Source: Varunaivibrio sulfuroxidans (GTDB lineage Bacteria > Pseudomonadota > Alphaproteobacteria > Rhodospirillales > Magnetovibrionaceae). From it: a DNA stretch of 64,000 nucleotides. A model generated the notes under the pieces. It had not been told where the DNA came from. It did no database searches and worked only from the letters and a program-made list of their open reading frames with translations. The stretch is taken from NCBI RefSeq assembly GCF_029318635.1, contig NZ_CP119676.1, forward strand, positions 2,865,001 to 2,929,000, written 5' to 3'. A program made the position numbers and the translations under genes. The stretch's first letter is position 1; every line of letters begins with the position of its first letter. Shown here in pieces: positions 1-64,000 of the stretch.

Positions 1-1
1 C

Positions 2-85
2 GGGGCGACCGTCAAGTTGGGTCCCGCCGCCGCGTCGGGGGCAGGGTCCAACGTGATCAAACCCAACCTTTCGGAGGAGGACTGA
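2..85 (+). CDS. mraZ: MraZ, C-terminal end (partial)
   Basis: An open frame enters from the left edge and ends at the TGA at 83-85, three bases before the rsmH start. Only 27 residues are present, ending in LSEED, so no domain is visible. The call rests on position: in most bacteria mraZ, the DNA-binding regulator of the dcw cluster, lies directly upstream of rsmH on the same strand. The last codons overlap the strong ribosome binding site GGAGGAGG used by rsmH. The frame could be chance, but its tight fit to rsmH favours a real gene end. Confidence 0.5.
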   Translation, partial: GATVKLGPAAASGAGSNVIKPNLSEED

Positions 86-88
86 GCC

Positions 89-1090
89 GTGTCCCAGCCC
101 CCTCACATCCCGGTCTTGTTGGCGGAAGTTCTCGCGTGCATCCAGCCTCGCGACGGTGGGGTTTATCTTGATGCGACGTTTGGCGACGGTGGTTACAGCC
201 GGGCCATTTTGGACGCCGCCGCGTGCACGGTGTGGGCGATCGATCGCGACCCCCATGCGCGCGCGCGCGCGGATCAATTGGCCGGTATTTACCCGGGGCG
301 CTTCACCTTGGTGCACGGCTGCTTCGGCGATATGGCGGCCTTGATGGATGGGGTCGGCGTCGCTCAAATCGATGGCGTGGCGATGGATTTTGGCGTTTCT
401 TCGATGCAACTCGACAGCCCCGAGCGCGGTTTTTCGTTTCGCGCCGACGGTCCTTTGGACATGCGTATGGGGGGGGCTTCCGGGGATGTCGCGCACGGGG
501 ATGACGCGCACAACAAGGCCCCTAGTGCGGCGGATGTCGTCAACACGGCGGGCGAGAAGGAACTGGCCGATATTATCTGGCGTTATGGCGAAGAGCGCCA
601 ATCGCGCCGGATCGCGCGGGCGATCGTCAACGACCGCACGGAAACGCCCTTCGAGCGCACCACCCAGTTGGCCGGTTTGGTGCGCCGGGTCGTGGGGCGT
701 ACGCGCGATGGCATCGATCCGGCGACCCGCACGTTTCAGGCCTTGCGCATTTATGTCAACGATGAGCTGGGCGAGATCGATCGCGGCCTGTTGGGGGCCG
801 AAGTCCTGCTGCGTCCGGGGGGGCGGTTGGCTGTCGTCGCTTTCCATTCCTTGGAGGACCGCAGGGTCAAAACGTTCCTCCGCGGACGCAGTTCGACGGC
901 GGGGCAGGCTTCGCGCCACGCGCCCCAGACGCCTGCGGCGCGCAAGCCGACTTTTCGGTTGTTGAAAAAAGGCGCGATCAAACCCGGCGATGCGGAGTGT
1001 GCACGCAATCCCCGGGCGCGTTCGGCGCGCCTTCGCACCGCCGAACGCACGACGGTTTCGCCATGTGCGCAAGACGGGAGATCGGTGTGA
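89..1090 (+). CDS. rsmH: 16S rRNA (cytosine(1402)-N(4))-methyltransferase RsmH
   Basis: RsmH (MraW) uses S-adenosylmethionine to methylate N4 of C1402 in 16S rRNA near the ribosomal P site. The 333-residue protein starts HIPVLLAEVL and has the SAM-binding stretch DATFGDGGYSRAIL near residues 28-41, then DFGVSSMQLDSPERGFSF near 99-116 and VAFHSLEDRRVK near 248-259, all hallmarks of the family. The GTG start at 89 is chosen because GGAGGAGG lies eight bases upstream. The C-terminal tail is rich in Arg and Ala. The stop overlaps the ftsL start by one base (TGATG), which indicates translational coupling in the dcw operon. Confidence 0.97.
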   Translation: MSQPPHIPVLLAEVLACIQPRDGGVYLDATFGDGGYSRAILDAAACTVWAIDRDPHARARADQLAGIYPGRFTLVHGCFGDMAALMDGVGVAQIDGVAMDFGVSSMQLDSPERGFSFRADGPLDMRMGGASGDVAHGDDAHNKAPSAADVVNTAGEKELADIIWRYGEERQSRRIARAIVNDRTETPFERTTQLAGLVRRVVGRTRDGIDPATRTFQALRIYVNDELGEIDRGLLGAEVLLRPGGRLAVVAFHSLEDRRVKTFLRGRSSTAGQASRHAPQTPAARKPTFRLLKKGAIKPGDAECARNPRARSARLRTAERTTVSPCAQDGRSV

Positions 1091-1506
1091 TGAAAGGATT
1101 TTTTCGCCATACCACTTTGTTGTTCCTGTTGTTGGCGGGGGGACTCAGCTTGGTGTTGTTCTTGATGAAATATCAGGTCCAGGACCTCAACGGGGCGCTG
1201 CGATCCTATACCCGATCGATTAAGGCCGACCACGAGGCCATTCATGTGTTGCGCGCCGAATGGGCGTTGCTCAACGAGCCGCAGCGTCTGCGCGCCTTGG
1301 CGGGAAAGTATCTCAATCTGGCGCCGGTGGCGTCGGCCCAATTGACGACGTTCGCCGACCTGCCCCGGCGCCCCGGCGCCGCGGGAGGGAAAACTTCGGT
1401 GGCGGCGGATTGGCCTCAAGGGGCGCCCCGGGACCCATCCAAGGACCTTCCCCGGGATCCCTCGATCTCCGGCGTCGTGCTGGACCGTGTGGGGGTGCGC
1501 CAATGA
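1090..1506 (+). CDS. ftsL: Cell division protein FtsL
   Basis: FtsL is a small bitopic inner-membrane protein that forms the FtsQLB divisome subcomplex and helps activate FtsWI. The 138-residue product has a short cytoplasmic start (MKGFFRHT), one hydrophobic segment at about residues 9-27, and a heptad-like periplasmic stretch at about 30-75 ending in LRALAGKYLNL, typical of alphaproteobacterial FtsL. The last 50 residues are Pro/Gly-rich and look disordered. The ATG at 1090 overlaps the rsmH stop; an upstream in-frame GTG would add 31 residues lying inside rsmH and is rejected. The gene overlaps ftsI by ATGA. Sequence identity in this family is weak, so position supports the call. Confidence 0.9.
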   Translation: MKGFFRHTTLLFLLLAGGLSLVLFLMKYQVQDLNGALRSYTRSIKADHEAIHVLRAEWALLNEPQRLRALAGKYLNLAPVASAQLTTFADLPRRPGAAGGKTSVAADWPQGAPRDPSKDLPRDPSISGVVLDRVGVRQ

Positions 1507-3314
1507 CCGCCGCGATCGATCCCGATACCCTGACGTTCGAGGATTTGAACGCCAAGCGCGTTCACCGGGAAGGACTGCGCGCCCAGGCGATGGAAACGGG
1601 GCGCACGCGATTGTTGGTGACGGGGCTGGTTTTCGCCATGGCGTTCATCGTCATCGGCGGGCGGCTGATCGACTTGACCGCGTTTGACGGCAAAGCCCAG
1701 CGTTTGGCGCACCGCCGGGCGTTGTCCCAGGATTATGTGGTTTCGCGCGCCGACATCGTCGATCGCAACGGATTTATTCTGGCGACCAGTCTGCCGACCC
1801 AATCGCTTTATGCCGACACGAAGGAAATTATCGATCCCGCCACCGCTGCGCGGCGATTGGTTGGCGTGTTGAACGATCTCGACGTCAATGAGGTTCGCCG
1901 TAAATTGTCATCGGGGGCGCGGTTTATATGGATCAAGCGCAACCTGACGCCCAATCAGGTCTATGATGTCAACCGCCTTGGAATACCCGGACTGGCGTTT
2001 CGTGAGGAAGACCACAGGGTCTACCCCAATGGCCCGCAATTGGCGCAGGTCTTGGGCTTCACGGATGTTGACGGTAAGGGGATCGCCGGCGTCGAGAAGC
2101 AATTCGATGCGCGCCTGAGGGCGAATCCGAAGCCGCTCGTCCTGTCTTTCGATCTTAGGGTGCAAGGCATTCTGCACGAGGAACTTGCGCGTGCAATGAC
2201 GCAATTCAGCGCCAAGGGGGCCGCCGGGGTGGTCCTCGATGTGCGTACCGGAGAACTTGTCGCCATGGTCTCGCTGCCCGATTTCGACCCCAACGTAAGC
2301 AGTGGGGCGTTGGGGGACGCCGGGTTCAATCGGGTGACCAAGGGCGTTTACGAAATGGGATCGACCTTCAAGCTGTTCAACACGGCGATGGCCTTGGACA
2401 CCGGCACCGTGACCCTGCGCGACGGTTACGACGCCTCCAAGCCGATCCATGTCGCGCGCTTCTTGATTTCCGATTTTCACGCCAAGAAGCGCTGGCTCTC
2501 GGTGCCTGAAATCCTGGTCTATTCGTCCAACATCGGCTCGGCCAAGATGGCGTTGGATGTCGGCACCAAGGAACAGCAGGACTATCTCGGCAGGCTGGGC
2601 ATGCTTTCCCCGGCGTCGATCGAACTGCCCGAAATCGGATCGCCGCTGACGCCCTCGCCATGGCGCGACATCAACACCATGACCATCGCCTATGGTCATG
2701 GCATCGCGGTGACCCCGTTGCAATTGGCCGGCGGCGTGATGGCGGTGGTCGATGGTGGTATTTTCCGTCCCATGACGGTGCTCAAACGCGCCCCCGGCGA
2801 CGTCCCCAAAGGTCGCCGCATTTTCGCCAAAAAAACCAGCGATGAAATGCGGGCGCTGATGCGTCTTGTGGTGCGCTACGGCACTGGCAAGAAGGCCGCG
2901 GCGCCGGGGCTTTTGGTGGGCGGAAAAACCGGCACGGCGGAAAAGGAAAAGGGCGGGCGATATGTCAATAAAGCGCTGATTTCTTCGTTCATCGGGGCGT
3001 TTCCGATGAACGCGCCGCGCTACGTCGTGCTCGCCCTTTTGGATGAACCCAAGGGCACCAAGGCGACCTTTAACTACGCCACCGGGGGTTGGGTCGCGGC
3101 CCCTGTGGTCGGGCGCGTGATCGCGCGAATGGCTCCGATCGAGGATATTTATCCCGAAACCGGGGTCGAGAAGGACACCAACACCCCGGGCAACCCGTTG
3201 TCCATCCCCTCCACTATGGCGGATGCGAGAACGAACGGGCGTGCGGACCCCGGGGCGCACGACAACGCGTTGCAGCGCGTAGCGCTGCAAGGGGGCGCCC
3301 ATGCGCCTTATTGA
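1503..3314 (+). CDS. ftsI: Peptidoglycan D,D-transpeptidase FtsI (PBP3)
   Basis: FtsI is the septal class B penicillin-binding protein that cross-links new peptidoglycan at the division site with FtsW. The 603-residue protein has one N-terminal membrane anchor near residues 37-57 and a dimerisation (PBP dimer) domain containing SRADIVDRNGFILA. The transpeptidase domain carries all three active-site motifs: S-T-F-K with the acylated serine S287 and K290, S-S-N at 341-343, and K-T-G-T at 475-478. The ATG at 1503 overlaps the ftsL stop. The C-terminal tail after about residue 560 is low-complexity and runs 14 bases into murE. Confidence 0.97.
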   Translation: MTAAIDPDTLTFEDLNAKRVHREGLRAQAMETGRTRLLVTGLVFAMAFIVIGGRLIDLTAFDGKAQRLAHRRALSQDYVVSRADIVDRNGFILATSLPTQSLYADTKEIIDPATAARRLVGVLNDLDVNEVRRKLSSGARFIWIKRNLTPNQVYDVNRLGIPGLAFREEDHRVYPNGPQLAQVLGFTDVDGKGIAGVEKQFDARLRANPKPLVLSFDLRVQGILHEELARAMTQFSAKGAAGVVLDVRTGELVAMVSLPDFDPNVSSGALGDAGFNRVTKGVYEMGSTFKLFNTAMALDTGTVTLRDGYDASKPIHVARFLISDFHAKKRWLSVPEILVYSSNIGSAKMALDVGTKEQQDYLGRLGMLSPASIELPEIGSPLTPSPWRDINTMTIAYGHGIAVTPLQLAGGVMAVVDGGIFRPMTVLKRAPGDVPKGRRIFAKKTSDEMRALMRLVVRYGTGKKAAAPGLLVGGKTGTAEKEKGGRYVNKALISSFIGAFPMNAPRYVVLALLDEPKGTKATFNYATGGWVAAPVVGRVIARMAPIEDIYPETGVEKDTNTPGNPLSIPSTMADARTNGRADPGAHDNALQRVALQGGAHAPY

Positions 3315-4812
3315 TATGTTTAACGGAGAGAAAATCGAGTTGGCGTGTGGCGCGGAAAATTGGACCCAGGAGATCACGGGGCTGAGCGCGGATTCCCGCA
3401 ACGTCGCTCCGGGCTATCTTTTCGCGGCGCTGCCGGGCAGCCACGGCGACGGGCGCGCCTTCATCGCGGACGCCATCGCCGGCGGCGCGCGGGTGATTCT
3501 GGCCCCACCGGGCACGGACGTGGAGACGGTGCGAAACGACGTCTGTATTTTGCATGACGACAACCCCCGTCGTCGTTTCGCCTTACTGGCTGCGCGCTTT
3601 TACGCTCCCGCGCCGCAAACGGTGGTGGCGGTCACCGGCACCAACGCCAAGACGTCCGTCGTCACCATGGTGCGCCAGCTTTGGACCCGCCTGGGCATTG
3701 ACGCGGCCAGCTTGGGCACGCTGGGGTTGGTTTCTCCGCGCCTGAACGCCCCCGGGATGTTGACCACGCCCGATCCGGTCGCCTTATACGGCGCGCTAAA
3801 GTCCCTCGCCGAGGACGGCGTAGATCACCTGGCGATGGAAGCATCGAGCCACGGCTTGGCGCAGTATCGCCTCGACGGGGTGCGGGTGCGCGCCGGGGCG
3901 TTCACCAACATCACGCGGGATCATCTTGATTACCACCGCACCATGGCGGCCTATTTCGACGCGAAAATGCGCCTTTTTACCGATGTCGTCGCCGCCGATG
4001 GGGCCGCCGTCGTCAACGCCGACATGAAAGAGGCGGGGCAAGTCGCGGACATCTGTCGGTCCAGAGGGTTGCAGGTTTTCAGCTATGGTCGGGAGGGTCG
4101 CGATTTCCGCTTGATCGCCTGCCGGGCCGAGGACGATGGCCTTCATGCGACGTTTGAGGCGTTGGGTTGCCGCCGCGATGTGGCGCTTCCCCTCGTGGGA
4201 ACTTTCCAGGCCTTGAACGCGCTGTGCGCTTGCGCACTGGTGGTGGCGTGCGGGGCGCGGCTCGAAGATGCGTTGGACGCGCTGCCCGCGATCGAAGCGG
4301 TGCCCGGGCGGATGCAACGGGCGGGAACGACGCCCGGCGGCGCGCGGGTTTATGTCGATTACGCCCACACCCCAGATTCCCTAGAGACAGCCCTTAAGGC
4401 CCTGCGTCCCCATACCCGGGGCCGTCTCGACGTGGTTTTCGGGTGCGGCGGCGATCGTGACAAGGGCAAGCGCGGGCCGATGGGCGAAATCGCCTGCGCC
4501 CTGGCCGACCGCGTGGTCGTCACCGATGACAACCCCCGTTTCGAGGATGCCGCCCAAATTCGCCAATCCGTTATCGCGGCCTGCCCGCGCGCCGATGATA
4601 TCGCCGATCGCGCCTTGGCGATCGAAACCGCGATTGGACGCCTTGAAGACGGCGATGTCCTGCTGCTGGCCGGCAAGGGGCACGAAACGGTTCAAATCGT
4701 CGGCGACCGCAAAATTCCGTTCGACGACGCCGCCATGGCCCGCGCCGCGATAGAAAAATTCCGCGCCGCGAATATCCTGCCCCGCGCCGGGGCGGCAGGG
4801 GGGCAACGATGA
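3301..4812 (+). CDS. murE: UDP-MurNAc-L-Ala-D-Glu:meso-diaminopimelate ligase MurE
   Basis: MurE adds the third residue of the peptidoglycan stem peptide, with ATP hydrolysis, in the cytoplasm. The 503-residue protein has the three Mur ligase domains. The P-loop is GTNAKTS (residues 113-119, K117), where most MurE have GTNGKTS. The motif DNPR (410-413) marks the enzymes that select meso-diaminopimelate rather than lysine, as expected in a Gram-negative. GKGHE follows near residue 460. The ATG at 3301 lies 14 bases inside the end of ftsI and is preceded by AAGGGGG. The gene overlaps murF by ATGA. Confidence 0.97.
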   Translation: MRLIDMFNGEKIELACGAENWTQEITGLSADSRNVAPGYLFAALPGSHGDGRAFIADAIAGGARVILAPPGTDVETVRNDVCILHDDNPRRRFALLAARFYAPAPQTVVAVTGTNAKTSVVTMVRQLWTRLGIDAASLGTLGLVSPRLNAPGMLTTPDPVALYGALKSLAEDGVDHLAMEASSHGLAQYRLDGVRVRAGAFTNITRDHLDYHRTMAAYFDAKMRLFTDVVAADGAAVVNADMKEAGQVADICRSRGLQVFSYGREGRDFRLIACRAEDDGLHATFEALGCRRDVALPLVGTFQALNALCACALVVACGARLEDALDALPAIEAVPGRMQRAGTTPGGARVYVDYAHTPDSLETALKALRPHTRGRLDVVFGCGGDRDKGKRGPMGEIACALADRVVVTDDNPRFEDAAQIRQSVIAACPRADDIADRALAIETAIGRLEDGDVLLLAGKGHETVQIVGDRKIPFDDAAMARAAIEKFRAANILPRAGAAGGQR

Positions 4813-6272
4813 TCGACGCCCCATCCCCCTTGTGGACCCATGACGACGCCGATCGCGCTACCGGCGGGCGTTCGACCCTGCCGTGGCGGGCCTCGGGCGT
4901 GTCGATCGATACTCGGACGATCAAGGCGGGGGACCTGTTCGTCGCTCTGAAGGGGCCCAATTTCGATGGTCACGGCTTTGTCGTCGAGGCCTTCGCCAAG
5001 GGGGCGGCGGCGGCGATGGTGTCGCAAATGCCGCAACAGGTGGGCGCCGACAAGGCGATGCTCGTCCTCGACGACACCTTGAAGGGACTGGAGGGGCTGG
5101 CCCGCTTCGCCCGCGCGCGGACCCGGGCGAAAATTATTGCGGTGACGGGCAGCGTCGGCAAGACCGGCGTCAAGGAGGCCTTGCGCCACGTTCTCGGCGC
5201 GCAAGGCGTGACCTCGGCCAGCGTGGGCAGCCTGAACAATCACTGGGGACTTCCCCTCAGCTTGGCGCGAATGCCCGCCGGCGCGGCCTATGGCGTTCTT
5301 GAAATGGGGATGAACCACGAGGGCGAACTGGCGGCGCTGTCGCGCATCGCCCGCCCCGACGTCTGCCTGGTGACGACGGTCGAGGCCGTGCACAGCGCTT
5401 ATTTTTCATCGACCCGAGAAATTGCCTTGGCGAAGGCGGAAATTTTTGAAGGCGCCGCGCCTGGGGCGATCGCGGTGCTCAATCGCGACAATCCGTTTTT
5501 CGACCTGCTGGCCGGTCGCGCCGAAGAGAACGCCATTTCCGAGGTGATCGGCTTCGGTCGCCACCCCGACGCCGACGTGCGCCTGACGGCCTTCCGTCCG
5601 GATCGTGACGGCGGCGAGGTCGAGGCCATCGTGCGGGGAACAAGGATCGCCTATCGCCTGAACGTTGCCGGAGAGCACTGGGCGCTCAATTCCCTGGGCG
5701 TTCTGGGATGCGTGTCGGCGGCGGGTGGCGATGTCTCGCGGGCGGCCCGCGATTTTGCGGGGGTCGAGGCGCCAAAGGGGCGCGGCGCGCGCCATCGCAT
5801 CGCCTGGCGGGCGGGTGTTCTCGACATCATAGATGAAAGCTACAACGCCAGTCCGACGTCGATGCGCGCCGCGTTCAAGGTCCTGGCGGCGGCCCGCCCC
5901 GAGCGTTCGGGACGGCGGATCGCGATTTTGGGCGACATGCTCGAACTGGGTGACGAAGCGGATCGTCTGCACGGTGAATTGGTGGACGAACTGCAGCGCT
6001 GCAAGGTCGATTTGGTTTTTACCTGCGGGACGCACATGCGGGCCTTGTCTCGGGCGTTGCCCCGTGGTATGCGCGCCGCCCATCTGGCGACGTCCGACGC
6101 GATGCTGGGCGACCTGCTTAACGCTTTGCGTGAGGACGACGTGGTGATGATCAAGGGGTCTCGTGGCGTGGCCATGGAGGTTGTCGTCAACGCCTTGTTG
6201 CGCCAGGACGAATTTTTTAAAACGCCGAGCGACGCAGCGCGCGAAGCGCCTGTGCGGAAGGAAAATAAATAA
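4809..6272 (+). CDS. murF: UDP-MurNAc-tripeptide:D-alanyl-D-alanine ligase MurF
   Basis: MurF attaches D-Ala-D-Ala to the UDP-MurNAc tripeptide, completing the cytoplasmic pentapeptide precursor. The 487-residue protein shows the Mur ligase P-loop TGSVGKT (K118), the substrate-binding [10 protein letters not shown] near residues 162-171, the central-domain segment [10 protein letters not shown] and the C-terminal-domain sequence [14 protein letters not shown] near 342-355. Start ATG at 4809 overlaps the murE stop. The stop codon at 6270-6272 shares one base with the mraY start, so the two are likely translated in coupled fashion. Confidence 0.97.
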
Positions 6273-7360
6273 TGCTTTACAACTTTCTCTTCCCGCTGGC
6301 GTCCGATTTCGCGGCGTTGAATGTTTTTAAATATTTGACCTTTCGCACCGGCGGCGCGGTGATGACGGCGCTGTTGATCAGTTTTATTTTCGGCCCAAGC
6401 GTGATCCGTCACCTGCAAAGCAAGCAAAAAGGCGGCCAACCGATCCGCGACGACGGCCCCGAGGGCCACCTATTGAGCAAACAGGGCACCCCGACCATGG
6501 GTGGTTTTCTGATTTTGCTGGCGGTCATTTTGGCGACCTTGTTGTGGGCGGATCTTACCAACGGGTACATCTGGGCCGCCCTCGGGGTCACCATTTCGTA
6601 TGGTGGCGTCGGATTCCTGGACGACTATCTGAAGGTCAGCAAACGTCACCACAAGGGATTGCCGGGCAAGCTCAAATTGCTGTTGCAGGTCTCGTTCGCC
6701 GTGGCCGCGACGTTATGGATCATGCGCCTGATGCCGCCCGCCTTGGAGACGACGCTGACGGTGCCGTTTTTCAAAAGCGTGATGATCAACCTGGGCTGGA
6801 TGTTCCTGGCGTTCTCCGCGTTTGTCATGGTCGGCGCGTCCAATGCGGTGAACTTGACCGATGGCCTGGATGGCCTGGCGATCGTGCCGGTGATGATCGC
6901 GGCGGGCGTTTTCGCCCTGATCGCCTATATCGTCGGCAACGCCGTTTTCGCCCAATATCTGCAACTTAATCATGTCCCCGGCGCCGGTGAACTGGCGGTG
7001 TTTTGCGGTTCGTTGATCGGCGGCGGATTGGGCTTTTTGTGGTTTAACGCCCCGCCGGCGCGGGTCTTCATGGGCGATACCGGGTCGCTGTCCTTAGGCG
7101 GCGCCCTGGGTGCGGTCAGCGTGATCACCAAGCATGAATTGGTGTTGGCCATCGTCGGCGGGCTTTTCGTGTTGGAGACGGTTTCGGTGATCGTCCAGGT
7201 GGTGTCGTTCAAGTTGACCGGTAAGCGGGTGTTCGCCATGGCCCCGCTGCACCATCACTTCGAGAAGAAGGGATGGGCCGAAGCGACCATCGTTATTCGA
7301 TTTTGGATCATCGCCTCGATCCTGGCGTTGATCGGCCTTTCAACCCTGAAGTTGCGCTGA
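6272..7360 (+). CDS. mraY: Phospho-N-acetylmuramoyl-pentapeptide-transferase MraY
   Basis: MraY moves phospho-MurNAc-pentapeptide from UDP to undecaprenyl phosphate, forming lipid I at the inner membrane. The 362-residue protein has about ten hydrophobic segments and the conserved cytoplasmic motifs: KQGTPTMGG near residues 70-78, DDYLK near 116-120, NLTDGLDGL near 194-202, and the histidine-rich [12 protein letters not shown] near 325-336. The last two belong to the Mg2+ and nucleotide site. Downstream the next gene is ftsW after only 12 bases, whereas murD would be expected here. Confidence 0.97.
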
Positions 7361-7372
7361 GGAAGGGATCGC

Positions 7373-8500
7373 ATGAGCACCACGTTCGCACGCACGGATA
7401 CCAGCCTGATCGGGCGCTGGTGGTGGACCGTCGATCGCTGGACCCTGGCCGCGGTGATCGTGATCGCCGCGATCGGCGCGGTTCTGACGATGGCGGCCTC
7501 GCCCAGCGTCGCCGAGAGGATCGGCTATGACGCCTTTCATTTCGTGCGCCGTCAGTTCGTGTTCCTGCCCGCAGGCATGGTCTTGATGGTGGCGGTATCT
7601 TTGCTGTCGCCCAGGGGCGTGCGCCGTCTGGCGGTTTTGATGTGCGCCGTCTCGTTGATTTTGATGATCGCGGTCCTTCTGGTCGGGGTGCAAACCAAGG
7701 GCGCCGCGCGATGGATTTCGATCGCCGGGCTGTCGGTGCAGCCGTCGGAGTTCGTCAAACCCGCCTTCGCGGTGCTGGCGGCGTGGATGTTCGCCGAACA
7801 ACGCGTCGGTAACGATTTGCCGGGGTATGCGCTGGCCAGTGGATTGTTCGTCGTCGTCGTCGGCCTGTTGCTGTTACAGCCCGACGTTGGGATGTCGATC
7901 GTCGTCGGGGCGGTGTGGGCGGTGGAGTTTTTCCTTGCCGGGTTGCCGTTGGTTCTGGTCGGGGCGATCGCCCTGATGTTCCTGGGCGGCGGGGTCGGCG
8001 CGTATTTCGTCTTCGATCATGTCCGGATACGTGTCGATCGTTTCTTCGATCCGGCGCTGGGCGGGGGGTACCAGGTCACAAAAGCGCTCGACGCCTTCAG
8101 CAACGGCGGCCTGTTCGGGCGCGGCCCCGGCGAAGGGCGGGTCAAGGAATTGCTGCCCGACGCCCATACCGACTTCATTTTAGCGGTCGCGGGCGAGGAA
8201 TTCGGCTTGTTGTTGTGCCTGTTGATTGTCGGTTTATTCGCCTTCATCGTCCTGCGGGGCTTTTCAAAGGTCTTTAAGGGGAATGATTTGTTTTCCTTGC
8301 TGGCCGTTTCGGGGCTTTTGGTCCAATTCGGACTGCAGGCGATCATCAACATCGCCTCGACCACCAACTTAATGCCGCCTAAGGGCATGACGCTGCCGTT
8401 TGTTTCGTACGGGGGGTCGTCCACCATCGCGCTGGCGCTGACCATGGGCATGGTGCTGGCGCTGACCCGCGAAAGCCCCGGCGCCGGAGGTCCACGATGA
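7373..8500 (+). CDS. ftsW: Lipid II polymerase / SEDS glycosyltransferase FtsW
   Basis: FtsW is the SEDS-family peptidoglycan glycosyltransferase that works with FtsI at the septum. The 375-residue protein begins with a short cytoplasmic tail and has about ten membrane segments. Conserved SEDS sequences include KGAARWI near residues 104-110, QPSEFVKP near 117-124, FGRGPGEGRVKELLPDAHTD in the long periplasmic loop near 244-263, and PFVSYGGSS near 343-351. The ATG at 7373 has GAGGAAGGG about eight bases upstream, one of the few non-overlapping junctions in this cluster. The stop overlaps murG by ATGA. Confidence 0.97.
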   Translation: MSTTFARTDTSLIGRWWWTVDRWTLAAVIVIAAIGAVLTMAASPSVAERIGYDAFHFVRRQFVFLPAGMVLMVAVSLLSPRGVRRLAVLMCAVSLILMIAVLLVGVQTKGAARWISIAGLSVQPSEFVKPAFAVLAAWMFAEQRVGNDLPGYALASGLFVVVVGLLLLQPDVGMSIVVGAVWAVEFFLAGLPLVLVGAIALMFLGGGVGAYFVFDHVRIRVDRFFDPALGGGYQVTKALDAFSNGGLFGRGPGEGRVKELLPDAHTDFILAVAGEEFGLLLCLLIVGLFAFIVLRGFSKVFKGNDLFSLLAVSGLLVQFGLQAIINIASTTNLMPPKGMTLPFVSYGGSSTIALALTMGMVLALTRESPGAGGPR

Positions 8501-9636
8501 GCGCCCCCCTGATCGTCCTCGCCGCCGGCGGCACCGGCGGGCACGTTTTCCCCGCCGAGGCCCTGGCCGACGTGTTGCGCGCGCGCGGGTGCCGCCTGGC
8601 ATTGGTGACCGATCGGCGCGGTCGTTCGTTTGGGGGCGCGTTGGGAAAAAGCGAGACGCACTATGTGCGCGCCGGCGGTTTGGCGGGCAAGGGAACGTTG
8701 GCTCGGATGCGCTCGCTGACGGCCTTGGCGATGGGCACGCTTCAGGCGCGCCGTTTGATCAAGCGCTTGCGCCCCGACGTCGTTGTCGGCTTCGGCGGCT
8801 ATCCATCGGCGCCGACCATGCTGGCGGCGACGTTCGGCGGCTATCCGACGATAATACACGAGCAAAACGCCGTGCTTGGGCGAGCCAATCGATTGTTGGC
8901 GTCCCGGGTGACGCGGATTGCGACATCATTCGATCGCGCCCAGGGTCTCGGTGCGGCGGCCCCCGGCAAGGTCGTTCATACCGGTATGCCGGTGCGCCCC
9001 GCGATTGTCGAAATGCGCGAAATTCCCTACGTTCCGCCGACCGACGATGCGCCGATCAATCTGTTTGTTCTCGGCGGATCGCAAGGCGCTAAAATCCTCA
9101 GCACCGTTGTGCCCGACGCGGTCGCGCGCGTCCACGGCGCCTTGCGCGCGCGCCTGCGTATCGTGCAGCAATGTCGCCCCGAAGATATCGACGCGGTGCG
9201 TGCGCAGTACGCGCGCCTGGGGGTTCCCGCCGAGTTGGCGTCCTTTTTTGACGATGTCCCGCAACGAATGGCCGCCGCCCACCTGGTTATTTCGCGCGCC
9301 GGGGCGTCGAGCATCGCCGAGATCGCCGCCGTCGGTCGGCCGTCGATCCTGGCGCCCTATCCCCACGCCGTCGATGACCATCAAAGCGAAAACGCCCATG
9401 CCGTCGATGACGCCGGGGCGGGCTGGTTGATCCCTGACCGGGCATTGACCCCCGAAACCCTGGCGGAGCGGTTCGAATCGCTGTTTTCCCTGCCCGCGAT
9501 TTTAACCACCGCCGCCCAGTGCGCCCGCGAATTTGGACATGTGGACGCCGCCGAACGGCTGGCCGACGTGGTTTTTTCCCTGATCGAAGAAACGGTGCGA
9601 ACGGTTCCTTCCGGCGTTGAAAGGTCGCTGTCATGA
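8497..9636 (+). CDS. murG: UDP-GlcNAc:lipid I N-acetylglucosaminyltransferase MurG
   Basis: MurG transfers GlcNAc to lipid I to form lipid II at the cytoplasmic face of the membrane. The 379-residue GT-B enzyme has the N-terminal glycine-rich loop [12 protein letters not shown] near residues 9-20, [12 protein letters not shown] near 122-133, the second glycine-rich loop LGGSQGA near 191-197, and a C-terminal UDP-GlcNAc site with [10 protein letters not shown] near 267-276. The ATG overlaps the ftsW stop. The last 25 residues (from about 355) are poorly conserved in the family. The gene overlaps murC by ATGA. Confidence 0.97.
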
Positions 9637-11096
9637 GAGCGCTTCCCCTAACCATCGGCACCATTCACTTCGTCGGCATCGGCGGCATCGGCATGAGCGG
9701 TATCGCCGAGGTGCTGCACAATCTGGGCTACAAGGTGCAGGGCTCCGATCAGGCCGAGGGGGCCAACGTCGTCCGCCTGCGCGCCCTGGGCATCGCCGTC
9801 GCCATCGGCCACCGCGAGGAAAATTTGGGTGATTGCGGCGTCGTCGTGATTTCGTCCGCCGTCAAGGCGGACAACCCCGAGGTGGTCAGCGCGCGCAAGC
9901 GTCTGCTTCCGGTGGTGCGCCGGGCCGAGATGCTCGGTGAACTGATGCGCCTGAAATGGTCGATCGCGGTGGGCGGCACCCACGGCAAAACGACCACGAC
10001 GTCGCTGATCGCCACCGTCCTCGACAGCGCCGGGTTCGACCCCACCGTGATCAACGGCGGCATCATCAATGCGCTGGGAACGAATGCGCGCCTGGGGTCG
10101 GGCGACTGGATGGTCGCCGAGGCCGACGAATCGGACGGCACGTTTTTGAAATTGCCGGCGACGATCGCGGTGGTCACCAACATCGACCCCGAGCATCTGG
10201 ACCACTACGGTAGTTTCGACGCCCTGCGTAAAGCCTTCGACAGTTTCGTCGAAAACATCCCCTTTTACGGCTTCGCCGCCTTGTGCATCGACCATTCCGA
10301 AGTACAGTCGTTGATCCCCAGGGTTTCGGACCGCAGGGTGGTGACCTACGGCTTCAGCCCGCAGGCCGACGTACGCGCGTTGAACCTGCGCGCCGACGCC
10401 GCCGGCGTGATCTTCGACGTTCAGTTCACCCGACGCAACGACGAGGAAAGCGAGATATTGAGCGCCGTGCGTCTGCCGATGTTCGGCGAACACAACGTGC
10501 AAAACGCCCTCGCCGCGATTGCGATCGCCCGCGAAATGGGGATCGACAACGCCGTCATCACCACGGCGTTCATGGGGTTTGAGGGGGTCAAGCGGCGCTT
10601 CACCCGTACCGGAGAAATCGACGGCATCACCATTATCGACGATTACGGCCACCACCCGGTGGAAATCGCGGCGGTACTTAAGGCCGCCCGCTCGGCAAGT
10701 CAGGGCGACGTGATCGCGGTGGTGCAGCCGCACCGCTATTCCCGCCTACATAATTTGTTCGAGGATTTTTGCACCTGTTTCAACGACGCCGACGCGGTTT
10801 TGGTGGCCGACGTCTACGCGGCCGGGGAAGGCCCGATCGAGGGTGCCGACAAGGACGCCCTGGTGGCGGGTCTGCGCCATCATGGCCATCGCACCGTGAT
10901 GGCCTTGCCGGGGCCGGACGCCCTGGCGGAAATCATCAGCGATCTCGCTCGGCCCGGCGATTTGGTGGTGTGCCTGGGAGCGGGCAGCATCAGCCAATGG
11001 GCGAACGCGCTTCCCGAACAACTGCGCCGGTTGCGCTATGGCGCGAAATCCACGTGGGTCGCCGGACGCGGCGATGACGGGGAGGGTGCGTCATGA
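9633..11096 (+). CDS. murC: UDP-N-acetylmuramate:L-alanine ligase MurC
   Basis: MurC starts the stem peptide by joining L-alanine to UDP-MurNAc with ATP. The 487-residue protein opens with the Rossmann-like [16 protein letters not shown] near residues 12-27, followed by SSAVK near 71-75, the P-loop GTHGKTTTT (K119), EADESDGTF near 165-173 and [14 protein letters not shown] near 335-348. It shares ATGA overlaps with murG and murB. This is one of three Mur ligases in the window; the fourth, murD, is missing. Confidence 0.97.
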
Positions 11097-12052
11097 TGGC
11101 CGCCATGCAATCGTTGAGCTTGATCGCGCGTCTGCCCGCCGTGCGCGGTCGCCTGAGTGAGAACGCGGATCTTTCCAAGAATACTTGGTTTCGCGTCGGC
11201 GGCCCCGCCGAGGTGCTGTTCAAGCCCGCCGACGCCGAGGATCTGGCCGCTTTCCTGCGCGGCTGCCCCGGCGATGTCGCGGTGACGGTAATCGGCGTCG
11301 GCTCCAATATCCTGGTGCGCGACGGCGGCGTGCCCGGCGTCGTGGTGCGCTTGGGTCGGGGCTTCGTCGATATCGACGTTCACGGTGAGGAGATCACGGT
11401 GGGGGCGGGGGCGCTCGACGCCAGTGTCGCCCTGACGGCGCTCAAGGAAGGGCTTGGTGGCTTTGAATTCCTGTCCGGTATTCCGGGCGCCGTCGGCGGC
11501 GCTTTGCGTATGAACGCCGGGGCCTATGGCGCCGACATGAAAGCCGTCGTTATCGCCGCCGATGCGGTCGATCGCACGGGAACCGTTCACCGCCTAAGCG
11601 GGGATGATCTGGGTTTCGGCTACCGCCATTGCGCCGTTCCCGAGGATTGGATTTTCACCCGCGCCCATATGCGCGGCCGCCGGACGGCGCGCCGCGACAT
11701 CCAGGCGGCGATGGACGCCATCCGCAGCGCTCGCGAAGATGCCCAGCCGTTGCGCACGCCGACCGGTGGCAGCACGTTTCGCAATCCCGAAGGTTATAAG
11801 GCTTGGGAATTGATCGACCGGGCGGGCTGCCGGGGGCTGAAACGGGGCGGTGCGATGGTCTCGGAGAAACACTGCAATTTCCTGATCAACATGGGCGACG
11901 CCACGGCGCGCGATCTGGAAATGCTCGGCGAGGAGGTCCGCGCACGCGTGCTGAAAATCTGCGGTGTGCGCCTGCAGTGGGAAATTCGGCGTATCGGCGT
12001 CGATCCGCATGGCGCCGGTGATGCGCCGCAACCACGGGAGGCCACCCCATGA
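11093..12052 (+). CDS. murB: UDP-N-acetylenolpyruvoylglucosamine reductase MurB
   Basis: MurB is the FAD-dependent, NADPH-using reductase that makes UDP-MurNAc. The 319-residue protein is of the type I class, with FAD-binding sequences [14 protein letters not shown] near residues 32-45 and [12 protein letters not shown] near 71-82, then [19 protein letters not shown] near 129-147. The proton-donor serine lies in GSTFRNPEG near 225-233, and [11 protein letters not shown] follows near 257-267. Start at 11093 overlaps the murC stop; ATG codons at 11096 and 11105 are possible alternatives. The stop overlaps ddl by ATGA. Confidence 0.97.
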
Positions 12053-12954
12053 GCAAGCATGTCGCCGTTTTGATGGGCGGATGGTCCGCCGAACGCGAGG
12101 TTTCCCTCGTTAGCGGGGCCGCCGTCACCAACGCCCTGCACGCCAAGGGCTACGAGGTCACCTCGATCGACGTGCAGCGCGACATGGGCGCCTTGTTGAC
12201 CCGCCTTTATCCGCGTCCCGACGTCGTCTTCAACGCCTTGCACGGGCGTTACGGCGAGGATGGCTGCGTGCAGGGATTGCTCGATATTTTGGGCATACCT
12301 TATACCCATTCGGGGTTGCTGGCTTCGGCCCTGGCGATGGACAAGCCGATGTCCAAACGCCTGTTCGCCGCGGCGGGGATCACGGTCGCCGAAGACAAAG
12401 TCGTGCATCGCGACGCGGTCCTGCGGGGTGACGCGATGGCGCGCCCCTATGTGATTAAGCCGTTGAACGAGGGTTCTAGCGTTGGGGTGCACATCGTGCG
12501 CGAAGGCGATAACGCCCCGCCATTCGGTCAAGGCGGTTGGCCTTACGGCGACACGGTGATGGTGGAACGCTTCATTCCCGGGCGGGAATTGACGGTGACG
12601 GTGATGGGCGATCGTCCCCTGGCGGTCACCGAAATCACGACATCCCACGGTTTTTATGATTACGACGCCAAATATGAGACCGGCGGTTCGCATCATATCT
12701 TGCCCGCGCCGGTGCCCGAGCCGGTTTACCAAGCCGCCTTGCGCCAGGCGATGTTGGGCCATACGGCCCTGGGTTGCCGGGGCGTGTCGCGGGCGGATTT
12801 TCGTTTCGACGGCGCCGATCTGTTCATGTTGGAGATCAATACCCAACCCGGATTGACGCCGACCTCTCTGGCGCCTGAACAGGCGCGTTTCGTTGGGGTG
12901 TCGTTCGAAGATCTGGTGGCGTGGATGGTCGATCATGCGGAGTGCGACCGATGA
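12049..12954 (+). CDS. ddl: D-alanine--D-alanine ligase
   Basis: Ddl joins two D-alanines with ATP to supply the dipeptide used by MurF. The 301-residue ATP-grasp enzyme shows LMGGWSAEREVSLVSG near residues 7-22, NALHGRYGEDGCVQGLLD near 62-79, the substrate loop NEGSSVGV near 141-148 and the metal-binding C-terminal EINTQPGLTPTSL near 263-275. The length fits the DdlB form that sits inside dcw clusters. ATGA overlaps with both murB and ftsQ. Confidence 0.97.
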   Translation: MSKHVAVLMGGWSAEREVSLVSGAAVTNALHAKGYEVTSIDVQRDMGALLTRLYPRPDVVFNALHGRYGEDGCVQGLLDILGIPYTHSGLLASALAMDKPMSKRLFAAAGITVAEDKVVHRDAVLRGDAMARPYVIKPLNEGSSVGVHIVREGDNAPPFGQGGWPYGDTVMVERFIPGRELTVTVMGDRPLAVTEITTSHGFYDYDAKYETGGSHHILPAPVPEPVYQAALRQAMLGHTALGCRGVSRADFRFDGADLFMLEINTQPGLTPTSLAPEQARFVGVSFEDLVAWMVDHAECDR

Positions 12955-13823
12955 GTATGCTTTCCTTCTTTTCCCGTAAAGTTCGCGCCAAGGCCGAAAA
13001 AACGTCCCCGCCGCCGCGCCGCCGTGTGGTGCCGTTGTGGCGTACGCCGATGGCGGTCTTCGCTGCCGTTTTTCTCGGCGGAATGTCGCTGGGGATGACG
13101 GGTTGGTTGCTTTGGCAGAGCGGGTGGATGACGCGAATTTACGAGCAAGCTCGTTGGGCGGCGATCGCGCGCAGCGCCGATCTGGGGCTGACGGTGAAGG
13201 ACATCCTGGTTGTCGGGCGGCGCATGACGGCGCGCGGCGATTTGTTGAACGCGGTGCGCCTAAGCCGCGGCGCGCCGATTTTGGCCTTCGATTTCAAGGC
13301 CGCGCGCGAAAGGATCGAACAATTGCCTTGGGTCAAAACGGCGTCGGTCGAACGGATGCTTCCCAACACCGTGGTGATCCGCGTGCACGAACGCACGCCG
13401 ATGGCGTTGTGGCAAAACGACGGTCAATTCGCCCTGATCGATGAAGACGGCGAGGTGATCACCCGCAAGCATTTGGAACGCTTCGCCGATCTCTTTGTCG
13501 TCGTTGGTCCCGACGCGCCCGAGCATATCGGCGGATTATTGGAAATTCTGTCCAGTCAGCCGGCATTGATGCGTCGGGTCAGGGCCGCGGTGCGCGTTGG
13601 CGGCCGGCGCTGGGATTTGAGGTTGGCGGGGGGGATAGCCGTGCGTCTGCCCGAAAAAGGCGCGTTGACGGCGTGGAAGCGTCTGGCGCGCTACGAACGT
13701 GAGCATGACGTGTTGGCGCGCGATGTTCGGATCCTCGATCTGCGCCTACCCGATCGTTTGATCATTCGCACGTCGGGGGGCGCAAAAGCCGTTTCCGCAT
13801 CCGGTTCGGGACGCGAAACATGA
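12951..13823 (+). CDS. ftsQ: Cell division protein FtsQ
   Basis: FtsQ is a bitopic membrane protein of the FtsQLB complex that links early and late divisome proteins. The 290-residue product has a basic, Pro-rich cytoplasmic tail (residues 1-35), one hydrophobic segment at about 38-58 and a periplasmic POTRA domain with VKDILVVGRRMT near 80-91, then the beta domain with LPNTVVIRVHERTPMALWQ near 134-152 and IDEDGEV. The ATG at 12951 overlaps the ddl stop. It is shorter than some homologues only in the low-complexity C-terminus. Confidence 0.95.
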   Translation: MSMLSFFSRKVRAKAEKTSPPPRRRVVPLWRTPMAVFAAVFLGGMSLGMTGWLLWQSGWMTRIYEQARWAAIARSADLGLTVKDILVVGRRMTARGDLLNAVRLSRGAPILAFDFKAARERIEQLPWVKTASVERMLPNTVVIRVHERTPMALWQNDGQFALIDEDGEVITRKHLERFADLFVVVGPDAPEHIGGLLEILSSQPALMRRVRAAVRVGGRRWDLRLAGGIAVRLPEKGALTAWKRLARYEREHDVLARDVRILDLRLPDRLIIRTSGGAKAVSASGSGRET

Positions 13824-13917
13824 CCCGGCCTTGGGTACGGGGCGAGAAACAAAGGCAAAAACCGGGATGGTCCCCGAACATGTTGAAAAAAACCGCGCGT
13901 TTGCGAAAGAAGAGGCC

Positions 13918-15183
13918 ATGACGAAGGGCGCGTTACAAACGAAAACACGGACGGGCTTGGTCGCCGCGCTGGATATCGGTTCGACCAAGATGTGCTGTCT
14001 GATCGCTCGCGTGCACGGCGGCGAGGGCGTGGAGGTGGTGGGCATAGGCCATCAGGTCTCGAAGGGCGTGCGCGCGGGCGCGATCGTCAATTTGGAGGCG
14101 GCGGAGGCCTCCATTCGCGCCACCGTCGAGGCCGCCGAACAAATGGCGGGCGATAACATTCGTCACGTCAACGTCAATTTGTCGGGGGGCGATTACCGTT
14201 CGCGCTTGATCGCCTACGAAGTCGCCCTGTCCGGGCACGAAATCGGCGATGGCGATATTCGCCGCATCCTCGAAGCTTCGGCGCGCGAATGCGACATGCC
14301 CCCCGAGCACGACGTGATTCATACCGTTCCCGTGGGGTACAGCATCGACGGACACAAGGGCGTGCGTGATCCGCGTGGCATGTTCGGCGATCGCCTCGGC
14401 GTCAATTTGCATTTGGTGAGCGCATCCACGGGGGCGGTTCGCAACCTGAAAGCGGGCGTCGAACGCTGTCACCTGGGGATCGAGAACATGCTTGTCGGGC
14501 CTTACGCCTCGGCGCTGAGCGTGGTTAGCGCCGACGAGCGGGATCTTGGGGTTTGCGTCATCGACATGGGCGGCGGCACCACGACCATCGCCGTGTTTTT
14601 CGACGGCGAATTGGTGCATGTCGAAAGCATTCCCGTTGGCGGCGCCAGCGTCACCAACGATATCGCGCGGGGGTTGGCGACGCCGATCGTTCACGCCGAA
14701 CGGATGAAGACCCTATATGGCAGCGCGATCGCCTCGCCGTCGGACGATCATGAAATTATCAAGGCCCCGCTGATCGGCGAAGAGGAAAATGTCGAAATTA
14801 ATCAGGTGCCCCGTTCGATGTTGGTCGGAATCATCCGCCCGCGCATCGAAGAAACTTTTGAATTGGTGCGCGATCGCCTCGGCGCGGCGGGCTTCGATAA
14901 ATTGGCCGGGCGCACCGTGGTTTTGACGGGGGGAGGATGTCAATTGCCCGGCGTCCAGGAGATGGCGGGAGAAATACTGCAAAAACAAATACGTATCGGG
15001 CGGCCGCGGACGCTTCCGGGGTTGGCCGAAATGGTCTCCGGGCCGGCGTTCGCAACTGCGGTGGGGTTGTTGTCGTACGCGGCGAGCAGTTCGCAAGACG
15101 TGGCGGGGCGCGCGTACCGCCCCTGTGAGGAGTCCGACGGCCGGTGGAGCCGCCTTGGGCGATGGATAAAAGAAAATTTTTGA
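13918..15183 (+). CDS. ftsA: Cell division protein FtsA
   Basis: FtsA is the actin-like ATPase that tethers FtsZ filaments to the membrane. From the ATG at 13918 it has 421 residues, with the phosphate 1 motif LDIGSTK near 18-24, IDMGGGTTTIA near 216-226, and the C-terminal nucleotide loop TGGGCQLPG near 341-349. The extreme C-terminus (RWSRLGRWIKENF) is the amphipathic membrane-targeting helix. The frame stays open upstream to a TTG at 13831, but homologues begin just before GLVAALDIGS and AGAAGAGG lies next to the ATG at 13918. ftsA is separated from ftsQ by 94 bases, one of the widest gaps in the cluster. Confidence 0.93.
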   Translation: MTKGALQTKTRTGLVAALDIGSTKMCCLIARVHGGEGVEVVGIGHQVSKGVRAGAIVNLEAAEASIRATVEAAEQMAGDNIRHVNVNLSGGDYRSRLIAYEVALSGHEIGDGDIRRILEASARECDMPPEHDVIHTVPVGYSIDGHKGVRDPRGMFGDRLGVNLHLVSASTGAVRNLKAGVERCHLGIENMLVGPYASALSVVSADERDLGVCVIDMGGGTTTIAVFFDGELVHVESIPVGGASVTNDIARGLATPIVHAERMKTLYGSAIASPSDDHEIIKAPLIGEEENVEINQVPRSMLVGIIRPRIEETFELVRDRLGAAGFDKLAGRTVVLTGGGCQLPGVQEMAGEILQKQIRIGRPRTLPGLAEMVSGPAFATAVGLLSYAASSSQDVAGRAYRPCEESDGRWSRLGRWIKENF

Positions 15184-15188
15184 GAATC

Positions 15189-15215
15189 AATCGGTTAACA
15201 AAAAATAAACCGATT
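15189..15215 (+). promoter_or_regulatory. Inverted repeat in the ftsA-ftsZ leader
   Basis: AATCGGTT (15189-15196) and AACCGATT (15208-15215) form an eight-base perfect stem with an A-rich loop, about 40 bases upstream of ftsZ. The region 15184-15254 is strikingly AT-rich compared with its neighbours and ends in the strong binding site GGAGCGGAGGAAG. It could be an mRNA hairpin or an operator controlling ftsZ. No T-run follows, so it is not a standard terminator. Confidence 0.4.
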
Positions 15216-15254
15216 CGCTGGTAAATATCTATTTGGTTAGGAGCGGAGGAAGTT

Positions 15255-16955
15255 ATGACCATCAATTTGAGCGTCCCGCAAGGCAATGCCCTGCACGATT
15301 TAAAACCGCGAATTACCGTTATCGGCGTGGGCGGCGCGGGCGGAAATGCGGTCAACAATATGATCAACGCCAAGTTGGAGGGCGTTGAGTTTGTCGTGGC
15401 GAACACCGATTCACAGGCCCTGAGCCTGGCCGGAACGGAACGCCGCCTGCAACTGGGCAGCGCCCTAACCCAAGGTTTAGGCGCGGGTGCGAAGCCGGAT
15501 ATCGGGCGGGCCGCCGCCGAAGAATCCATGGAGGACATCCTAGAGCACATCAAAGGCTCGCACATGGCGTTTATCGCCGCCGGCATGGGCGGGGGCACAG
15601 GTACCGGTGCGGCCCCCGTGATCGCGCGGGCGGCGCGTGATCAGGGCGTCCTGACGGTCGGGGTGGTCACCAAGCCTTTTCAGTTCGAAGGTCCGCAGCG
15701 CATGCGCACGGCGGAAAAGGGCATCGAAGAACTGGAGCAGTACGTCGATACCCTGATCATCATTCCTAACCAGAATTTGTTCCGTGTCGCGACCGAAAAC
15801 ACCACCTTCGCCGATGCCTTCACCATGGCCGACGACGTCCTCTATTCGGGAGTGCGCGGGGTGACCGATCTGATGATCATGCCGGGATTGATCAATCTTG
15901 ATTTCGCCGACGTGCGTACGGTGATGAGCGAAATGGGCAAGGCGATGATGGGCACCGGCGAGGCCGCCGGGGAACGCCGCGCCCTGGATGCCGCCGAGGC
16001 GGCGATCTCCAATCCGCTTCTCGATGACACTTCGATGGCGGGGGCCAAGGGGGTGTTGATCAACATCACCGGCGGCATGGACATGACGCTGTTCGAAGTC
16101 GATGAGGCGGCGAACCGGATTCGCGCCGAAGTCGATCCCGAAGCCTATATTATTTTCGGTTCGACCTTCGACGCGGCCATGGAAGGCTCGATGCGGGTAT
16201 CCGTGGTGGCGACCGGGATCGACCGTGTCGCCGGCGAACGCCCACAGCCGAAATATCTGCACCTCAGCGATGGCGTCGCGAAAGACAAGGTCGAGGATAC
16301 CGTGGAGGAAAACGCGTCTCCTGTTCCCCTGGTGGCGGCGCAAGCCGAGCCGGAAACGCCTTCGCCCATGACGGAACGTCCCGTTGCGGGCGGTGACGAT
16401 GTCGATGATGCCGCCGACATCGCGGAAAAAGCGGCGCAAGCCGCGGCGGTCGCCCTAAGCCGCAGCGAAGCGCCGTCTGCGGACGGTAATACGGCGAAAA
16501 TGGAAAAAGGCGTTCACGACGTGCCCCACCTTGACGGCACGTCCGAAGCCGATTTTGTCGGCGACGCGGCGCAAAATGCGGCCCCCCCCGAAGACGTTCG
16601 CGCGCCGTTCATTCCGCCGGCGCCGGTCGGACGCAATGGGCCGGAGACCGTCAAGGCCAATCCGTTCGCCGAGGCGGCGATGCACAACGGCGCGCTGGAG
16701 CCCACGCGCCAAACACCACCGAAAGATGCGCCCGCCCAAAAGCCCAAGGCGCAAAGCCTGTTTGAATTGGTTACGGGAAGCGTGCGCAACCGGGCCAGAA
16801 AGGATGCCCCGCGCGGCGAGGACGGCGAACAGAAAAGTTCCCCGCCAAGTCAACCTATGCTGGGCGGTCTCGATCCCGACGATCGGTTGCCCTCGGCGCG
16901 CAAGGATGAAGATTTGCTGGAAATTCCCGCCTTTCTTCGTCGCCAGGCCAATTGA
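15255..16955 (+). CDS. ftsZ: Cell division GTPase FtsZ
   Basis: FtsZ polymerises with GTP into the Z ring. The 566-residue protein has the tubulin signature [11 protein letters not shown] near residues 115-125, the N-terminal [13 protein letters not shown], and the T7 loop synergy sequence INLDFADV near 214-221. After the globular core (to about 330) comes an unusually long, Ala/Pro/Glu-rich linker of roughly 220 residues. It ends in the conserved C-terminal peptide [12 protein letters not shown] that binds FtsA and other partners. Long linkers are common in alphaproteobacterial FtsZ. A strong ribosome binding site precedes the ATG. Confidence 0.97.
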
Positions 16956-17013
16956 GGGATTTTATGGTCTAACGTCCTGAGAAAAAGTAACATTCTGTAA
17001 CAATCCTTGATTT

Positions 17014-17056
17014 GAGTGCTTCAGGCGACGTTGCTAAAACGTTACTTGGAGCACTC
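17014..17056 (+). terminator. Possible ftsZ transcript-end hairpin
   Basis: GAGTGCT (17014-17020) pairs with AGCACTC (17050-17056), and inside it ACGTT (17028-17032) pairs with AACGT (17038-17042). A short T-run (GCGTTTTAT) follows. The stem is interrupted and modest, so a role as terminator at the end of the dcw operon is only a possibility. Confidence 0.3.
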
Positions 17057-17172
17057 AGCGTTTTATCCCCCCTCGATTTTGCGCGGTTCCTCGGCCTCGA
17101 TGCTGTTTTCGAGGTCGCGTTTTTCGAGGTCGCATTGGGGGGGCTGCGGACTCCCGGCGATTGTGCGCCATA

Positions 17173-17229
17173 CCTGTTGTTCGATAGAGCGCCTGTTGTT
17201 CGATAGGGTGCCTGTTGTTCGATAGGGCG
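17173..17229 (+). repeat. Three tandem 19-bp repeats upstream of lpxC
   Basis: The unit CCTGTTGTTCGATAGRGYG occurs three times head to tail with no spacer: 17173-17191, 17192-17210 and 17211-17229. The copies differ only at two positions. The array ends about 30 bases before the chosen lpxC start, so it lies where a regulator or promoter would be expected. Confidence 0.85.
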
Positions 17230-17257
17230 GTGTGATGTGAATGGACGGAAAAATTTT

Positions 17258-18253
17258 ATGGGGCTCATGGATATCGATAGGACGCGCGGCGACGAAGGGT
17301 ACGTTTTTTCAAATGCCGGCGTGGTCATGCAAAAAACCCTAAAGGCCCCGATTTCGTGCACGGGCGTTGCGTTGCATTCGGGTAAAAAGGTGACGATGCG
17401 TTTGATTCCCGGCGCTCCCGGCAGCGGCGTGGTTTTTAAGCGCACCGACATTCAGGGTGGCGGCGTTCTGATTCCGGCAACCTGGGATAATGTGGTCGAG
17501 ACCCGCATGTGCACCGTGATCGGTCGTGGCGCGGTGACGATTTCGACGGTCGAACATTTGATGTCCGCGCTCGCCGGGGCCGGTATCGACAATGTCCTCA
17601 TCGAAATCAACGGGGCCGAAGTTCCGGCGATGGATGGCAGCGCCGCCCCGTTCCTGTTTCTGATCGAATGCGCGGGGGTTTGCGAACAAGCCGCGCCGCG
17701 CCGGGCGATTCGGGTGCTTAAAGAGGTGATCGTGGACGACGGCGCGCGGCGCGCCACGCTGTCGCCGAGGGATGGTTTTTCGGTCGATTTTCAAATCGAT
17801 TTCGACAATGCGCGGATCGCCAGACAGACCTGCGCCTTGGACGTCAACGATCAGGTCTTTAAGAAGGAAATTTCCAGCGCGCGGACATTTGGCTTCCTCA
17901 ACGAGGTCGAACAAATGCGCGCCGCGGGGCTTGCCCGTGGCGGATCTTTGCATAACGCCGTCGTGCTTAGCGGCGACACGGTGATGAACGAAGATGGCTT
18001 GCGTTACGAGGACGAATTCGTGCGTCATAAGATTCTCGATGCGATCGGCGACCTCTATCTCGCCGGCGGCCCGATTATCGGGGCGTTTAGCGGGATGCGT
18101 TCCGGCCATGACGTCAACAACCGCTTGCTGCGCGCCTTGTTTAAGGATGCCGACGCGTGGACCTATGACGTGCAGTCGTCCGCCGCGCCCGTCAAGGCGA
18201 CGAAACCCGCGGGGGCATGGTCGAAAGACACCGTCGCCGCCGCGCGCGCCTGA
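17258..18253 (+). CDS. lpxC: UDP-3-O-acyl-N-acetylglucosamine deacetylase LpxC
   Basis: LpxC is the zinc-dependent deacetylase and committed step of lipid A synthesis, so the cell has a lipopolysaccharide outer membrane. Recognisable sequences include [11 protein letters not shown], the zinc-ligand segment [25 protein letters not shown]-like [18 protein letters not shown] and the second zinc and catalytic segment [14 protein letters not shown] followed by SGH. The start is uncertain: a GTG at 17237, ATG at 17258 or ATG at 17327 are all open; the last gives 308 residues, the usual family length, but alphaproteobacterial LpxC often has an N-terminal extension. I report 17258 (331 residues). Confidence 0.93.
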
Positions 18254-18358
18254 TCTCAACCAAAAAGCCGGAACGCGTCGGCCCGTTTCTCCGGGAAAAA
18301 TGTTGACCACCGGGAAAAACATTGGCGGCGCGTTTTTGTCGTGGGGCCGTATGGGAGC

Positions 18359-18389
18359 TTGCCAAGAGGGCGAGCGTGCGTGGTATAAT
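18359..18389 (+). promoter_or_regulatory. Putative sigma-70 promoter of bamD
   Basis: A perfect -10 hexamer TATAAT (18384-18389) lies about 70 bases upstream of the bamD start, with TTGCCA (18359-18364) as a candidate -35 at a longish spacing of 19. The -10 sits inside an inverted repeat, AAGAGGGCG (18364-18372) and CGCCCTCTT (18391-18399), which could be an operator or a transcript hairpin. No T-run follows the right arm. Confidence 0.45.
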
Positions 18390-18457
18390 CCGCCCTCTTT
18401 AATCCTTATGCCCAACCCTTGTCTCGCCCCAACCTTATCTCGCATGGAAAAGTCCTG

Positions 18458-19291
18458 GTGAACGCTTACGTTACCCCTAAAAGACGCCGGCTCGTGAAAT
18501 TCGCCGGGGCAAGCGTCGTTTCCCTTTTGATTCTGTCCGGTTGCTCAAGTTTTAGCGGAAAATCCGACCAGCCCGCCTATAAGGAGACGCCGGTCGCGAC
18601 CCTCTATAACAACGCCGCCGATCAGTTGCAGAAGGAAAATTACGCCGAAGCGGCGAAATTGTTCGACGAGGTCGAACGACAGCATCCGTATTCGGTTTGG
18701 GCCACCAAGGCTCAGCTGATGGCGGCGTATAGCCTCTATATGCACAATCGTTACGATCAGGCGATCAACGCCTTGGACCGTTTTATTCAGCTCCATCCGG
18801 CGAATAAGGATGTGCCCTATGCGTATTACCTGAAGGGGCTATGCTATTACGAGCAAATTTCCGACGTCGCGCGCGATCAGCAGATGACGGAAAACGCCTA
18901 CGCCACCTTGAAGGAATTGATCGCCCGTTTTCCGACCAGTCCCTACGCCCGTGACGCGAAGGTCAAGCTCGATTTGACGCGCGATCACATGGCGGGCAAA
19001 GAAATGGAGATCGGGCGCTATTACCTGCGCAAGGGCGAATATTTAGCCGCCATCAATCGATTCAAGAGGGTGATCGACGAATACCAAACGACCACGCATA
19101 CCCCCGAGGCCCTGCTGCGCTTGGTCGAGGCCTATTGGGCGTTGGGCCTGAAGGCGGAAGCCCGCAAGGTGGCGGCCGTTCTGGGGTATAACTTTCCCGG
19201 CAGCACGTGGTATGGCGATGCCTACCGTTTGGTTGGAGGAAAAAAAATCGGCCCAACGGCACAAAAAAACCCCTGGTACAAATTCTGGTAG
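18458..19291 (+). CDS. bamD: Outer membrane assembly lipoprotein BamD
   Basis: BamD (ComL/YfiO) is the essential lipoprotein of the beta-barrel assembly machine. From the GTG at 18458 the protein has 277 residues: a basic start, a hydrophobic signal and the lipobox LSGC with the lipidated cysteine C29. It continues with five tetratricopeptide-like repeats, visible in QLQKENYAEAAKLFDEVERQ, HNRYDQAINALDRFIQLHP and KGEYLAAINRFKRVI. A TTG at 18419 is also in frame but would put 13 polar residues before the signal. recN starts nine bases after the stop. Confidence 0.94.
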   Translation: MNAYVTPKRRRLVKFAGASVVSLLILSGCSSFSGKSDQPAYKETPVATLYNNAADQLQKENYAEAAKLFDEVERQHPYSVWATKAQLMAAYSLYMHNRYDQAINALDRFIQLHPANKDVPYAYYLKGLCYYEQISDVARDQQMTENAYATLKELIARFPTSPYARDAKVKLDLTRDHMAGKEMEIGRYYLRKGEYLAAINRFKRVIDEYQTTTHTPEALLRLVEAYWALGLKAEARKVAAVLGYNFPGSTWYGDAYRLVGGKKIGPTAQKNPWYKFW

Positions 19292-19299
19292 GGGCTTTG

Positions 19300-23111
<3,812 letters not shown>

Positions 23112-23128
23112 AAATAGAGACATGCCCC

Positions 23129-23171
23129 GCATAAAAGAAAGCGGCCTCACCAGGACCGCTTTCTTTTATGC
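23129..23171. terminator. Bidirectional rho-independent terminator between ligA and atpF
   Basis: A perfect 16-base stem, GCATAAAAGAAAGCGG (23129-23144) and its complement (23156-23171), encloses an 11-base loop. The stem has an A-rich outer side and a T-rich outer side, giving a T-run after the GC core on either strand. It lies exactly between two convergent genes, ligA (+) and atpF (-), so it can end both transcripts. Confidence 0.9.
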
Positions 23172-23197
23172 ATTCCCTCAGAGCGCCACAGGAATCG

Positions 23198-23725
23198 TTA
23201 ATGCAGTTTGGTTTCGATATCCTTGATCGCATCGTCGATCAGTTGCGTGGCTTTCGGCGTGGATAAATCCTCGGCGAGAATTTTCCTGCTGGCCTCGATC
23301 GCCAGTTCGATCGCCTTGGAGCGGACCTCGTCGATCGCCTGCGCTTCGGCCTGAGCGATACGTTCTTTCGCCAATTTTTCGCTTCGACGGAGACTGTCTT
23401 GCAGGCGCTCGGCGCTTTCCTGGGCCATCCGTTCGGCCTCTTCATGGGCGCGTGCGATGATTTGCTCGGCCTCGCCGATAGCTTCGTGTTGTTTGCGTTC
23501 GAATTGCGCCAGTTTATCCTGCGCTTCCTCGCGCAGACGGGTGGCGGCGTCGATGTCGTGGCGGATTTTCTCGATCTTGTCGTCAAGTCCGCCGACGATC
23601 ATCACGAACACTTTCTTGCCGAAAAGGGCGATCAGAATCACGAAAGCGACGGCGACCCAAAATTCCGGAGAATGGAAAAAAGGTTCGCTGTGTTCTATCG
23701 CGCCGGCGGCGGCTTGGGGTTCCAT
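23198..23725 (-). CDS. atpF: F0F1 ATP synthase subunit b
   Basis: Subunit b is the membrane-anchored peripheral stalk of ATP synthase that holds F1 against F0. The 175-residue protein has one N-terminal hydrophobic segment (about residues 20-42, FWVAVAFVILIALFGKKVF) followed by a long charged helix that predicts a coiled coil. It is the last gene of the F0 operon, 40 bases after b'. The ATG at 23725 has AAGGA upstream. It faces the bidirectional terminator. Confidence 0.95.
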   Translation of the reverse strand: MEPQAAAGAIEHSEPFFHSPEFWVAVAFVILIALFGKKVFVMIVGGLDDKIEKIRHDIDAATRLREEAQDKLAQFERKQHEAIGEAEQIIARAHEEAERMAQESAERLQDSLRRSEKLAKERIAQAEAQAIDEVRSKAIELAIEASRKILAEDLSTPKATQLIDDAIKDIETKLH

Positions 23726-23765
23726 GTCGGAGTGTCCTTAACTGGTCAGGTCGTTAAGCGGAGCT

Positions 23766-24359
23766 TCAGGCGTCACTGAACGAATCGACGGCCTTGGCGA
23801 GCGTAGCTTTCCCGGGGGCCTCGCCGATCAATTTTTCGACGATGACGCCGGCGACATCGACGGCGACGTCACGCACGCCGGCAATGGCCTCGGCTTTACT
23901 GGCGGCGATTTCCTTTTCGCTTTGAAGGACGGTCGCCTTCAATTTTTCGCTCAGTTCCGTTTGTTGGTTCGCGGCCTCGCGGTCGGCCCGCTCGCGGACC
24001 GCACGCAGATCGCCTTGCGCCTTCGAACGGGCCTCGGATAAAGCCTTCTCGTAAGCTTCTTTGGCGGTTTCGGCCGCGTCGTTCAGGGTTTGGGCCTTGG
24101 CCAGATTGTCGTCAACCCGATTTTGCCGCTCTTCGAGAACTTCACCGATGCGAGGAAGGGCGACTTTCGCCATCAAGATGTACAACACCACGAAGGAGAT
24201 CACCAACCAGACGATCTGCGGCGGGAACATCGCGACTTCGAGCTGAGGCAGGGTCGCCGCAAACGCCTCGGCGGGAAAACCGAGGGCGAGGGCTAAGACC
24301 CAGAAGCCGGAACGCCAGGATCCGGAACACAAGAGGCTGGCGGGAGAAAGAATCCGCAT
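23766..24359 (-). CDS. atpG: F0F1 ATP synthase subunit b'
   Basis: b' is the second, diverged peripheral-stalk subunit found in photosynthetic bacteria and many alphaproteobacteria, paired with b. The 197-residue form starting at 24359 has a hydrophobic N-terminal stretch resembling a signal sequence (about 4-34), the membrane segment PPQIVWLVISFVVLYILMAK near 47-66 and a long charged helix. GGAG lies seven bases before this ATG. A TTG at 24380 would add seven residues and also has AGGAG upstream, so the start is not certain. The symbol atpG is also used for subunit gamma; here it means b'. Confidence 0.93.
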   Translation of the reverse strand: MRILSPASLLCSGSWRSGFWVLALALGFPAEAFAATLPQLEVAMFPPQIVWLVISFVVLYILMAKVALPRIGEVLEERQNRVDDNLAKAQTLNDAAETAKEAYEKALSEARSKAQGDLRAVRERADREAANQQTELSEKLKATVLQSEKEIAASKAEAIAGVRDVAVDVAGVIVEKLIGEAPGKATLAKAVDSFSDA

Positions 24360-24388
24360 GGGGCGGGCTCCGAAATTCAAGGGACGCT

Positions 24389-24427
24389 CCTCACCCCCAA
24401 GACGCGGTTAGGCGCTTGGGGGTGAGG
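24389..24427 (-). promoter_or_regulatory. 13-bp GC-rich hairpin between atpE and the b' gene
   Basis: CCTCACCCCCAAG (24389-24401) and CTTGGGGGTGAGG (24415-24427) pair perfectly with a 13-base loop, beginning eight bases after the atpE stop. No T-run follows on the minus strand. In other F0 operons subunit c must be made in large excess over a, b and b', so a stabilising or processing hairpin at the 3' end of atpE is a reasonable interpretation. It also lies close to the binding site of the downstream gene. Confidence 0.7.
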
Positions 24428-24435
24428 CATCCGTT

Positions 24436-24660
24436 TTAGGTGAACAGGATCAGGAAGGAGATGAGGAGGGCGTAAAGCGCCACCGCCTCGACCAGGGCAA
24501 AGCCCAGCATCGCCATGCCGAAAACGTGCGGGCGCGACGCGGGATTGCGCGCAACCGAACTGACCAGCGATGCAAAGATGTTGCCGATACCGGAGCCAAC
24601 GCCACCCAGTCCGACGACTGCGAGCCCGGCGCCTATCATTTTTGCGGCCACAAGTTCCAT
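24436..24660 (-). CDS. atpE: F0F1 ATP synthase subunit c
   Basis: Subunit c forms the rotating proton-driven ring. The 74-residue protein is two hydrophobic helices joined by the polar loop SVARNPASRP. The first helix has the packing motif GLGGVGSGIG and the second carries the proton-binding carboxylate E58 in GFALVEAVALY. There is no sodium-type signature (the Q..ES pattern), so proton coupling is likely. Position after atpB and before b' is standard for the lineage. Confidence 0.97.
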   Translation of the reverse strand: MELVAAKMIGAGLAVVGLGGVGSGIGNIFASLVSSVARNPASRPHVFGMAMLGFALVEAVALYALLISFLILFT

Positions 24661-24725
24661 TATTTCAATTCCTCGATTGTCAATTGATCTTGGTTGAGAC
24701 GGTATTCCATAAGGACGCTATCGCC

Positions 24726-25451
24726 CTAGTGAAGATGAATGGCGTCGTTCAAATACAAGCATGTCAAAATGGTGAAGACGTAAGCTTGTAAGAACGCCAC
24801 CAGAAATTCAAACCCGGTCAGCGCCACATCGACGCCCAAGGGCGCCCATCCGCCGATGAAACCCAACGGAATGATAAACCCGGCGAAGACTTTCAGCATC
24901 GTGTGTCCGGCCATCATATTGGCGAATAGGCGAATCGATAGGCTGATCGGACGGGAAAGGTAGGACAGAATTTCGATCGGGATCAAAATCGGCGCCAGAA
25001 TGATCGGCACGCCGGAGGGCATGAACAGGCTGAAAAAACGAAATCCATGGCGCGCGATGCCGATCACGGTGACGCCGACGAAAACGACGAGCGCCATGAA
25101 AAAGGTCACGATGATGTGGCTTGTGAAAGTAAAGCTGTAAGGGAGCAGTCCGATGAGGTTGCCGAACAACAGGAACATGAACAGCGAGAAGACGAAGGGG
25201 AAATACTTCCGTCCCTCGGCGCCGACGTTGTCGCGCAACATCCCGGCGACGAAGTCGTAACTGAGTTCGGCCATCAGTTGCCAGCGATTGGGCACCAAGG
25301 CGCGCCCACGCATAGACAACGTGAGAAACAGGAAAATGGTTACGATCGTTATGATCATGACCATTCCGGAATTGGTCAGCGACATGTTGATGTCGCCCAC
25401 TTCGACGGGAATCAGAGGTTTAATCGTGAATTGTTCTAAAGGACTGGCCAC
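24726..25451 (-). CDS. atpB: F0F1 ATP synthase subunit a
   Basis: Subunit a forms the two proton half-channels next to the c ring. From the GTG at 25451 the protein has 241 residues beginning VASPLEQFTIKPLIP, where homologues begin. It has five or six membrane helices, with the essential arginine in SLSIRLFANMMAGH and the final helix GFEFLVAFLQAYVFTILTCLYL. The frame is open a further 36 codons upstream, but that part is polar, Arg-rich and unlike the family. The gene lies 144 bases after atpI. Confidence 0.95.
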   Translation of the reverse strand: MASPLEQFTIKPLIPVEVGDINMSLTNSGMVMIITIVTIFLFLTLSMRGRALVPNRWQLMAELSYDFVAGMLRDNVGAEGRKYFPFVFSLFMFLLFGNLIGLLPYSFTFTSHIIVTFFMALVVFVGVTVIGIARHGFRFFSLFMPSGVPIILAPILIPIEILSYLSRPISLSIRLFANMMAGHTMLKVFAGFIIPLGFIGGWAPLGVDVALTGFEFLVAFLQAYVFTILTCLYLNDAIHLH

Positions 25452-25595
25452 GTTTGTCTCGTTCGTTTCCCCTGGGCGTCGCGTCGCGTCACCACGGTTT
25501 ACCCTATGCCCGGACACCCTTGTAAAATGAAGGGGCCTTGCGTTCCAATAACATTTCAATCATGCGCCCGGCGTCACCACCGAGTGCGAATACCC

Positions 25596-26099
25596 TCAAC
25601 TCTCGCGCGGGGGTGCTTTTTTGTGCCGCCGCGTAGCGTTTTCGCGTCGCGCACGTTCCGTGGCGCCGCTTTTATCGTGTTCGTCCCGCGCGCGAACGCC
25701 CTGGTGGCGTTCGTTTTTCTGCGCCTTGACCGCGTTCTCGCCCGCAAACGTAAATCCGGACGCCGCACGGTAAACATTCAATATCCCAGCCCCGGAGCCG
25801 AGAAAAAAGAACACCACCATCATCCATGGTCGCGTACCCAGCCAAACATCAAGGAAATACCCCGTGCCGACCCCTACGATCAAAGCCGCCAGCAACTCAC
25901 TGCCAATTCTAAGCGCCGCGCCGACCCCGCTTAAAGATCCGGTGATGGTCGGTTGCGTTTCCCGATGATGGGAAGTGTTCTGCGCGTTTCGAATTCGCGC
26001 CCCCAGATTCTCTGGGTTCCCCCTGGCCTTTTCGCCCGTATTTTTTTCTATGGTTTCCTTTGCGTCTTCTTTTACGCCCGGTGGGCCATCAGCATCCAT
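25596..26099 (-). CDS. atpI: ATP synthase assembly protein AtpI
   Basis: AtpI is a small membrane protein that helps assemble the c ring and is usually the first gene of the F0 operon. From the ATG at 26099 (AGGAATTGC upstream) the protein has 167 residues. It has a charged N-terminus to about 55 and two hydrophobic helices, AALIVGVGTGYFLDVWLG and MMVVFFFLGSGAGILNVY, with the glycine-rich pattern of the family. The last 50 residues are strongly basic and hydrophilic, longer than the usual short AtpI tail. A TTG at 26123 is an unlikely earlier start. Confidence 0.9.
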   Translation of the reverse strand: MDADGPPGVKEDAKETIEKNTGEKARGNPENLGARIRNAQNTSHHRETQPTITGSLSGVGAALRIGSELLAALIVGVGTGYFLDVWLGTRPWMMVVFFFLGSGAGILNVYRAASGFTFAGENAVKAQKNERHQGVRARDEHDKSGATERARRENATRRHKKAPPRES

Positions 26100-26240
26100 C
26101 TTGCAATTCCTACGTGTTGCCAAACCTCTTAGAATAGCTCAAAACCCGCAGGAAACCTAGCGACGCGACTATACCCCATCAATCTGGAAAATTCTAGGAA
26201 TTCTCAAGATTCAATTGGAGCGGTGCCCGAACAGCGCCGC

Positions 26241-26269
26241 AACATATCGTCCGTCCCATATCCTGTCAA
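26241..26269 (-). promoter_or_regulatory. Sigma-70 promoter of the F0 operon
   Basis: On the minus strand a perfect -35 TTGACA (26264-26269) is followed after 17 bases by TATGTT (26241-26246). Transcription would start near 26234 and give a leader of about 135 bases before atpI at 26099. It is the clearest housekeeping-type promoter in the window and lies in the AT-rich gap between smc and atpI. Confidence 0.75.
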
Positions 26270-26331
26270 GGCGGAATGATTTTCCCATAACATATTGATT
26301 ATAAAGCTATAATTTAGGGTTACCAGTGATG

Positions 26332-29300
26332 TTAAGAGGCTTGCGCCGACTCGCGTAATTCTTCCGCCCGTTCGAGATCGACCGACACCAGTTGGGAAAT
26401 CCCCCGTTCGGCCATGGTGACGCCGAAGAGGCGCTCCATGCGCGCCATGGTCATGCGATGATGGGTGATGGTCAGAAAGCGCGTTCCCGTGCTTTCGGCC
26501 ATTTCTTCGAGCAAGGTGCAAAAGCGATCGACATTGGCGTCGTCCAGAGGGGCATCGACCTCGTCCAATACGCAAATCGGGGCCGGATTGGTGAGAAAAA
26601 CGCCGAACAGCAGGGCGAGGGCGGTCAGCGCTTGCTCGCCGCCGGACAGCAGGGAAAGCGTTTGCATACGTTTTCCCGGGGGGCTGGCCATAATTTCCAG
26701 GCCGGCCTCCAGGGGGTCGTCCGAATCGGTCAATGTCAGATGCGCATTGCCGCCGCCGAACAGGCGCACGAACAACTGTTGAAAATGACGATCGACGTCT
26801 TTGAACGCGGCGCGTAGGCGCGTGCGCCCTTCACCATTGAGTTCGGCGATGGCGTGGCGTAATTTTTCGATGGCCGCGATCAAGTCGCTGCGTTCGTCGG
26901 TCAAGGTTTCGATCTGCGCGTCCATGTCATGGGCTTCACGTTCGGCGCGCAGGTTGACGGGCCCCATGGTGTCGCGTTCACGGACCAGGCGTTCGACCTT
27001 GCGTTCGGTGGCCTCCATGTCCGCTAGGGGCGCGTTTTCGTCGATTTCTCCCAGCGTCGCCAGTTCGTCGGGCGTGCAGCCGAGATGTTCGCCGACCCGC
27101 TCGGCGATCGCCGCGCAGGCTTGCTTTCCCTGTTCGACCAGCCCCTCGGCGCGGACCCGCGTTTCGCGGGCCTTCGCCAGATCCACCTCGGCGTTGCGTT
27201 GGTGGCGTTCAATCTCGGCCAAGCCCGTTTCCGCTTCGGCCAAACGATCGGCGGCGCTTTTGCGTCGGCGTTCGTGGTCTTCGATTTGCGATAGAAGTTC
27301 CCGGCGCCGGGCTTCGATTTCGCCCGGACGGACGGTGAGTTCTTGAAGTTCGCTCTCGAGATCGCCGATACGCGCGGTCAAATCGTCGATCCGTCGGGTC
27401 GCGCCTGCATCCCGGTCGCGCCAGGTTGCGATTTCACGGTGAATATCCGCGAAGCGGCGGGCGCGTTCCTCGGCGGTCCGCTGAAGACTGTTGTAGGCGC
27501 TTTGGCATTCGATGTGAACGGTACGGCGTTCGGCCAACTGGGCGCGTACCCGGTTAACTTCGTCGCGGTCTTCGTGAACGTTCGCCAGGGCGGCGACTTC
27601 GGTCTGAAGGCTTGTGATGTGACCGCGGGTTTCGTCGAGATCGTTCAGGGCGGCGTGTCGCGCGGTTTCCAAGTTGGCGATGCGCGCCGTTTGTTCGGCG
27701 GTGCGGGCTTGCAACGCGACCATCGTTTCGCGCGCCACGCCGAGCGCGTCCTCGCAGCGCCGCAGGTGGGCGCGGGCGTCGGTTTCGCTTTGTTGTGCGG
27801 CGCGCATCGCGTTCTCGGCGTCGTCGGCGACGCGGTGTCCGTCCGCCTCTTTTGCGCGGGCCGATTGCAGACGCTCGCGGGTAAGACGCAACCGGTTGCG
27901 CTGTTCGAGCCGTATCGCGCTGGCGGTTGGCGCACCGGCGCGGATGGTGAACCCGTCCCAGCGCCACAATGCGCCGTCGCGGCTGACCAGGCGTTGCCCC
28001 GGATATAGGGTTTCGTGAAGCGCGTCGCCTTGGGCGTCGTCTTTGACAACGCCGATCTGTTCGAGGCTGCGGGTGATCGCGGGGGGGCCTTGAACGTGCG
28101 CGGCCAGTGCGCGCACCCCCTCGGGCAACGCCTGGGGGGCGTCGTAGGGGGGCAGGGTGCGCCAATGCATGGGGGCGGCGGGATCGGTAGCGCCTGTCAG
28201 GTCCTCACCGAGGGCGGCGCCGAGGGCGTTTTCATAGCCCTCCGCGACGTGCAGGTCGTCAACCAGAGGCGGCCATTGTTGCCCCGCGTCATGCTCCAGA
28301 ATTTGCGCCAGGGCGCGTTCTTCGGCTTCCAACGCGGTGCGCGCGGCGCGTTTATCCTCGAAAAGTGCGCGCGCCGTCTCGAAGGCTTCACGCGCCGCGA
28401 TGTGAGCGGCGCCCGCGTGTTCGCGAGCGTCGCGGGCGTCGTTCAAATCATTTTGCGCCTGTTCCATATCCCGTTCGGTCTTGAGCAGACCGTCGGCCGC
28501 GGCGATATCGTTTTGCAGCGCCTGATATTGTCGGGCGAGGTCGGCGCACCGTTCGTCGAGTCGCGCCTCGCGGTCTTGCTGTTCACGCAATGTCCGCGCC
28601 AAGGCGGCGCGCTCGGCCTCGTCGGCGGCGACCTTTTCGGTCAGTTCGGTATGGCGGACTTCCATCTCGGCGACGGTCCGGCGCGCCTTTTCAAGCCGCG
28701 CCTCGGCTTCCAGGCGCGCTTGCGCCTCGCCGGCGCGTTCGCTTTCGATGCGTGTCGCTTCGTCGCTCAGGGCGACGATCGCACGCTCGGCGTCGGCGGA
28801 CAAGGTGCGCTCGCGTTCGATGTCGCCCGCGACCTGATCGCGCCGTTGACGATTTGTCGCGATCGCCTCGGCGATACGGTGTTCTTCGTGCTCCAAGGTA
28901 TCGCGCGCGATGCTTAGGCGTTGCAGTTGGGCTGCGATCTCGGCTTCTTTCATGCGCAGTTGAGGAAGAATTTCAGCGGCTTCCAACTGTCCTCGCGAAA
29001 TTTCCGCGGCCTTCGCCGTGAGCGTGGCGGTGATGTCTTGGGCGGATTTTAGGGCCGTGCGATGATTGTCCAGGTGCTCCAGGGCGCGTACCCAACGCAG
29101 GTAAAAAAGCGTCGCTTCGGCCTTTCGGATATGGTCGGAGAGGTTGCGGTAACGCACCGCCTGACGCGCCTGCTTTTTGAGGCTTTGCAACTGATTTTCC
29201 AGAGTGACCAGGATATCGTCCAGCCGTTCCAGGTTGCTTTCCGCGCCGCGCAGACGCAATTCGGCTTCGTGGCGACGCGAATGCAGGCCGGTGATGCCGG

Positions 29301-29802
29301 CGGCTTCTTCCAACAGCATCCGTCGGTCTTTCGGCTTGGCCGAAATCAGGGCGCTGATGCGCCCCTGGGAGACCAGGGCGGCGGAGCGCGCGCCCGACGC
29401 GGCGTCGGCGAAAAGCAGGTGGACGTCCTTGGCCCGGACATCCTTCCCGTTGATTTTGTAGACCGACCCGCGTTCGCGCTCGATCCGCCGGCTGACCTCC
29501 AACTCGTCGCTGTCGTTGAATTGCGCAGGCGCGCGCCGGGACGTGTTGTCGATATGCAGGACGACTTCGGCGACGTTGCGCTGGGGTCGGTTGGCCGAAC
29601 CGCCAAAAATGACGTTGTCCATTTCGGCGCCGCGCATTTGCTTGGCGGAGGTTTCCCCCATCACCCATTTCAGCGCCTCGACCAAATTCGACTTGCCGCA
29701 CCCATTGGGGCCGACGATTCCCGTCAGCCCCTGTTCGATGTGCAGCTCACTCGGGTCAACGAAGGACTTGAAGCCGCTCAACCTGAGTTTTTTAAAACGC
29801 AC
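26332..29802 (-). CDS. smc: Chromosome segregation protein SMC
   Basis: SMC is the condensin ATPase that organises and separates chromosomes. The 1156-residue protein has the canonical order: N-terminal head with Walker A GPNGCGKSN near 32-40 and VMGETSAKQMRG, first coiled coil (about 165-490), a hinge around 500-640 (DDLHVAEGYENALGAALG), second coiled coil (about 650-990) and C-terminal head with LSLLSGGEQALTALALLF and Walker B CVLDEVDAPLDDAN. The GTG start at 29802 gives the exact family N-terminus, MRFKKLRLSGFKSF. It follows a DsbA-like gene by 27 bases, so the two are probably co-transcribed. Confidence 0.97.
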   Translation of the reverse strand: MRFKKLRLSGFKSFVDPSELHIEQGLTGIVGPNGCGKSNLVEALKWVMGETSAKQMRGAEMDNVIFGGSANRPQRNVAEVVLHIDNTSRRAPAQFNDSDELEVSRRIERERGSVYKINGKDVRAKDVHLLFADAASGARSAALVSQGRISALISAKPKDRRMLLEEAAGITGLHSRRHEAELRLRGAESNLERLDDILVTLENQLQSLKKQARQAVRYRNLSDHIRKAEATLFYLRWVRALEHLDNHRTALKSAQDITATLTAKAAEISRGQLEAAEILPQLRMKEAEIAAQLQRLSIARDTLEHEEHRIAEAIATNRQRRDQVAGDIERERTLSADAERAIVALSDEATRIESERAGEAQARLEAEARLEKARRTVAEMEVRHTELTEKVAADEAERAALARTLREQQDREARLDERCADLARQYQALQNDIAAADGLLKTERDMEQAQNDLNDARDAREHAGAAHIAAREAFETARALFEDKRAARTALEAEERALAQILEHDAGQQWPPLVDDLHVAEGYENALGAALGEDLTGATDPAAPMHWRTLPPYDAPQALPEGVRALAAHVQGPPAITRSLEQIGVVKDDAQGDALHETLYPGQRLVSRDGALWRWDGFTIRAGAPTASAIRLEQRNRLRLTRERLQSARAKEADGHRVADDAENAMRAAQQSETDARAHLRRCEDALGVARETMVALQARTAEQTARIANLETARHAALNDLDETRGHITSLQTEVAALANVHEDRDEVNRVRAQLAERRTVHIECQSAYNSLQRTAEERARRFADIHREIATWRDRDAGATRRIDDLTARIGDLESELQELTVRPGEIEARRRELLSQIEDHERRRKSAADRLAEAETGLAEIERHQRNAEVDLAKARETRVRAEGLVEQGKQACAAIAERVGEHLGCTPDELATLGEIDENAPLADMEATERKVERLVRERDTMGPVNLRAEREAHDMDAQIETLTDERSDLIAAIEKLRHAIAELNGEGRTRLRAAFKDVDRHFQQLFVRLFGGGNAHLTLTDSDDPLEAGLEIMASPPGKRMQTLSLLSGGEQALTALALLFGVFLTNPAPICVLDEVDAPLDDANVDRFCTLLEEMAESTGTRFLTITHHRMTMARMERLFGVTMAERGISQLVSVDLERAEELRESAQAS

Positions 29803-29829
29803 GGTAAAATCCGATGTTTCGCCTTGGGG

Positions 29830-30456
29830 CTATTTCCCCATGGCCTTCAGTTTGCTGTCGATTAGGCTGCGAAAATCCGCAATCGACAGGGCCCCGGGGA
29901 TTTTCGTCCCTTTCAGGAAGAAGGTCGGGGTCGAGTTCACGCCGAGGTCCTTTTGCGCCTTCTGCGAGGCATCTTGAATGGCGCGCAGCAAAGTGGCGTT
30001 GGACAGGCACTCATCGACGTCGGTGTCGCTAATGGCGGCGAAACGCACGACCTCCTTGATGCCGGCGACCGGATCGCTGGACGCGGCCCACTGCGCCTGA
30101 GTACGGAACAGCATGTCCATCAGCGCGAAATATTTTTCATTGCCGGCGCAGCGCAGCACCATCGCCGCGGCAAGGGCCGGGCTGTTGAGGGGAAAGTCGT
30201 GATACACCAGCTTGAGCTTGCCGGTGTCGATGTATTCCTTCTTGATCAAAGGCAGAGTCTCAAGGTCGAAGGCGGCGCAATGCGGGCAGCTCATGGAGGA
30301 ATATTCGTTGAGGGTGAGCGGCGCGTTGGCGTCGCCCATCACCTTCGGGGACAGCGCTTCGTCCAGCGAAACGTTCGCCGCGCGCGCGCCCAACGGGGCG
30401 ACGACGGAAGCGACGAGGATGAAAGCGAAAACTAAGATTGGTGTGGTGCGGGACAA
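29830..30456 (-). CDS. DsbA-like periplasmic thiol:disulfide oxidoreductase
   Basis: A 208-residue exported thioredoxin-fold protein. It has a signal peptide (cleavage probable after ARA, residue 26), the active-site motif CPHC (C57-C60, the DsbA/DsbG type) and the cis-proline segment STPTFFLKG. The start is unusual: a perfect AAGGAGG lies five bases before the TTG at 30456, while the upstream GTG at 30474 would place that binding site inside the gene, so TTG is preferred. A DsbA-like gene upstream of smc is seen in related bacteria. It probably forms disulfides in envelope proteins. Substrates cannot be read from the sequence. Confidence 0.88.
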   Translation of the reverse strand: MSRTTPILVFAFILVASVVAPLGARAANVSLDEALSPKVMGDANAPLTLNEYSSMSCPHCAAFDLETLPLIKKEYIDTGKLKLVYHDFPLNSPALAAAMVLRCAGNEKYFALMDMLFRTQAQWAASSDPVAGIKEVVRFAAISDTDVDECLSNATLLRAIQDASQKAQKDLGVNSTPTFFLKGTKIPGALSIADFRSLIDSKLKAMGK

Positions 30457-30487
30457 TTTAGCCTCCTTCGGCACTATATATTGTTGG

Positions 30488-30517
30488 ATTGTATCCGAGG
30501 ATACAAACTTTCGGCAA
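30488..30517 (-). promoter_or_regulatory. Promoter and palindromic operator of the DsbA-like gene
   Basis: On the minus strand TTGCCG (30512-30517) and TACAAT (30488-30493) are spaced by 18 bases, about 30 bases upstream of the gene. A perfect palindrome, TTGTATCC-GA-GGATACAA (30489-30506), covers the -10 and most of the spacer. The geometry is that of a repressor site; TTGTAT half-sites are typical of several GntR-family regulators, but the regulator is not identified here. Confidence 0.5.
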
Positions 30518-30613
30518 GACGCCTCATGGCGCGGCGCGGCGAAGATGGTGGATAACTCTTCGGGGGCGCCGATACGGGAAGTCTTCTCCTAGGTTTGTGA
30601 CATTTCCCACAAA

Positions 30614-30644
30614 CCAGACGCATCAGACGAATAGGTCCTGACCC
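30614..30644 (+). repeat. Half copy of the large palindromic repeat
   Basis: The sequence from CCAGACG to GGTCCTGACCC matches, with about three changes, the complement of the left half of the palindrome at 53023-53082. It stops where the next repeat begins (CTAGTGG at 30644), so the two elements are directly joined. Confidence 0.75.
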
Positions 30645-30778
30645 TAGTGGATCGACTCCGACGTTTCGCTCCCGCGAACCATCGGGCCGACCACTATCTA
30701 TCTTTTTGTTGCTGTTTGATTTCTTCACACATTTGTGTCCAATTGCATCGGACTCAAATGTTAAATTCAAACCACTAG
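30644..30778. repeat. 135-bp element with CTAGTGG/CCACTAG ends, copy A
   Basis: The element starts CTAGTGG (30644-30650) and ends CCACTAG (30772-30778), a perfect seven-base terminal inverted repeat. Inside it are ACCATCGGGCCGACCACTAT and TTGTGTCCAATTGCATCGG. A second copy at 63092-63225 differs at only about nine positions, including a one-base indel. It is too short to code for a transposase and looks like a non-autonomous mobile or REP-type element. Confidence 0.85.
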
Positions 30779-30829
30779 CTTTCCGGGCGACCCGTATCGC
30801 CGTATTCGGGTCGCCGTGTTCTTGGCGTA

Positions 30830-31342
30830 TCACTGGGTGGTGGGGGGCGTGATGGCCCGCCCCAAAGCCTCCAGCGCGGCTTTTAGTTCGGGGTCCTGGA
30901 CGTTGTCCAGGTCATGTGCGGTTTCTCCGGTGACCGGGGGGGCGCGATCGGGTTCTTTTTTTTGTTTTTGCGCCTTGATGACCGACCGAGAAGGCGAAGA
31001 GGATTGCGGCAGCGGGGCCTGAACGAGATGAAGCCGGGCGACCGCGCGATAACCGAAAAAGGCGTTGATACGTTCGATGATCACCGGTTCCATGTGCTGC
31101 ATCTCCACGGCGAAGGCGCCGTTCGCAACGCGTAGGCGTAACGTGCCTTGAATTTTACTTTTGTCCGGGTAGGTGATTTTTTCGGGCAAGCAATGACGCG
31201 CCAAATCCTCGCCGACGACGGACGGCCAATCGTTGAGGACGGCGGCTTCGGTAAAGCCCCGCTTGCCGAAAAGACGGCGCGTGATTTTATCAATGCTCGG
31301 CGCCAACGCCTTTGGGCCATTGCTTCGATACGGGCGCCTCAT
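30830..31342 (-). CDS. dciA: DciA-like (DUF721) protein
   Basis: From the ATG at 31342 (GGAAG upstream) the protein has 170 residues with the DUF721 pattern: an N-terminal segment DKITRRLFGKRGFTEAAVLNDWPSVVG followed by strands such as TLRLRVANGAFAVEMQH and INAFFGYRAVARLHLVQ. DciA proteins help load the replicative helicase in bacteria that lack DnaC; membership of that functional group is inferred from the domain. The C-terminal 60 residues are charged and probably disordered. A TTG 33 codons upstream is open but that region is a tandem repeat (31352-31392). Confidence 0.8.
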   Translation of the reverse strand: MRRPYRSNGPKALAPSIDKITRRLFGKRGFTEAAVLNDWPSVVGEDLARHCLPEKITYPDKSKIQGTLRLRVANGAFAVEMQHMEPVIIERINAFFGYRAVARLHLVQAPLPQSSSPSRSVIKAQKQKKEPDRAPPVTGETAHDLDNVQDPELKAALEALGRAITPPTTQ

Positions 31343-31351
31343 GGGAGCTTC

Positions 31352-31392
31352 CTTTTTTGTCGGCGGATGCCGGGCTTTTTTGTCGGCGGATG
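31352..31392. repeat. 18-bp direct repeat upstream of dciA
   Basis: CTTTTTTGTCGGCGGATG occurs at 31352-31369 and again, identical, at 31375-31392. It lies in the divergent promoter region between dciA and mutY. Confidence 0.8.
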
Positions 31393-31492
31393 TCTGGACC
31401 ATAACTTTGCGCGGCTTGGGGCTTTGCCGTCGCACCGCCAAGCGTTACAGTAGGGCGTGCCTAAGTATAGAACAAGAACAGTGAATATCCCC

Positions 31493-32605
31493 ATGGAAAA
31501 AGCGTCCGAAACGCCCCCCTTCTCGCGGGATGCGCGCGCGCGTCTGCAAGGTTCCCTGTTGGCGTGGTACGATCGCACGTACCGGGAGCTGCCGTGGCGG
31601 ACGCCGCCGAGGGGAGGCGAAAACGGAGATACGCCCGGCGCCGATCCTTATCGGGTTTGGCTCTCCGAGATCATGCTCCAGCAGACCACGGTGGCGACGG
31701 TTATCCCATACTATCGCGCGTTCCTGTCGCGCTGGCCCGATGTCGCGGCCTTGGCGCGCGCGCCTCTGGACGACGTTCTTCATGCCTGGCAAGGTCTGGG
31801 CTACTACGCGCGGGCGCGCAATTTACATCGCTGCGCACGTCAGATCGTATCGCAATGGGGGGGGCGGTTTCCCTCTCGTGAGGCCGATTTACGCGCCTTA
31901 TCCGGGGTAGGTCCCTATACGGCGGCGGCGATCATGGCGATCGCCTTCGGGCAGAAGGCGACCCCCGTCGATGGTAATGTGGTGCGGGTGACGGCGCGTC
32001 TCTTCTGCGTATCCACAGCGCTTCCCCACGCACGCGCCGAGATCGAAGCCCTCGCCGGAACCTTGACGGCGGATCGCCGACCGGGTGATTTCGCCCAGGC
32101 GATGATGGATCTGGGGGCGACGGTGTGCACGGCGAAAAAGGCGCTTTGCGTCCACTGTCCGTGGAAGGGCGACTGCCGCGCCCATGCGCGGGGGACGCCG
32201 CTGGACTACCCGCGGAAAACGGCGAAGAAGAAAAAGCCGACGCGCCATGGCGTCGCCTATTGGTTGCGCCGCCCAGATGGGGATGTCTTCTTTCAACGTC
32301 GAGAAGAAAAAGGCCTGCTGGGGGGGATGATGGGAATTCCCATGTCTCCCTTGGAAGAACAAAAAATAGGCCCTAACGCCGCCGCGCGTTTCGCGCCCGT
32401 AGCGGGAGATATTACCTTTCTATCGGGTGTCGTGATCCATGTTTTTACCCATTTTCGTCTAGAATTGATGGTTTGCGTGCTCGTCCCTCGTGTAGGCGAT
32501 GATATTCCCGGGATGTGGGTCCGCGAGTCCCATTTTTCGGATATTGCCCTGCCGACGTTGATGAAAAAAATAATTAGTCACGTTCGAGTAAATGGATTGC
32601 AATAG
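31493..32605 (+). CDS. mutY: A/G-specific adenine DNA glycosylase MutY
   Basis: MutY removes adenine mispaired with 8-oxoguanine. The 370-residue protein has the glycosylase core ELPWRTPP, EIMLQQTTV with the catalytic glutamate, the helix-hairpin-helix LSGVGPYTAAAI and VDGNVVRV with the catalytic aspartate. The four-cysteine iron-sulfur loop is C-x6-C-x2-C-x5-C, starting at CTAKKALC. The C-terminal third is the NUDIX-like 8-oxoG recognition domain. Start ATG at 31493 matches the family; a GTG at 31457 would add 12 residues. It is divergent from dciA. Confidence 0.95.
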   Translation: MEKASETPPFSRDARARLQGSLLAWYDRTYRELPWRTPPRGGENGDTPGADPYRVWLSEIMLQQTTVATVIPYYRAFLSRWPDVAALARAPLDDVLHAWQGLGYYARARNLHRCARQIVSQWGGRFPSREADLRALSGVGPYTAAAIMAIAFGQKATPVDGNVVRVTARLFCVSTALPHARAEIEALAGTLTADRRPGDFAQAMMDLGATVCTAKKALCVHCPWKGDCRAHARGTPLDYPRKTAKKKKPTRHGVAYWLRRPDGDVFFQRREEKGLLGGMMGIPMSPLEEQKIGPNAAARFAPVAGDITFLSGVVIHVFTHFRLELMVCVLVPRVGDDIPGMWVRESHFSDIALPTLMKKIISHVRVNGLQ

Positions 32606-32722
32606 ACAAAAATGAAATTATGTGAATTGATCGAGTGACCATTTATCAGAGATGATGCCTTTTTATGATCTATGCGTTTCGTGTGTTCTTGGTTGTATTG
32701 ATGAGGGGAGCGCGAACATAGG

Positions 32723-34192
32723 ATGGTAACTTACACTAGGCCTCGTGTACTTCTTGTCGAGGATACGATTCCGCTGGCGCGCACGTATATTTCATATTTG
32801 AAAAACGAGCCCTACGACGTCACCCATGTCGCAACGGGAGACTTGGCCATGCGGGCGTTGGAGAGAGAGCCCCCCGAGGTCGTTCTTCTCGATTTGATGC
32901 TTCCCGACATGAACGGCCTGGATATCCTGCGCCATGTCGGGGCGTTCGAGTTGCCGTGCGTGGTGATTGTAATCACGGCCAACGCGTCGGTGAACACCGC
33001 CGTCGAGGCGATGCACTTGGGCGCAGCGGATTTTCTGCTCAAGCCGTTTTCCGCGGGCCGATTGACGACAACCATAAAGAATGCCCTCGAGCGTCATCGT
33101 CTGACAAAAATTGTCGAGACCTACCAAAAGGATATCGACCGTCAGGAATATTGCGGTTTTATCGGCTCCTCGCTGGCCATGCAGGCGGTTTATCGTATTA
33201 TCGATAGCGCCGCACCCAGCAAAGCCACGGTGTTCATCACCGGCGAAAGCGGCACCGGAAAAGAGGTTACCGCCGAAGCCGTGCACAACCAAAGTCCGCG
33301 CAAGGACAGGGCGTTCGTCGCTATCAATTGTGGGGCGATCCCTCGCGATTTGATGGAGAGTGAAATTTTCGGTCACGTCAAGGGCGCTTTCACCGGGGCG
33401 CTGAGCGAACGCGAGGGGGCCGCCCGCCGCGCCGAAGGCGGTACGCTGTTCCTCGACGAAATCTGCGAAATGGATATGGACCTGCAGACCAAGTTGCTGC
33501 GCTTTATTCAGACCGGGACTTTTCAGAAGGTCGGTGGCGGCACGCTGGAATCGGTCGATATTCGCTTCGTCTGCGCGACCAATAAAGATCCGATGGAAGA
33601 GGTCGCCGCGGGGCGGTTTCGCGAAGATCTGTTTTACCGCCTGCATGTCATTCCCGTTCATCTACCGCCGCTGCGTGAACGCGAAAGCGACGTATTGAGC
33701 ATTGCTCAGTTTTTTTTGGATCGGTTCGCCCAGGAAGAAGGCAAAAAATTCGAACGCCTGGCGCCCGATGTGACGGCCGTTTTTCTGCGCTATCCCTGGC
33801 CTGGGAATGTTCGGCAAGTGCAAAATGTGTTACGCAATATCGTGGTGCTGAACGATGGCGCGGAAATCGATGCGGAGATGCTGCCCGCGCCCTTGGATGA
33901 GTATGCCCGGAATTTCCCCAGGGCGGACGCGGGAACCGGTTTGCCGCCGACGAACGGCGCCGCGCCGACGTCCGAGGAGGAAGATCGCGCCGTGGCGGTA
34001 GGCGTGGCGCGGGAAAAAGCCCAATGTTTTCCTATCCAAGAGGACGACATCCGCCCCCTTGAGGAAACGGAACGGGTGATTATCGAGCACGCGATCGCTT
34101 TGTGTGGGGATAATGTGCCCAAGGCCGCCGCGCGCCTGGGGGTCAGCGCATCGACCCTTTATCGCAAGCGGGCGGGGTGGGATGAAGAGTGA
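32723..34192 (+). CDS. LuxO-like sigma-54-dependent response regulator
   Basis: A 489-residue NtrC-family activator: receiver domain (1-120) with acidic pocket E13-D14 and phosphoacceptor D57, AAA+ domain with Walker A GESGTGKE, the sigma-54 contact loop GAFTGA and Walker B LFLDEI, and a C-terminal Fis-type helix-turn-helix (KAAARLGVSASTLYRK). Over its length it resembles Vibrio LuxO, for example in FIGSSLAMQAVYRIIDSA and LRFIQTGTFQKVGG, more than NtrC or DctD. It would activate sigma-54 promoters when phosphorylated. An Hpt protein is encoded convergently 32 bases downstream, as expected for a LuxU/LuxO phosphorelay. Confidence 0.88.
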   Translation: MVTYTRPRVLLVEDTIPLARTYISYLKNEPYDVTHVATGDLAMRALEREPPEVVLLDLMLPDMNGLDILRHVGAFELPCVVIVITANASVNTAVEAMHLGAADFLLKPFSAGRLTTTIKNALERHRLTKIVETYQKDIDRQEYCGFIGSSLAMQAVYRIIDSAAPSKATVFITGESGTGKEVTAEAVHNQSPRKDRAFVAINCGAIPRDLMESEIFGHVKGAFTGALSEREGAARRAEGGTLFLDEICEMDMDLQTKLLRFIQTGTFQKVGGGTLESVDIRFVCATNKDPMEEVAAGRFREDLFYRLHVIPVHLPPLRERESDVLSIAQFFLDRFAQEEGKKFERLAPDVTAVFLRYPWPGNVRQVQNVLRNIVVLNDGAEIDAEMLPAPLDEYARNFPRADAGTGLPPTNGAAPTSEEEDRAVAVGVAREKAQCFPIQEDDIRPLEETERVIIEHAIALCGDNVPKAAARLGVSASTLYRKRAGWDEE

Positions 34193-34224
34193 GCCGGCGT
34201 TCAGGGACCTCGCACCGCGCGCGC

Positions 34225-34584
34225 CTAAGCTTGAACGCCCTCCAAGTAATCGAAAAGAAGCTGAAGAGAAGGGGAGATGTGTTTCTCGATGGCGGCCGCA
34301 TGTTGGCGCGCCGAAGGGGCGTCGCCGCTTTTGCATGTCGATTCGAGTAACGATGACCTGTCGCCCAAACTCTCCGTACCATAGGTGTACGCCAAGCTTT
34401 TTAGGGAGTGCGCGTCCTCGACCATGCGCCCGATATCGCCGGAGACGTTCATGGCGGAGATGTGTTTGACGCGTCGGCGGGCGTCATCGGCAAACATCCG
34501 GCACAATTCCAATGCGGCTTCATAGCCGACATCGCGGACCAACTGCGCAACGACTTCCACGTTCAGGCGCGGCGGAGTATTCAT
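34225..34584 (-). CDS. Hpt domain phosphotransfer protein (LuxU-like)
   Basis: A 119-residue single-domain protein with the histidine phosphotransfer motif AHSLKSLAYTYG, phosphorylatable H59, in a four-helix-bundle-sized chain. Such proteins carry phosphate between receiver domains. It has no kinase or receiver part of its own. Its place beside the LuxO-like regulator suggests that this is the immediate donor to D57 of that protein. The general order resembles luxU next to luxO in vibrios, but here the two genes are convergent rather than co-transcribed. Confidence 0.85.
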   Translation of the reverse strand: MNTPPRLNVEVVAQLVRDVGYEAALELCRMFADDARRRVKHISAMNVSGDIGRMVEDAHSLKSLAYTYGTESLGDRSSLLESTCKSGDAPSARQHAAAIEKHISPSLQLLFDYLEGVQA

Positions 34585-34698
34585 CGCAACCCTTCCCTGT
34601 TGGACCGAGAAGGGCGGCCTTTCTCGGTCGCTTCGAGCATCCCGGAAAAAGCATGGCGCACGCCGTCCGGCTCGACCTATCGCATCATGCGTCTCGCA

Positions 34699-35229
34699 TC
34701 ATGCGTCGTATGATATCAGAGAATCGAAGGGGACATCAATCCGGCTGCGTCCATTGAGGAAGGTTAACTCAATGATGCCTGCGGCTCCGACAACGTTACC
34801 GCCGACTTTTTTGCACAGCTCTATGGTTGCATTCAAGGTTCCTCCAGTGGCCAGAAGGTCGTCGAGAACGACGACCCGCTGCCCGGGCGCCAAGGCGTCA
34901 TCTTGAAGGGCGATGGCGTCGGTGCCGTACTCAAGGTCGTATTCGTGTTCCACCGTCTTTCCGGGAAGCTTTCCGCGTTTGCGCGCCATCACGAAGCCGC
35001 ACCCCAGTTTCAGCGCCAACGGCGCCGCGACTAAAAATCCTCGCGACTCGATGCCGACAAGGATATCCGGACGGTGTTGGCCGACGATCTTGGCCATCCG
35101 CCCCATGGCGACTTGCCATGCGTCGGGGTGGGAAAGCAACGTCGAGATATCGTAAAAAAGGATACCCTTTTTAGGAAAATCGGGGATCGCGCGAATATGA
35201 TCTTTAATGTCCATAGGTGTGTGTTCCAT
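34699..35229 (-). CDS. apt: Adenine phosphoribosyltransferase
   Basis: Apt salvages adenine to AMP using PRPP. The 176-residue protein has the family sequences [15 protein letters not shown] near residues 15-29, [14 protein letters not shown] near 59-72, and the PRPP-binding [14 protein letters not shown] near 118-131. A second ATG at 35214 (MDIKDHIR) is an equally possible start. It has no evident link to its signalling neighbours. Confidence 0.95.
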
Positions 35230-35526
35230 AGGCCGTTGTTATCCGAAAAAATGGCGGGCTGAAAAAAAGAAAGGACAATCATAGCGATCCGTTACGCGAC
35301 CGGCAATCCGGCTTGGCTTTGAAAACAAAAATATACGTATTGTTTTTGCTGTCGAAGGGTTCATTTGGGAGGGGTCTGGAAAAAAGGTTAATGTTGGCGG
35401 TTGGAAACCCCAAGTAAGAGAGAGCCGAGGAAGATGCGTCGTTCGGAGGTTTTTGTGAGCGATGGAGACGGCGGGTACCCCACGCCCTGCGCTGTCGTCA
35501 TATGATTTTTATCTTGGGAGGATCCT
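35230..35526. other. apt-TAXI divergent intergenic region
   Basis: About 300 bases between divergent genes. It holds an AT-rich near-palindrome centred on TACGTA (about 35324-35349, CAAAAATA on one side and TTGTTTTTG on the other). The rest shows no clear gene or promoter hexamers. The binding site GGGAGGATCCT precedes the TAXI gene. Confidence 0.5.
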
Positions 35527-36513
35527 ATGAAGAAATTTGCCGTGATGGCGTTGATGGTGGCCGTGATTGGCGCCGCCTTCGGCCTTGGCGCGCCGGGCGC
35601 CAAGGCGGCATCCGGAAAGTTCATCACCATCGGTACCGGCGGCGTGACCGGGGTATATTATCCAACGGGCGGAGCCATTTGTAGCCTTATCAACAAGGAG
35701 CGCAAAGACTATGGCGTACGCTGCTCCGTGAGGCGTACAAACGGGTCGATATACAACCTTAACGCCATACGTTCCGGTGCGTTGGACATGGGCGTCGTTC
35801 AATCCGATTCACAGTTCCATGCCTACTACGGGACGGGAAATCCGATCTTTATTGCGGCGGGTCCCTTTAAAAAACTACGCGCGGTGTTTTCCATCCACCC
35901 CGAACCGTTCACCATCGTCGCCCGTGCCGACAGCGGCATTAAGACCCTGGCCGACCTTAAGGGCAAACGTGTCAACATCGGCAATCCCGAATCCGGTCAG
36001 CGTGGCACCATGGAGGCTGTGATGCGGGCGTTGGGTTGGACGAAAAGCGATTTCGCCCTGGCTTTGGAATTGAAGTCGTCCGAACAGTCGGCGGCTCTGT
36101 GCGACGATAAGATCGACGCCATGGTTTTTTCGGTCGGTCATCCGTCCGATTCCATCAGGGACGCCACCACGGCTTGTGACGGCGTTCTCGTTCCCGCGAC
36201 CGGCCCCGCGATCGATAAGCTGGTTAGGGATAACGGCTACTACCGTTACGCCACCATCCCAGGCGGCATGTATCGTGGGAACCCTAAGGATGTCAAAACC
36301 TTCGGCGTCGGTGCGACGTTGGTGACCTCGTCCGACGTTTCCGTGGATGTCGTCTACACGGTGGTTAAGGCGGTGTTTGAGCACTTCGATGAATTCAAGA
36401 AGCTGCACCCGGCGTTTAAGAACTTGAAAAAATCGCAAATGATCAAGGATGGACTGTCCGCGCCGCTGCACCCCGGTGCGATCAAGTACGACAAGGAAGC
36501 GGGCTTGATGTAA
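35527..36513 (+). CDS. TAXI-family periplasmic solute receptor (orphan)
   Basis: A 328-residue TAXI protein, the class of receptor that serves TRAP transporters. It has a signal peptide (cleavage near GAKA, about residue 27), then [35 protein letters not shown] and [17 protein letters not shown], all typical. A good ribosome binding site precedes the ATG. TAXI receptors normally lie next to a fused TRAP permease gene; none is present here. The next gene downstream on the same strand is a membrane histidine kinase, so it may act as a ligand sensor rather than in uptake. Ligand unknown (family members bind glutamate, alpha-ketoglutarate and similar small acids). Confidence 0.9.
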
Positions 36514-36745
36514 GGAACCCCTTCCCGGAGAGCGCGTTCCCGTACATTTTAGGGCCGGGTCAACGGTTTTCTCCATTGCGCGAGGTCGATGCCTTCTCCG
36601 GTCGCGTGCGTGCGGGTTTCTTCGTGGGGGAATAATGGGGGGAGAAAATAACGGAGCAAGAAAAATACATTTCTTTTGCGCCGTTACGCCCCATTTATAG
36701 AGCGGGAGACCGGATGTTTGGCGCGCGCGATGGAATTTTAGGTTT
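36514..36745 (+). other. TAXI-kinase intergenic region
   Basis: About 230 bases with no gene. It includes a purine-rich AT-rich patch (near 36630-36670). I see no convincing promoter hexamers or terminator, so the receptor and kinase could share a transcript or not. The kinase start has only a weak ribosome binding site (TTTTAGG). Confidence 0.4.
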
Positions 36746-39226
36746 ATGCAAGGCGATAAAGGTCAAGGGCTTCGGCCTCGCAGGTTCACGTTAGAACAAC
36801 GTTTACTGCTTTTTTGGCTGGGATCGCTATTTGGCGCGGTGCTTTTGGTCGGCCTCGTGTTTACATACCAGATCAAATCCCACATGCAGGACAATGCGCG
36901 CGCCAAATTGGAAGAAACCTTGCTTCATGTGCGCACCGGCCTGACGACATACACCCTGCATTTAGAGGATATCGCCAATGTGCTTGCCCGGCAGGGCGAA
37001 CTCGTTGCGTTGACGCAATCCATCGCCATGGACGACCCTTTCGTGGCGATGGACGTTGCCGTGCAAAGGGTGCGATTGGCCGATGAATTGGAGGAACGCA
37101 TCGGCGAATCGCACCTGGATTTTATCGCCGCCCTGGATATTCATGGGCGATTGAACGCGTTTGTCGAGCGCCCCGCCGACGAGAAAAGCGAGGAAGGGAC
37201 TTCCTCCCTACCGATTGTGAAAGGTTACCGAGCCGGGCGGGGAAAAGACGCGGTCCTTTTTATGAAAGATCGTGTTGATGGCGAATTTCATGTTTTGTTT
37301 GGCGGGCGAACTTTCGCCGAACGGATCGTCCGTCTGGGCATGAATTTTCCAAACACCTCCTTCTACCTGAGTGATGGGCGTTATTTATATCGGGCCGCCG
37401 CGCGCGCCCTTGTCCAAAGAAGTATCCGAGGAGGGAGCCAACCGTTGGGTCAAATCGTTGTGGCGCGGCGCATCGATGCGGACTTCATCGAAAGAGTGAC
37501 GGCGCATCCCGGCATAAATTTTTCGTATTTTATTGGAAGTCCGGCGCACAATGTCGGGACGTTGCGCGCTCCGTCGGCCGTGCGCGGGGCTTTTGAGAAT
37601 ATCGGCGCCGTCGCCGATCTTTTTGCTCAAAAAATGTCCCACGCCCTTGCCTCCACCGGAGGGTATTACTTGGAAGGGGGCAAGGTCAGCCTGCTTGACG
37701 GTCGCCGAGCTTATTTCTTCGCCGGCGTCAGCAAGGGCGAAGTCGTGCAAGAAATCGAGGCGTTTTCGGTAGCGAGCCTCGAAACCATGGCCCTTATCGC
37801 CTTGTTGGTGCTGCCGATCGGAATTTATTTGCTGCGCCGGCTGATTACAACGCCGCTGGCGCTGTTGCGCCACGGCGCGCAACAGATCACCGAAGGACGC
37901 TATGGCGCCTTGGTCAATTTTCGTCCGGGGGATGAATTGGGGGATCTCGCCCGGTCGTTTAACGTCATGTCCGATAGCGTCCGCGCCCGTGAAAACGATT
38001 TGCGCGTCCTGTCGTTCGAATTGGAAGACCTGGTGCGCGAACGGACGCGCGCGCTTGAACTGGAGATGTCTGAACGCGCGCGCGCGCAGGCGATGCTGAA
38101 GACGGTTATCGACAATCTTGCCGATACCATCATCACCACCGATTGCGATGGGTATATTTTGAGCGTCAATCCGGCGGGGTTGGAGATGTTCGGTTATGGC
38201 GAGACGGAACTCCTGGGCCAGAAGGTCGGCATCCTGATGCCTTCTCAAATATCGGCGCGCCATGACGCCTATATGCGGGCGTACGAAGGGGGTGTTCGAT
38301 CAAAGATTATCGGTGTGGGGCGGCAATTGGAAGGTCGCCGCAAGGGCGGCGCGATGTTTCCCATGGAGGTTGCGATCAGTGAATTTACCATCGATGAGAA
38401 GCGGTATTTCACCGGAATTTTGCGTGATATTACCCAACGAAGGCAGGCCGAGCAGGATCTAATCGACGCCAAGTTCAGGGCGGAAAAAGCCAGCCGTGCG
38501 AAATCCAAATTGTTGTCATCGGTGAGCCATGAGTTGAGGACTCCGATGAACGCCATTATCGGTTTCGGGGAATTATTGAAATTGGAGGGAGATAATCCTC
38601 TTGACGAAGATCAGCGCGCATATGTGACGCAAATCGTCGAGGCGGGCTCCCATCTCTTACATTTGATCGATGGCGTTTTACAGCTTGCCGACATGCAAAA
38701 CGAGACAATGGAATTGGTCCCGCAAGCCGTCCGGGCGCTTCCCATCATAGAGGCCTGCCTCGCCGGGATCGCGCCCGAGGTGGACGCACGCCGTCTCAGC
38801 GTTCAAAACGATTGCAAGGGGCGGGACCTTCCCGATATTTTCGTCGATCCAGGAGGGTTTGAGACCGTCCTCGAAAATTTGCTGTCCAACGCCGCCAGAT
38901 GCACCCGCCCCGGCGGCGAAGTGCGCGTCTCCTGCACTTTCATAGAGAACGGCGAGAACGGCAAACTTCGTTTTTCCGTTCGGGATATGGGGGGGGGTCT
39001 TGCCGAAGATAGTTTTGAAGACCTGTTTCACCCTCGGCGCCGGCTGGATAGCGGTGATGATGACGAGGAGGGGGTGCGCGTGGGCCTGGTCGTGGCGAAA
39101 AAAATAGCGACCGCCATGGGTTGTGAGATCGGTTTTGAAAGTGTGCTCGACGTCGGCAGCGTGATCTGGATAGATGTTGATCCCGTGGAGACTGATCTCG
39201 TGGTGACTAAAGAGACGCGGCCATAG
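36746..39226 (+). CDS. Membrane sensor histidine kinase with periplasmic sensor, HAMP and PAS domains
   Basis: An 826-residue kinase. Order: short cytoplasmic start, membrane helix 1 (about 20-43), a large periplasmic domain (about 45-340, the size of a double Cache-type sensor), membrane helix 2 (about 346-367), HAMP, a coiled region, a PAS domain (about 450-560, TDCDGYILSVNPAGLEMFGYGE), HisKA with phosphorylated H595 in SHELRTPMNAI, and a HATPase domain with N-box ENLLSN (N715) and a glycine-rich DMGGGLAED. There is no receiver or Hpt domain at the C-terminus. Neighbouring TAXI receptor, Hpt and LuxO-like genes suggest a shared pathway, which is inference. Confidence 0.9.
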   Translation: MQGDKGQGLRPRRFTLEQRLLLFWLGSLFGAVLLVGLVFTYQIKSHMQDNARAKLEETLLHVRTGLTTYTLHLEDIANVLARQGELVALTQSIAMDDPFVAMDVAVQRVRLADELEERIGESHLDFIAALDIHGRLNAFVERPADEKSEEGTSSLPIVKGYRAGRGKDAVLFMKDRVDGEFHVLFGGRTFAERIVRLGMNFPNTSFYLSDGRYLYRAAARALVQRSIRGGSQPLGQIVVARRIDADFIERVTAHPGINFSYFIGSPAHNVGTLRAPSAVRGAFENIGAVADLFAQKMSHALASTGGYYLEGGKVSLLDGRRAYFFAGVSKGEVVQEIEAFSVASLETMALIALLVLPIGIYLLRRLITTPLALLRHGAQQITEGRYGALVNFRPGDELGDLARSFNVMSDSVRARENDLRVLSFELEDLVRERTRALELEMSERARAQAMLKTVIDNLADTIITTDCDGYILSVNPAGLEMFGYGETELLGQKVGILMPSQISARHDAYMRAYEGGVRSKIIGVGRQLEGRRKGGAMFPMEVAISEFTIDEKRYFTGILRDITQRRQAEQDLIDAKFRAEKASRAKSKLLSSVSHELRTPMNAIIGFGELLKLEGDNPLDEDQRAYVTQIVEAGSHLLHLIDGVLQLADMQNETMELVPQAVRALPIIEACLAGIAPEVDARRLSVQNDCKGRDLPDIFVDPGGFETVLENLLSNAARCTRPGGEVRVSCTFIENGENGKLRFSVRDMGGGLAEDSFEDLFHPRRRLDSGDDDEEGVRVGLVVAKKIATAMGCEIGFESVLDVGSVIWIDVDPVETDLVVTKETRP

Positions 39227-39488
39227 CCCTTGGGTTTTAAATACCCTTAAAATTTCACACGGTAAAAATTCCGCGCCGGCGAGGGAGGTTCCTTTGGCGG
39301 CATACGGCCTTGCCGGGCACGAGATGGGTGTTTCTCCCAAAACTTTCTGGAGGGGGGGTTGACATTCGTTTTGAATAGTGTCGCTTTTGAAGAAATAAAT
39401 GCGCATCCACCACCGTCGATATACATTGTCGATGACGGGATGCGAACATATTGAAAAATATGATTTTTATAGGGAGAAGGGGCGTATC

Positions 39489-40757
39489 ATGCTTAAGAAA
39501 TTCCTATTACCCGCCGCTGTCGCGGTCATGGCGCTCGGTACGGTCGCGCAGGCGCGGGCGGTCGAGGTTTCGATTTCCTGCGGGGCCGTCGGGGCCGAGC
39601 TGAACATCTGTAAAAGCGGCGCCGAGGCCTGGGCGGCGAAAACCGGAAACACGGTCAAGGTCGTCTCGACTCCGAATTCGACGACGGAACGTTTGGCGTT
39701 GTATCAACAGCTTTTGGCCGCCCACGCCGGCGACATCGACGTTTTTCAAATCGACGTCATTTGGCCGGGCATTTTGGGACAGTATTTCATCGATTTAAAA
39801 AAGTACTCCAAGGGCGCGGAGAAAGCGCATTTCAAGGCGATCGTCGAGAACAATACCGTTGGCGGGCGTCTGGTGGCGATGCCCTGGTTCACCGATGCCG
39901 GGGTGCTTTACTACCGCAAGGACCTGCTGGAAAAATATGGCCTGTCTGTCCCCGCCACGTGGCGAGAGCTGACCGCCGATGCGCAAAAAATCCAAGATGG
40001 CGAGCGCGCCGCGGGCAATAAAAAATTCTGGGGCTTCGTGTTCCAGGGCAAGGCCTATGAGGGATTGACCTGCGATGCATTGGAGTGGGTTGATTCGTAC
40101 GGTGGCGGCGACATCGTCAACGCCAAGGGCGATATCACGATCAACAATCCCAAGGCGGTCGAGGCCTTGACCATGGCGGCGAGTTGGCCGGGCAAGATCG
40201 CCCCCGAGGGGGTGCTCAATTACGCCGAGGAGGAGGCCCGCGGCGTCTTCCAATCGGGTAATGCGGCGTTCATGCGTAACTGGCCTTATGCCTGGGCGTT
40301 GGGCAATTCGGCCGACAGTCCCGTGAAGGGGAAAATCGCCGTCGCCGCGCTGCCCAAAGGTGGGGTGAACGGCAAGAATACCGGCACCCTTGGCGGTTGG
40401 CAGTTGGCGGTGTCGAAATATTCCAAGCACCAGGCCGCCGCCGCGGATTTGGTGATGTATCTGACCAGCCGCGCCGAACAGAAGCGTCGCGCTATCGAAC
40501 GGTCATACAATCCGACGATTGTCAGTTTGTACGAAGATCCCGAGGTTCTGGCCGCCGTGCCGTTTTTCGGCTCTCTGCGCGCCACTTTCGCCAATGCGGT
40601 GGCACGTCCCTCACGGGTGACCGGCGCGAAATACAACCGCGTGTCCAGCGCGTTCTGGAATGCGGTGCATGACGTCCTGACCGGCAGGGCGACGGCCAAG
40701 GCGTCGCTGGCGCGCCTGGACGGCAATTTGAAGCGCATCAAGCGCGGCAAGTGGTAA
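39489..40757 (+). CDS. ABC transporter sugar-binding protein (alpha-glucoside type)
   Basis: A 422-residue periplasmic binding protein of the MalE/ThuE class. It has a signal peptide ([17 protein letters not shown] to about 23), the strand pair [31 protein letters not shown] near 58-88 found in trehalose, maltose and sucrose receptors, then [19 protein letters not shown] and [11 protein letters not shown]. The ATG at 39489 has GAGAAGGGG upstream; the frame extends 30 codons further but that part is not signal-like. It heads a six-gene operon laid out like aglEFGAK of rhizobia plus a fructokinase. Confidence 0.92.
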
Positions 40758-40874
40758 CTTACAGGATGTAACGCGCCCATACGCCGACCACGGGAGGACG
40801 GACTTCGGTTTTCCCGCTGTCGGACGGGCGTGTTGCCGTTGGAGCATATTTTGGAGTGGGGGGCGTAAAAGGCC

Positions 40875-41789
40875 ATGGCCAAACGGTCCAACCTGACGCG
40901 TGCGCGTTTGCGCGCCGCGTGGATTTTCCTGGCGCCGATGCTTATCGTTCTGGTGCTGGTTGCGGGCTGGCCTTTGGGCCGTACGATATGGTTCGGCTTC
41001 ACCGACGCGTCTCTCTCGAACATGTCGGTGTATCACTTCATTGGCTTGGATAACTATCTGGTCAAGTCGGGAGGGGCGTACTATGGCGTTCTCGTCGATC
41101 CCGTGTGGTGGCATGCGGTTTGGAACACGGTTCGTTTTTCCTTGATCTCGGTTTCTTTCGAAACGGTGCTCGGGCTGATCGTCGCTTTGGTTCTCAATGC
41201 GCGTTTTTTCGGGCGCGCCGTAGTGCGCGCGGCCATCTTGATCCCGTGGGCGATCCCAACCATCGTATCGGCGAAGATGTGGGGCTGGATGCTGCACGAT
41301 CAATTCGGCATCATCAACGATATGTTGAGCCACCTCGGCCTGATCAGCCACCCGATCGCCTGGACCGCCAACCCGGATACTGCGATGTGGGCGGTGATCA
41401 TGGTCGATGTCTGGAAGACAACCCCGTTCATGGCGTTGTTGATTCTGGCCGGACTACAGATGCTGCCGTCCGACTGTTACGAGGCGGCGCGGGTGGACGG
41501 CGTTCATCCCGTCAAGGTGTTCTTCCGCGTCACCTTGCCGCTGGTTTGGCCGGCGGTGATGGTCGCGGTCATTTTCCGGATGCTCGACGCCCTCAGGATC
41601 TTCGATTTGATCTATGTGCTGACATCCAATTCCGAAGGCACCATGTCGATGTCGGTATACGCCCGCCAGCAGTTAGTGGATTTCCAGGATGTCGGGATCG
41701 GCTCGGCGGCCTCGACGCTGCTGTTCTTGATCATCGCGGCGCTGACGATCGTCTTTATTTTCGCCGGTCGCGTCAAGGTATCGGATTAG
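40875..41789 (+). CDS. ABC sugar transporter permease, first subunit
   Basis: A 304-residue inner-membrane protein of the MalF type with six or so hydrophobic helices and a signal-anchor start (AWIFLAPMLIVLVLVAGWPL). The EAA loop that docks on the ATPase is seen in YEAARVDGVHPVKVFFRVTLPLVWP. AAAAGG precedes the ATG. It follows the binding protein by 117 bases and precedes the second permease by ten bases. Family resemblance is to AglF/ThuF. Confidence 0.93.
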   Translation: MAKRSNLTRARLRAAWIFLAPMLIVLVLVAGWPLGRTIWFGFTDASLSNMSVYHFIGLDNYLVKSGGAYYGVLVDPVWWHAVWNTVRFSLISVSFETVLGLIVALVLNARFFGRAVVRAAILIPWAIPTIVSAKMWGWMLHDQFGIINDMLSHLGLISHPIAWTANPDTAMWAVIMVDVWKTTPFMALLILAGLQMLPSDCYEAARVDGVHPVKVFFRVTLPLVWPAVMVAVIFRMLDALRIFDLIYVLTSNSEGTMSMSVYARQQLVDFQDVGIGSAASTLLFLIIAALTIVFIFAGRVKVSD

Positions 41790-41799
41790 AGGAACGGTG

Positions 41800-42627
<828 letters not shown>

Positions 42628-42636
42628 GGCGCAGAG

Positions 42637-44310
42637 ATGACGGATAAGGCAGGGACGGATGCGCAGACGCTGGGACTGAAGAACGATCCCGACTGGTGGC
42701 GCGGAGCGGTCATCTATCAGATTTATCCCCGCAGCTTTCAGGATACCAACGCCGATGGCGTCGGTGATCTCAAGGGGATCGCCCGGCGCATGGATTATAT
42801 CGCCGAGTTGGGCGCCGACGCGATTTGGATTTCGCCGTTTTTCCGCTCGCCGATGAAGGATTTCGGCTACGACGTTTCCGACTACAACGCCGTCGATCCG
42901 CTATTCGGCGCTCTTGAGGATTTCGACGAGATGATCGCGGCGGCGCACGCCCGGGGCGTTCGGGTGATGATCGACCTGGTGATCAGCCACACCTCCGATC
43001 AGCACGCCTGGTTCAAGGAAAGCCGCGCCGACAGGACCAACCCCAAGGCCGAATGGTATGTTTGGGCCGACGCCAAGCCGGAAGGATCGCCGCCCAACAA
43101 CTGGCTGTCGATTTTCGGCGGCTCGGCGTGGGAATGGGACACCGCGCGCCGTCAGTATTACCTGCATAACTTCCTGATCAGCCAACCCGATTTGAATTTC
43201 CATAATCCCGAGGTCCAGGACGCGGTTCTGGACGCGGCCCGCTTCTGGCTCGATCGGGGGGTCGATGGCTTCCGCCTCGATACCGTTAATTTTTATTTCC
43301 ACGACCGCCAATTGCGCGACAACCCGCCGCTTCCCAAGGGGAAATCCCTGACCGGAGTCGAGGACAACAACCCTTACGCCTTTCAAGATCACGTCCATGA
43401 TAAAACGCAGCCGGAGAACCTCGCATTTCTCGAACGCCTGCGCGGGCTGATGGACGAATATTCGTCCATTTCCTCGGTCGGCGAGATCGGCGCCGACACC
43501 GATCCGCCGGCGACCACGGCGGCTTATACCGAGGACGGCAAGCGCATTCATATGGCCTACAGTTTCGACCTGTTGACCGAGGAATACTCCGCCGCCCACA
43601 TTCGCGACGTGGTGGAAACGTTCGAACGCTCGGTGGGCGGTGGGTGGCCGTGCTGGGCGTTTTCCAACCACGATATCCGCCGCGTCGTGACGCGCTGGAA
43701 CAAGGGCAAGGACCCCGACCGTTTCGCGCCGATGGCCTTGGCGCTGTTGCTGTCGCTGCGCGGTTCGGCGTGCGTCTATCAGGGCGAGGAACTGGGCCTG
43801 AGCGAGGCCGACGTGCCCTTCGAATTGCTGCAAGATCCGTTCGGCAAACGGTTTTGGCCCGCCTACAAGGGACGCGACGGCTGCCGCACCCCGATGCCAT
43901 GGCGCGAAGGCGGCTTGGCGGCGGGCTTTAGCGACGCCGCGCCATGGTTGCCCGTGCCGCCCGAACACGCGGCCCGCGCCGTCGGCGTTCAGGAGACCGA
44001 CGATGGGTCCGTGCTCGCCCATGCCCGGCGTTTCATCGCCTGGCGGCGCGGCCACGACGCGTTGCGCCGGGGCGGCATCGTTTTTCACGATCGACCCGAA
44101 CCGATCCTGGCGTTCAGCCGCACCGGGACGGCGCCGATCCTGTGCCTGTTCAACCTGTCGAGCGCGGCGCAAAAGGTCGATGTGTCGGACTTCGACGGCT
44201 TGTCGGCGCTCGACGGCCACGGCTTCGCCGCGTCCGGCGGGGGGGCGCGGGGAAGCATCGCCCTGGGCGGCTACGGCGTGTGGTACGGCGTTTACAACAA
44301 GAAGGATTGA
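42637..44310 (+). CDS. aglA: GH13 alpha-glucosidase
   Basis: A 557-residue cytoplasmic glycoside hydrolase of family 13 (oligo-1,6-glucosidase / alpha-glucosidase subgroup). It begins WWRGAVIYQIYPRSFQDTN and has GYDVSDYNAVDP and MIDLVISHTSDQH. The catalytic triad is nucleophile D215 in GFRLDTVN, acid/base E283 in SVGEIG and D346 in FSNHDIRR. No signal peptide is seen, so it splits sugars after uptake. Within this transporter operon, and with a fructokinase two genes on, sucrose or a related alpha-glucoside is the likely substrate; trehalose or maltose cannot be excluded. Confidence 0.93.
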   Translation: MTDKAGTDAQTLGLKNDPDWWRGAVIYQIYPRSFQDTNADGVGDLKGIARRMDYIAELGADAIWISPFFRSPMKDFGYDVSDYNAVDPLFGALEDFDEMIAAAHARGVRVMIDLVISHTSDQHAWFKESRADRTNPKAEWYVWADAKPEGSPPNNWLSIFGGSAWEWDTARRQYYLHNFLISQPDLNFHNPEVQDAVLDAARFWLDRGVDGFRLDTVNFYFHDRQLRDNPPLPKGKSLTGVEDNNPYAFQDHVHDKTQPENLAFLERLRGLMDEYSSISSVGEIGADTDPPATTAAYTEDGKRIHMAYSFDLLTEEYSAAHIRDVVETFERSVGGGWPCWAFSNHDIRRVVTRWNKGKDPDRFAPMALALLLSLRGSACVYQGEELGLSEADVPFELLQDPFGKRFWPAYKGRDGCRTPMPWREGGLAAGFSDAAPWLPVPPEHAARAVGVQETDDGSVLAHARRFIAWRRGHDALRRGGIVFHDRPEPILAFSRTGTAPILCLFNLSSAAQKVDVSDFDGLSALDGHGFAASGGGARGSIALGGYGVWYGVYNKKD

Positions 44311-44316
44311 CGGACA

Positions 44317-45441
44317 ATGGCCGAGGTTATCTTAAAAAACGTCAGCAAATCCTTCGGCAGGGTGGAGGTTATTCACGGCGTCGATCTGCACCTTCGCGAC
44401 AAGGCGTTTACCGTCTTCGTCGGCCCGTCGGGGTGCGGTAAATCGACGTTGTTGCGCCTGATCGCCGGGCTTGAGGATATTTCGTCGGGCGATCTTTTGT
44501 TCGACGGTCGGCGGGTCAACGAGTTGACCCCGAAGGAACGCGGCATTTCGATGGTCTTTCAGTCCTATGCCTTGTATCCGCATATGACGGTCTATCAGAA
44601 CATGGCGTTCGGCTTGAAACTGGCTAAGGCGGAACAGGGAACGATCGACCAGCGGGTGCGCCGGGCGGCGGGTATCTTGGAACTGGGCGAGCTGCTGGAT
44701 CGCCTGCCCAAACATTTGTCGGGAGGCCAGCGTCAGCGCGTCGCCATCGGGCGGGCGATCGTGCGCGAGCCGCAGGTGTTCTTGTTCGACGAGCCGCTGT
44801 CCAACCTGGATGCGGCGTTGCGGGTGCAGATGCGCATCGAAATCGCCAAACTGCACGAAAATTTGGGAGTGACGATGGTCTACGTCACCCACGATCAGGT
44901 CGAGGCGATGACCCTTGCCGACACCATCGTCGTCCTGTCCGACGGCAATGTCGAGCAGGTCGGCGCGCCGCTCGATCTGTACCATCATCCGCAGAACCGT
45001 TTCGTCGCCGGATTTATCGGCTCGCCGCAGATGAACTTTATCGACGGCGAAGTGGTGAGCGCCGACGCGGGCGGGGTAAAAATCGCCATCGCAGGCGGGG
45101 TCACGGTGGTGGCTCGGGTCGCGGGCGGTGGCGTCAATGCGGGCGACGCCTTGACCTTGGGGGTGCGCCCCGAACACCTGCGCGAGATCGAGGCCGGCGC
45201 AGCCGCCCCGACGGCGGGCGACGCGGTTCTCGACGGCGCGGTGGAGGTGCTCGAACAGTTGGGCGAATCGCACTTCCTGCATGTTAGGACCGACACGGGG
45301 ATTATCACGTTGCGCGCCGGCGGCGATACGCCGTTGCACGAACACGCGAAAATAGGCATCGAAATTTCGGGTGCGCACTGTCACCTCTTCCGGCCCGATG
45401 GGACCGCCTTGCAAAGAGCGCCGGCAGGGGCGTCGGCGTAA
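44317..45441 (+). CDS. ABC sugar transporter ATPase (MalK/UgpC family)
   Basis: A 374-residue ATPase with Walker A GPSGCGKST near residues 36-44, Q-loop VFQSYALYPHMTV, signature LSGGQRQRVAIGRAIV, Walker B VFLFDEPLSNLDA and the switch H in VTHDQVEAM. The C-terminal TOBE/MalK-type regulatory domain starts near 240 (GSPQMNFIDGEVV). It starts six bases after the glucosidase stop and powers the two permeases of the operon. It corresponds to AglK/ThuK in layout. Confidence 0.95.
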   Translation: MAEVILKNVSKSFGRVEVIHGVDLHLRDKAFTVFVGPSGCGKSTLLRLIAGLEDISSGDLLFDGRRVNELTPKERGISMVFQSYALYPHMTVYQNMAFGLKLAKAEQGTIDQRVRRAAGILELGELLDRLPKHLSGGQRQRVAIGRAIVREPQVFLFDEPLSNLDAALRVQMRIEIAKLHENLGVTMVYVTHDQVEAMTLADTIVVLSDGNVEQVGAPLDLYHHPQNRFVAGFIGSPQMNFIDGEVVSADAGGVKIAIAGGVTVVARVAGGGVNAGDALTLGVRPEHLREIEAGAAAPTAGDAVLDGAVEVLEQLGESHFLHVRTDTGIITLRAGGDTPLHEHAKIGIEISGAHCHLFRPDGTALQRAPAGASA

Positions 45442-45465
45442 GAACAAAGCAGAAGGAAAAAGCCC

Positions 45466-46449
45466 ATGTTGGTCTGCTGCGGAGAGGCCCTAGTGGATTT
45501 CGTCGGCGTTGGCGCCGGGGCCGAACGCCTATATCGCCCGATCCCCGGTGGCGCACCGTTCAATAGTGCGATCGGCGCGGCGCGCCTGGGGATAAAGACC
45601 GCCTTTTTCGGGGCGTTGGGCGCGGACTGGCTGGGCGACATGGTGCGCGCCCGTCTACACGAAAGCGCGGTGCGTATGGATCTGCTGCAATCGCGGGCGC
45701 TGGCGACGCCGATCGCCCTGGTTCACGAAAGCGGCGAGGGCGCGCAGTACGTTTTTCATGGCGTCGGCCCGCAAACGCCGATCATCGATCCCGACCGCTT
45801 CCCCGAACGGCTGCCCGACGAAACCGACGCGCTCCTGATCGGAGGGTTGGCGACCATCGTCGATCCCCCGGCCGCCGCGATCGAGGCGCTGGCGGACCGC
45901 CACGCGCGGGATGTCATCGTTTATTTTGATCCCAACGTCCGCCCGGCGATGGTCTCCGACCGCCCGGCGTTCATGGCGCGGATGGAACGGCTCTGCGCGC
46001 TGTCCGCCATCGTCAAAATCAGCGCCGACGATGCAAAGTGGTGCTATCCCGACCTGACGGACGAGGCCGCCGCCGAGCATCTCGCCTCCCTTGGAGGGAG
46101 CGTGGTCTTGCTGACCCGGGGGGGCGACGACGCCCGTGCTTTGGGGCCGTGGGGATGGGCGCGCGTCCGTCCTCCCCAGGTGGTCGTGGGCGATACCGTC
46201 GGCGCGGGGGACACCTTCAACGCCGGTTTTATCACCGCGCTGATGCGCGCCGGCGTGAACGAGGCGCGGGCGTTGCGCCGCCTAGGCGTGGCGGAGGTTT
46301 CCGGGATGCTCGATTTCGCCTGCGCGGCGGCGGCGCTGTGCTGCACCCGCCACGGCGCGCAGGCGCCTTATCTTGACGAACTGGAACGCTTCATGGGAAG
46401 GCATGCCGCGCCTCCCAAGTCGCCGGTATTTCGAACGCCGCCCCCTTGA
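45466..46449 (+). CDS. PfkB-family carbohydrate kinase, probable fructokinase
   Basis: A 327-residue ribokinase-fold enzyme. The N-terminal signature is GGAPFNSAIGAARLG near 28-42, the C-terminal signature DTVGAGDTFNAGF near 243-255 with the catalytic base D249, and FGALGADWLGDMVR is typical of fructokinases. It lies 24 bases after the ATPase and ends the sugar operon. Together with the alpha-glucosidase it suggests that sucrose is split to glucose and fructose, with fructose then phosphorylated. The substrate is inferred from context. Confidence 0.88.
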   Translation: MLVCCGEALVDFVGVGAGAERLYRPIPGGAPFNSAIGAARLGIKTAFFGALGADWLGDMVRARLHESAVRMDLLQSRALATPIALVHESGEGAQYVFHGVGPQTPIIDPDRFPERLPDETDALLIGGLATIVDPPAAAIEALADRHARDVIVYFDPNVRPAMVSDRPAFMARMERLCALSAIVKISADDAKWCYPDLTDEAAAEHLASLGGSVVLLTRGGDDARALGPWGWARVRPPQVVVGDTVGAGDTFNAGFITALMRAGVNEARALRRLGVAEVSGMLDFACAAAALCCTRHGAQAPYLDELERFMGRHAAPPKSPVFRTPPP

Positions 46450-46488
46450 ACGCCCCGCCTGCGAGATGTCGATGTTTCGGCGCGCGGT

Positions 46489-48921
46489 CTACTCGATGTC
46501 CGGCGCCGTGAGCGGGAGTTGAATGGTAAATGTCGTGCCCTTGCCCGCGTGTGACTGGACCTGAATGGTTCCACCGTGTTTGTTGACCACGATATCCCAG
46601 GAAATGGCGAGGCCTTGCCCGGTTCCCTTGCCGACTTTTTTAGTCGTGAAAAAGGGATCGAACATGTGTTTCTGCACCTTCGGGGACATCCCGGCTCCGG
46701 TATCGGATATCTTCACTTCGACGATGTCCTCTCGTAATCGGGTGCTTAAGGCTATCGTTCCCTTTTCCGACGCATTCAATTCCTGAATGGCATGGGCGGC
46801 ATTCACGATCATGTTCAAAAAGACCTGATTGATTTCGCCGGGGAGACACTGAATTTGGGGCAAGTTTTCGTCCAGGTCCAGTTCGATGTCGGCGAAAAGC
46901 TTCCATTCGTTTCTGGATACCGTCAGGGTGTTTTTTAGCGAGGCGTTGATGTCGGCGAGTGTTTTTTCCTTGGTGCTGGGATGGGAAAATTCCTTCATCG
47001 ACAGGACGATACGCGCGACATCCTTGACGCCGTTCAGCGATTGTTCGATGGCCTGGGGGATGTCCTCTTCAAGATAGTCGATATCCAGATCGTTTAGGCG
47101 TGTCGCCAGTTTTTCCAGCTCTTCGGCGTCAACGGGACATCCATCGGGGGCATTTTTTAAGGCTTCCACAAGCGTATGCGTCGGGCGCAAAACCGCCAGG
47201 ATATTTCCCACAACATCCTGTAGGAAGGTTAAGTTGTCGCCGATGTATTGCGTGGGGGTGTTGATTTCATGCGCGATGCCCCCCGCGAGAAGCCCGATGG
47301 CCTCCATTTTCGAAGCATGCATCAGATCCCGCTCAAGCTCTTCTTGGTGTAATTTGTCTTTCTTACGCTGGCTGATGTCGGAAACGACGGCGATGAATTG
47401 CCGTCCTTGTTCGGTGTCTAATTTACTGATGCCCAATTCAATGGGAAAGGTCTCGCCGTTTTTGCGCAGCCCCTCCAACTCCCGAGTGCCGGTTCCAAGA
47501 ATGCGCGGCGTTTCGGTCGAATTATGTGCGGCGATATAGTCATCGTGTCGATCGCGGTGCGGGTGAGGGACGAGTATCGACACGTTTTCACCCAGAATTT
47601 CGGAATTTTCATAACCGAACGTGGCCTCCGCCACGCAGTTGAACATCAATATCGTTCCCTGCTCATCAACGATGACGACACCGGAAATGATGTTGTCGAG
47701 AATCTTGCGTACGTAGTCTTCACGCGAACGGGACTCTAACTCCGCCTGCTTGTGCTTGGTGATATCGGTCCATATTCCGATGACGCCGCCTTGAAATGTT
47801 TTTTTTGTATTGATTGAAAACCAGCGGCCGTCTCGAAATTGTTCCTCGTAAATTCCGGATGCCGTGGTGTATCGTTGAAGATGCGCGCTTACGTAGCTCT
47901 CGATATCAAGGGGCGTGGTATCGACGATGCCCGCCTCGCACCACCCGCGAATCAACGTTTCCAAGGGCGTGCCTTTGACAAGAAGCCGAGAAATTGGCCG
48001 CAATAGGTTGGTGAAGGCATCGTTGTGCGTGACGATATTGAGGTTCTCGTCCAGAACGACCACCCCCTGGGGCGTCGCCCGCATGATGTCGAACATCGCC
48101 GTGCGGCTTTCTTGCGCCGAGGCCATCGCTTGTCGCAGGTGGCGGTCTACGAACGTCGCGATCACGCTGAGTCCGACGACGAGCAGGGCGGCGACGGCGA
48201 CGGCCGCGCCCAGGGTGGAAGGGTGTATTTCTGTGGATTTGGGGACATGCTGAAAATCGGCATGGAAGAAATACGTCGCCGACATGGCGATGTAGTGGGT
48301 CGTGCTGACCGCCAGCCCCAAAATCGCCGCACCGAAAAAATCCGATGCAAGCGCGTGCGATTTTGAAGAAGAGTTATGGCGCCCGACGATAAAAAAAACA
48401 AACAAACCAAAGGAGGACAACAACAAGCCGGCGATGATGGAAAACAAGAATCGCGCAGGATCATAGAATATCACGTCATCCATCACCATTGCGCTGGACC
48501 CGACGTAGTGCATGCCGGCGATTCCGGCGCCGAGAACGAGTCCGCCGCCGGCGATACGTTTGAGGGAAACTGTGGAATTCCCGACGATATGAATGACGGC
48601 GGCGCTGGCCAGCATGGCGATTACGCCCGACAGAACGGTCAGATTGATATCGTAGTCAATCGAATCGGGTGTGGAATACGCCAACATCCCGATGAAATGC
48701 ATCGACCAAATGCCGTTTCCCATCGCCAGGGCGCCGGCCATGATCCAGCCCCAGCGGGCCTTTTTCGTGTTTTCAGAGTGTCGAATATGGGCGACGATCT
48801 TCAATGCCGCGTAAGCGCCGAGCGCCGCGATGATATAGGACAGAACGACCAAAACGGGATCATACGACCCGGTATGCGCCAACGATTTATCCATCTCCGG
48901 GGGGAGGAAATGAAAATTCAT
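46489..48921 (-). CDS. MHYT-domain PAS sensor histidine kinase
   Basis: An 810-residue kinase. The first 250 residues are an MHYT membrane domain with seven helices and the repeated motifs MHFIGM, MHYVGS and THYIAM, thought to bind a metal and sense oxygen, CO or NO. Two PAS domains follow (about 275-390 and 400-515), then HisKA with the phosphorylated H551 in GIAHEINTPTQYIGD, and a HATPase domain ending near 806 (DTGAGMSP, GKGTGQGLAIS). It is the last gene of a four-gene minus-strand operon whose other members are response regulators. No attached receiver, so those regulators are its likely targets. Confidence 0.92.
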   Translation of the reverse strand: MNFHFLPPEMDKSLAHTGSYDPVLVVLSYIIAALGAYAALKIVAHIRHSENTKKARWGWIMAGALAMGNGIWSMHFIGMLAYSTPDSIDYDINLTVLSGVIAMLASAAVIHIVGNSTVSLKRIAGGGLVLGAGIAGMHYVGSSAMVMDDVIFYDPARFLFSIIAGLLLSSFGLFVFFIVGRHNSSSKSHALASDFFGAAILGLAVSTTHYIAMSATYFFHADFQHVPKSTEIHPSTLGAAVAVAALLVVGLSVIATFVDRHLRQAMASAQESRTAMFDIMRATPQGVVVLDENLNIVTHNDAFTNLLRPISRLLVKGTPLETLIRGWCEAGIVDTTPLDIESYVSAHLQRYTTASGIYEEQFRDGRWFSINTKKTFQGGVIGIWTDITKHKQAELESRSREDYVRKILDNIISGVVIVDEQGTILMFNCVAEATFGYENSEILGENVSILVPHPHRDRHDDYIAAHNSTETPRILGTGTRELEGLRKNGETFPIELGISKLDTEQGRQFIAVVSDISQRKKDKLHQEELERDLMHASKMEAIGLLAGGIAHEINTPTQYIGDNLTFLQDVVGNILAVLRPTHTLVEALKNAPDGCPVDAEELEKLATRLNDLDIDYLEEDIPQAIEQSLNGVKDVARIVLSMKEFSHPSTKEKTLADINASLKNTLTVSRNEWKLFADIELDLDENLPQIQCLPGEINQVFLNMIVNAAHAIQELNASEKGTIALSTRLREDIVEVKISDTGAGMSPKVQKHMFDPFFTTKKVGKGTGQGLAISWDIVVNKHGGTIQVQSHAGKGTTFTIQLPLTAPDIE

Positions 48922-48934
48922 GATGTCTCTCCGC

Positions 48935-50149
48935 TCAATGGTGAATTCCCCACGCGGCCTTTGGAAGGCCTTCCGGGCGATTTTCGGGGGCGGATAACCA
49001 TGTGCTCAATGCGTCGAAATCGAGGGCCTCACTATAAAGGAAGCCTTGCCCCATGTTGCAGCCGAGTGTTTTTAGGACTTCGACCTGTTGGGCGTTTTCA
49101 ATCCCCTCCGCGACGACGCCAAGACCGATGGATTGACCCGCGATAATGAGGGATTTGACGATTGCGGCGCTTTTTGTGTCGTTCAGCATGTGACGGACGA
49201 ACGACCCGTCAATTTTTAGTTTGTGTACCGGAAGATCGCTGAGGTAGGAAAACCCCATGAATCCACTGCCAAAATCGTCCAGGGCGATGGAAAAGCCGGC
49301 CTTGGCCAACTCGATAAGGGTTTTTTTCAGGTCGTTGATGTTTTCGATAAAAACGGTTTCCGTGAGTTCCAATTCCAGAAAACGCGGTGGAATTCCGGCG
49401 GATTTGGTGGCGTTCAGCGCCGAGGTGACCAAATCCAATTGCGTGAAGTAGGCCCCGGAAATATTGGCCGAGGCGATGATTTCTCGGCCCTGCTCTCGCA
49501 ATTGCGCTATATCCTCACACACCGTATGCAGCAGCCATTGCGTGATGGGAATAATTTCTCCCGTGATTTCCGCCGCTGGAATGAATTGAGCGGGTGCGAT
49601 GACGCCATGCTCGGGGTGGCGCCAGCGGATCAGCGCCTCGACGGCGTGCGGGCGACCGGTGGCGATGTTAATTTGGGGTTGATAGCGGATAAAGAACTGA
49701 TTTTGTTCGACGGCGACCTTCAGGTCGCGCCCGTAACGGACGAAATCTTCCGGTGTTAATTCTTGAACATGCGTGCCCTGGCGATTTTCCAGGAAAAGAC
49801 GGATGGCGTCGTCGAGGACGTCGCGCAAATTGGCCGGCGCGATCGGTTTTGTAAGATAGCGATAGATATGTCCTTCGTTGATGGCGTGAATGACATCATC
49901 CTTCTCGCCCCATCCGGAAAGGGCGATCTTGACCGATTTGGGGGCGATTTGGTGCGCCTTGGTGAGAAATTCGACGCCGTTCATGCCGGGCATATTGATG
50001 TCGCTGATAATCACGGCATAAGGGCCACGCGTCGCGATCAGGTTGAGGGCCTCGTCTCCGCTGAGGGCGATATCCATGTCGTACTTCATGGAAAGGTTGC
50101 GTCGGAAGGCCGCCAGTAAATTTGGATCATCATCAACGAATAACAGCAT
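48935..50149 (-). CDS. Response regulator with EAL c-di-GMP phosphodiesterase domain
   Basis: A 404-residue protein: receiver domain (1-120, phosphoacceptor D50 in SDINMPGMNG) joined to an EAL domain (about 145-390). The catalytic set looks complete: VEALIRW, the asparagine in ANISG, the glutamate in LELTETV, LDDFGSG, LKIDGSF and VAEGIE. It should hydrolyse cyclic di-GMP under control of a kinase, most likely the MHYT kinase encoded 13 bases downstream. Confidence 0.93.
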   Translation of the reverse strand: MLLFVDDDPNLLAAFRRNLSMKYDMDIALSGDEALNLIATRGPYAVIISDINMPGMNGVEFLTKAHQIAPKSVKIALSGWGEKDDVIHAINEGHIYRYLTKPIAPANLRDVLDDAIRLFLENRQGTHVQELTPEDFVRYGRDLKVAVEQNQFFIRYQPQINIATGRPHAVEALIRWRHPEHGVIAPAQFIPAAEITGEIIPITQWLLHTVCEDIAQLREQGREIIASANISGAYFTQLDLVTSALNATKSAGIPPRFLELELTETVFIENINDLKKTLIELAKAGFSIALDDFGSGFMGFSYLSDLPVHKLKIDGSFVRHMLNDTKSAAIVKSLIIAGQSIGLGVVAEGIENAQQVEVLKTLGCNMGQGFLYSEALDFDALSTWLSAPENRPEGLPKAAWGIHH

Positions 50150-50193
50150 GTCATACCTTCGATTTCACGAAAAATAGTCGGTTTTCCGCCGTC

Positions 50194-51363
50194 TCAGGCG
50201 GTCTCCTGAACAGCCAGGATGGGCAGGTTGAATTTTCGAATTTGCGCAATATTCCTTAGTCGTTCGATTTGGGTGTCCGTCAATTTCGTTCCCTTGGCGA
50301 GAATCAGGTGCCCTTGTTGAAGTTTGATGTCGGAAAGCAATGTCAAGCCGGAGCGTAGTTGTGGAACATTGAGTTCGAGTACTTTCTGTTGCGCCGTTTT
50401 GCTGCGGTCCTCTTTGCTTAGGAAAATCGACTTGACGACCTTGAGTAGACGGGGGTCGTACAACCCGGTCCTGTTTTCAAGCGCCGCGATAGCGGCGGGA
50501 CTGGGTTCCGGGTCGGGCTGTATGGCGTCGATATCGTGGAAAATTTTAAGCAACCGCGCCCCTAGCGGAATCTCCTTACCGCTGATCTTGTCGTGCGGAA
50601 AACCCGTCCCGTCGAAACACTTGTTTTGGTAATAGACCGTTTGGGCGACCTCCTGCATGCGGGGGATGTTTTGCAACAACTTCTTGCCGGTCTCGGGGAC
50701 TTTCGCGACCATGTCCTGTTCCATCGGAGAGAGAGCCTCGCTCGTACCCGATTTTTTCAATACCTCCTGGGGAAGGGCGACGACGCCGATCTGGGCCAAC
50801 ATCGCCGCCAGTTCCAACTGCCAAGGGTTGGGTATGCCCATCGTCTTGGTGACCTTCTGGGTCCACCCACGGATTTTGATCCCGCGTCCGAAGACTTTTG
50901 GGTTCATCATCGACATCACGTCCGAGAGCACCTTGATGCTTCCGGCCAGGGTTTGTTCGGTCAGGACCCGTTCCGAAATGACCAAGCGGTATTGCTTGAT
51001 CGCATCGTCGATCCCCTTTTGTAGCTGTTCGCGTTCACACGGCTTGGTGAAAAAGCGAAACACGCTGCCTTGGTTGATGGCGTCCATGGCCGTTTTCTGG
51101 TCGGCGTTACCCGTCAACATGATGCGCACAGTGTCGGGAAAATGTTTTTGAAACACCTCCAATAATTGTATTCCGTTCATGGCGGGCATGTTCATATCGG
51201 CGATGATGACCGAAAATTTTCCGCCCTGATGGGCTAATTCCAAGGCTTGTAAGGCGCTATTGGCGGTAACCAGGGCGAACGGCATCCCCCGCATCTGCCG
51301 GCGCAGGGCGGACAGAACGTTTTCCTCGTCATCGACCAATAAAACGACGTCTTGCTCTGGCAT
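50194..51363 (-). CDS. Response regulator with degenerate HD-GYP domain
   Basis: A 389-residue protein with an intact receiver (phosphoacceptor D56 in ADMNMPAMNG) and an RpfG-like second half (about 150-340). The HD-GYP fold can be followed: FDGTGFPHDKISGKEIPLGARLLKI corresponds to the GYP region. However, the metal-binding HD pair is replaced (AAMLAQIGVVALP where active enzymes have a ...LHDIGKV... type motif) and the HPE motif has become VPE. It is therefore probably not a phosphodiesterase but a binding or scaffold protein. The last 60 residues form a separate small segment (LRSGLTLLSDIKLQQGHLIL). Confidence 0.85.
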   Translation of the reverse strand: MPEQDVVLLVDDEENVLSALRRQMRGMPFALVTANSALQALELAHQGGKFSVIIADMNMPAMNGIQLLEVFQKHFPDTVRIMLTGNADQKTAMDAINQGSVFRFFTKPCEREQLQKGIDDAIKQYRLVISERVLTEQTLAGSIKVLSDVMSMMNPKVFGRGIKIRGWTQKVTKTMGIPNPWQLELAAMLAQIGVVALPQEVLKKSGTSEALSPMEQDMVAKVPETGKKLLQNIPRMQEVAQTVYYQNKCFDGTGFPHDKISGKEIPLGARLLKIFHDIDAIQPDPEPSPAAIAALENRTGLYDPRLLKVVKSIFLSKEDRSKTAQQKVLELNVPQLRSGLTLLSDIKLQQGHLILAKGTKLTDTQIERLRNIAQIRKFNLPILAVQETA

Positions 51364-51399
51364 ACCTCTCGCTTTCCTAGGCGGACACGGTGGATGTGT

Positions 51400-52617
51400 T
51401 CATATTTCATACCCCTGCTTGGTTTTTACGGCGCAGGAAATCCAATCCGGGAATTTCCCTAATACCTCCAATTTTCCAAGATAATCGAGATCGAGACGGG
51501 TGTGCGTGGGAGGCAAATTTTCCAGTTCGTCGATGGAAAAACGTACGAGTTCCTGGGCGATATGGAGAAACAGGAGCGGCGAAATCCCTTGATCGGGGGC
51601 ATCCGATGGCGCGTGGTGAAACGATACGGCTTCGACGATGGGGTGGGAAAATCCCCAAAGGCCAAGAAGATACCCGCCTATTTCGCTATGGGTCGCGCCC
51701 AGGACGTGTTTTTCGGCGGTGGTGACCAAACATTTTTCGCGGTCCGTCATGGACATAATCTTCTGAAATTGATCGGGAATTTCAGAAATTTCGAGAATGA
51801 TCCCAAGATGGGATAGGGCGCCCGCGATTTCGGCATGTTCGGCCACGTGTCTATCGACACCGTGAGTTATGGCGATTTCCTTGGAAAGCTGACCGATGAC
51901 TTGGCTACGCAAGCACAGGGTGTCGAAGGTTGCGGACAATTCCTTATGAGGCTCCAAGCGGCTGAAAATAGCGCCGGAAAGGATGAGCGTTTTGATCGTC
52001 TCAAAACCCAGGACGCGCACCGCCTGAAGGGGGGAGGTCGCGGGCGCGGCGAGAGAGAAAAAAGCGGAGTTTGTCAATTTCAACACCATCGCCGTCATGG
52101 CGACGTCATGGTTGATGATTTCCGCAATCTTGCCTGCGGACCCGTGTTCCGAGTTCAGCTCTTGCAGAAGTTCGCCGAAGTTTGCCGGGGGTGTCGGCAG
52201 GTGCTCTACTTTGGAGACGAGGCGGCGCAATTCGGGTTCCGTAAGGATGTCGCGCAGTTTCATCGCGTTTTGGATGCTCAAGATAAGTTCTTCGCTGGAA
52301 CACGGTTTCGCTAAGTATTGGTGCGCGGGGCCGATCGTGCGGATAACGCTTTCTTGATCGGCATAGCCCGATAGAATGATGCGCAGAGCTTCGGGTTGAA
52401 TTTTCCGACAGGCGCCTAAAAAGGCGGCGCCGTCCATTGTCGGCATCTTCATGTCCGAAACGATGACATCGACGGGGCTTTTTTTAAGAATTTCCAGGGC
52501 TTTATCGCCACTATCGACAAACGCCATTTCCCATGAATCGCGCATGGGGCGTAGCATGCGCCGCAGCGCAGATAGGATGTTCGCCTCGTCGTCGACGAAA
52601 AGGATGCGTTTATTCAT
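51400..52617 (-). CDS. Response regulator with HDOD domain
   Basis: A 405-residue protein: receiver domain (1-120, phosphoacceptor D55 in SDMKMPTMDG) followed by an HDOD domain (about 135-330; LPTPPANFGELLQELN, KLTNSAFFSL, VLGFETIKTLIL, HLGIILEISEIPDQF, HSEIGGYLLGLWGF). HDOD domains are non-catalytic relatives of HD hydrolases used in signalling scaffolds. It is the first gene of the four-gene minus-strand operon (gaps 36, 44 and 13 bases). Confidence 0.9.
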   Translation of the reverse strand: MNKRILFVDDEANILSALRRMLRPMRDSWEMAFVDSGDKALEILKKSPVDVIVSDMKMPTMDGAAFLGACRKIQPEALRIILSGYADQESVIRTIGPAHQYLAKPCSSEELILSIQNAMKLRDILTEPELRRLVSKVEHLPTPPANFGELLQELNSEHGSAGKIAEIINHDVAMTAMVLKLTNSAFFSLAAPATSPLQAVRVLGFETIKTLILSGAIFSRLEPHKELSATFDTLCLRSQVIGQLSKEIAITHGVDRHVAEHAEIAGALSHLGIILEISEIPDQFQKIMSMTDREKCLVTTAEKHVLGATHSEIGGYLLGLWGFSHPIVEAVSFHHAPSDAPDQGISPLLFLHIAQELVRFSIDELENLPPTHTRLDLDYLGKLEVLGKFPDWISCAVKTKQGYEI

Positions 52618-53022
52618 GTTCCGACAATCGATCTTAAGCTTGTATGACTGTGTTAAATACTCCTGTGTATGTTGTTCTCCCCGGTGACCTTTTCCATCGT
52701 TAATGGCTATTTTTTACCGTGGAGTGGGGAATCGCCCGTTCGCGTGGCGCCCGTTGGGGGGCATCCCTTCGCTTTTTCGTTTGCCGCTCTGCTTTGCGTT
52801 CGACGACCGTTATGGAAATCGTTATGAAATAGGTGATGGTCGCGGGTAGATGCGCGCCGATTTTCGTCACGGTGGGATCGCTTTAACAGGGCGATCCACG
52901 TGCAAACCCGGGGAAGAACGCTCGGCGTCGTCGCGCCCGAGATGGACAAGAATCAAGAATAATGCGGTGCAAAATATTCCCGATTTTCTTGCTTTGCTGG
53001 TATTTTGGAAATAACTTCAATA
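52618..53022. other. Intergenic region upstream of the four-gene regulatory operon
   Basis: Together with the repeat that follows, this is about 500 bases without a convincing gene between divergent transcription units. An 80-codon open frame at 52707-52949 on the minus strand has no family features and irregular composition. The operon promoter is probably in the AT-rich part nearest 52618-52690, but I cannot pick out hexamers with confidence. Confidence 0.5.
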
Positions 53023-53082
53023 CTCGGGTCAGGACCTATTCATCTGAGCGTCTGGCGGAGATGAACTAGGTCCTGACCCGAG
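53023..53082. repeat. 60-bp near-perfect palindrome
   Basis: CTCGGGTCAGGACCTA (53023-53038) pairs perfectly with 53067-53082, and the stem continues inward with TTCATCT (53039-53045) and AGATGAA (53059-53065), one base bulging. The result is a 23-base-pair hairpin with a 13-base loop, GAGCGTCTGGCGG. There is no T-run, so it is not a terminator. A half copy lies at 30614-30644, which marks it as a dispersed repeat. Confidence 0.85.
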
Positions 53083-53111
53083 AGAGCGGAAGAGGAAGGC
53101 AATGGGGGCTA

Positions 53112-53127
53112 GTGTCCACGGGGACAC
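53112..53127 (+). promoter_or_regulatory. Palindrome upstream of marR
   Basis: GTGTCC-ACGG-GGACAC is a perfect 6-4-6 inverted repeat lying 15 bases before the chosen marR start, next to its G-rich ribosome binding site. MarR regulators commonly bind such palindromes to repress themselves. The assignment rests on position alone. Confidence 0.4.
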
Positions 53128-53141
53128 GTCAGAGGGGGGGG

Positions 53142-53666
53142 ATGTCGGACTATAAAGAAGGCGTGCGCGCGTGCGCGGCGCATGGGGGCGAGGTTGAGGC
53201 TCTGGAGCCGGGTTCGGCTCGATTGGAGTTGGACCGCTTCTTTCCCTACCGCCTTTCCGTTTTGCAGGGTCTCGTGACGCGCACCATCGCCCAGATTTAC
53301 GCTCAACAGTTTTCGTTGACCATTTATGAATGGCGTATTTTGGCTGTATTGGGGCACGAGCAGCCCCTCATCGCGAGCGAGATTGGCTTGCGGGCGAACT
53401 TGGATAAAGTGCAGGTTTCCCGCGCTATCGGGCGGATGCTGGAACACGGCTTGTTGATACGTCGCCAGGATATTAGCGATAAACGCCGTTCGCGCCTGCG
53501 CATGTCGGCGAAGGGCCGAAAAATTTACCAGGACATCATCCCGCGCGCCCGCGCCCGCGAGCGCCAGTTGCTCGACAGTCTCGCACCCGAAGAAATTTCT
53601 CAACTGGATAATCTGATGAAAAAGCTTCTCCTCCGGGCGCAGGAAATGATCGCGGAGGATGCGTGA
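53142..53666 (+). CDS. MarR-family transcriptional regulator
   Basis: A 174-residue winged-helix protein. The DNA-binding core runs from YEWRILAVLGHEQPLIASEIGLRANLDKVQVSRAI (about 62-96) through the wing LIRRQDISDKRRSRLRMSAKGRKI, with dimerisation helices at both ends. The ATG at 53142 is preceded directly by a run of G (AGAGGGGGGG); a GTG ten codons earlier lies inside the palindrome at 53112-53127. The target genes are unknown; the glutathione transferase at 54257 is a nearby candidate, as MarR proteins often control stress and detoxification genes. Confidence 0.88.
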   Translation: MSDYKEGVRACAAHGGEVEALEPGSARLELDRFFPYRLSVLQGLVTRTIAQIYAQQFSLTIYEWRILAVLGHEQPLIASEIGLRANLDKVQVSRAIGRMLEHGLLIRRQDISDKRRSRLRMSAKGRKIYQDIIPRARARERQLLDSLAPEEISQLDNLMKKLLLRAQEMIAEDA

Positions 53667-53727
53667 ACGGCGGCGAGTTTCCATTTTGAAAATCGCGCGT
53701 TCTCCACGGCGGGCTCCCCACAAATTA

Positions 53728-54054
53728 TTATGGCGTGTTTAGATCGCTAAACGCGAGCAATTCGCGATATCGCCGATCAATTTCCGTTGTCCGGACGATC
53801 GGCCACGCTTGGGGGTAGCCCAATTCCTTGCGGGCTTGATCCAGTAGCACGTATTTACCGACCTCGTTTAAATGCAACATGACGCATTTTCTTAATGCCA
53901 GCCCATGCTTGTGCATGGCGATCAGCATTCGCGCGACGTCCTGCTCAGCAGGAAGCCTGGGGGCCATTTCTTGGTCTGTTGTTGCGGATGTCGGCGTGTT
54001 CTGGCCGACGGATAAATCGGTAACGTGCGACGGCAAATGCATTTTGCGTTTCAT
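53728..54054 (-). CDS. Hypothetical protein
   Basis: A 108-residue protein that I do not recognise. The first 40 residues are polar and probably disordered. The rest (EQDVARMLIAMHKHGLALRKCVMLHLNEVGKYVLLDQARKELG, given here only as the helix region about 38-80) reads as amphipathic helices followed by a Trp/Pro segment and a charged end. The ATG at 54054 has AGGTGA upstream; a TTG at 54084 would add ten residues. No signal peptide or membrane helix. It is convergent with marR and divergent from the glutathione transferase. Confidence 0.5.
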   Translation of the reverse strand: MKRKMHLPSHVTDLSVGQNTPTSATTDQEMAPRLPAEQDVARMLIAMHKHGLALRKCVMLHLNEVGKYVLLDQARKELGYPQAWPIVRTTEIDRRYRELLAFSDLNTP

Positions 54055-54256
54055 TTTGCCAAAGTCACCTATGTTTAACGGCAAATTTAAATGCCAGGGC
54101 CGTTAATACTCGGTTTCGTGCATTGATTGTGCCACTTTTCACACAAGAGTTTTCCACCGCCGTATTGGGTTTGCCTCCGGTAGGGTCGAAGGCGTAGGGT
54201 ACTTGGCCAACGAAGGTGGAATTGGCGCGCCGCGCCGCGAAAAAGGAAGTGGAAAA

Positions 54257-54880
54257 ATGATCGATCTATATACCTGGTCAACGCCGAACGGCTACAAGGC
54301 GTCCATCATGCTGGAAGAGGTGGGGCTGGCCTATACCGCCCATCCCATCGATATCCTCGGAGGGGCGCAACGCACGCCGGAATATATTGCGATTAACCCC
54401 AATTCCAAGATTCCCGCCATCGTCGATCCCGAGGGACCGGACGGTAAGCCGATCACGGTGTTCGAATCGGGCGCGATTTTGATCTATCTGGCGGAAAAAA
54501 CCGGCTCCGACCTGTTGCCCGCCGACGCGCGCGGACGTTACGAGGTGCTTCAATGGTTGATGTTCCAGATGGGTGGCGTTGGGCCGATGTTCGGCCAATG
54601 CCACCACTTCATGCGCTTCGCCCCCGAGGACATTCCCTACGCCAAAAAAAGGTACGGTGACGAGACCAAGCGGCTTTACGGCGTCCTCGACGCACGCTTG
54701 CAAAACAATGCCTACATGGCGGGCGATGCCTATTCGATCGCCGATGTGGCGACCTTCCCCTGGGTGTCGCGCTGCGATTGGCAGGATGTTTCCCTGGATC
54801 ATTACCCCAACGTCAAACGCTGGTTCGACGCCATCGCCCAACGTCCCGCCGTGCAAAAGGGCATGAAGGTGCCGAAGTAA
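54257..54880 (+). CDS. Glutathione S-transferase, YfcG/YghU (Nu) type
   Basis: A 207-residue protein with an N-terminal thioredoxin-like domain (IDLYTWSTPNGYKASIMLEEVGL; NPNSKIPAIVDPEGPDGKP; FESGAILIYLAEKTG) and an all-helical C-terminal domain (LMFQMGGVGPMFGQCHHF; YSIADVATFPWVSR). This matches the E. coli YfcG group, which binds two glutathiones and shows disulfide-bond reductase activity. The TPNG motif replaces the usual catalytic serine or tyrosine. Start ATG at 54257 has AAGGAAG upstream. Confidence 0.92.
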   Translation: MIDLYTWSTPNGYKASIMLEEVGLAYTAHPIDILGGAQRTPEYIAINPNSKIPAIVDPEGPDGKPITVFESGAILIYLAEKTGSDLLPADARGRYEVLQWLMFQMGGVGPMFGQCHHFMRFAPEDIPYAKKRYGDETKRLYGVLDARLQNNAYMAGDAYSIADVATFPWVSRCDWQDVSLDHYPNVKRWFDAIAQRPAVQKGMKVPK

Positions 54881-54975
54881 GACGTTTTCTTTACCTGCGG
54901 TAAGGCGGCGCGCCGTCGTTCGGACGCGAAAAAAAACGTCGCCGAGAATAGTTTTCTCCGTCGTGCGCGAAGCGC

Positions 54976-55004
54976 TTGATTGATGGCGCAACAGCGGTTA
55001 TGTA
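54976..55004 (+). promoter_or_regulatory. Possible promoter of tRNA-Ser
   Basis: TTGATT (54976-54981) and TATGTA (54999-55004) are spaced by 17 bases, ending 34 bases before the tRNA. The -35 is a fair match and the -10 a weak one. Confidence 0.3.
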
Positions 55005-55038
55005 AGGGGCCTTCGCCGCTCATTTCGAGCGCTACGCA

Positions 55039-55131
55039 GGACAGGTGGGTGAGTGGCTGAAACCAGTGGATTGCTAATCCGCCGTGCGGGGTAAACCCGT
55101 ACCGAGGGTTCGAATCCCTCCCTGTCCGCCA
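55039..55131 (+). tRNA. tRNA-Ser (anticodon GCT)
   Basis: The acceptor stem GGACAGG (55039-55045) pairs with CCTGTCC (55121-55127), followed by the discriminator G and an encoded CCA. The anticodon stem-loop has the loop TTGCTAA, giving anticodon GCT for AGC and AGU serine codons. A long variable arm (about GTGCGGGGTAAACCCGTAC) and the T arm GAGGGTTCGAATCCCTC are present, as required for a serine tRNA. Confidence 0.96.
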
Positions 55132-55134
55132 ATC

Positions 55135-55167
55135 AAAAAAACCAGTAGCTTAGCTGCTGGTTTTTTT
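55135..55167 (+). terminator. Rho-independent terminator after tRNA-Ser
   Basis: CCAGTAGC and GCTGCTGG form an eight-base stem with one G-T wobble around TTA, flanked by an A-run upstream and seven T downstream. It begins immediately after the tRNA 3' end. Confidence 0.9.
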
Positions 55168-55373
55168 GCTTTTTCGACCAATTTTTAGGTCGGGTTTCGT
55201 CAGACTTTCTGCAATTTTCCGGCAGCTAAAAATTTATTATGATCAATGGGTTACAATAATGATATGTGTCTCACACTGCGGATCGGCAGTCCGCCGTGTA
55301 GTTGGACAGTTTAAGAAAAGGCAAATGTTCAGTATGTTTGGTTACGAATCACAAATTGACTGTGTGAGAGAAT
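55168..55373 (+). other. AT-rich leader of the truncated ImmA/IrrE gene
   Basis: Between the tRNA terminator and the truncated gene, composition drops to markedly AT-rich. A possible -10 (TACAAT near 55251) is visible without a clear -35. No gene is supported here. Confidence 0.4.
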
Positions 55374-55508
55374 ATGTCCGGCAAAGAAATCCCTGTCACT
55401 CCTGCCTTAATCACGTGGGCGCGTAAGCGTGCAGGGTATTCCGTCGATGAGGCACTAGCCTCCTTCAAGAAGATCGCAGCGTGGGAAGCCGGAGAAGCCT
55501 TTCCAACT
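55374..55508 (+). pseudogene. Truncated ImmA/IrrE-type metallopeptidase gene, N-terminus only
   Basis: The frame from ATG 55374 reads MSGKEIPVTPALITWARKRA and on to AAWEAGEAFPT (45 codons), which resembles the helix-turn-helix-like N-terminus of ImmA/IrrE zinc peptidases found beside phage repressors and toxin-antitoxin genes. After the threonine at 55506-55508 the reading enters the IS3 end and stops 11 codons later. The metal-binding HExxH part is missing, and it does not resume on the other side of the element, so more than a simple insertion has occurred. Non-functional. Confidence 0.75.
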
Positions 55509-55571
55509 GACGTGAGACCCGAAATTTCCTCCATTTTAAAGTAGAGTCCATCACCGAAGAAGGAGATGGAT

Positions 55572-55838
55572 ATGAAGCGTTCACGTTTCACGGAAGAACA
55601 GATCGTCGGGATTTTGCGGGAGCAAGAGTCTGGCCAGAAGACGGCTGATGTTTGTCGTCGCCACGGCATCAGCGAAGGCACGTTTTACAAATGGAAGTCG
55701 AAATTTGGCGGCATGGACGTGTCAGACGCCAAGCGCTTAAAAGCGCTGGAGGCGGAGAACAACCGGCTCAAAAAGCTATTGGCCGAGACCATGCTCGACA
55801 ACGCCATGCTTAAAGACATCAATTCAAAAAAGTGGTGA
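55572..55838 (+). CDS. IS3-family transposase OrfA
   Basis: An 88-residue helix-turn-helix protein ([40 protein letters not shown]) with a leucine-zipper-like end ([17 protein letters not shown]). AAGGAG lies six bases before the ATG at 55572; the ATG at 55566 is too close to it. The heptamer A_AAA_AAG at 55826-55832 lies just before the stop and would shift ribosomes by -1 into OrfB, giving the active fusion transposase. Confidence 0.92.
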
Positions 55839-56725
55839 CGCCCGCCGCCAGGCGAGAGGCTGTCGCTCATCTTCGAAAAACCTATGAGGTGAGCGAGCGG
55901 CGGGCGTGCCGCACCACAGGAACGGACCGTAGCTCGGTTCGTTACCGGTCCATCAAACCGGACGATGCACCGATCCGGGGGCGTCTTCGTGCGTTGTCTG
56001 CGGAACGTCGGGGATTTGGCTATCGTCGTTTGCACATTATGCTGTCCAGGGAAGGCGTACACATGAACCAGAAGAAGCTGAGGCGCTTATATCGAGAAGA
56101 AGGCCTTCAGGTGCGTAAACGCGGCGGGCGCAAACGTGCTTTGGGCACACGGGCACCGATGCTGCTGCCTCAGGGGCCGAATCAGCGTTGGTCGCTGGAC
56201 TTTGTCTCAGACGCCTTGGACGACGGAAGGCGGTTTCGCATTCTGTGTGTCGTCGATGACTTCACGCGCGAATGTATAGGGCTTGTCGCTGATACATCCC
56301 TGTCAGGTCTGCGTGTGGCGCGGGAACTTAATGCGATCATCATGCGGCGAGGCAAGCCGCACATGGTGGTCAGCGATAACGGCACCGAACTGACCTCCAT
56401 CGCAATCCTCAAGTGGTCTCAGGAGCGGCGGATCGAGTGGCATTACACCCAGCCGGGCAAGCCAACGCAGAACGCCTTCGTGGAAAGCTTCAACGGGCGG
56501 CTGCGTGATGAATGCCTTAATGAGACGCTGTTCAGCTCTGTGCGCCATGCCAGGGCCGTACTAGCAACTTGGAAGCATGATTATAATTACGTCCGGCCGC
56601 ATTCCGCGCATGGCGGAGCAACGCCGGTGGAATTTGCCGATCAAGCCGATATGGGGCATGCCCCATATCGGCTTGATCAAAGTGCTCACAAAGGGCATTG
56701 TTTTGAAACCGGGACCTACCCATAA
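55832..56725 (+). CDS. IS3-family transposase OrfB
   Basis: A DDE integrase-fold protein of 297 residues, made as an OrfAB fusion by -1 frameshifting. The catalytic residues are intact: the first aspartate in [11 protein letters not shown], the second in VVSDNGTEL and the glutamate in [18 protein letters not shown]. The C-terminus after [10 protein letters not shown] is unusual because a 40-base perfect palindrome (56639-56678) is read as [10 protein letters not shown], followed by a tail of about 20 residues unlike the family. It may still be active, but the altered end makes this uncertain. Confidence 0.9.
56639..56678. repeat. 40-bp perfect palindrome inside OrfB
   Basis: GATCAAGCCGATATGGGGCA (56639-56658) is followed at once by its exact complement, centred on GCATGC. 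Both strands therefore encode the same peptide, [13 protein letters not shown], in different frames. A DNA or RNA foldback is possible, as is an assembly fault. Confidence 0.9.
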
Positions 56726-56764
56726 CTGGAGGGAACTCGGGTCTCACGTCATCAGGCAAAAATA

Positions 56765-58090
56765 TTATGAAGGGGCGTCTGATATCTGAAGAAGTTCCGT
56801 CCCGACTTCCAGGTCAACGAAGCCCGCAATACCCGGTGTATCGGCAAATTTCAGTTTCGCGACGGAGCGCCGGACGTCGAGGAACGTAACCTCACCATTA
56901 ACGAAGGTATGACATCCAACGTTTAAAAATAAATCCCCCCCCGTGAAATGGGATTTCCAAGAAAATTTAACGGCAACACTCTTGCCATTACGCCCAGAAA
57001 ACAGCGGTCTCTCCAAACTTTCAAAATTTGTCCCAAAAACGTACGTTCCATCAACAGTTACAAAAGCAAACCCTGTGGAAATATTATCTATATCTTTATG
57101 AAAAAATATTTTTATAATTAATTCCACACTCCTATGAGCTGGTATTTCTTCCGGGTTAATTCTCCCGTCAACAATAATGTCAAAATCAATGATTTGGGCT
57201 TCATTATTTCCGAGGCGCGTTTCATGCTGATTATAATAGGGATTGTTGGCTATAGCATCTCGAACGTCTGGGGTTAGGGAACTTGGACGGTCATGTGTTG
57301 ACTTACGAAGAGGTTCGCTCTCAACGGCAACATCTTCCGGAGACGTTTCAGTAGACGCGTACAAAAGTTTCGCATAATGATTAACAGCATCGGCGATTGG
57401 TCCGAAATAACACAGGCGGCCACCATCCAGAACAGCGCCACGATTACAAATGCGCAGCAAAGTATCCGTATTATGGGAGACGAATAAAATAGTTTTCCCC
57501 TGCTCCATAATATCACGAACACGTTGAAAACAGCGATGTTGAAACCGGGCATCACCGACACTCAATGCCTCGTCAACAATCAAAATTTCCGGATCGACGT
57601 GAATGGCTGCACTAAAGGCGACGCGCACATACATGCCGGATGAATATGTCTTAACGGGCTGATCAAAAAATTCGCCTATATCCGCAAATGCCTTAATTTT
57701 AGGCATCTTTTCCAGCATCTCCCTCCGCGAAAACCCCATGATCGCGCCATTGATAATGACATTCTCCCGCCCGGTGAACTCAGGGTTAAAGCCAGCTCCC
57801 AACTCCAAGAGCGCGGATATTCGCCCATTGACCTGAACATCGCCATACGTGGGACGCATAACGGAACAGATAATTTGCAGTAAGGTCGATTTCCCCGAGC
57901 CATTTCGCCCTAAAATACCGACAATTTCCCCTTTACCAACATCAAAGGAAACTTTGTTCAGCGCCCAAAATTCACGATGATATTGCCTGCGAAAGGGATG
58001 CAAGGCTTCGTAAAGGCGCTCTTTCGGAGAACTAAATAGCCTGAATTTCTTGGAAACGTTATGGATCGAAATGGATAAATCAGGGTTCAT
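56765..58090 (-). CDS. Polysaccharide ABC exporter ATPase (Wzt-like)
   Basis: A 441-residue protein. The ATPase half has Walker A GRNGSGKST near 60-68, a signature region YSSGMYVRVAFSAAI, Walker B ILIVDEALSVGD and the switch H in LFVSHNTDT. The extra C-terminal half (about 290-430) is the carbohydrate-binding Wzt-C type domain that recognises the glycan end, so the cargo is likely an O-antigen or similar polymer. It lies 13 bases after the permease gene and is plainly more AT-rich than the core genes, which suggests horizontal origin. The IS3 element ends 13 bases beyond its stop. No glycosyltransferase genes are present. Confidence 0.92.
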   Translation of the reverse strand: MNPDLSISIHNVSKKFRLFSSPKERLYEALHPFRRQYHREFWALNKVSFDVGKGEIVGILGRNGSGKSTLLQIICSVMRPTYGDVQVNGRISALLELGAGFNPEFTGRENVIINGAIMGFSRREMLEKMPKIKAFADIGEFFDQPVKTYSSGMYVRVAFSAAIHVDPEILIVDEALSVGDARFQHRCFQRVRDIMEQGKTILFVSHNTDTLLRICNRGAVLDGGRLCYFGPIADAVNHYAKLLYASTETSPEDVAVESEPLRKSTHDRPSSLTPDVRDAIANNPYYNQHETRLGNNEAQIIDFDIIVDGRINPEEIPAHRSVELIIKIFFHKDIDNISTGFAFVTVDGTYVFGTNFESLERPLFSGRNGKSVAVKFSWKSHFTGGDLFLNVGCHTFVNGEVTFLDVRRSVAKLKFADTPGIAGFVDLEVGTELLQISDAPS

Positions 58091-58103
58091 GTAATTTCAG
58101 TTG

Positions 58104-58922
58104 CTAAATATCAGCGAATTCAGGCTGCAAACGTCGGAAAACATAATTTCCGACAAGAAATACCAGTACCGCGATAGTCCAAAAGGAAATTGTTTGCGTT
58201 ATCCCAGGTAGAACAACGTGATCATAAACTAAAGTTCCACGATAACCTTCCACGATGTAGTACATTGGGTTATATTCGACTATTCCCAGATACTCCTTTG
58301 GGAGAATACTTGGCGACCACACTATCGGAGTTCCCCAAAATAAGAGGTTAAGAAGTATGGTGAGCGCTTCAGAAATATCTTTATAAAAAACTTGTAGCGC
58401 CGACAACAGCCACCCTAGTCCAAGCAAAAGAAACGACGTCGAAAAAAGAAAATACAAGAAAAGCAACCTACCGGGAGTAAATGTTATATTAAAGAATACA
58501 AGCATTCCGCATAATATCACAAAAAACACAGCGTGCGTGAATAGTTCAGAGCTGAGATACACAATCGGAAATATCTCGGTCGGAAAAATTGTTTTTTTAA
58601 CAAGATGCATATTTCTCGAAACTGAATTTGTTATGGAAATCAAAGAACTATTAAAAAAAATCCACGGTACCAACCCACTGACGAACCAAAGTATGTAGGG
58701 TGCGCTACCTCCCCCCTTCGCCTTGAAGCCAACGGCAAATACAAAGTAGAAAACCGTCACAATCGCGACGGGGTGGGCTATCATCCAAAGCCATCCTCCC
58801 AGGGTCCCAGCATACTTGCTTTGCAAATCGCGCCACGCCAACGCAAGGACCATCTCGCGGTATTTTACGATGCTGCGGATGAAATGAACAGGTGCACCCA
58901 TAGGGATATTGATCCAACTCAA
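58104..58922 (-). CDS. Polysaccharide ABC exporter permease (Wzm-like)
   Basis: A 272-residue ABC-2 type membrane protein with six predicted helices and the family patterns ALAWRDLQSKYAGTLGGWLWMIAHP near 28-52, GLVPWIFFN, and NLLFWGTPIVWSPSILP near 194-210. It would form the channel driven by the Wzt-like ATPase that moves a lipid-linked polysaccharide across the inner membrane. The gene starts at ATG 58922 and is the first of a two-gene unit. Composition is AT-rich, as in its partner. Confidence 0.92.
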   Translation of the reverse strand: MSWINIPMGAPVHFIRSIVKYREMVLALAWRDLQSKYAGTLGGWLWMIAHPVAIVTVFYFVFAVGFKAKGGGSAPYILWFVSGLVPWIFFNSSLISITNSVSRNMHLVKKTIFPTEIFPIVYLSSELFTHAVFFVILCGMLVFFNITFTPGRLLFLYFLFSTSFLLLGLGWLLSALQVFYKDISEALTILLNLLFWGTPIVWSPSILPKEYLGIVEYNPMYYIVEGYRGTLVYDHVVLPGITQTISFWTIAVLVFLVGNYVFRRLQPEFADI

Positions 58923-59340
58923 TGAAGCTCAGTAAGCTCACACCGAATCCATCTCGGCCTCTCGGCGCGGCCTGATTTGGATTCCCGCTCCCTCACTGTC
59001 CATAATTCTTTCGACCTAACGCAACATAGCCATGATCGTACGTGAGCACAACGCCCTTAACCATATTCGGAACAGGAATTTTAGCCTGATGTGAACCTGG
59101 AAACCCGGACAGGTTACAAAGGCTGGAACTGACGTGCGACCCGTTTTTCTGAATATTGATCGATAGGGAAGATGCAAAAACGGTTGTGAGAAAGCCTCGG
59201 CAGACGACCATCAAAACCCGGCTTGATGCAGCCTTTGCGATTCTGAGCGTTGATTCTGGACTGGTCTCTGGCGGATTTAGGTTGCGATCAGGGATGCAGA
59301 GGCAGGCAAGGAACTTACTGGGTAATACCCCCTTTTTGAA
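58923..59340. other. Gene-poor remnant between wzm and the second IS3
   Basis: A minus-strand frame is open from inside the insertion sequence to 58993, ending in YDHGYVALGRKNYGQ, but I do not recognise it and it has no start outside the element. It may be the tail of a gene cut by the insertion, or chance. The rest of the stretch shows nothing. Confidence 0.4.
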
Positions 59341-59362
59341 TGGTCTCTGCAAGTAGAATGTT

Positions 59363-59791
59363 TTAAGCTGCCATGGGCATGCCCATGGCAAGTTTTTGTT
59401 TTGGCGTTATTCCGCCAATGGCCATGTTGGGCCGTTCATTGTTGTAAGTCCACAACCATGCTGTGGCTGCTTCCTGTACCTCGTCAATCGTTTCAAAAAT
59501 ATATTGGTTCAGCGCCAGCTCGCAGTAAATCCGATAAACACGTTTGTGGTTCCAGCCAAAGCCCCTGACGTTACGCAAATACAAAAAGCACAGCTTGAAG
59601 CCCCAGTTGCGTTGCCGGTTCGTCAGCAAGATCAACCCGTCGGCAATCTCGGCATTCTCATCGCTCAGCTTCGGCTGATAGCGATAGCAGCTTTCACTGA
59701 TCGTGAAGGCCGCGCACGCTGACCGGATGTTAAGCCGCCCCGTGTTGACAGCACATTGTGCCATCTCACGACGCCGGGACGGCTTCACCAC
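59363..59791 (-). pseudogene. IS3 transposase OrfB with internal deletion
   Basis: The 142-residue frame joins a normal OrfB N-terminus (PSRRREMAQ ... GWNHKRVYRIYCELALN) directly to a normal C-terminus (QYIFETIDEVQEAATAWLWTYNNERPN ... GITPKQKLAM). From knowledge of the family, about 130 residues with all three DDE catalytic residues are missing, with the reading frame kept. It is therefore dead. The A_AAA_AAG frameshift site (59790-59796, minus strand) is still present. Confidence 0.88.
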
Positions 59792-60051
59792 TTTTTTGCC
59801 AGGGCTTCCTTGATGACATTGTTTTGAAGTTGCACATCGGCGTACATCTTCTTGAGTCGGCTGTTTTCAGCCTCAAGTTCCTTCATCCGCCCCATCAGTG
59901 ACGCATCCATGCCGCCATATTTGGCCCGCCATTTATAAAAGCAGGCATTGCTCATACCGTGCTCTCGGCAAAGCTCCGGAACCGGCGTGCCAGCCTCCGC
60001 CTGCTTCAAAATATTGATGATCTGGCTGTCCGTGTATCGGGATTTCTTCAT
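59785..60051 (-). CDS. IS3-family transposase OrfA (copy 2)
   Basis: An 88-residue helix-turn-helix protein (KKSRYTDSQIINILKQAEAG, LCREHGMSNACFYKWRAKYGGMD) with a heptad-like C-terminus (MKELEAENSRLKKMYAD). The ATG at 60051 with AGGAG upstream is preferred; a further in-frame start at 60072 is less likely. It is intact, but its OrfB partner is not. Confidence 0.88.
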   Translation of the reverse strand: MKKSRYTDSQIINILKQAEAGTPVPELCREHGMSNACFYKWRAKYGGMDASLMGRMKELEAENSRLKKMYADVQLQNNVIKEALAKKW

Positions 60052-60098
60052 TTGAATCTCCTGTAAAAACATTACGAGAAAATTCTACTTTTGAAGAC

Positions 60099-61317
60099 GA
60101 TGGATTCAATTGGTCGATGCAACATACTCTGAACGCCTTATAGATAATGAGGATTACGGTATATGCAAAAGCCACCCCCTATGAACGATCAAAAGAAGGC
60201 GGTTATTTGGGATGAATGGAAAAATGGGATTCCCATGATTCAGATTGCCCGAGCCATTGAAAAACCTCCAGCAACGATATTCTCATATTTACGCTACCAC
60301 GGCGGGATCCAGCTTCGTCATCGAATACGATCCACGAGGTCTTTATCTTTGGGCGAGCGCGAAGAAATATCGAGAGGCGTGGTGACGGGTCAAAGTATTC
60401 GATCGATTGCCAGCTTTCTGGGTCGAAGTGCCTCTACTGTCTGCCGGGAGATCAAGAAGAATGGAGGACGCCTTCGATATAGAGCCGCAGATGCCGATAA
60501 GGCCGCTTGGCAACGATCTAAACGGCCAAAGCCATGCCTTCTTGCTAAAAACATCCTCTTAAAAGGACTGGTTACGCGTAAAGTGTCTGAAAATTGGTCA
60601 CCTGAACAAATATCGGGTTGGCTAAAACTGACATATCCAGACGATGAAAGTTTACGCGTGTCCCCCGAAACAATTTACAAAAGTTTGTTTATACAAACGC
60701 GTGGTTTATTTCGAAAGGAAATGCGAAACCACCTGAGAACCAAACGCAAGTTCAGGCATTCTAAAAACCATAAAGTGGCCTCCAGGGGAGCGATTGTTGG
60801 CGGTGTTTCGATCAGTGAACGACCGGCCTTAATCGAAGATCGGGCCGTTCCTGGGCATTGGGAAGGCGATCTCATCTGCGGTTCAAAGAACAGTTACATT
60901 GCGACGGTTGTGGAACGCCAATCGAGGTTTACAGTCTTGGTGAAAGTCGATGGAAAAGACACGGAGACCGTTGTGACCGCGTTATCGAAGCAAATGAAAA
61001 AACTACCGAACCTTTTGAGGCAAAGTCTAACTTGGGATCGGGGCACAGAATTAGCCGCACACCGAAAGTTCTCAATGGCAACGAACATGGACGTATATTT
61101 TTGTGATCCAAGCAGCCCTTGGCAGCGAGGAACAAACGAGAATACGAATGGATTGCTGCGGCAATATTTTCCCAAGGGACATTGCTTGTCAGGATATTCA
61201 CAGCGCGACCTCAATAGAGTTGCTGAAAAACTTAACAGTCGCCCAAGAAAAACATTGGACTTCGAAACGCCAGCTCATAGACTCGACACGGTGTTGCTGT
61301 GACCAATTGAATCCATC
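60099..61317 (+). mobile_element. IS30-family insertion sequence (1219 bp)
   Basis: Imperfect 26-base terminal inverted repeats: GATGGATTCAATTGGTC at 60099-60115 with GCAACA at 60119-60124, mirrored at 61292-61317. The 2-base direct repeat AC flanks it (60097-60098 and 61318-61319), which fits the short duplications of IS30. It has landed two bases from the end of the IS3 copy 2. Confidence 0.9.
60163..61302 (+). CDS. IS30-family transposase
   Basis: A 379-residue transposase with N-terminal helix-turn-helix regions (REEISRGVVTGQSIRSIASFLGRSASTVCREI) and a DDE core: first aspartate in GHWEGDLICG, second in LTWDRGTEL, glutamate in WQRGTNENTNGLLRQYFPKG. GAGGA lies nine bases before the ATG at 60163. 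It spans nearly the whole element and looks intact, so it may be active. Confidence 0.94.
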   Translation: MQKPPPMNDQKKAVIWDEWKNGIPMIQIARAIEKPPATIFSYLRYHGGIQLRHRIRSTRSLSLGEREEISRGVVTGQSIRSIASFLGRSASTVCREIKKNGGRLRYRAADADKAAWQRSKRPKPCLLAKNILLKGLVTRKVSENWSPEQISGWLKLTYPDDESLRVSPETIYKSLFIQTRGLFRKEMRNHLRTKRKFRHSKNHKVASRGAIVGGVSISERPALIEDRAVPGHWEGDLICGSKNSYIATVVERQSRFTVLVKVDGKDTETVVTALSKQMKKLPNLLRQSLTWDRGTELAAHRKFSMATNMDVYFCDPSSPWQRGTNENTNGLLRQYFPKGHCLSGYSQRDLNRVAEKLNSRPRKTLDFETPAHRLDTVLL

Positions 61318-61373
61318 ACCACTCTTTTTCGGGGGCATTACCATCCCTGCACTGCTTACCTATCGCTTACCCG

Positions 61374-61411
61374 AAAAAACCAACGCCTCAGCCGATACCA
61401 GCTAAGGCGTT
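61374..61411 (-). terminator. Rho-independent terminator after tRNA-Lys
   Basis: On the minus strand AACGCCTTAGC and GCTGAGGCGTT (61382-61392 and 61401-61411) form an 11-base stem with one mismatch around an eight-base loop, followed by GGTTTTTTCGGG. It begins nine bases after the tRNA end. Confidence 0.85.
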
Positions 61412-61419
61412 GTTTGAAT

Positions 61420-61495
<76 letters not shown>

Positions 61496-61668
61496 CAAAT
61501 GTTTTTCATCGCGCTTCAGCGATTGAGGGAGAGGGCTTTGCATCCGTTCCAAGGGGCGTCACGACGGCGCGTGGGTTTTTGGTGCGGATGGGTCCGGTCC
61601 CGTTTGGGTGGGCATCATATAAAACGCCGCTCCTTGAGGCGCAACCCCTTTTTCTTGCCGGGGGGGGA

Positions 61669-62943
61669 TTAACTTTCGGCGATCCGGCGCAGGTGCTCCA
61701 GGCAAGCGCTGCGATCGGGAACGAAGTCGGCGTCTTGCCACCAGGCTTCCGTATTCTTCAGAAAGTTTCCCATTTGGGGGCCCGGCGGGATTCCCAGGTC
61801 GAGAAGATCGCGGCCCTTGAGTGGGAATTCGGGTCGCCGCCACGTCGCCGTTTCCTCGACAATCGCGATCCAGGCGTCGGTGCGCGGGCGGGGAAGGTGG
61901 GCGTTTAGCGTCAATTCATCGGCCCAGGCGAGCAGGGCGAGATCGCGGACGTTGGTATTGCCGAAGCGATAGAGCATTCGGTGGCGGGCCGCGACTGGAA
62001 GGTCCGGGCTGATGGCTTCCGGTGGGGCCAACATCAGGCGCAAGTGGGCGCGTTCCTTATTTGAAAATTTCAGGCGGTCGGCGATGGGATCGCCATCGGT
62101 GGGCGTGCCGCCTTTGCCGATCAACGCCGCCAATCGGCGTACGGGCGAGGGTTCCAGCCCTTCGACCCTGACCGCCCGGGTGCTGAGCCATTCGGTCATC
62201 CTAAGGCGGGCGATATTGCGGGCCTCGGGCAGGATATAGTCGAGCACCGTTTCCTCGCGCATCACGATCAGGGTGTCGGCCGGATTGGGGCCTGTCAGAA
62301 TACGAAACAGCTCGCCGCGCACCCGCTCGCCGGAAAGCTCGGGAAGGCGGCACGCCAGATTCCGGCAGGCGTTGCGCGCCTCGATATCGAGCGGCGGGCG
62401 TCCGTAAGCGGCCTGGAAACGGAAAAAACGCAGAAGGCGCAAGACGTCCTCGGTGATGCGTTGGCGGGCGTCGCCGACGAAGCGAATCCGGCCTAGCCCA
62501 AGGTCTTCGAGGCCGCCGTAAGGGTCGAAAATATCGCCGTCCTGGGTACAAGACATGGCGTTGATGGTGAAATCTCGCCGGGCGGCGTCCTGGGTCCAGT
62601 CGTCGGTATAGGCAACCTGGGCGCGCCTGCCGTCGGTGGCGACGTCGATACGCAGCGTGGTGACCTCGAAGTGCGTAGAGCCGATCACGGCGGTGATCGT
62701 ACCGTGGTCGATCCCGGTGGGGATCGCCTTGATGTCGGCGGCCTCCAATAAGGCGATCACGGTTTCCGGCGGGGCGGGGGTCGCGATGTCGATGTCGTTG
62801 ACGGGACGCTTTAAAATGCTGTCGCGTACGCAACCGCCGACGAAGCGGGCCTCGTCCCCCCGCGCGGTTAGGGCCGCCATCACGGACTGAGTTTCGGGCC
62901 AAAGCATCCACGGTTGGCGAGGAATTTGTCCTGTCGGATCCAC
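61669..62943 (-). CDS. cca: CCA-adding enzyme (tRNA nucleotidyltransferase)
   Basis: A 424-residue class II nucleotidyltransferase. The head domain has RFVGGCVRDSILKRPVNDID with metal ligands D50 and D52, then RRDFTINAMS near 121-130 and the nucleotide-binding DVLRLLRFFRFQA. The rest is helical body domain. It completes or repairs the 3' CCA of tRNAs (both tRNA genes here encode CCA, so repair would be its role for them); poly(A) polymerase is the alternative in this superfamily. GTG start at 62943 with AAGGA upstream. NUDIX and DUF1285 genes upstream are its usual neighbours in this lineage. Confidence 0.93.
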   Translation of the reverse strand: MDPTGQIPRQPWMLWPETQSVMAALTARGDEARFVGGCVRDSILKRPVNDIDIATPAPPETVIALLEAADIKAIPTGIDHGTITAVIGSTHFEVTTLRIDVATDGRRAQVAYTDDWTQDAARRDFTINAMSCTQDGDIFDPYGGLEDLGLGRIRFVGDARQRITEDVLRLLRFFRFQAAYGRPPLDIEARNACRNLACRLPELSGERVRGELFRILTGPNPADTLIVMREETVLDYILPEARNIARLRMTEWLSTRAVRVEGLEPSPVRRLAALIGKGGTPTDGDPIADRLKFSNKERAHLRLMLAPPEAISPDLPVAARHRMLYRFGNTNVRDLALLAWADELTLNAHLPRPRTDAWIAIVEETATWRRPEFPLKGRDLLDLGIPPGPQMGNFLKNTEAWWQDADFVPDRSACLEHLRRIAES

Positions 62944-63234
62944 GTTGGGGCGTCCTTTTGCGACATTGGGGCATGCGTATGGGGCGCCGTGGGCGCGCTC
63001 CGTCTAAAAATACGCTTCTAATCGTGTGTACGGCAAGAAAGCGTTAACCGAGTGGGGCGGGACGGCGGCATTCGTGGCGGGGAACCCTGGTCTAGTGGAT
63101 CGGGCCGACGTTTTGCTCCCGCGAACCATCGGGCCGACCACTATCTATCTTTTTGTTGCAGTTTGATTTCTTCATGCATTTGTGTCCAATTGCATCGGAC
63201 TCAAATGTTAAACTCAAACCACTAGGTCCTGAGC
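62944..63234. other. cca-NUDIX intergenic region
   Basis: About 290 bases between co-directional genes, dominated by copy B of the 134-base repeat (63092-63225). The rest (62944-63091) shows no gene. Related genomes usually have these genes close together, so the repeat probably inserted here. Confidence 0.5.
63092..63225. repeat. 134-bp element with CTAGTGG/CCACTAG ends, copy B
   Basis: Same element as 30644-30778 in the same orientation, beginning CTAGTGG and ending CCACTAG, with about nine differences. The bases after it (AGGTCCTGAGCC, ending near 63236) look like a worn fragment of the palindromic repeat at 53023-53082, echoing the fusion seen at copy A. Confidence 0.85.
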
Positions 63235-63843
63235 CTAGGCGAGACGTCGATACAAATTTATCAGTATGCTCGCCGTCGCGCCCCAAATGTAATAAGGGCC
63301 ATAAGGTATGGCGTGATAGTGGCGCGCCACGCCCTTGATGACGGCATCGTGGCGTTTGTGATTGGTCGGATCCATCAAGAATGAGAGAGGCGCTTCGAAA
63401 ATCTCGGCGACCTCGAAAGGGTCGGGGACCGGGGTCAGTGGGGCCTTTACCAGGGCGACGATGGGGCTTATGGAGAATCCGGTGCCGGTGACGTAGGTAT
63501 CGAGCCGTCCGATGATATCGACGTCGTGTGGGTCGAGCCCGGTTTCCTCCCAGGCTTCACGCAGCGCCCCCTCGGCGGGGCTTTCGCCGTCCTCCAGACG
63601 TCCGCCGGGGAAGCTGATTTGGCCGGGGTGATGGGCGAGATGATCGGTGCGACGGGTCAGCAAAATGGTGCTTTCCCTGGGGTTCTGGACGATAGCGATG
63701 AGAACGGCGGCGTCGCGCAGAACGTCGCCGCGCGGCAGGGTGGGGTCAACGTCGCGATCCCCCGCGAGGCCATGGTTCTGTCCACGAGAAGGTGTTTTCA
63801 GATGGCGAACAAGCCACTCTTTTTTGATTCTGACACGCGTCAC
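63235..63843 (-). CDS. NUDIX hydrolase, probable CoA pyrophosphatase
   Basis: A 202-residue protein with a complete Nudix box at residues 81-103 (G81, E87, R95-E96, E99-E100, G102). It also has the upstream LLTRRTDHLAHHPGQISFPGG, which marks the CoA pyrophosphatase (NudL-like) group that cleaves coenzyme A to phosphopantetheine and 3',5'-ADP. GTG start at 63843 with AGGAG five bases upstream. It lies 11 bases after the DUF1285 gene. Confidence 0.9.
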   Translation of the reverse strand: MTRVRIKKEWLVRHLKTPSRGQNHGLAGDRDVDPTLPRGDVLRDAAVLIAIVQNPRESTILLTRRTDHLAHHPGQISFPGGRLEDGESPAEGALREAWEETGLDPHDVDIIGRLDTYVTGTGFSISPIVALVKAPLTPVPDPFEVAEIFEAPLSFLMDPTNHKRHDAVIKGVARHYHAIPYGPYYIWGATASILINLYRRLA

Positions 63844-63854
63844 TCACGCTCCTG

Positions 63855-64000
63855 TCACTCATGCTCGTTAAGTGAGCCGAGTTCGAAAAACAGGCCGGCG
63901 CTCCATACCCCAAACAAGGTTTTTTCCCCGACCCGGCGTTCTTCGCCTCGTTCGACCAATTCATAATAAACCGCACGGCTCAAGCGGGCGTCAAGCCCAT
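63855..64000 (-). CDS. DUF1285 protein, C-terminal end (partial)
   Basis: A minus-strand frame enters from the right edge and ends at the TGA at 63855-63857. The 48 visible residues include LDARLSRAVYYELVERGEE and FGVWSAGLFFELG, which resemble the C-terminus of DUF1285 proteins; these sit upstream of the NUDIX and CCA genes in many alphaproteobacteria. The function of the family is not established. Confidence 0.75.
   Translation of the reverse strand, partial: GLDARLSRAVYYELVERGEERRVGEKTLFGVWSAGLFFELGSLNEHE

Follow-up and report, generated by a model that had tools for sequence, protein, structure and literature searches.

A MHYT-PAS kinase and three response regulators in Varunaivibrio sulfuroxidans: a predicted branched operon containing a recurring core of a kinase and two pseudoenzymes

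Introduction

Branching from one kinase to an EAL protein and a degenerate HD-GYP protein is already known from the Hno system of Shewanella oneidensis (HnoX-HnoK/HnoS), where, in the excerpted review, HnoK feeds HnoB (REC-EAL), HnoC (a transcription factor) and HnoD (a degenerate HD-GYP protein) (PMC6335343). Reviews disagree on the HnoD domain, which is called an inactive DGC in one excerpt (PMC8738867) and a degenerate HD-GYP in the other (PMC6335343). For HDOD-type receivers, in the portion of the source available, DVU0330 showed no activity on c-di-GMP and GsmR showed neither phosphatase nor phosphodiesterase activity (PMC4114195). On the sensory side, the MHYT protein CoxC is described, in the excerpt available, as giving a response to CO that requires copper (PMC11347149). 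Here we describe a locus that brings such elements together in one operon. The window is the whole 64,000-nucleotide stretch of V. sulfuroxidans DNA that was analysed (NZ_CP119676.1, positions 2,865,001 to 2,929,000), and all coordinates refer to it.

Operon layout and output domains

We detected four minus-strand genes by ORF and Pfam scan, in the transcription order REC-HDOD, REC-HD_5, REC-EAL and MHYT-PAS-PAS-HATPase, with intergenic gaps of 36, 44 and 13 bp. The named domains all scored above Pfam cut-offs (MHYT 5e-34, EAL 2.1e-68, HD_5 7.2e-39, HDOD 1.3e-43). The sequence-only reading had claimed a tightly spaced four-gene operon on one strand, and this was borne out, its span of 46489-52617 being exact.

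52618..53111, 494 bp, unstranded: divergent intergenic region, presumed to hold the operon promoter
51400..52617, minus: REC-HDOD response regulator, 405 aa, first gene; phospho-acceptor Asp55, codon about 52453-52455
about 51607-52200, minus: HDOD domain of REC-HDOD
50194..51363, minus: REC-degenerate HD-GYP response regulator, 389 aa; Asp56
about 50446-50934, minus: HD domain of the degenerate HD-GYP protein
48935..50149, minus: REC-EAL response regulator, 404 aa; Asp50
about 49028-49729, minus: EAL domain of REC-EAL
46489..48921, minus: MHYT-PAS-PAS histidine kinase, 810 aa; H551 in GIAHEINTPTQYIGDN, codon about 47269-47271
48127..48921, minus: N-terminal membrane MHYT sensor region, about residues 1-265
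46489..47346, minus: kinase core, about residues 526-810, of the subfamily paired with REC-HDOD/REC-degenerate HD-GYP
46450..46488, 39 bp, unstranded: convergent gap to the fructokinase-like gene, operon end

A purine-rich, ribosome-site-like stretch was seen by eye 5' of each of the three inner genes, and none of the operon gaps held a minus-strand terminator-like site; terminator-like sites in the whole region numbered 16, against 9.3 expected. Both neighbouring genes are on the opposite strand, the PfkB kinase ending at 46449 and the MarR gene starting at 53112. Within the 494-bp divergent region no sigma-70-like site was reported, the promoter scan being at chance level. Plasmid carriage of the operon gained no support: the degenerate HD-GYP protein had no tblastn match at 1e-20 among 72,556 plasmid records. 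Operon DNA matched 17 plasmid records, and in the ten that were listed the match extended over 1-2% of its length.

The REC-EAL protein retains every residue that we checked and take to be catalytic (E171, N229, E261, D291, D292, K312, E348 and Q368), and on this basis it is very probably active as a c-di-GMP phosphodiesterase. The genome contains 23 GGDEF matches, two of them probably within one gene, making c-di-GMP signalling plausible in the host. The degenerate HD-GYP protein, by comparison of motifs, has Ala190-Gln191 (about 50791-50796) in place of the H-D dyad, Q246-N247 in place of H-H, and GFP instead of GYP; with both the dyad and the HH metal ligands absent, we rejected an active HD-GYP phosphodiesterase. 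REC-HDOD has its HD dyad replaced by S-H (LSHLG). The earlier proposal of one active and two non-catalytic outputs, with the HD-GYP domain called degenerate, thus agrees with the residues predicted to matter in all three proteins.

No member of the degenerate HD-GYP family has the HD dyad (0/103, after 11 of 114 rows were left out as canonical-clade, partial or remote; some of the 103 are themselves partial). Serine is commonest at the first dyad place (53/103) and glutamine at the second (43/103), and the GxP loop is mostly retained. The output domain has nine invariant columns across phyla in an alignment using 40 of 93 HD sequences. Because a full-length model drew mostly receiver domains as Foldseek and VIA matches, the HD part was modelled separately; this model (residues 136-389) has an HD-GYP-like fold with a mean pLDDT of 94.3 and matches 4mcw with Z 18.8, 177 aligned residues and rmsd 3.2.

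The kinase and its pairing with the receivers

The kinase retains all of the motifs that we take to be the H-, N- and G-boxes. Three MHYT-type motifs lie in its sensor region, their first residues being 74 (MHFI), 137 (MHYV) and 208 (THYI), and a crude hydropathy scan gave four membrane-like segments, compared with the seven described for MHYT domains. The sensor had been read from sequence as of a gas or light type. Nothing pointing to light was found, and light sensing was rejected; the gas part stands by analogy with the excerpted account of CoxC (PMC11347149), which would make gas sensing by the window kinase about an even call.

Matched to itself, the kinase core scores 663 bits; elsewhere in the genome no score exceeds 71 bits. 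The genome gives 32 kinase-core matches, this one counted. By whole-domain identity, each of the three operon receivers has the other two as its closest relatives among 46 receivers (of 49 genome matches, three below the Pfam cut-off were omitted and two others below it kept). The receivers are mutually closest and nothing else in the genome is a close paralogue of the kinase, so the locus is best read as one kinase with three outputs, as had been suggested before, and transfer of phosphate to all three is likely on these comparisons. The similarity of the receivers may also reflect common descent instead of a common kinase. At the alpha-1 patch, REC-EAL is more similar to an unrelated receiver (0.57) than to its partners (0.50 and 0.43), and a further receiver ties at 0.50. 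Within-locus alpha-1 similarity between HDOD and HD receivers was above all 1000 permutations, with relatedness uncontrolled.

Distribution of the core in other genomes

A kinase with a HEINTPxQ motif, a REC-HDOD and a REC-degenerate HD-GYP form a recurring core, which, going by record titles, spans about eight phyla and is found with a variety of sensors. Loci were counted by stop-to-stop rescan of the 80 best-scoring of at least 485 confirmed loci, mostly metagenome bins and neither random nor independent. HDOD was present in 67/80, upstream in 67/67, and the motif kinase in 63/80. Where at least 4.5 kb was available upstream (53 loci), 48 had HDOD, 52 the motif kinase and 47 both; HDOD was absent from L094, L095, L104, L111 and L127, and the motif kinase from L087. 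Seven of the 80 had neither within reach, most of them lying close to the end of a contig or on a short one. Pairs of loci duplicated across searches (L038/L055, L044/L098 and L042/L068) were kept out of the 80-locus count. Among the matches listed from the open-licence literature, we found no description of this core.

Co-occurrence was also seen in 385 alphaproteobacterial genomes: a strong full-length match to the degenerate HD-GYP protein occurs in six, all of which belong to the nine that carry the kinase subfamily (P about 2e-11, treating genomes as independent), and in the three kinase-only genomes a REC-HDOD adjoins the kinase. In a seventh genome, G268, the full-length match is remote (1e-51) and the subfamily kinase is absent. 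L307 has a subfamily kinase without the receivers nearby, and L045 has the kinase and degenerate HD-GYP without HDOD, along with a separate H-NOX gene. Of 54 kinases surveyed for sensors (the window kinase and 53 of 67 found), five carry MHYT; others carry HAMP, Cache, CHASE3 or GAF domains, and one is an ammonium-transporter fusion.

An EAL gene lies near only 6/80 of the degenerate HD-GYP loci, and the EAL therefore looks like a rare, lineage-specific effector added to an old two-pseudoenzyme core. The sequence-only reading had suggested looking for the same operon elsewhere: the kinase and two pseudoenzymes recur, and the EAL mostly does not. No EAL match was found in ten annotated regions of order relatives (L038-L047), and a search for REC-EAL across the 369 genomes in the class of G440 yielded general EAL domains. 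Similar REC-EAL proteins are present in three other loci, and one found by its own search adjoins a REC-HDOD and kinase; a gap of 3 bp separates a REC-EAL gene from the degenerate HD-GYP gene in L122, where the two share a strand, and in L123, where they converge. Other optional receivers beside the core are REC-LuxR-like (L046, L048, L122, L127 and L289) and REC-GGDEF (L185).

Proposed working and alternatives

We suggest, with somewhat better than even confidence, a one-kinase, three-receiver operon in which a REC-EAL phosphodiesterase gene was added in the window lineage to an ancient kinase/HDOD/degenerate HD-GYP core. The membrane MHYT region, perhaps with a copper-dependent gas or redox input as in CoxC, would together with the two PAS domains set autophosphorylation at H551, from which phosphate would pass to Asp55 (HDOD), Asp56 (degenerate HD-GYP) and Asp50 (EAL). 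Phosphorylated REC-EAL would then hydrolyse c-di-GMP. The two inactive HD-family receivers are probably co-produced and would act via protein contacts, the degenerate HD-GYP protein, perhaps with HDOD, modulating REC-EAL or some other target depending on phosphorylation, as HnoD acts on HnoB. Direct restraint of REC-EAL by this protein is unlikely; its family is mostly found without a neighbouring EAL gene, so restraining the window EAL is unlikely to have been its original job.

The scarcity of EAL genes near the core, their absence from the ten regions of order relatives and the presence of other optional receivers also favour the view that the kinase drives the two pseudoenzymes to a target unrelated to REC-EAL, with REC-EAL as a parallel output. 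We consider this possible, somewhat short of even; against it, the 3-bp spacing of REC-EAL and degenerate HD-GYP genes in L122 and L123 hints at functional linkage. A broader reading, held just as tentatively, is that the core is an undescribed, widespread module whose HD pseudoenzyme pair acts jointly on a non-c-di-GMP or indirect target, with sensors and extra effectors (EAL, LuxR-like, GGDEF) plugged in by lineage, the window operon being the version coupled to c-di-GMP breakdown. The kinase might instead serve only some of the operon receivers, the others heeding different kinases and sharing the operon for co-expression. The many kinase-core matches in the genome and the alpha-1 patch of REC-EAL would fit this, but the mutual similarity of the receivers over the whole domain, the co-occurrence of kinase and degenerate HD-GYP across genomes and the within-locus alpha-1 permutations, relatedness uncontrolled, make it improbable.

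The degenerate HD-GYP protein could also be a phosphorylation-gated c-di-GMP receptor like DvhD, reading the level set by REC-EAL. DvhD has SQ for HD (PMC13090378, as excerpted), the commonest residues in the family here, which also mostly keeps the GxP loop; the HD model has c-di-GMP-bound DvhD as its best Foldseek match, and a profile comparison with PDB sequences ranks DvhD second. Its ligand contacts, however, are mostly not retained, which leaves such a receptor doubtful and, in our estimate, improbable too. By eye on a profile alignment, Y523 becomes Lys, K582 Gln, M646 Ile and E668 Arg; R650 and Y652 are placed within or next to a loop that is shorter here. In all, six of eight contacts are replaced or in that loop, one conservatively (M to I); L577 is kept, Y621 becomes Phe, and the bridging-site P567 is kept. 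Least probable of all, the extra receivers might tune the kinetics of REC-EAL as phosphate sinks, having no outputs of their own. Several receivers per kinase and outputs without catalytic residues would suit this idea, but the HD output is conserved across phyla and confidently modelled, unlike a dispensable domain.

If the preferred reading of an ancient core with an added REC-EAL is true, many bacteria run signals via two co-encoded enzyme look-alikes, and the readable REC-EAL makes this operon a handle on their job. In addition, MHYT, a gas-sensor domain that has been little tested, would stand upstream of a defined two-component output, and more than one origin of degenerate HD-GYP regulators would be suggested.

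Comparison with known systems

Several systems share parts of this locus. In Burkholderia pseudomallei NosP-NosK-NosR, a kinase phosphorylates a REC-degenerate HD-GYP regulator (HG-GTP), but there is a single receiver and a FIST-domain NO sensor, and the nosRPK operon is described, in the excerpt available, without HDOD or EAL (PMC12570481). DvhD of Desulfovibrio vulgaris is likewise an inactive HD-GYP protein with the same fold as the window HD domain; it differs as a membrane receptor with PAS and dCache domains and no REC described in the excerpted text (PMC13090378). CoxC of Afipia carboxidovorans has a comparable MHYT sensor, with three motifs in membrane segments, but there it is fused to a LytTR DNA-binding domain, not a kinase (PMC11347149, as excerpted). 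GsmR (Xanthomonas) and DVU0330 (Desulfovibrio) are HDOD-type receivers like that of the window, though the available part of the source does not describe them as paired with a degenerate HD-GYP receiver (PMC4114195).

Hno is also among the known systems most like this one: in its excerpted account, the kinase likewise has three receivers, which include a classical EAL enzyme and a degenerate HD-GYP regulator (PMC6335343). The window operon differs in having its MHYT-PAS sensor inside the kinase, with no H-NOX (HNOB) match in its own genome, and a third receiver that is HDOD, not DNA-binding like HnoC. In an HD tree, L230, an H-NOX-operon protein standing in for HnoD, fell in a canonical-like clade (support 0.984 and 0.996), and the window protein fell outside it. 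The branched c-di-GMP circuit had earlier been called unusual; that description gives way to the precedent of HnoK with HnoB, HnoC and degenerate HnoD in the same excerpt (PMC6335343), and what recurs across genomes is the kinase with its two pseudoenzymes, not the c-di-GMP enzyme.

Operon organization and output domains

The four genes apparently form a branched two-component c-di-GMP operon resting on a widespread core of two pseudoenzymes, REC-HDOD and REC-degenerate HD-GYP, with a HEINTPxQ-type kinase; within the open-licence literature this core is apparently undescribed. The coordinates and domain assignments of the sequence-only reading, four minus-strand genes with the domains as named, were correct.

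Operon, other gene sets and further MHYT genes of the host genome (3.07 Mb, one contig)
Window 46489-52617, minus strand: four-gene operon of REC-HDOD, REC-HD_5 (HD-GYP type), REC-EAL and kinase, with gaps of 36, 44 and 13 bp
Window 39399-46449, plus strand: sugar uptake cluster convergent with the operon, comprising substrate-binding protein, two permeases, alpha-glucosidase-like enzyme, ABC ATPase and PfkB kinase (PfkB confirmed by Pfam, remaining names assigned by eye)
Window 32723-39226, plus strand: consecutive genes for an NtrC-like response regulator, a periplasmic-binding-like protein and a PAS kinase (names by eye), possibly a separate two-component set
Host genome 1740962-1742677, beyond the window: second MHYT ORF, 649 aa, with a kinase-core match
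Host genome 1705194-1707035, beyond the window: MHYT ORF, 1024 aa, with a partial GGDEF match

The kinase (810 residues) carries three MHYT repeats, two PAS domains and a HATPase domain. With both flanking genes on the opposite strand, the four genes appear to make up the whole unit. A purine-rich stretch precedes each inner gene, no minus-strand terminator-like sites were found in the intergenic gaps, and promoter-like sites were at chance level (3 found versus 4.3 expected).

All three receivers retain the paired acidic residues, phospho-acceptor Asp and Lys, and the expected division among the outputs, with a complete EAL and two domains lacking the HD dyad, was confirmed. REC-EAL retains E171, N229, E261, D291, D292, K312, E348 and Q368, residues that we take to be catalytic; all are invariant with three relatives, and the set agrees with solved EAL proteins. 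In the HD-GYP domain, A-Q replaces the HD dyad and Q-N the double histidine, with DGxGFP retained. In HDOD, S-H replaces H-D, and a His at the first dyad position is missing from all 11 aligned HDOD proteins. When the HD part of the degenerate HD-GYP protein was modelled by itself with AlphaFold (mean pLDDT 94.3), the result aligned to the HD-GYP structure 4mcw (Z 18.8, 177 aligned, rmsd 3.2) and to the DvhD structure 9rbz (Z 17.4, 185 aligned, rmsd 3.7). The receiver of the same protein shares 40% identity with a solved Rhodopirellula receiver domain, PDB 3kcn, deposited under the possibly misleading name 'adenylate cyclase homolog'.

Neither the HD dyad nor its first His occurred in any of 103 window-type sequences, where S, then Q or P, were the commonest residues at these places. 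A FastTree tree of 111 sequences placed the window protein in a 29-leaf clade without canonical members (support 0.983), and eight canonical-like sequences in a 10-leaf clade (support 0.996) with one further sequence and the HD protein of L230. This Pseudomonadales-bin locus (571-10053) encodes H-NOX and a kinase on one strand and kinase, REC-EAL, REC-HD and kinase on the other; its REC-HD retains the His of the dyad, with Asp replaced by Arg. L230 is an HnoB/HnoD-like operon, a stand-in chosen by architecture and not the authentic HnoD. If it is a fair one, there were at least two origins of degenerate HD-GYP regulators beside EAL.

Conserved core, variable sensors and optional outputs

We searched genome contigs with 11 degenerate HD-GYP orthologues, took the best 80 of 485 confirmed loci and counted neighbour genes by stop-to-stop rescan. 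HDOD lay within 3 kb on the same strand at 67 of these 80 loci, upstream in all 67, and a window-type kinase within 7 kb at 66, with the motif HE[IL]NTPxQ[YF] in 63. Where at least 4.5 kb was available upstream (53 of the best 80), HDOD was present at 48 loci, the motif kinase at 52 and both at 47. Altogether 57 of the 80 had both, in Pseudomonadota, deltaproteobacteria (now placed in Desulfobacterota), Acidobacteriota, Planctomycetota, Verrucomicrobiota, Nitrospirota, Nitrospinota and Hydrogenedentota by record title; non-bin records include Thalassospira, Magnetospirillum, Pararhodospirillum, Pacificispira and a complete planctomycete genome.

Among 60 sampled relatives, 12 (host genome counted, one, G021, cut by a contig end) had a degenerate HD-GYP match better than 1e-59. 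Across 385 alphaproteobacterial genomes, six had a full-length match at 1e-130 or better, and all six fell within the nine carrying the kinase subfamily at 1e-35 (P about 2e-11, genomes treated as independent). In the three kinase-only genomes (G109, G163, G435) REC-HDOD adjoins the kinase; a seventh genome, G268, lacks the kinase and matches the full-length protein remotely (1e-51), and at locus L307 the kinase stands alone. In the class of G440, presumably Gammaproteobacteria since G440 is a Woeseiaceae bin, 10 of 369 genomes had a match better than 1e-84; G440 and G444 had already been reached via loci.

Sensors varied among 54 paired kinases. Most had PAS-type domains, with PAS_9 in 44; 12 had receiver domains, and one to three each had HAMP, GAF, Cache, CHASE3, phosphonate-binding and ammonium transporter domains; the ammonium transporter domain (5.5e-113) is fused to one subfamily kinase. 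MHYT occurred in five: that of the window and those of four loci assigned by record title to three gammaproteobacterial bins (L106, L108 and L112 by Pfam, L114 by similarity). H-NOX genes were detected at L045, of the same family as the window, before a kinase and degenerate HD-GYP gene without HDOD, and 3' of the degenerate HD-GYP gene at L046 (Pfam) and apparently L047 (by eye).

The search for the same operon elsewhere found the full four-part set at L122 (Pacificispira), with the genes for HDOD, EAL, degenerate HD-GYP and kinase sharing a strand. EAL lay near few of the best 80 loci (four within 7 kb on the same strand, two within 3 kb on the opposite strand). REC-EAL with a window-like receiver (85-87 bits) occurred at L122, at L123, convergent with the degenerate HD-GYP gene at a distance of 3 bp, and at L289, where HDOD and a divergent kinase accompany it in a region lacking a degenerate HD-GYP gene. 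Linkage at L122 and L123 is biased because both were found via the degenerate HD-GYP protein; L289 came from REC-EAL's own search of 385 genomes, in which it and the window were the sole matches at 1e-66. Given these counts and loci, the four-part set is not restricted to the window, and EAL looks like a late, optional part. The main value lies in the conserved core, with the added EAL enzyme a handle on its function. At L185 (6823-7788) a further optional output, REC-GGDEF (GGDEF 2e-7), is encoded just after the degenerate HD-GYP protein.

Probable sharing of a single kinase by the three receivers

The kinase core scored 663 bits against itself versus 71 bits at the next-best place in the genome. 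Among 46 receivers taken from 49 matches in the genome, the nearest two to each operon receiver by whole-domain identity were the other two (37-40% versus a background mean of 25%). The alpha-1 patch of receivers has been linked to kinase choice; here the HDOD and HD receivers were mutually nearest (67%), and an unrelated receiver was closer to REC-EAL than either. HDOD and HD receivers from the same locus had, across loci, an alpha-1 similarity of 0.491 versus a permutation mean of 0.460 and maximum of 0.487 (1000 permutations, relatedness ignored). The absence of a close kinase paralogue, the mutual similarity of the receivers and the same-locus alpha-1 likeness support a kinase that would be common to all three.

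Comparison with known systems

In the open-licence literature we found no paper joining HDOD to 'degenerate HD-GYP', no REC-HDOD, and no HDOD with H-NOX and a response regulator. No description of the core was found among the open-licence papers on HDOD, c-di-GMP and histidine kinases, including PMC4114195 and PMC6416229, nor among the matches listed in a broader open-licence search. Of the HDOD receivers, DVU0330 is reported as inactive on c-di-GMP and GsmR as without phosphodiesterase activity (PMC4114195). In Burkholderia the kinase NosK is paired with NosR, a receiver of the degenerate HD-GYP type (PMC12570481). The HD-GYP domain of DvhD, with SQ replacing HD, can act as a c-di-GMP receptor (PMC13090378); most DvhD contact residues are, however, not retained in the window protein (profile alignment, by eye). 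The MHYT domain of CoxC is described as sensing CO with copper (PMC11347149), and by analogy we would guess that the operon's MHYT kinase senses gas.

In the Shewanella Hno network, the kinase branches to the EAL enzyme HnoB, the degenerate HD-GYP protein HnoD, which inhibits HnoB, and the transcription factor HnoC (PMC6335343, PMC8846402). The branched circuit first proposed for the operon is partly supported, receiver likeness favouring a shared kinase; branching from a kinase to EAL and degenerate HD-GYP outputs was already known from Hno. We found no match in the host genome to H-NOX, one defining Hno feature. At five alphaproteobacterial loci (L046, L048, L122, L127 and L289) the module adjoins a receiver protein whose C-terminus is weakly LuxR-type (GerE, under the Pfam cut-off in four of five); this protein could be an HnoC counterpart. 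The window operon would work similarly to Hno in outline, but a second defining feature also differs, in that HDOD stands where Hno has its DNA-binding receiver.
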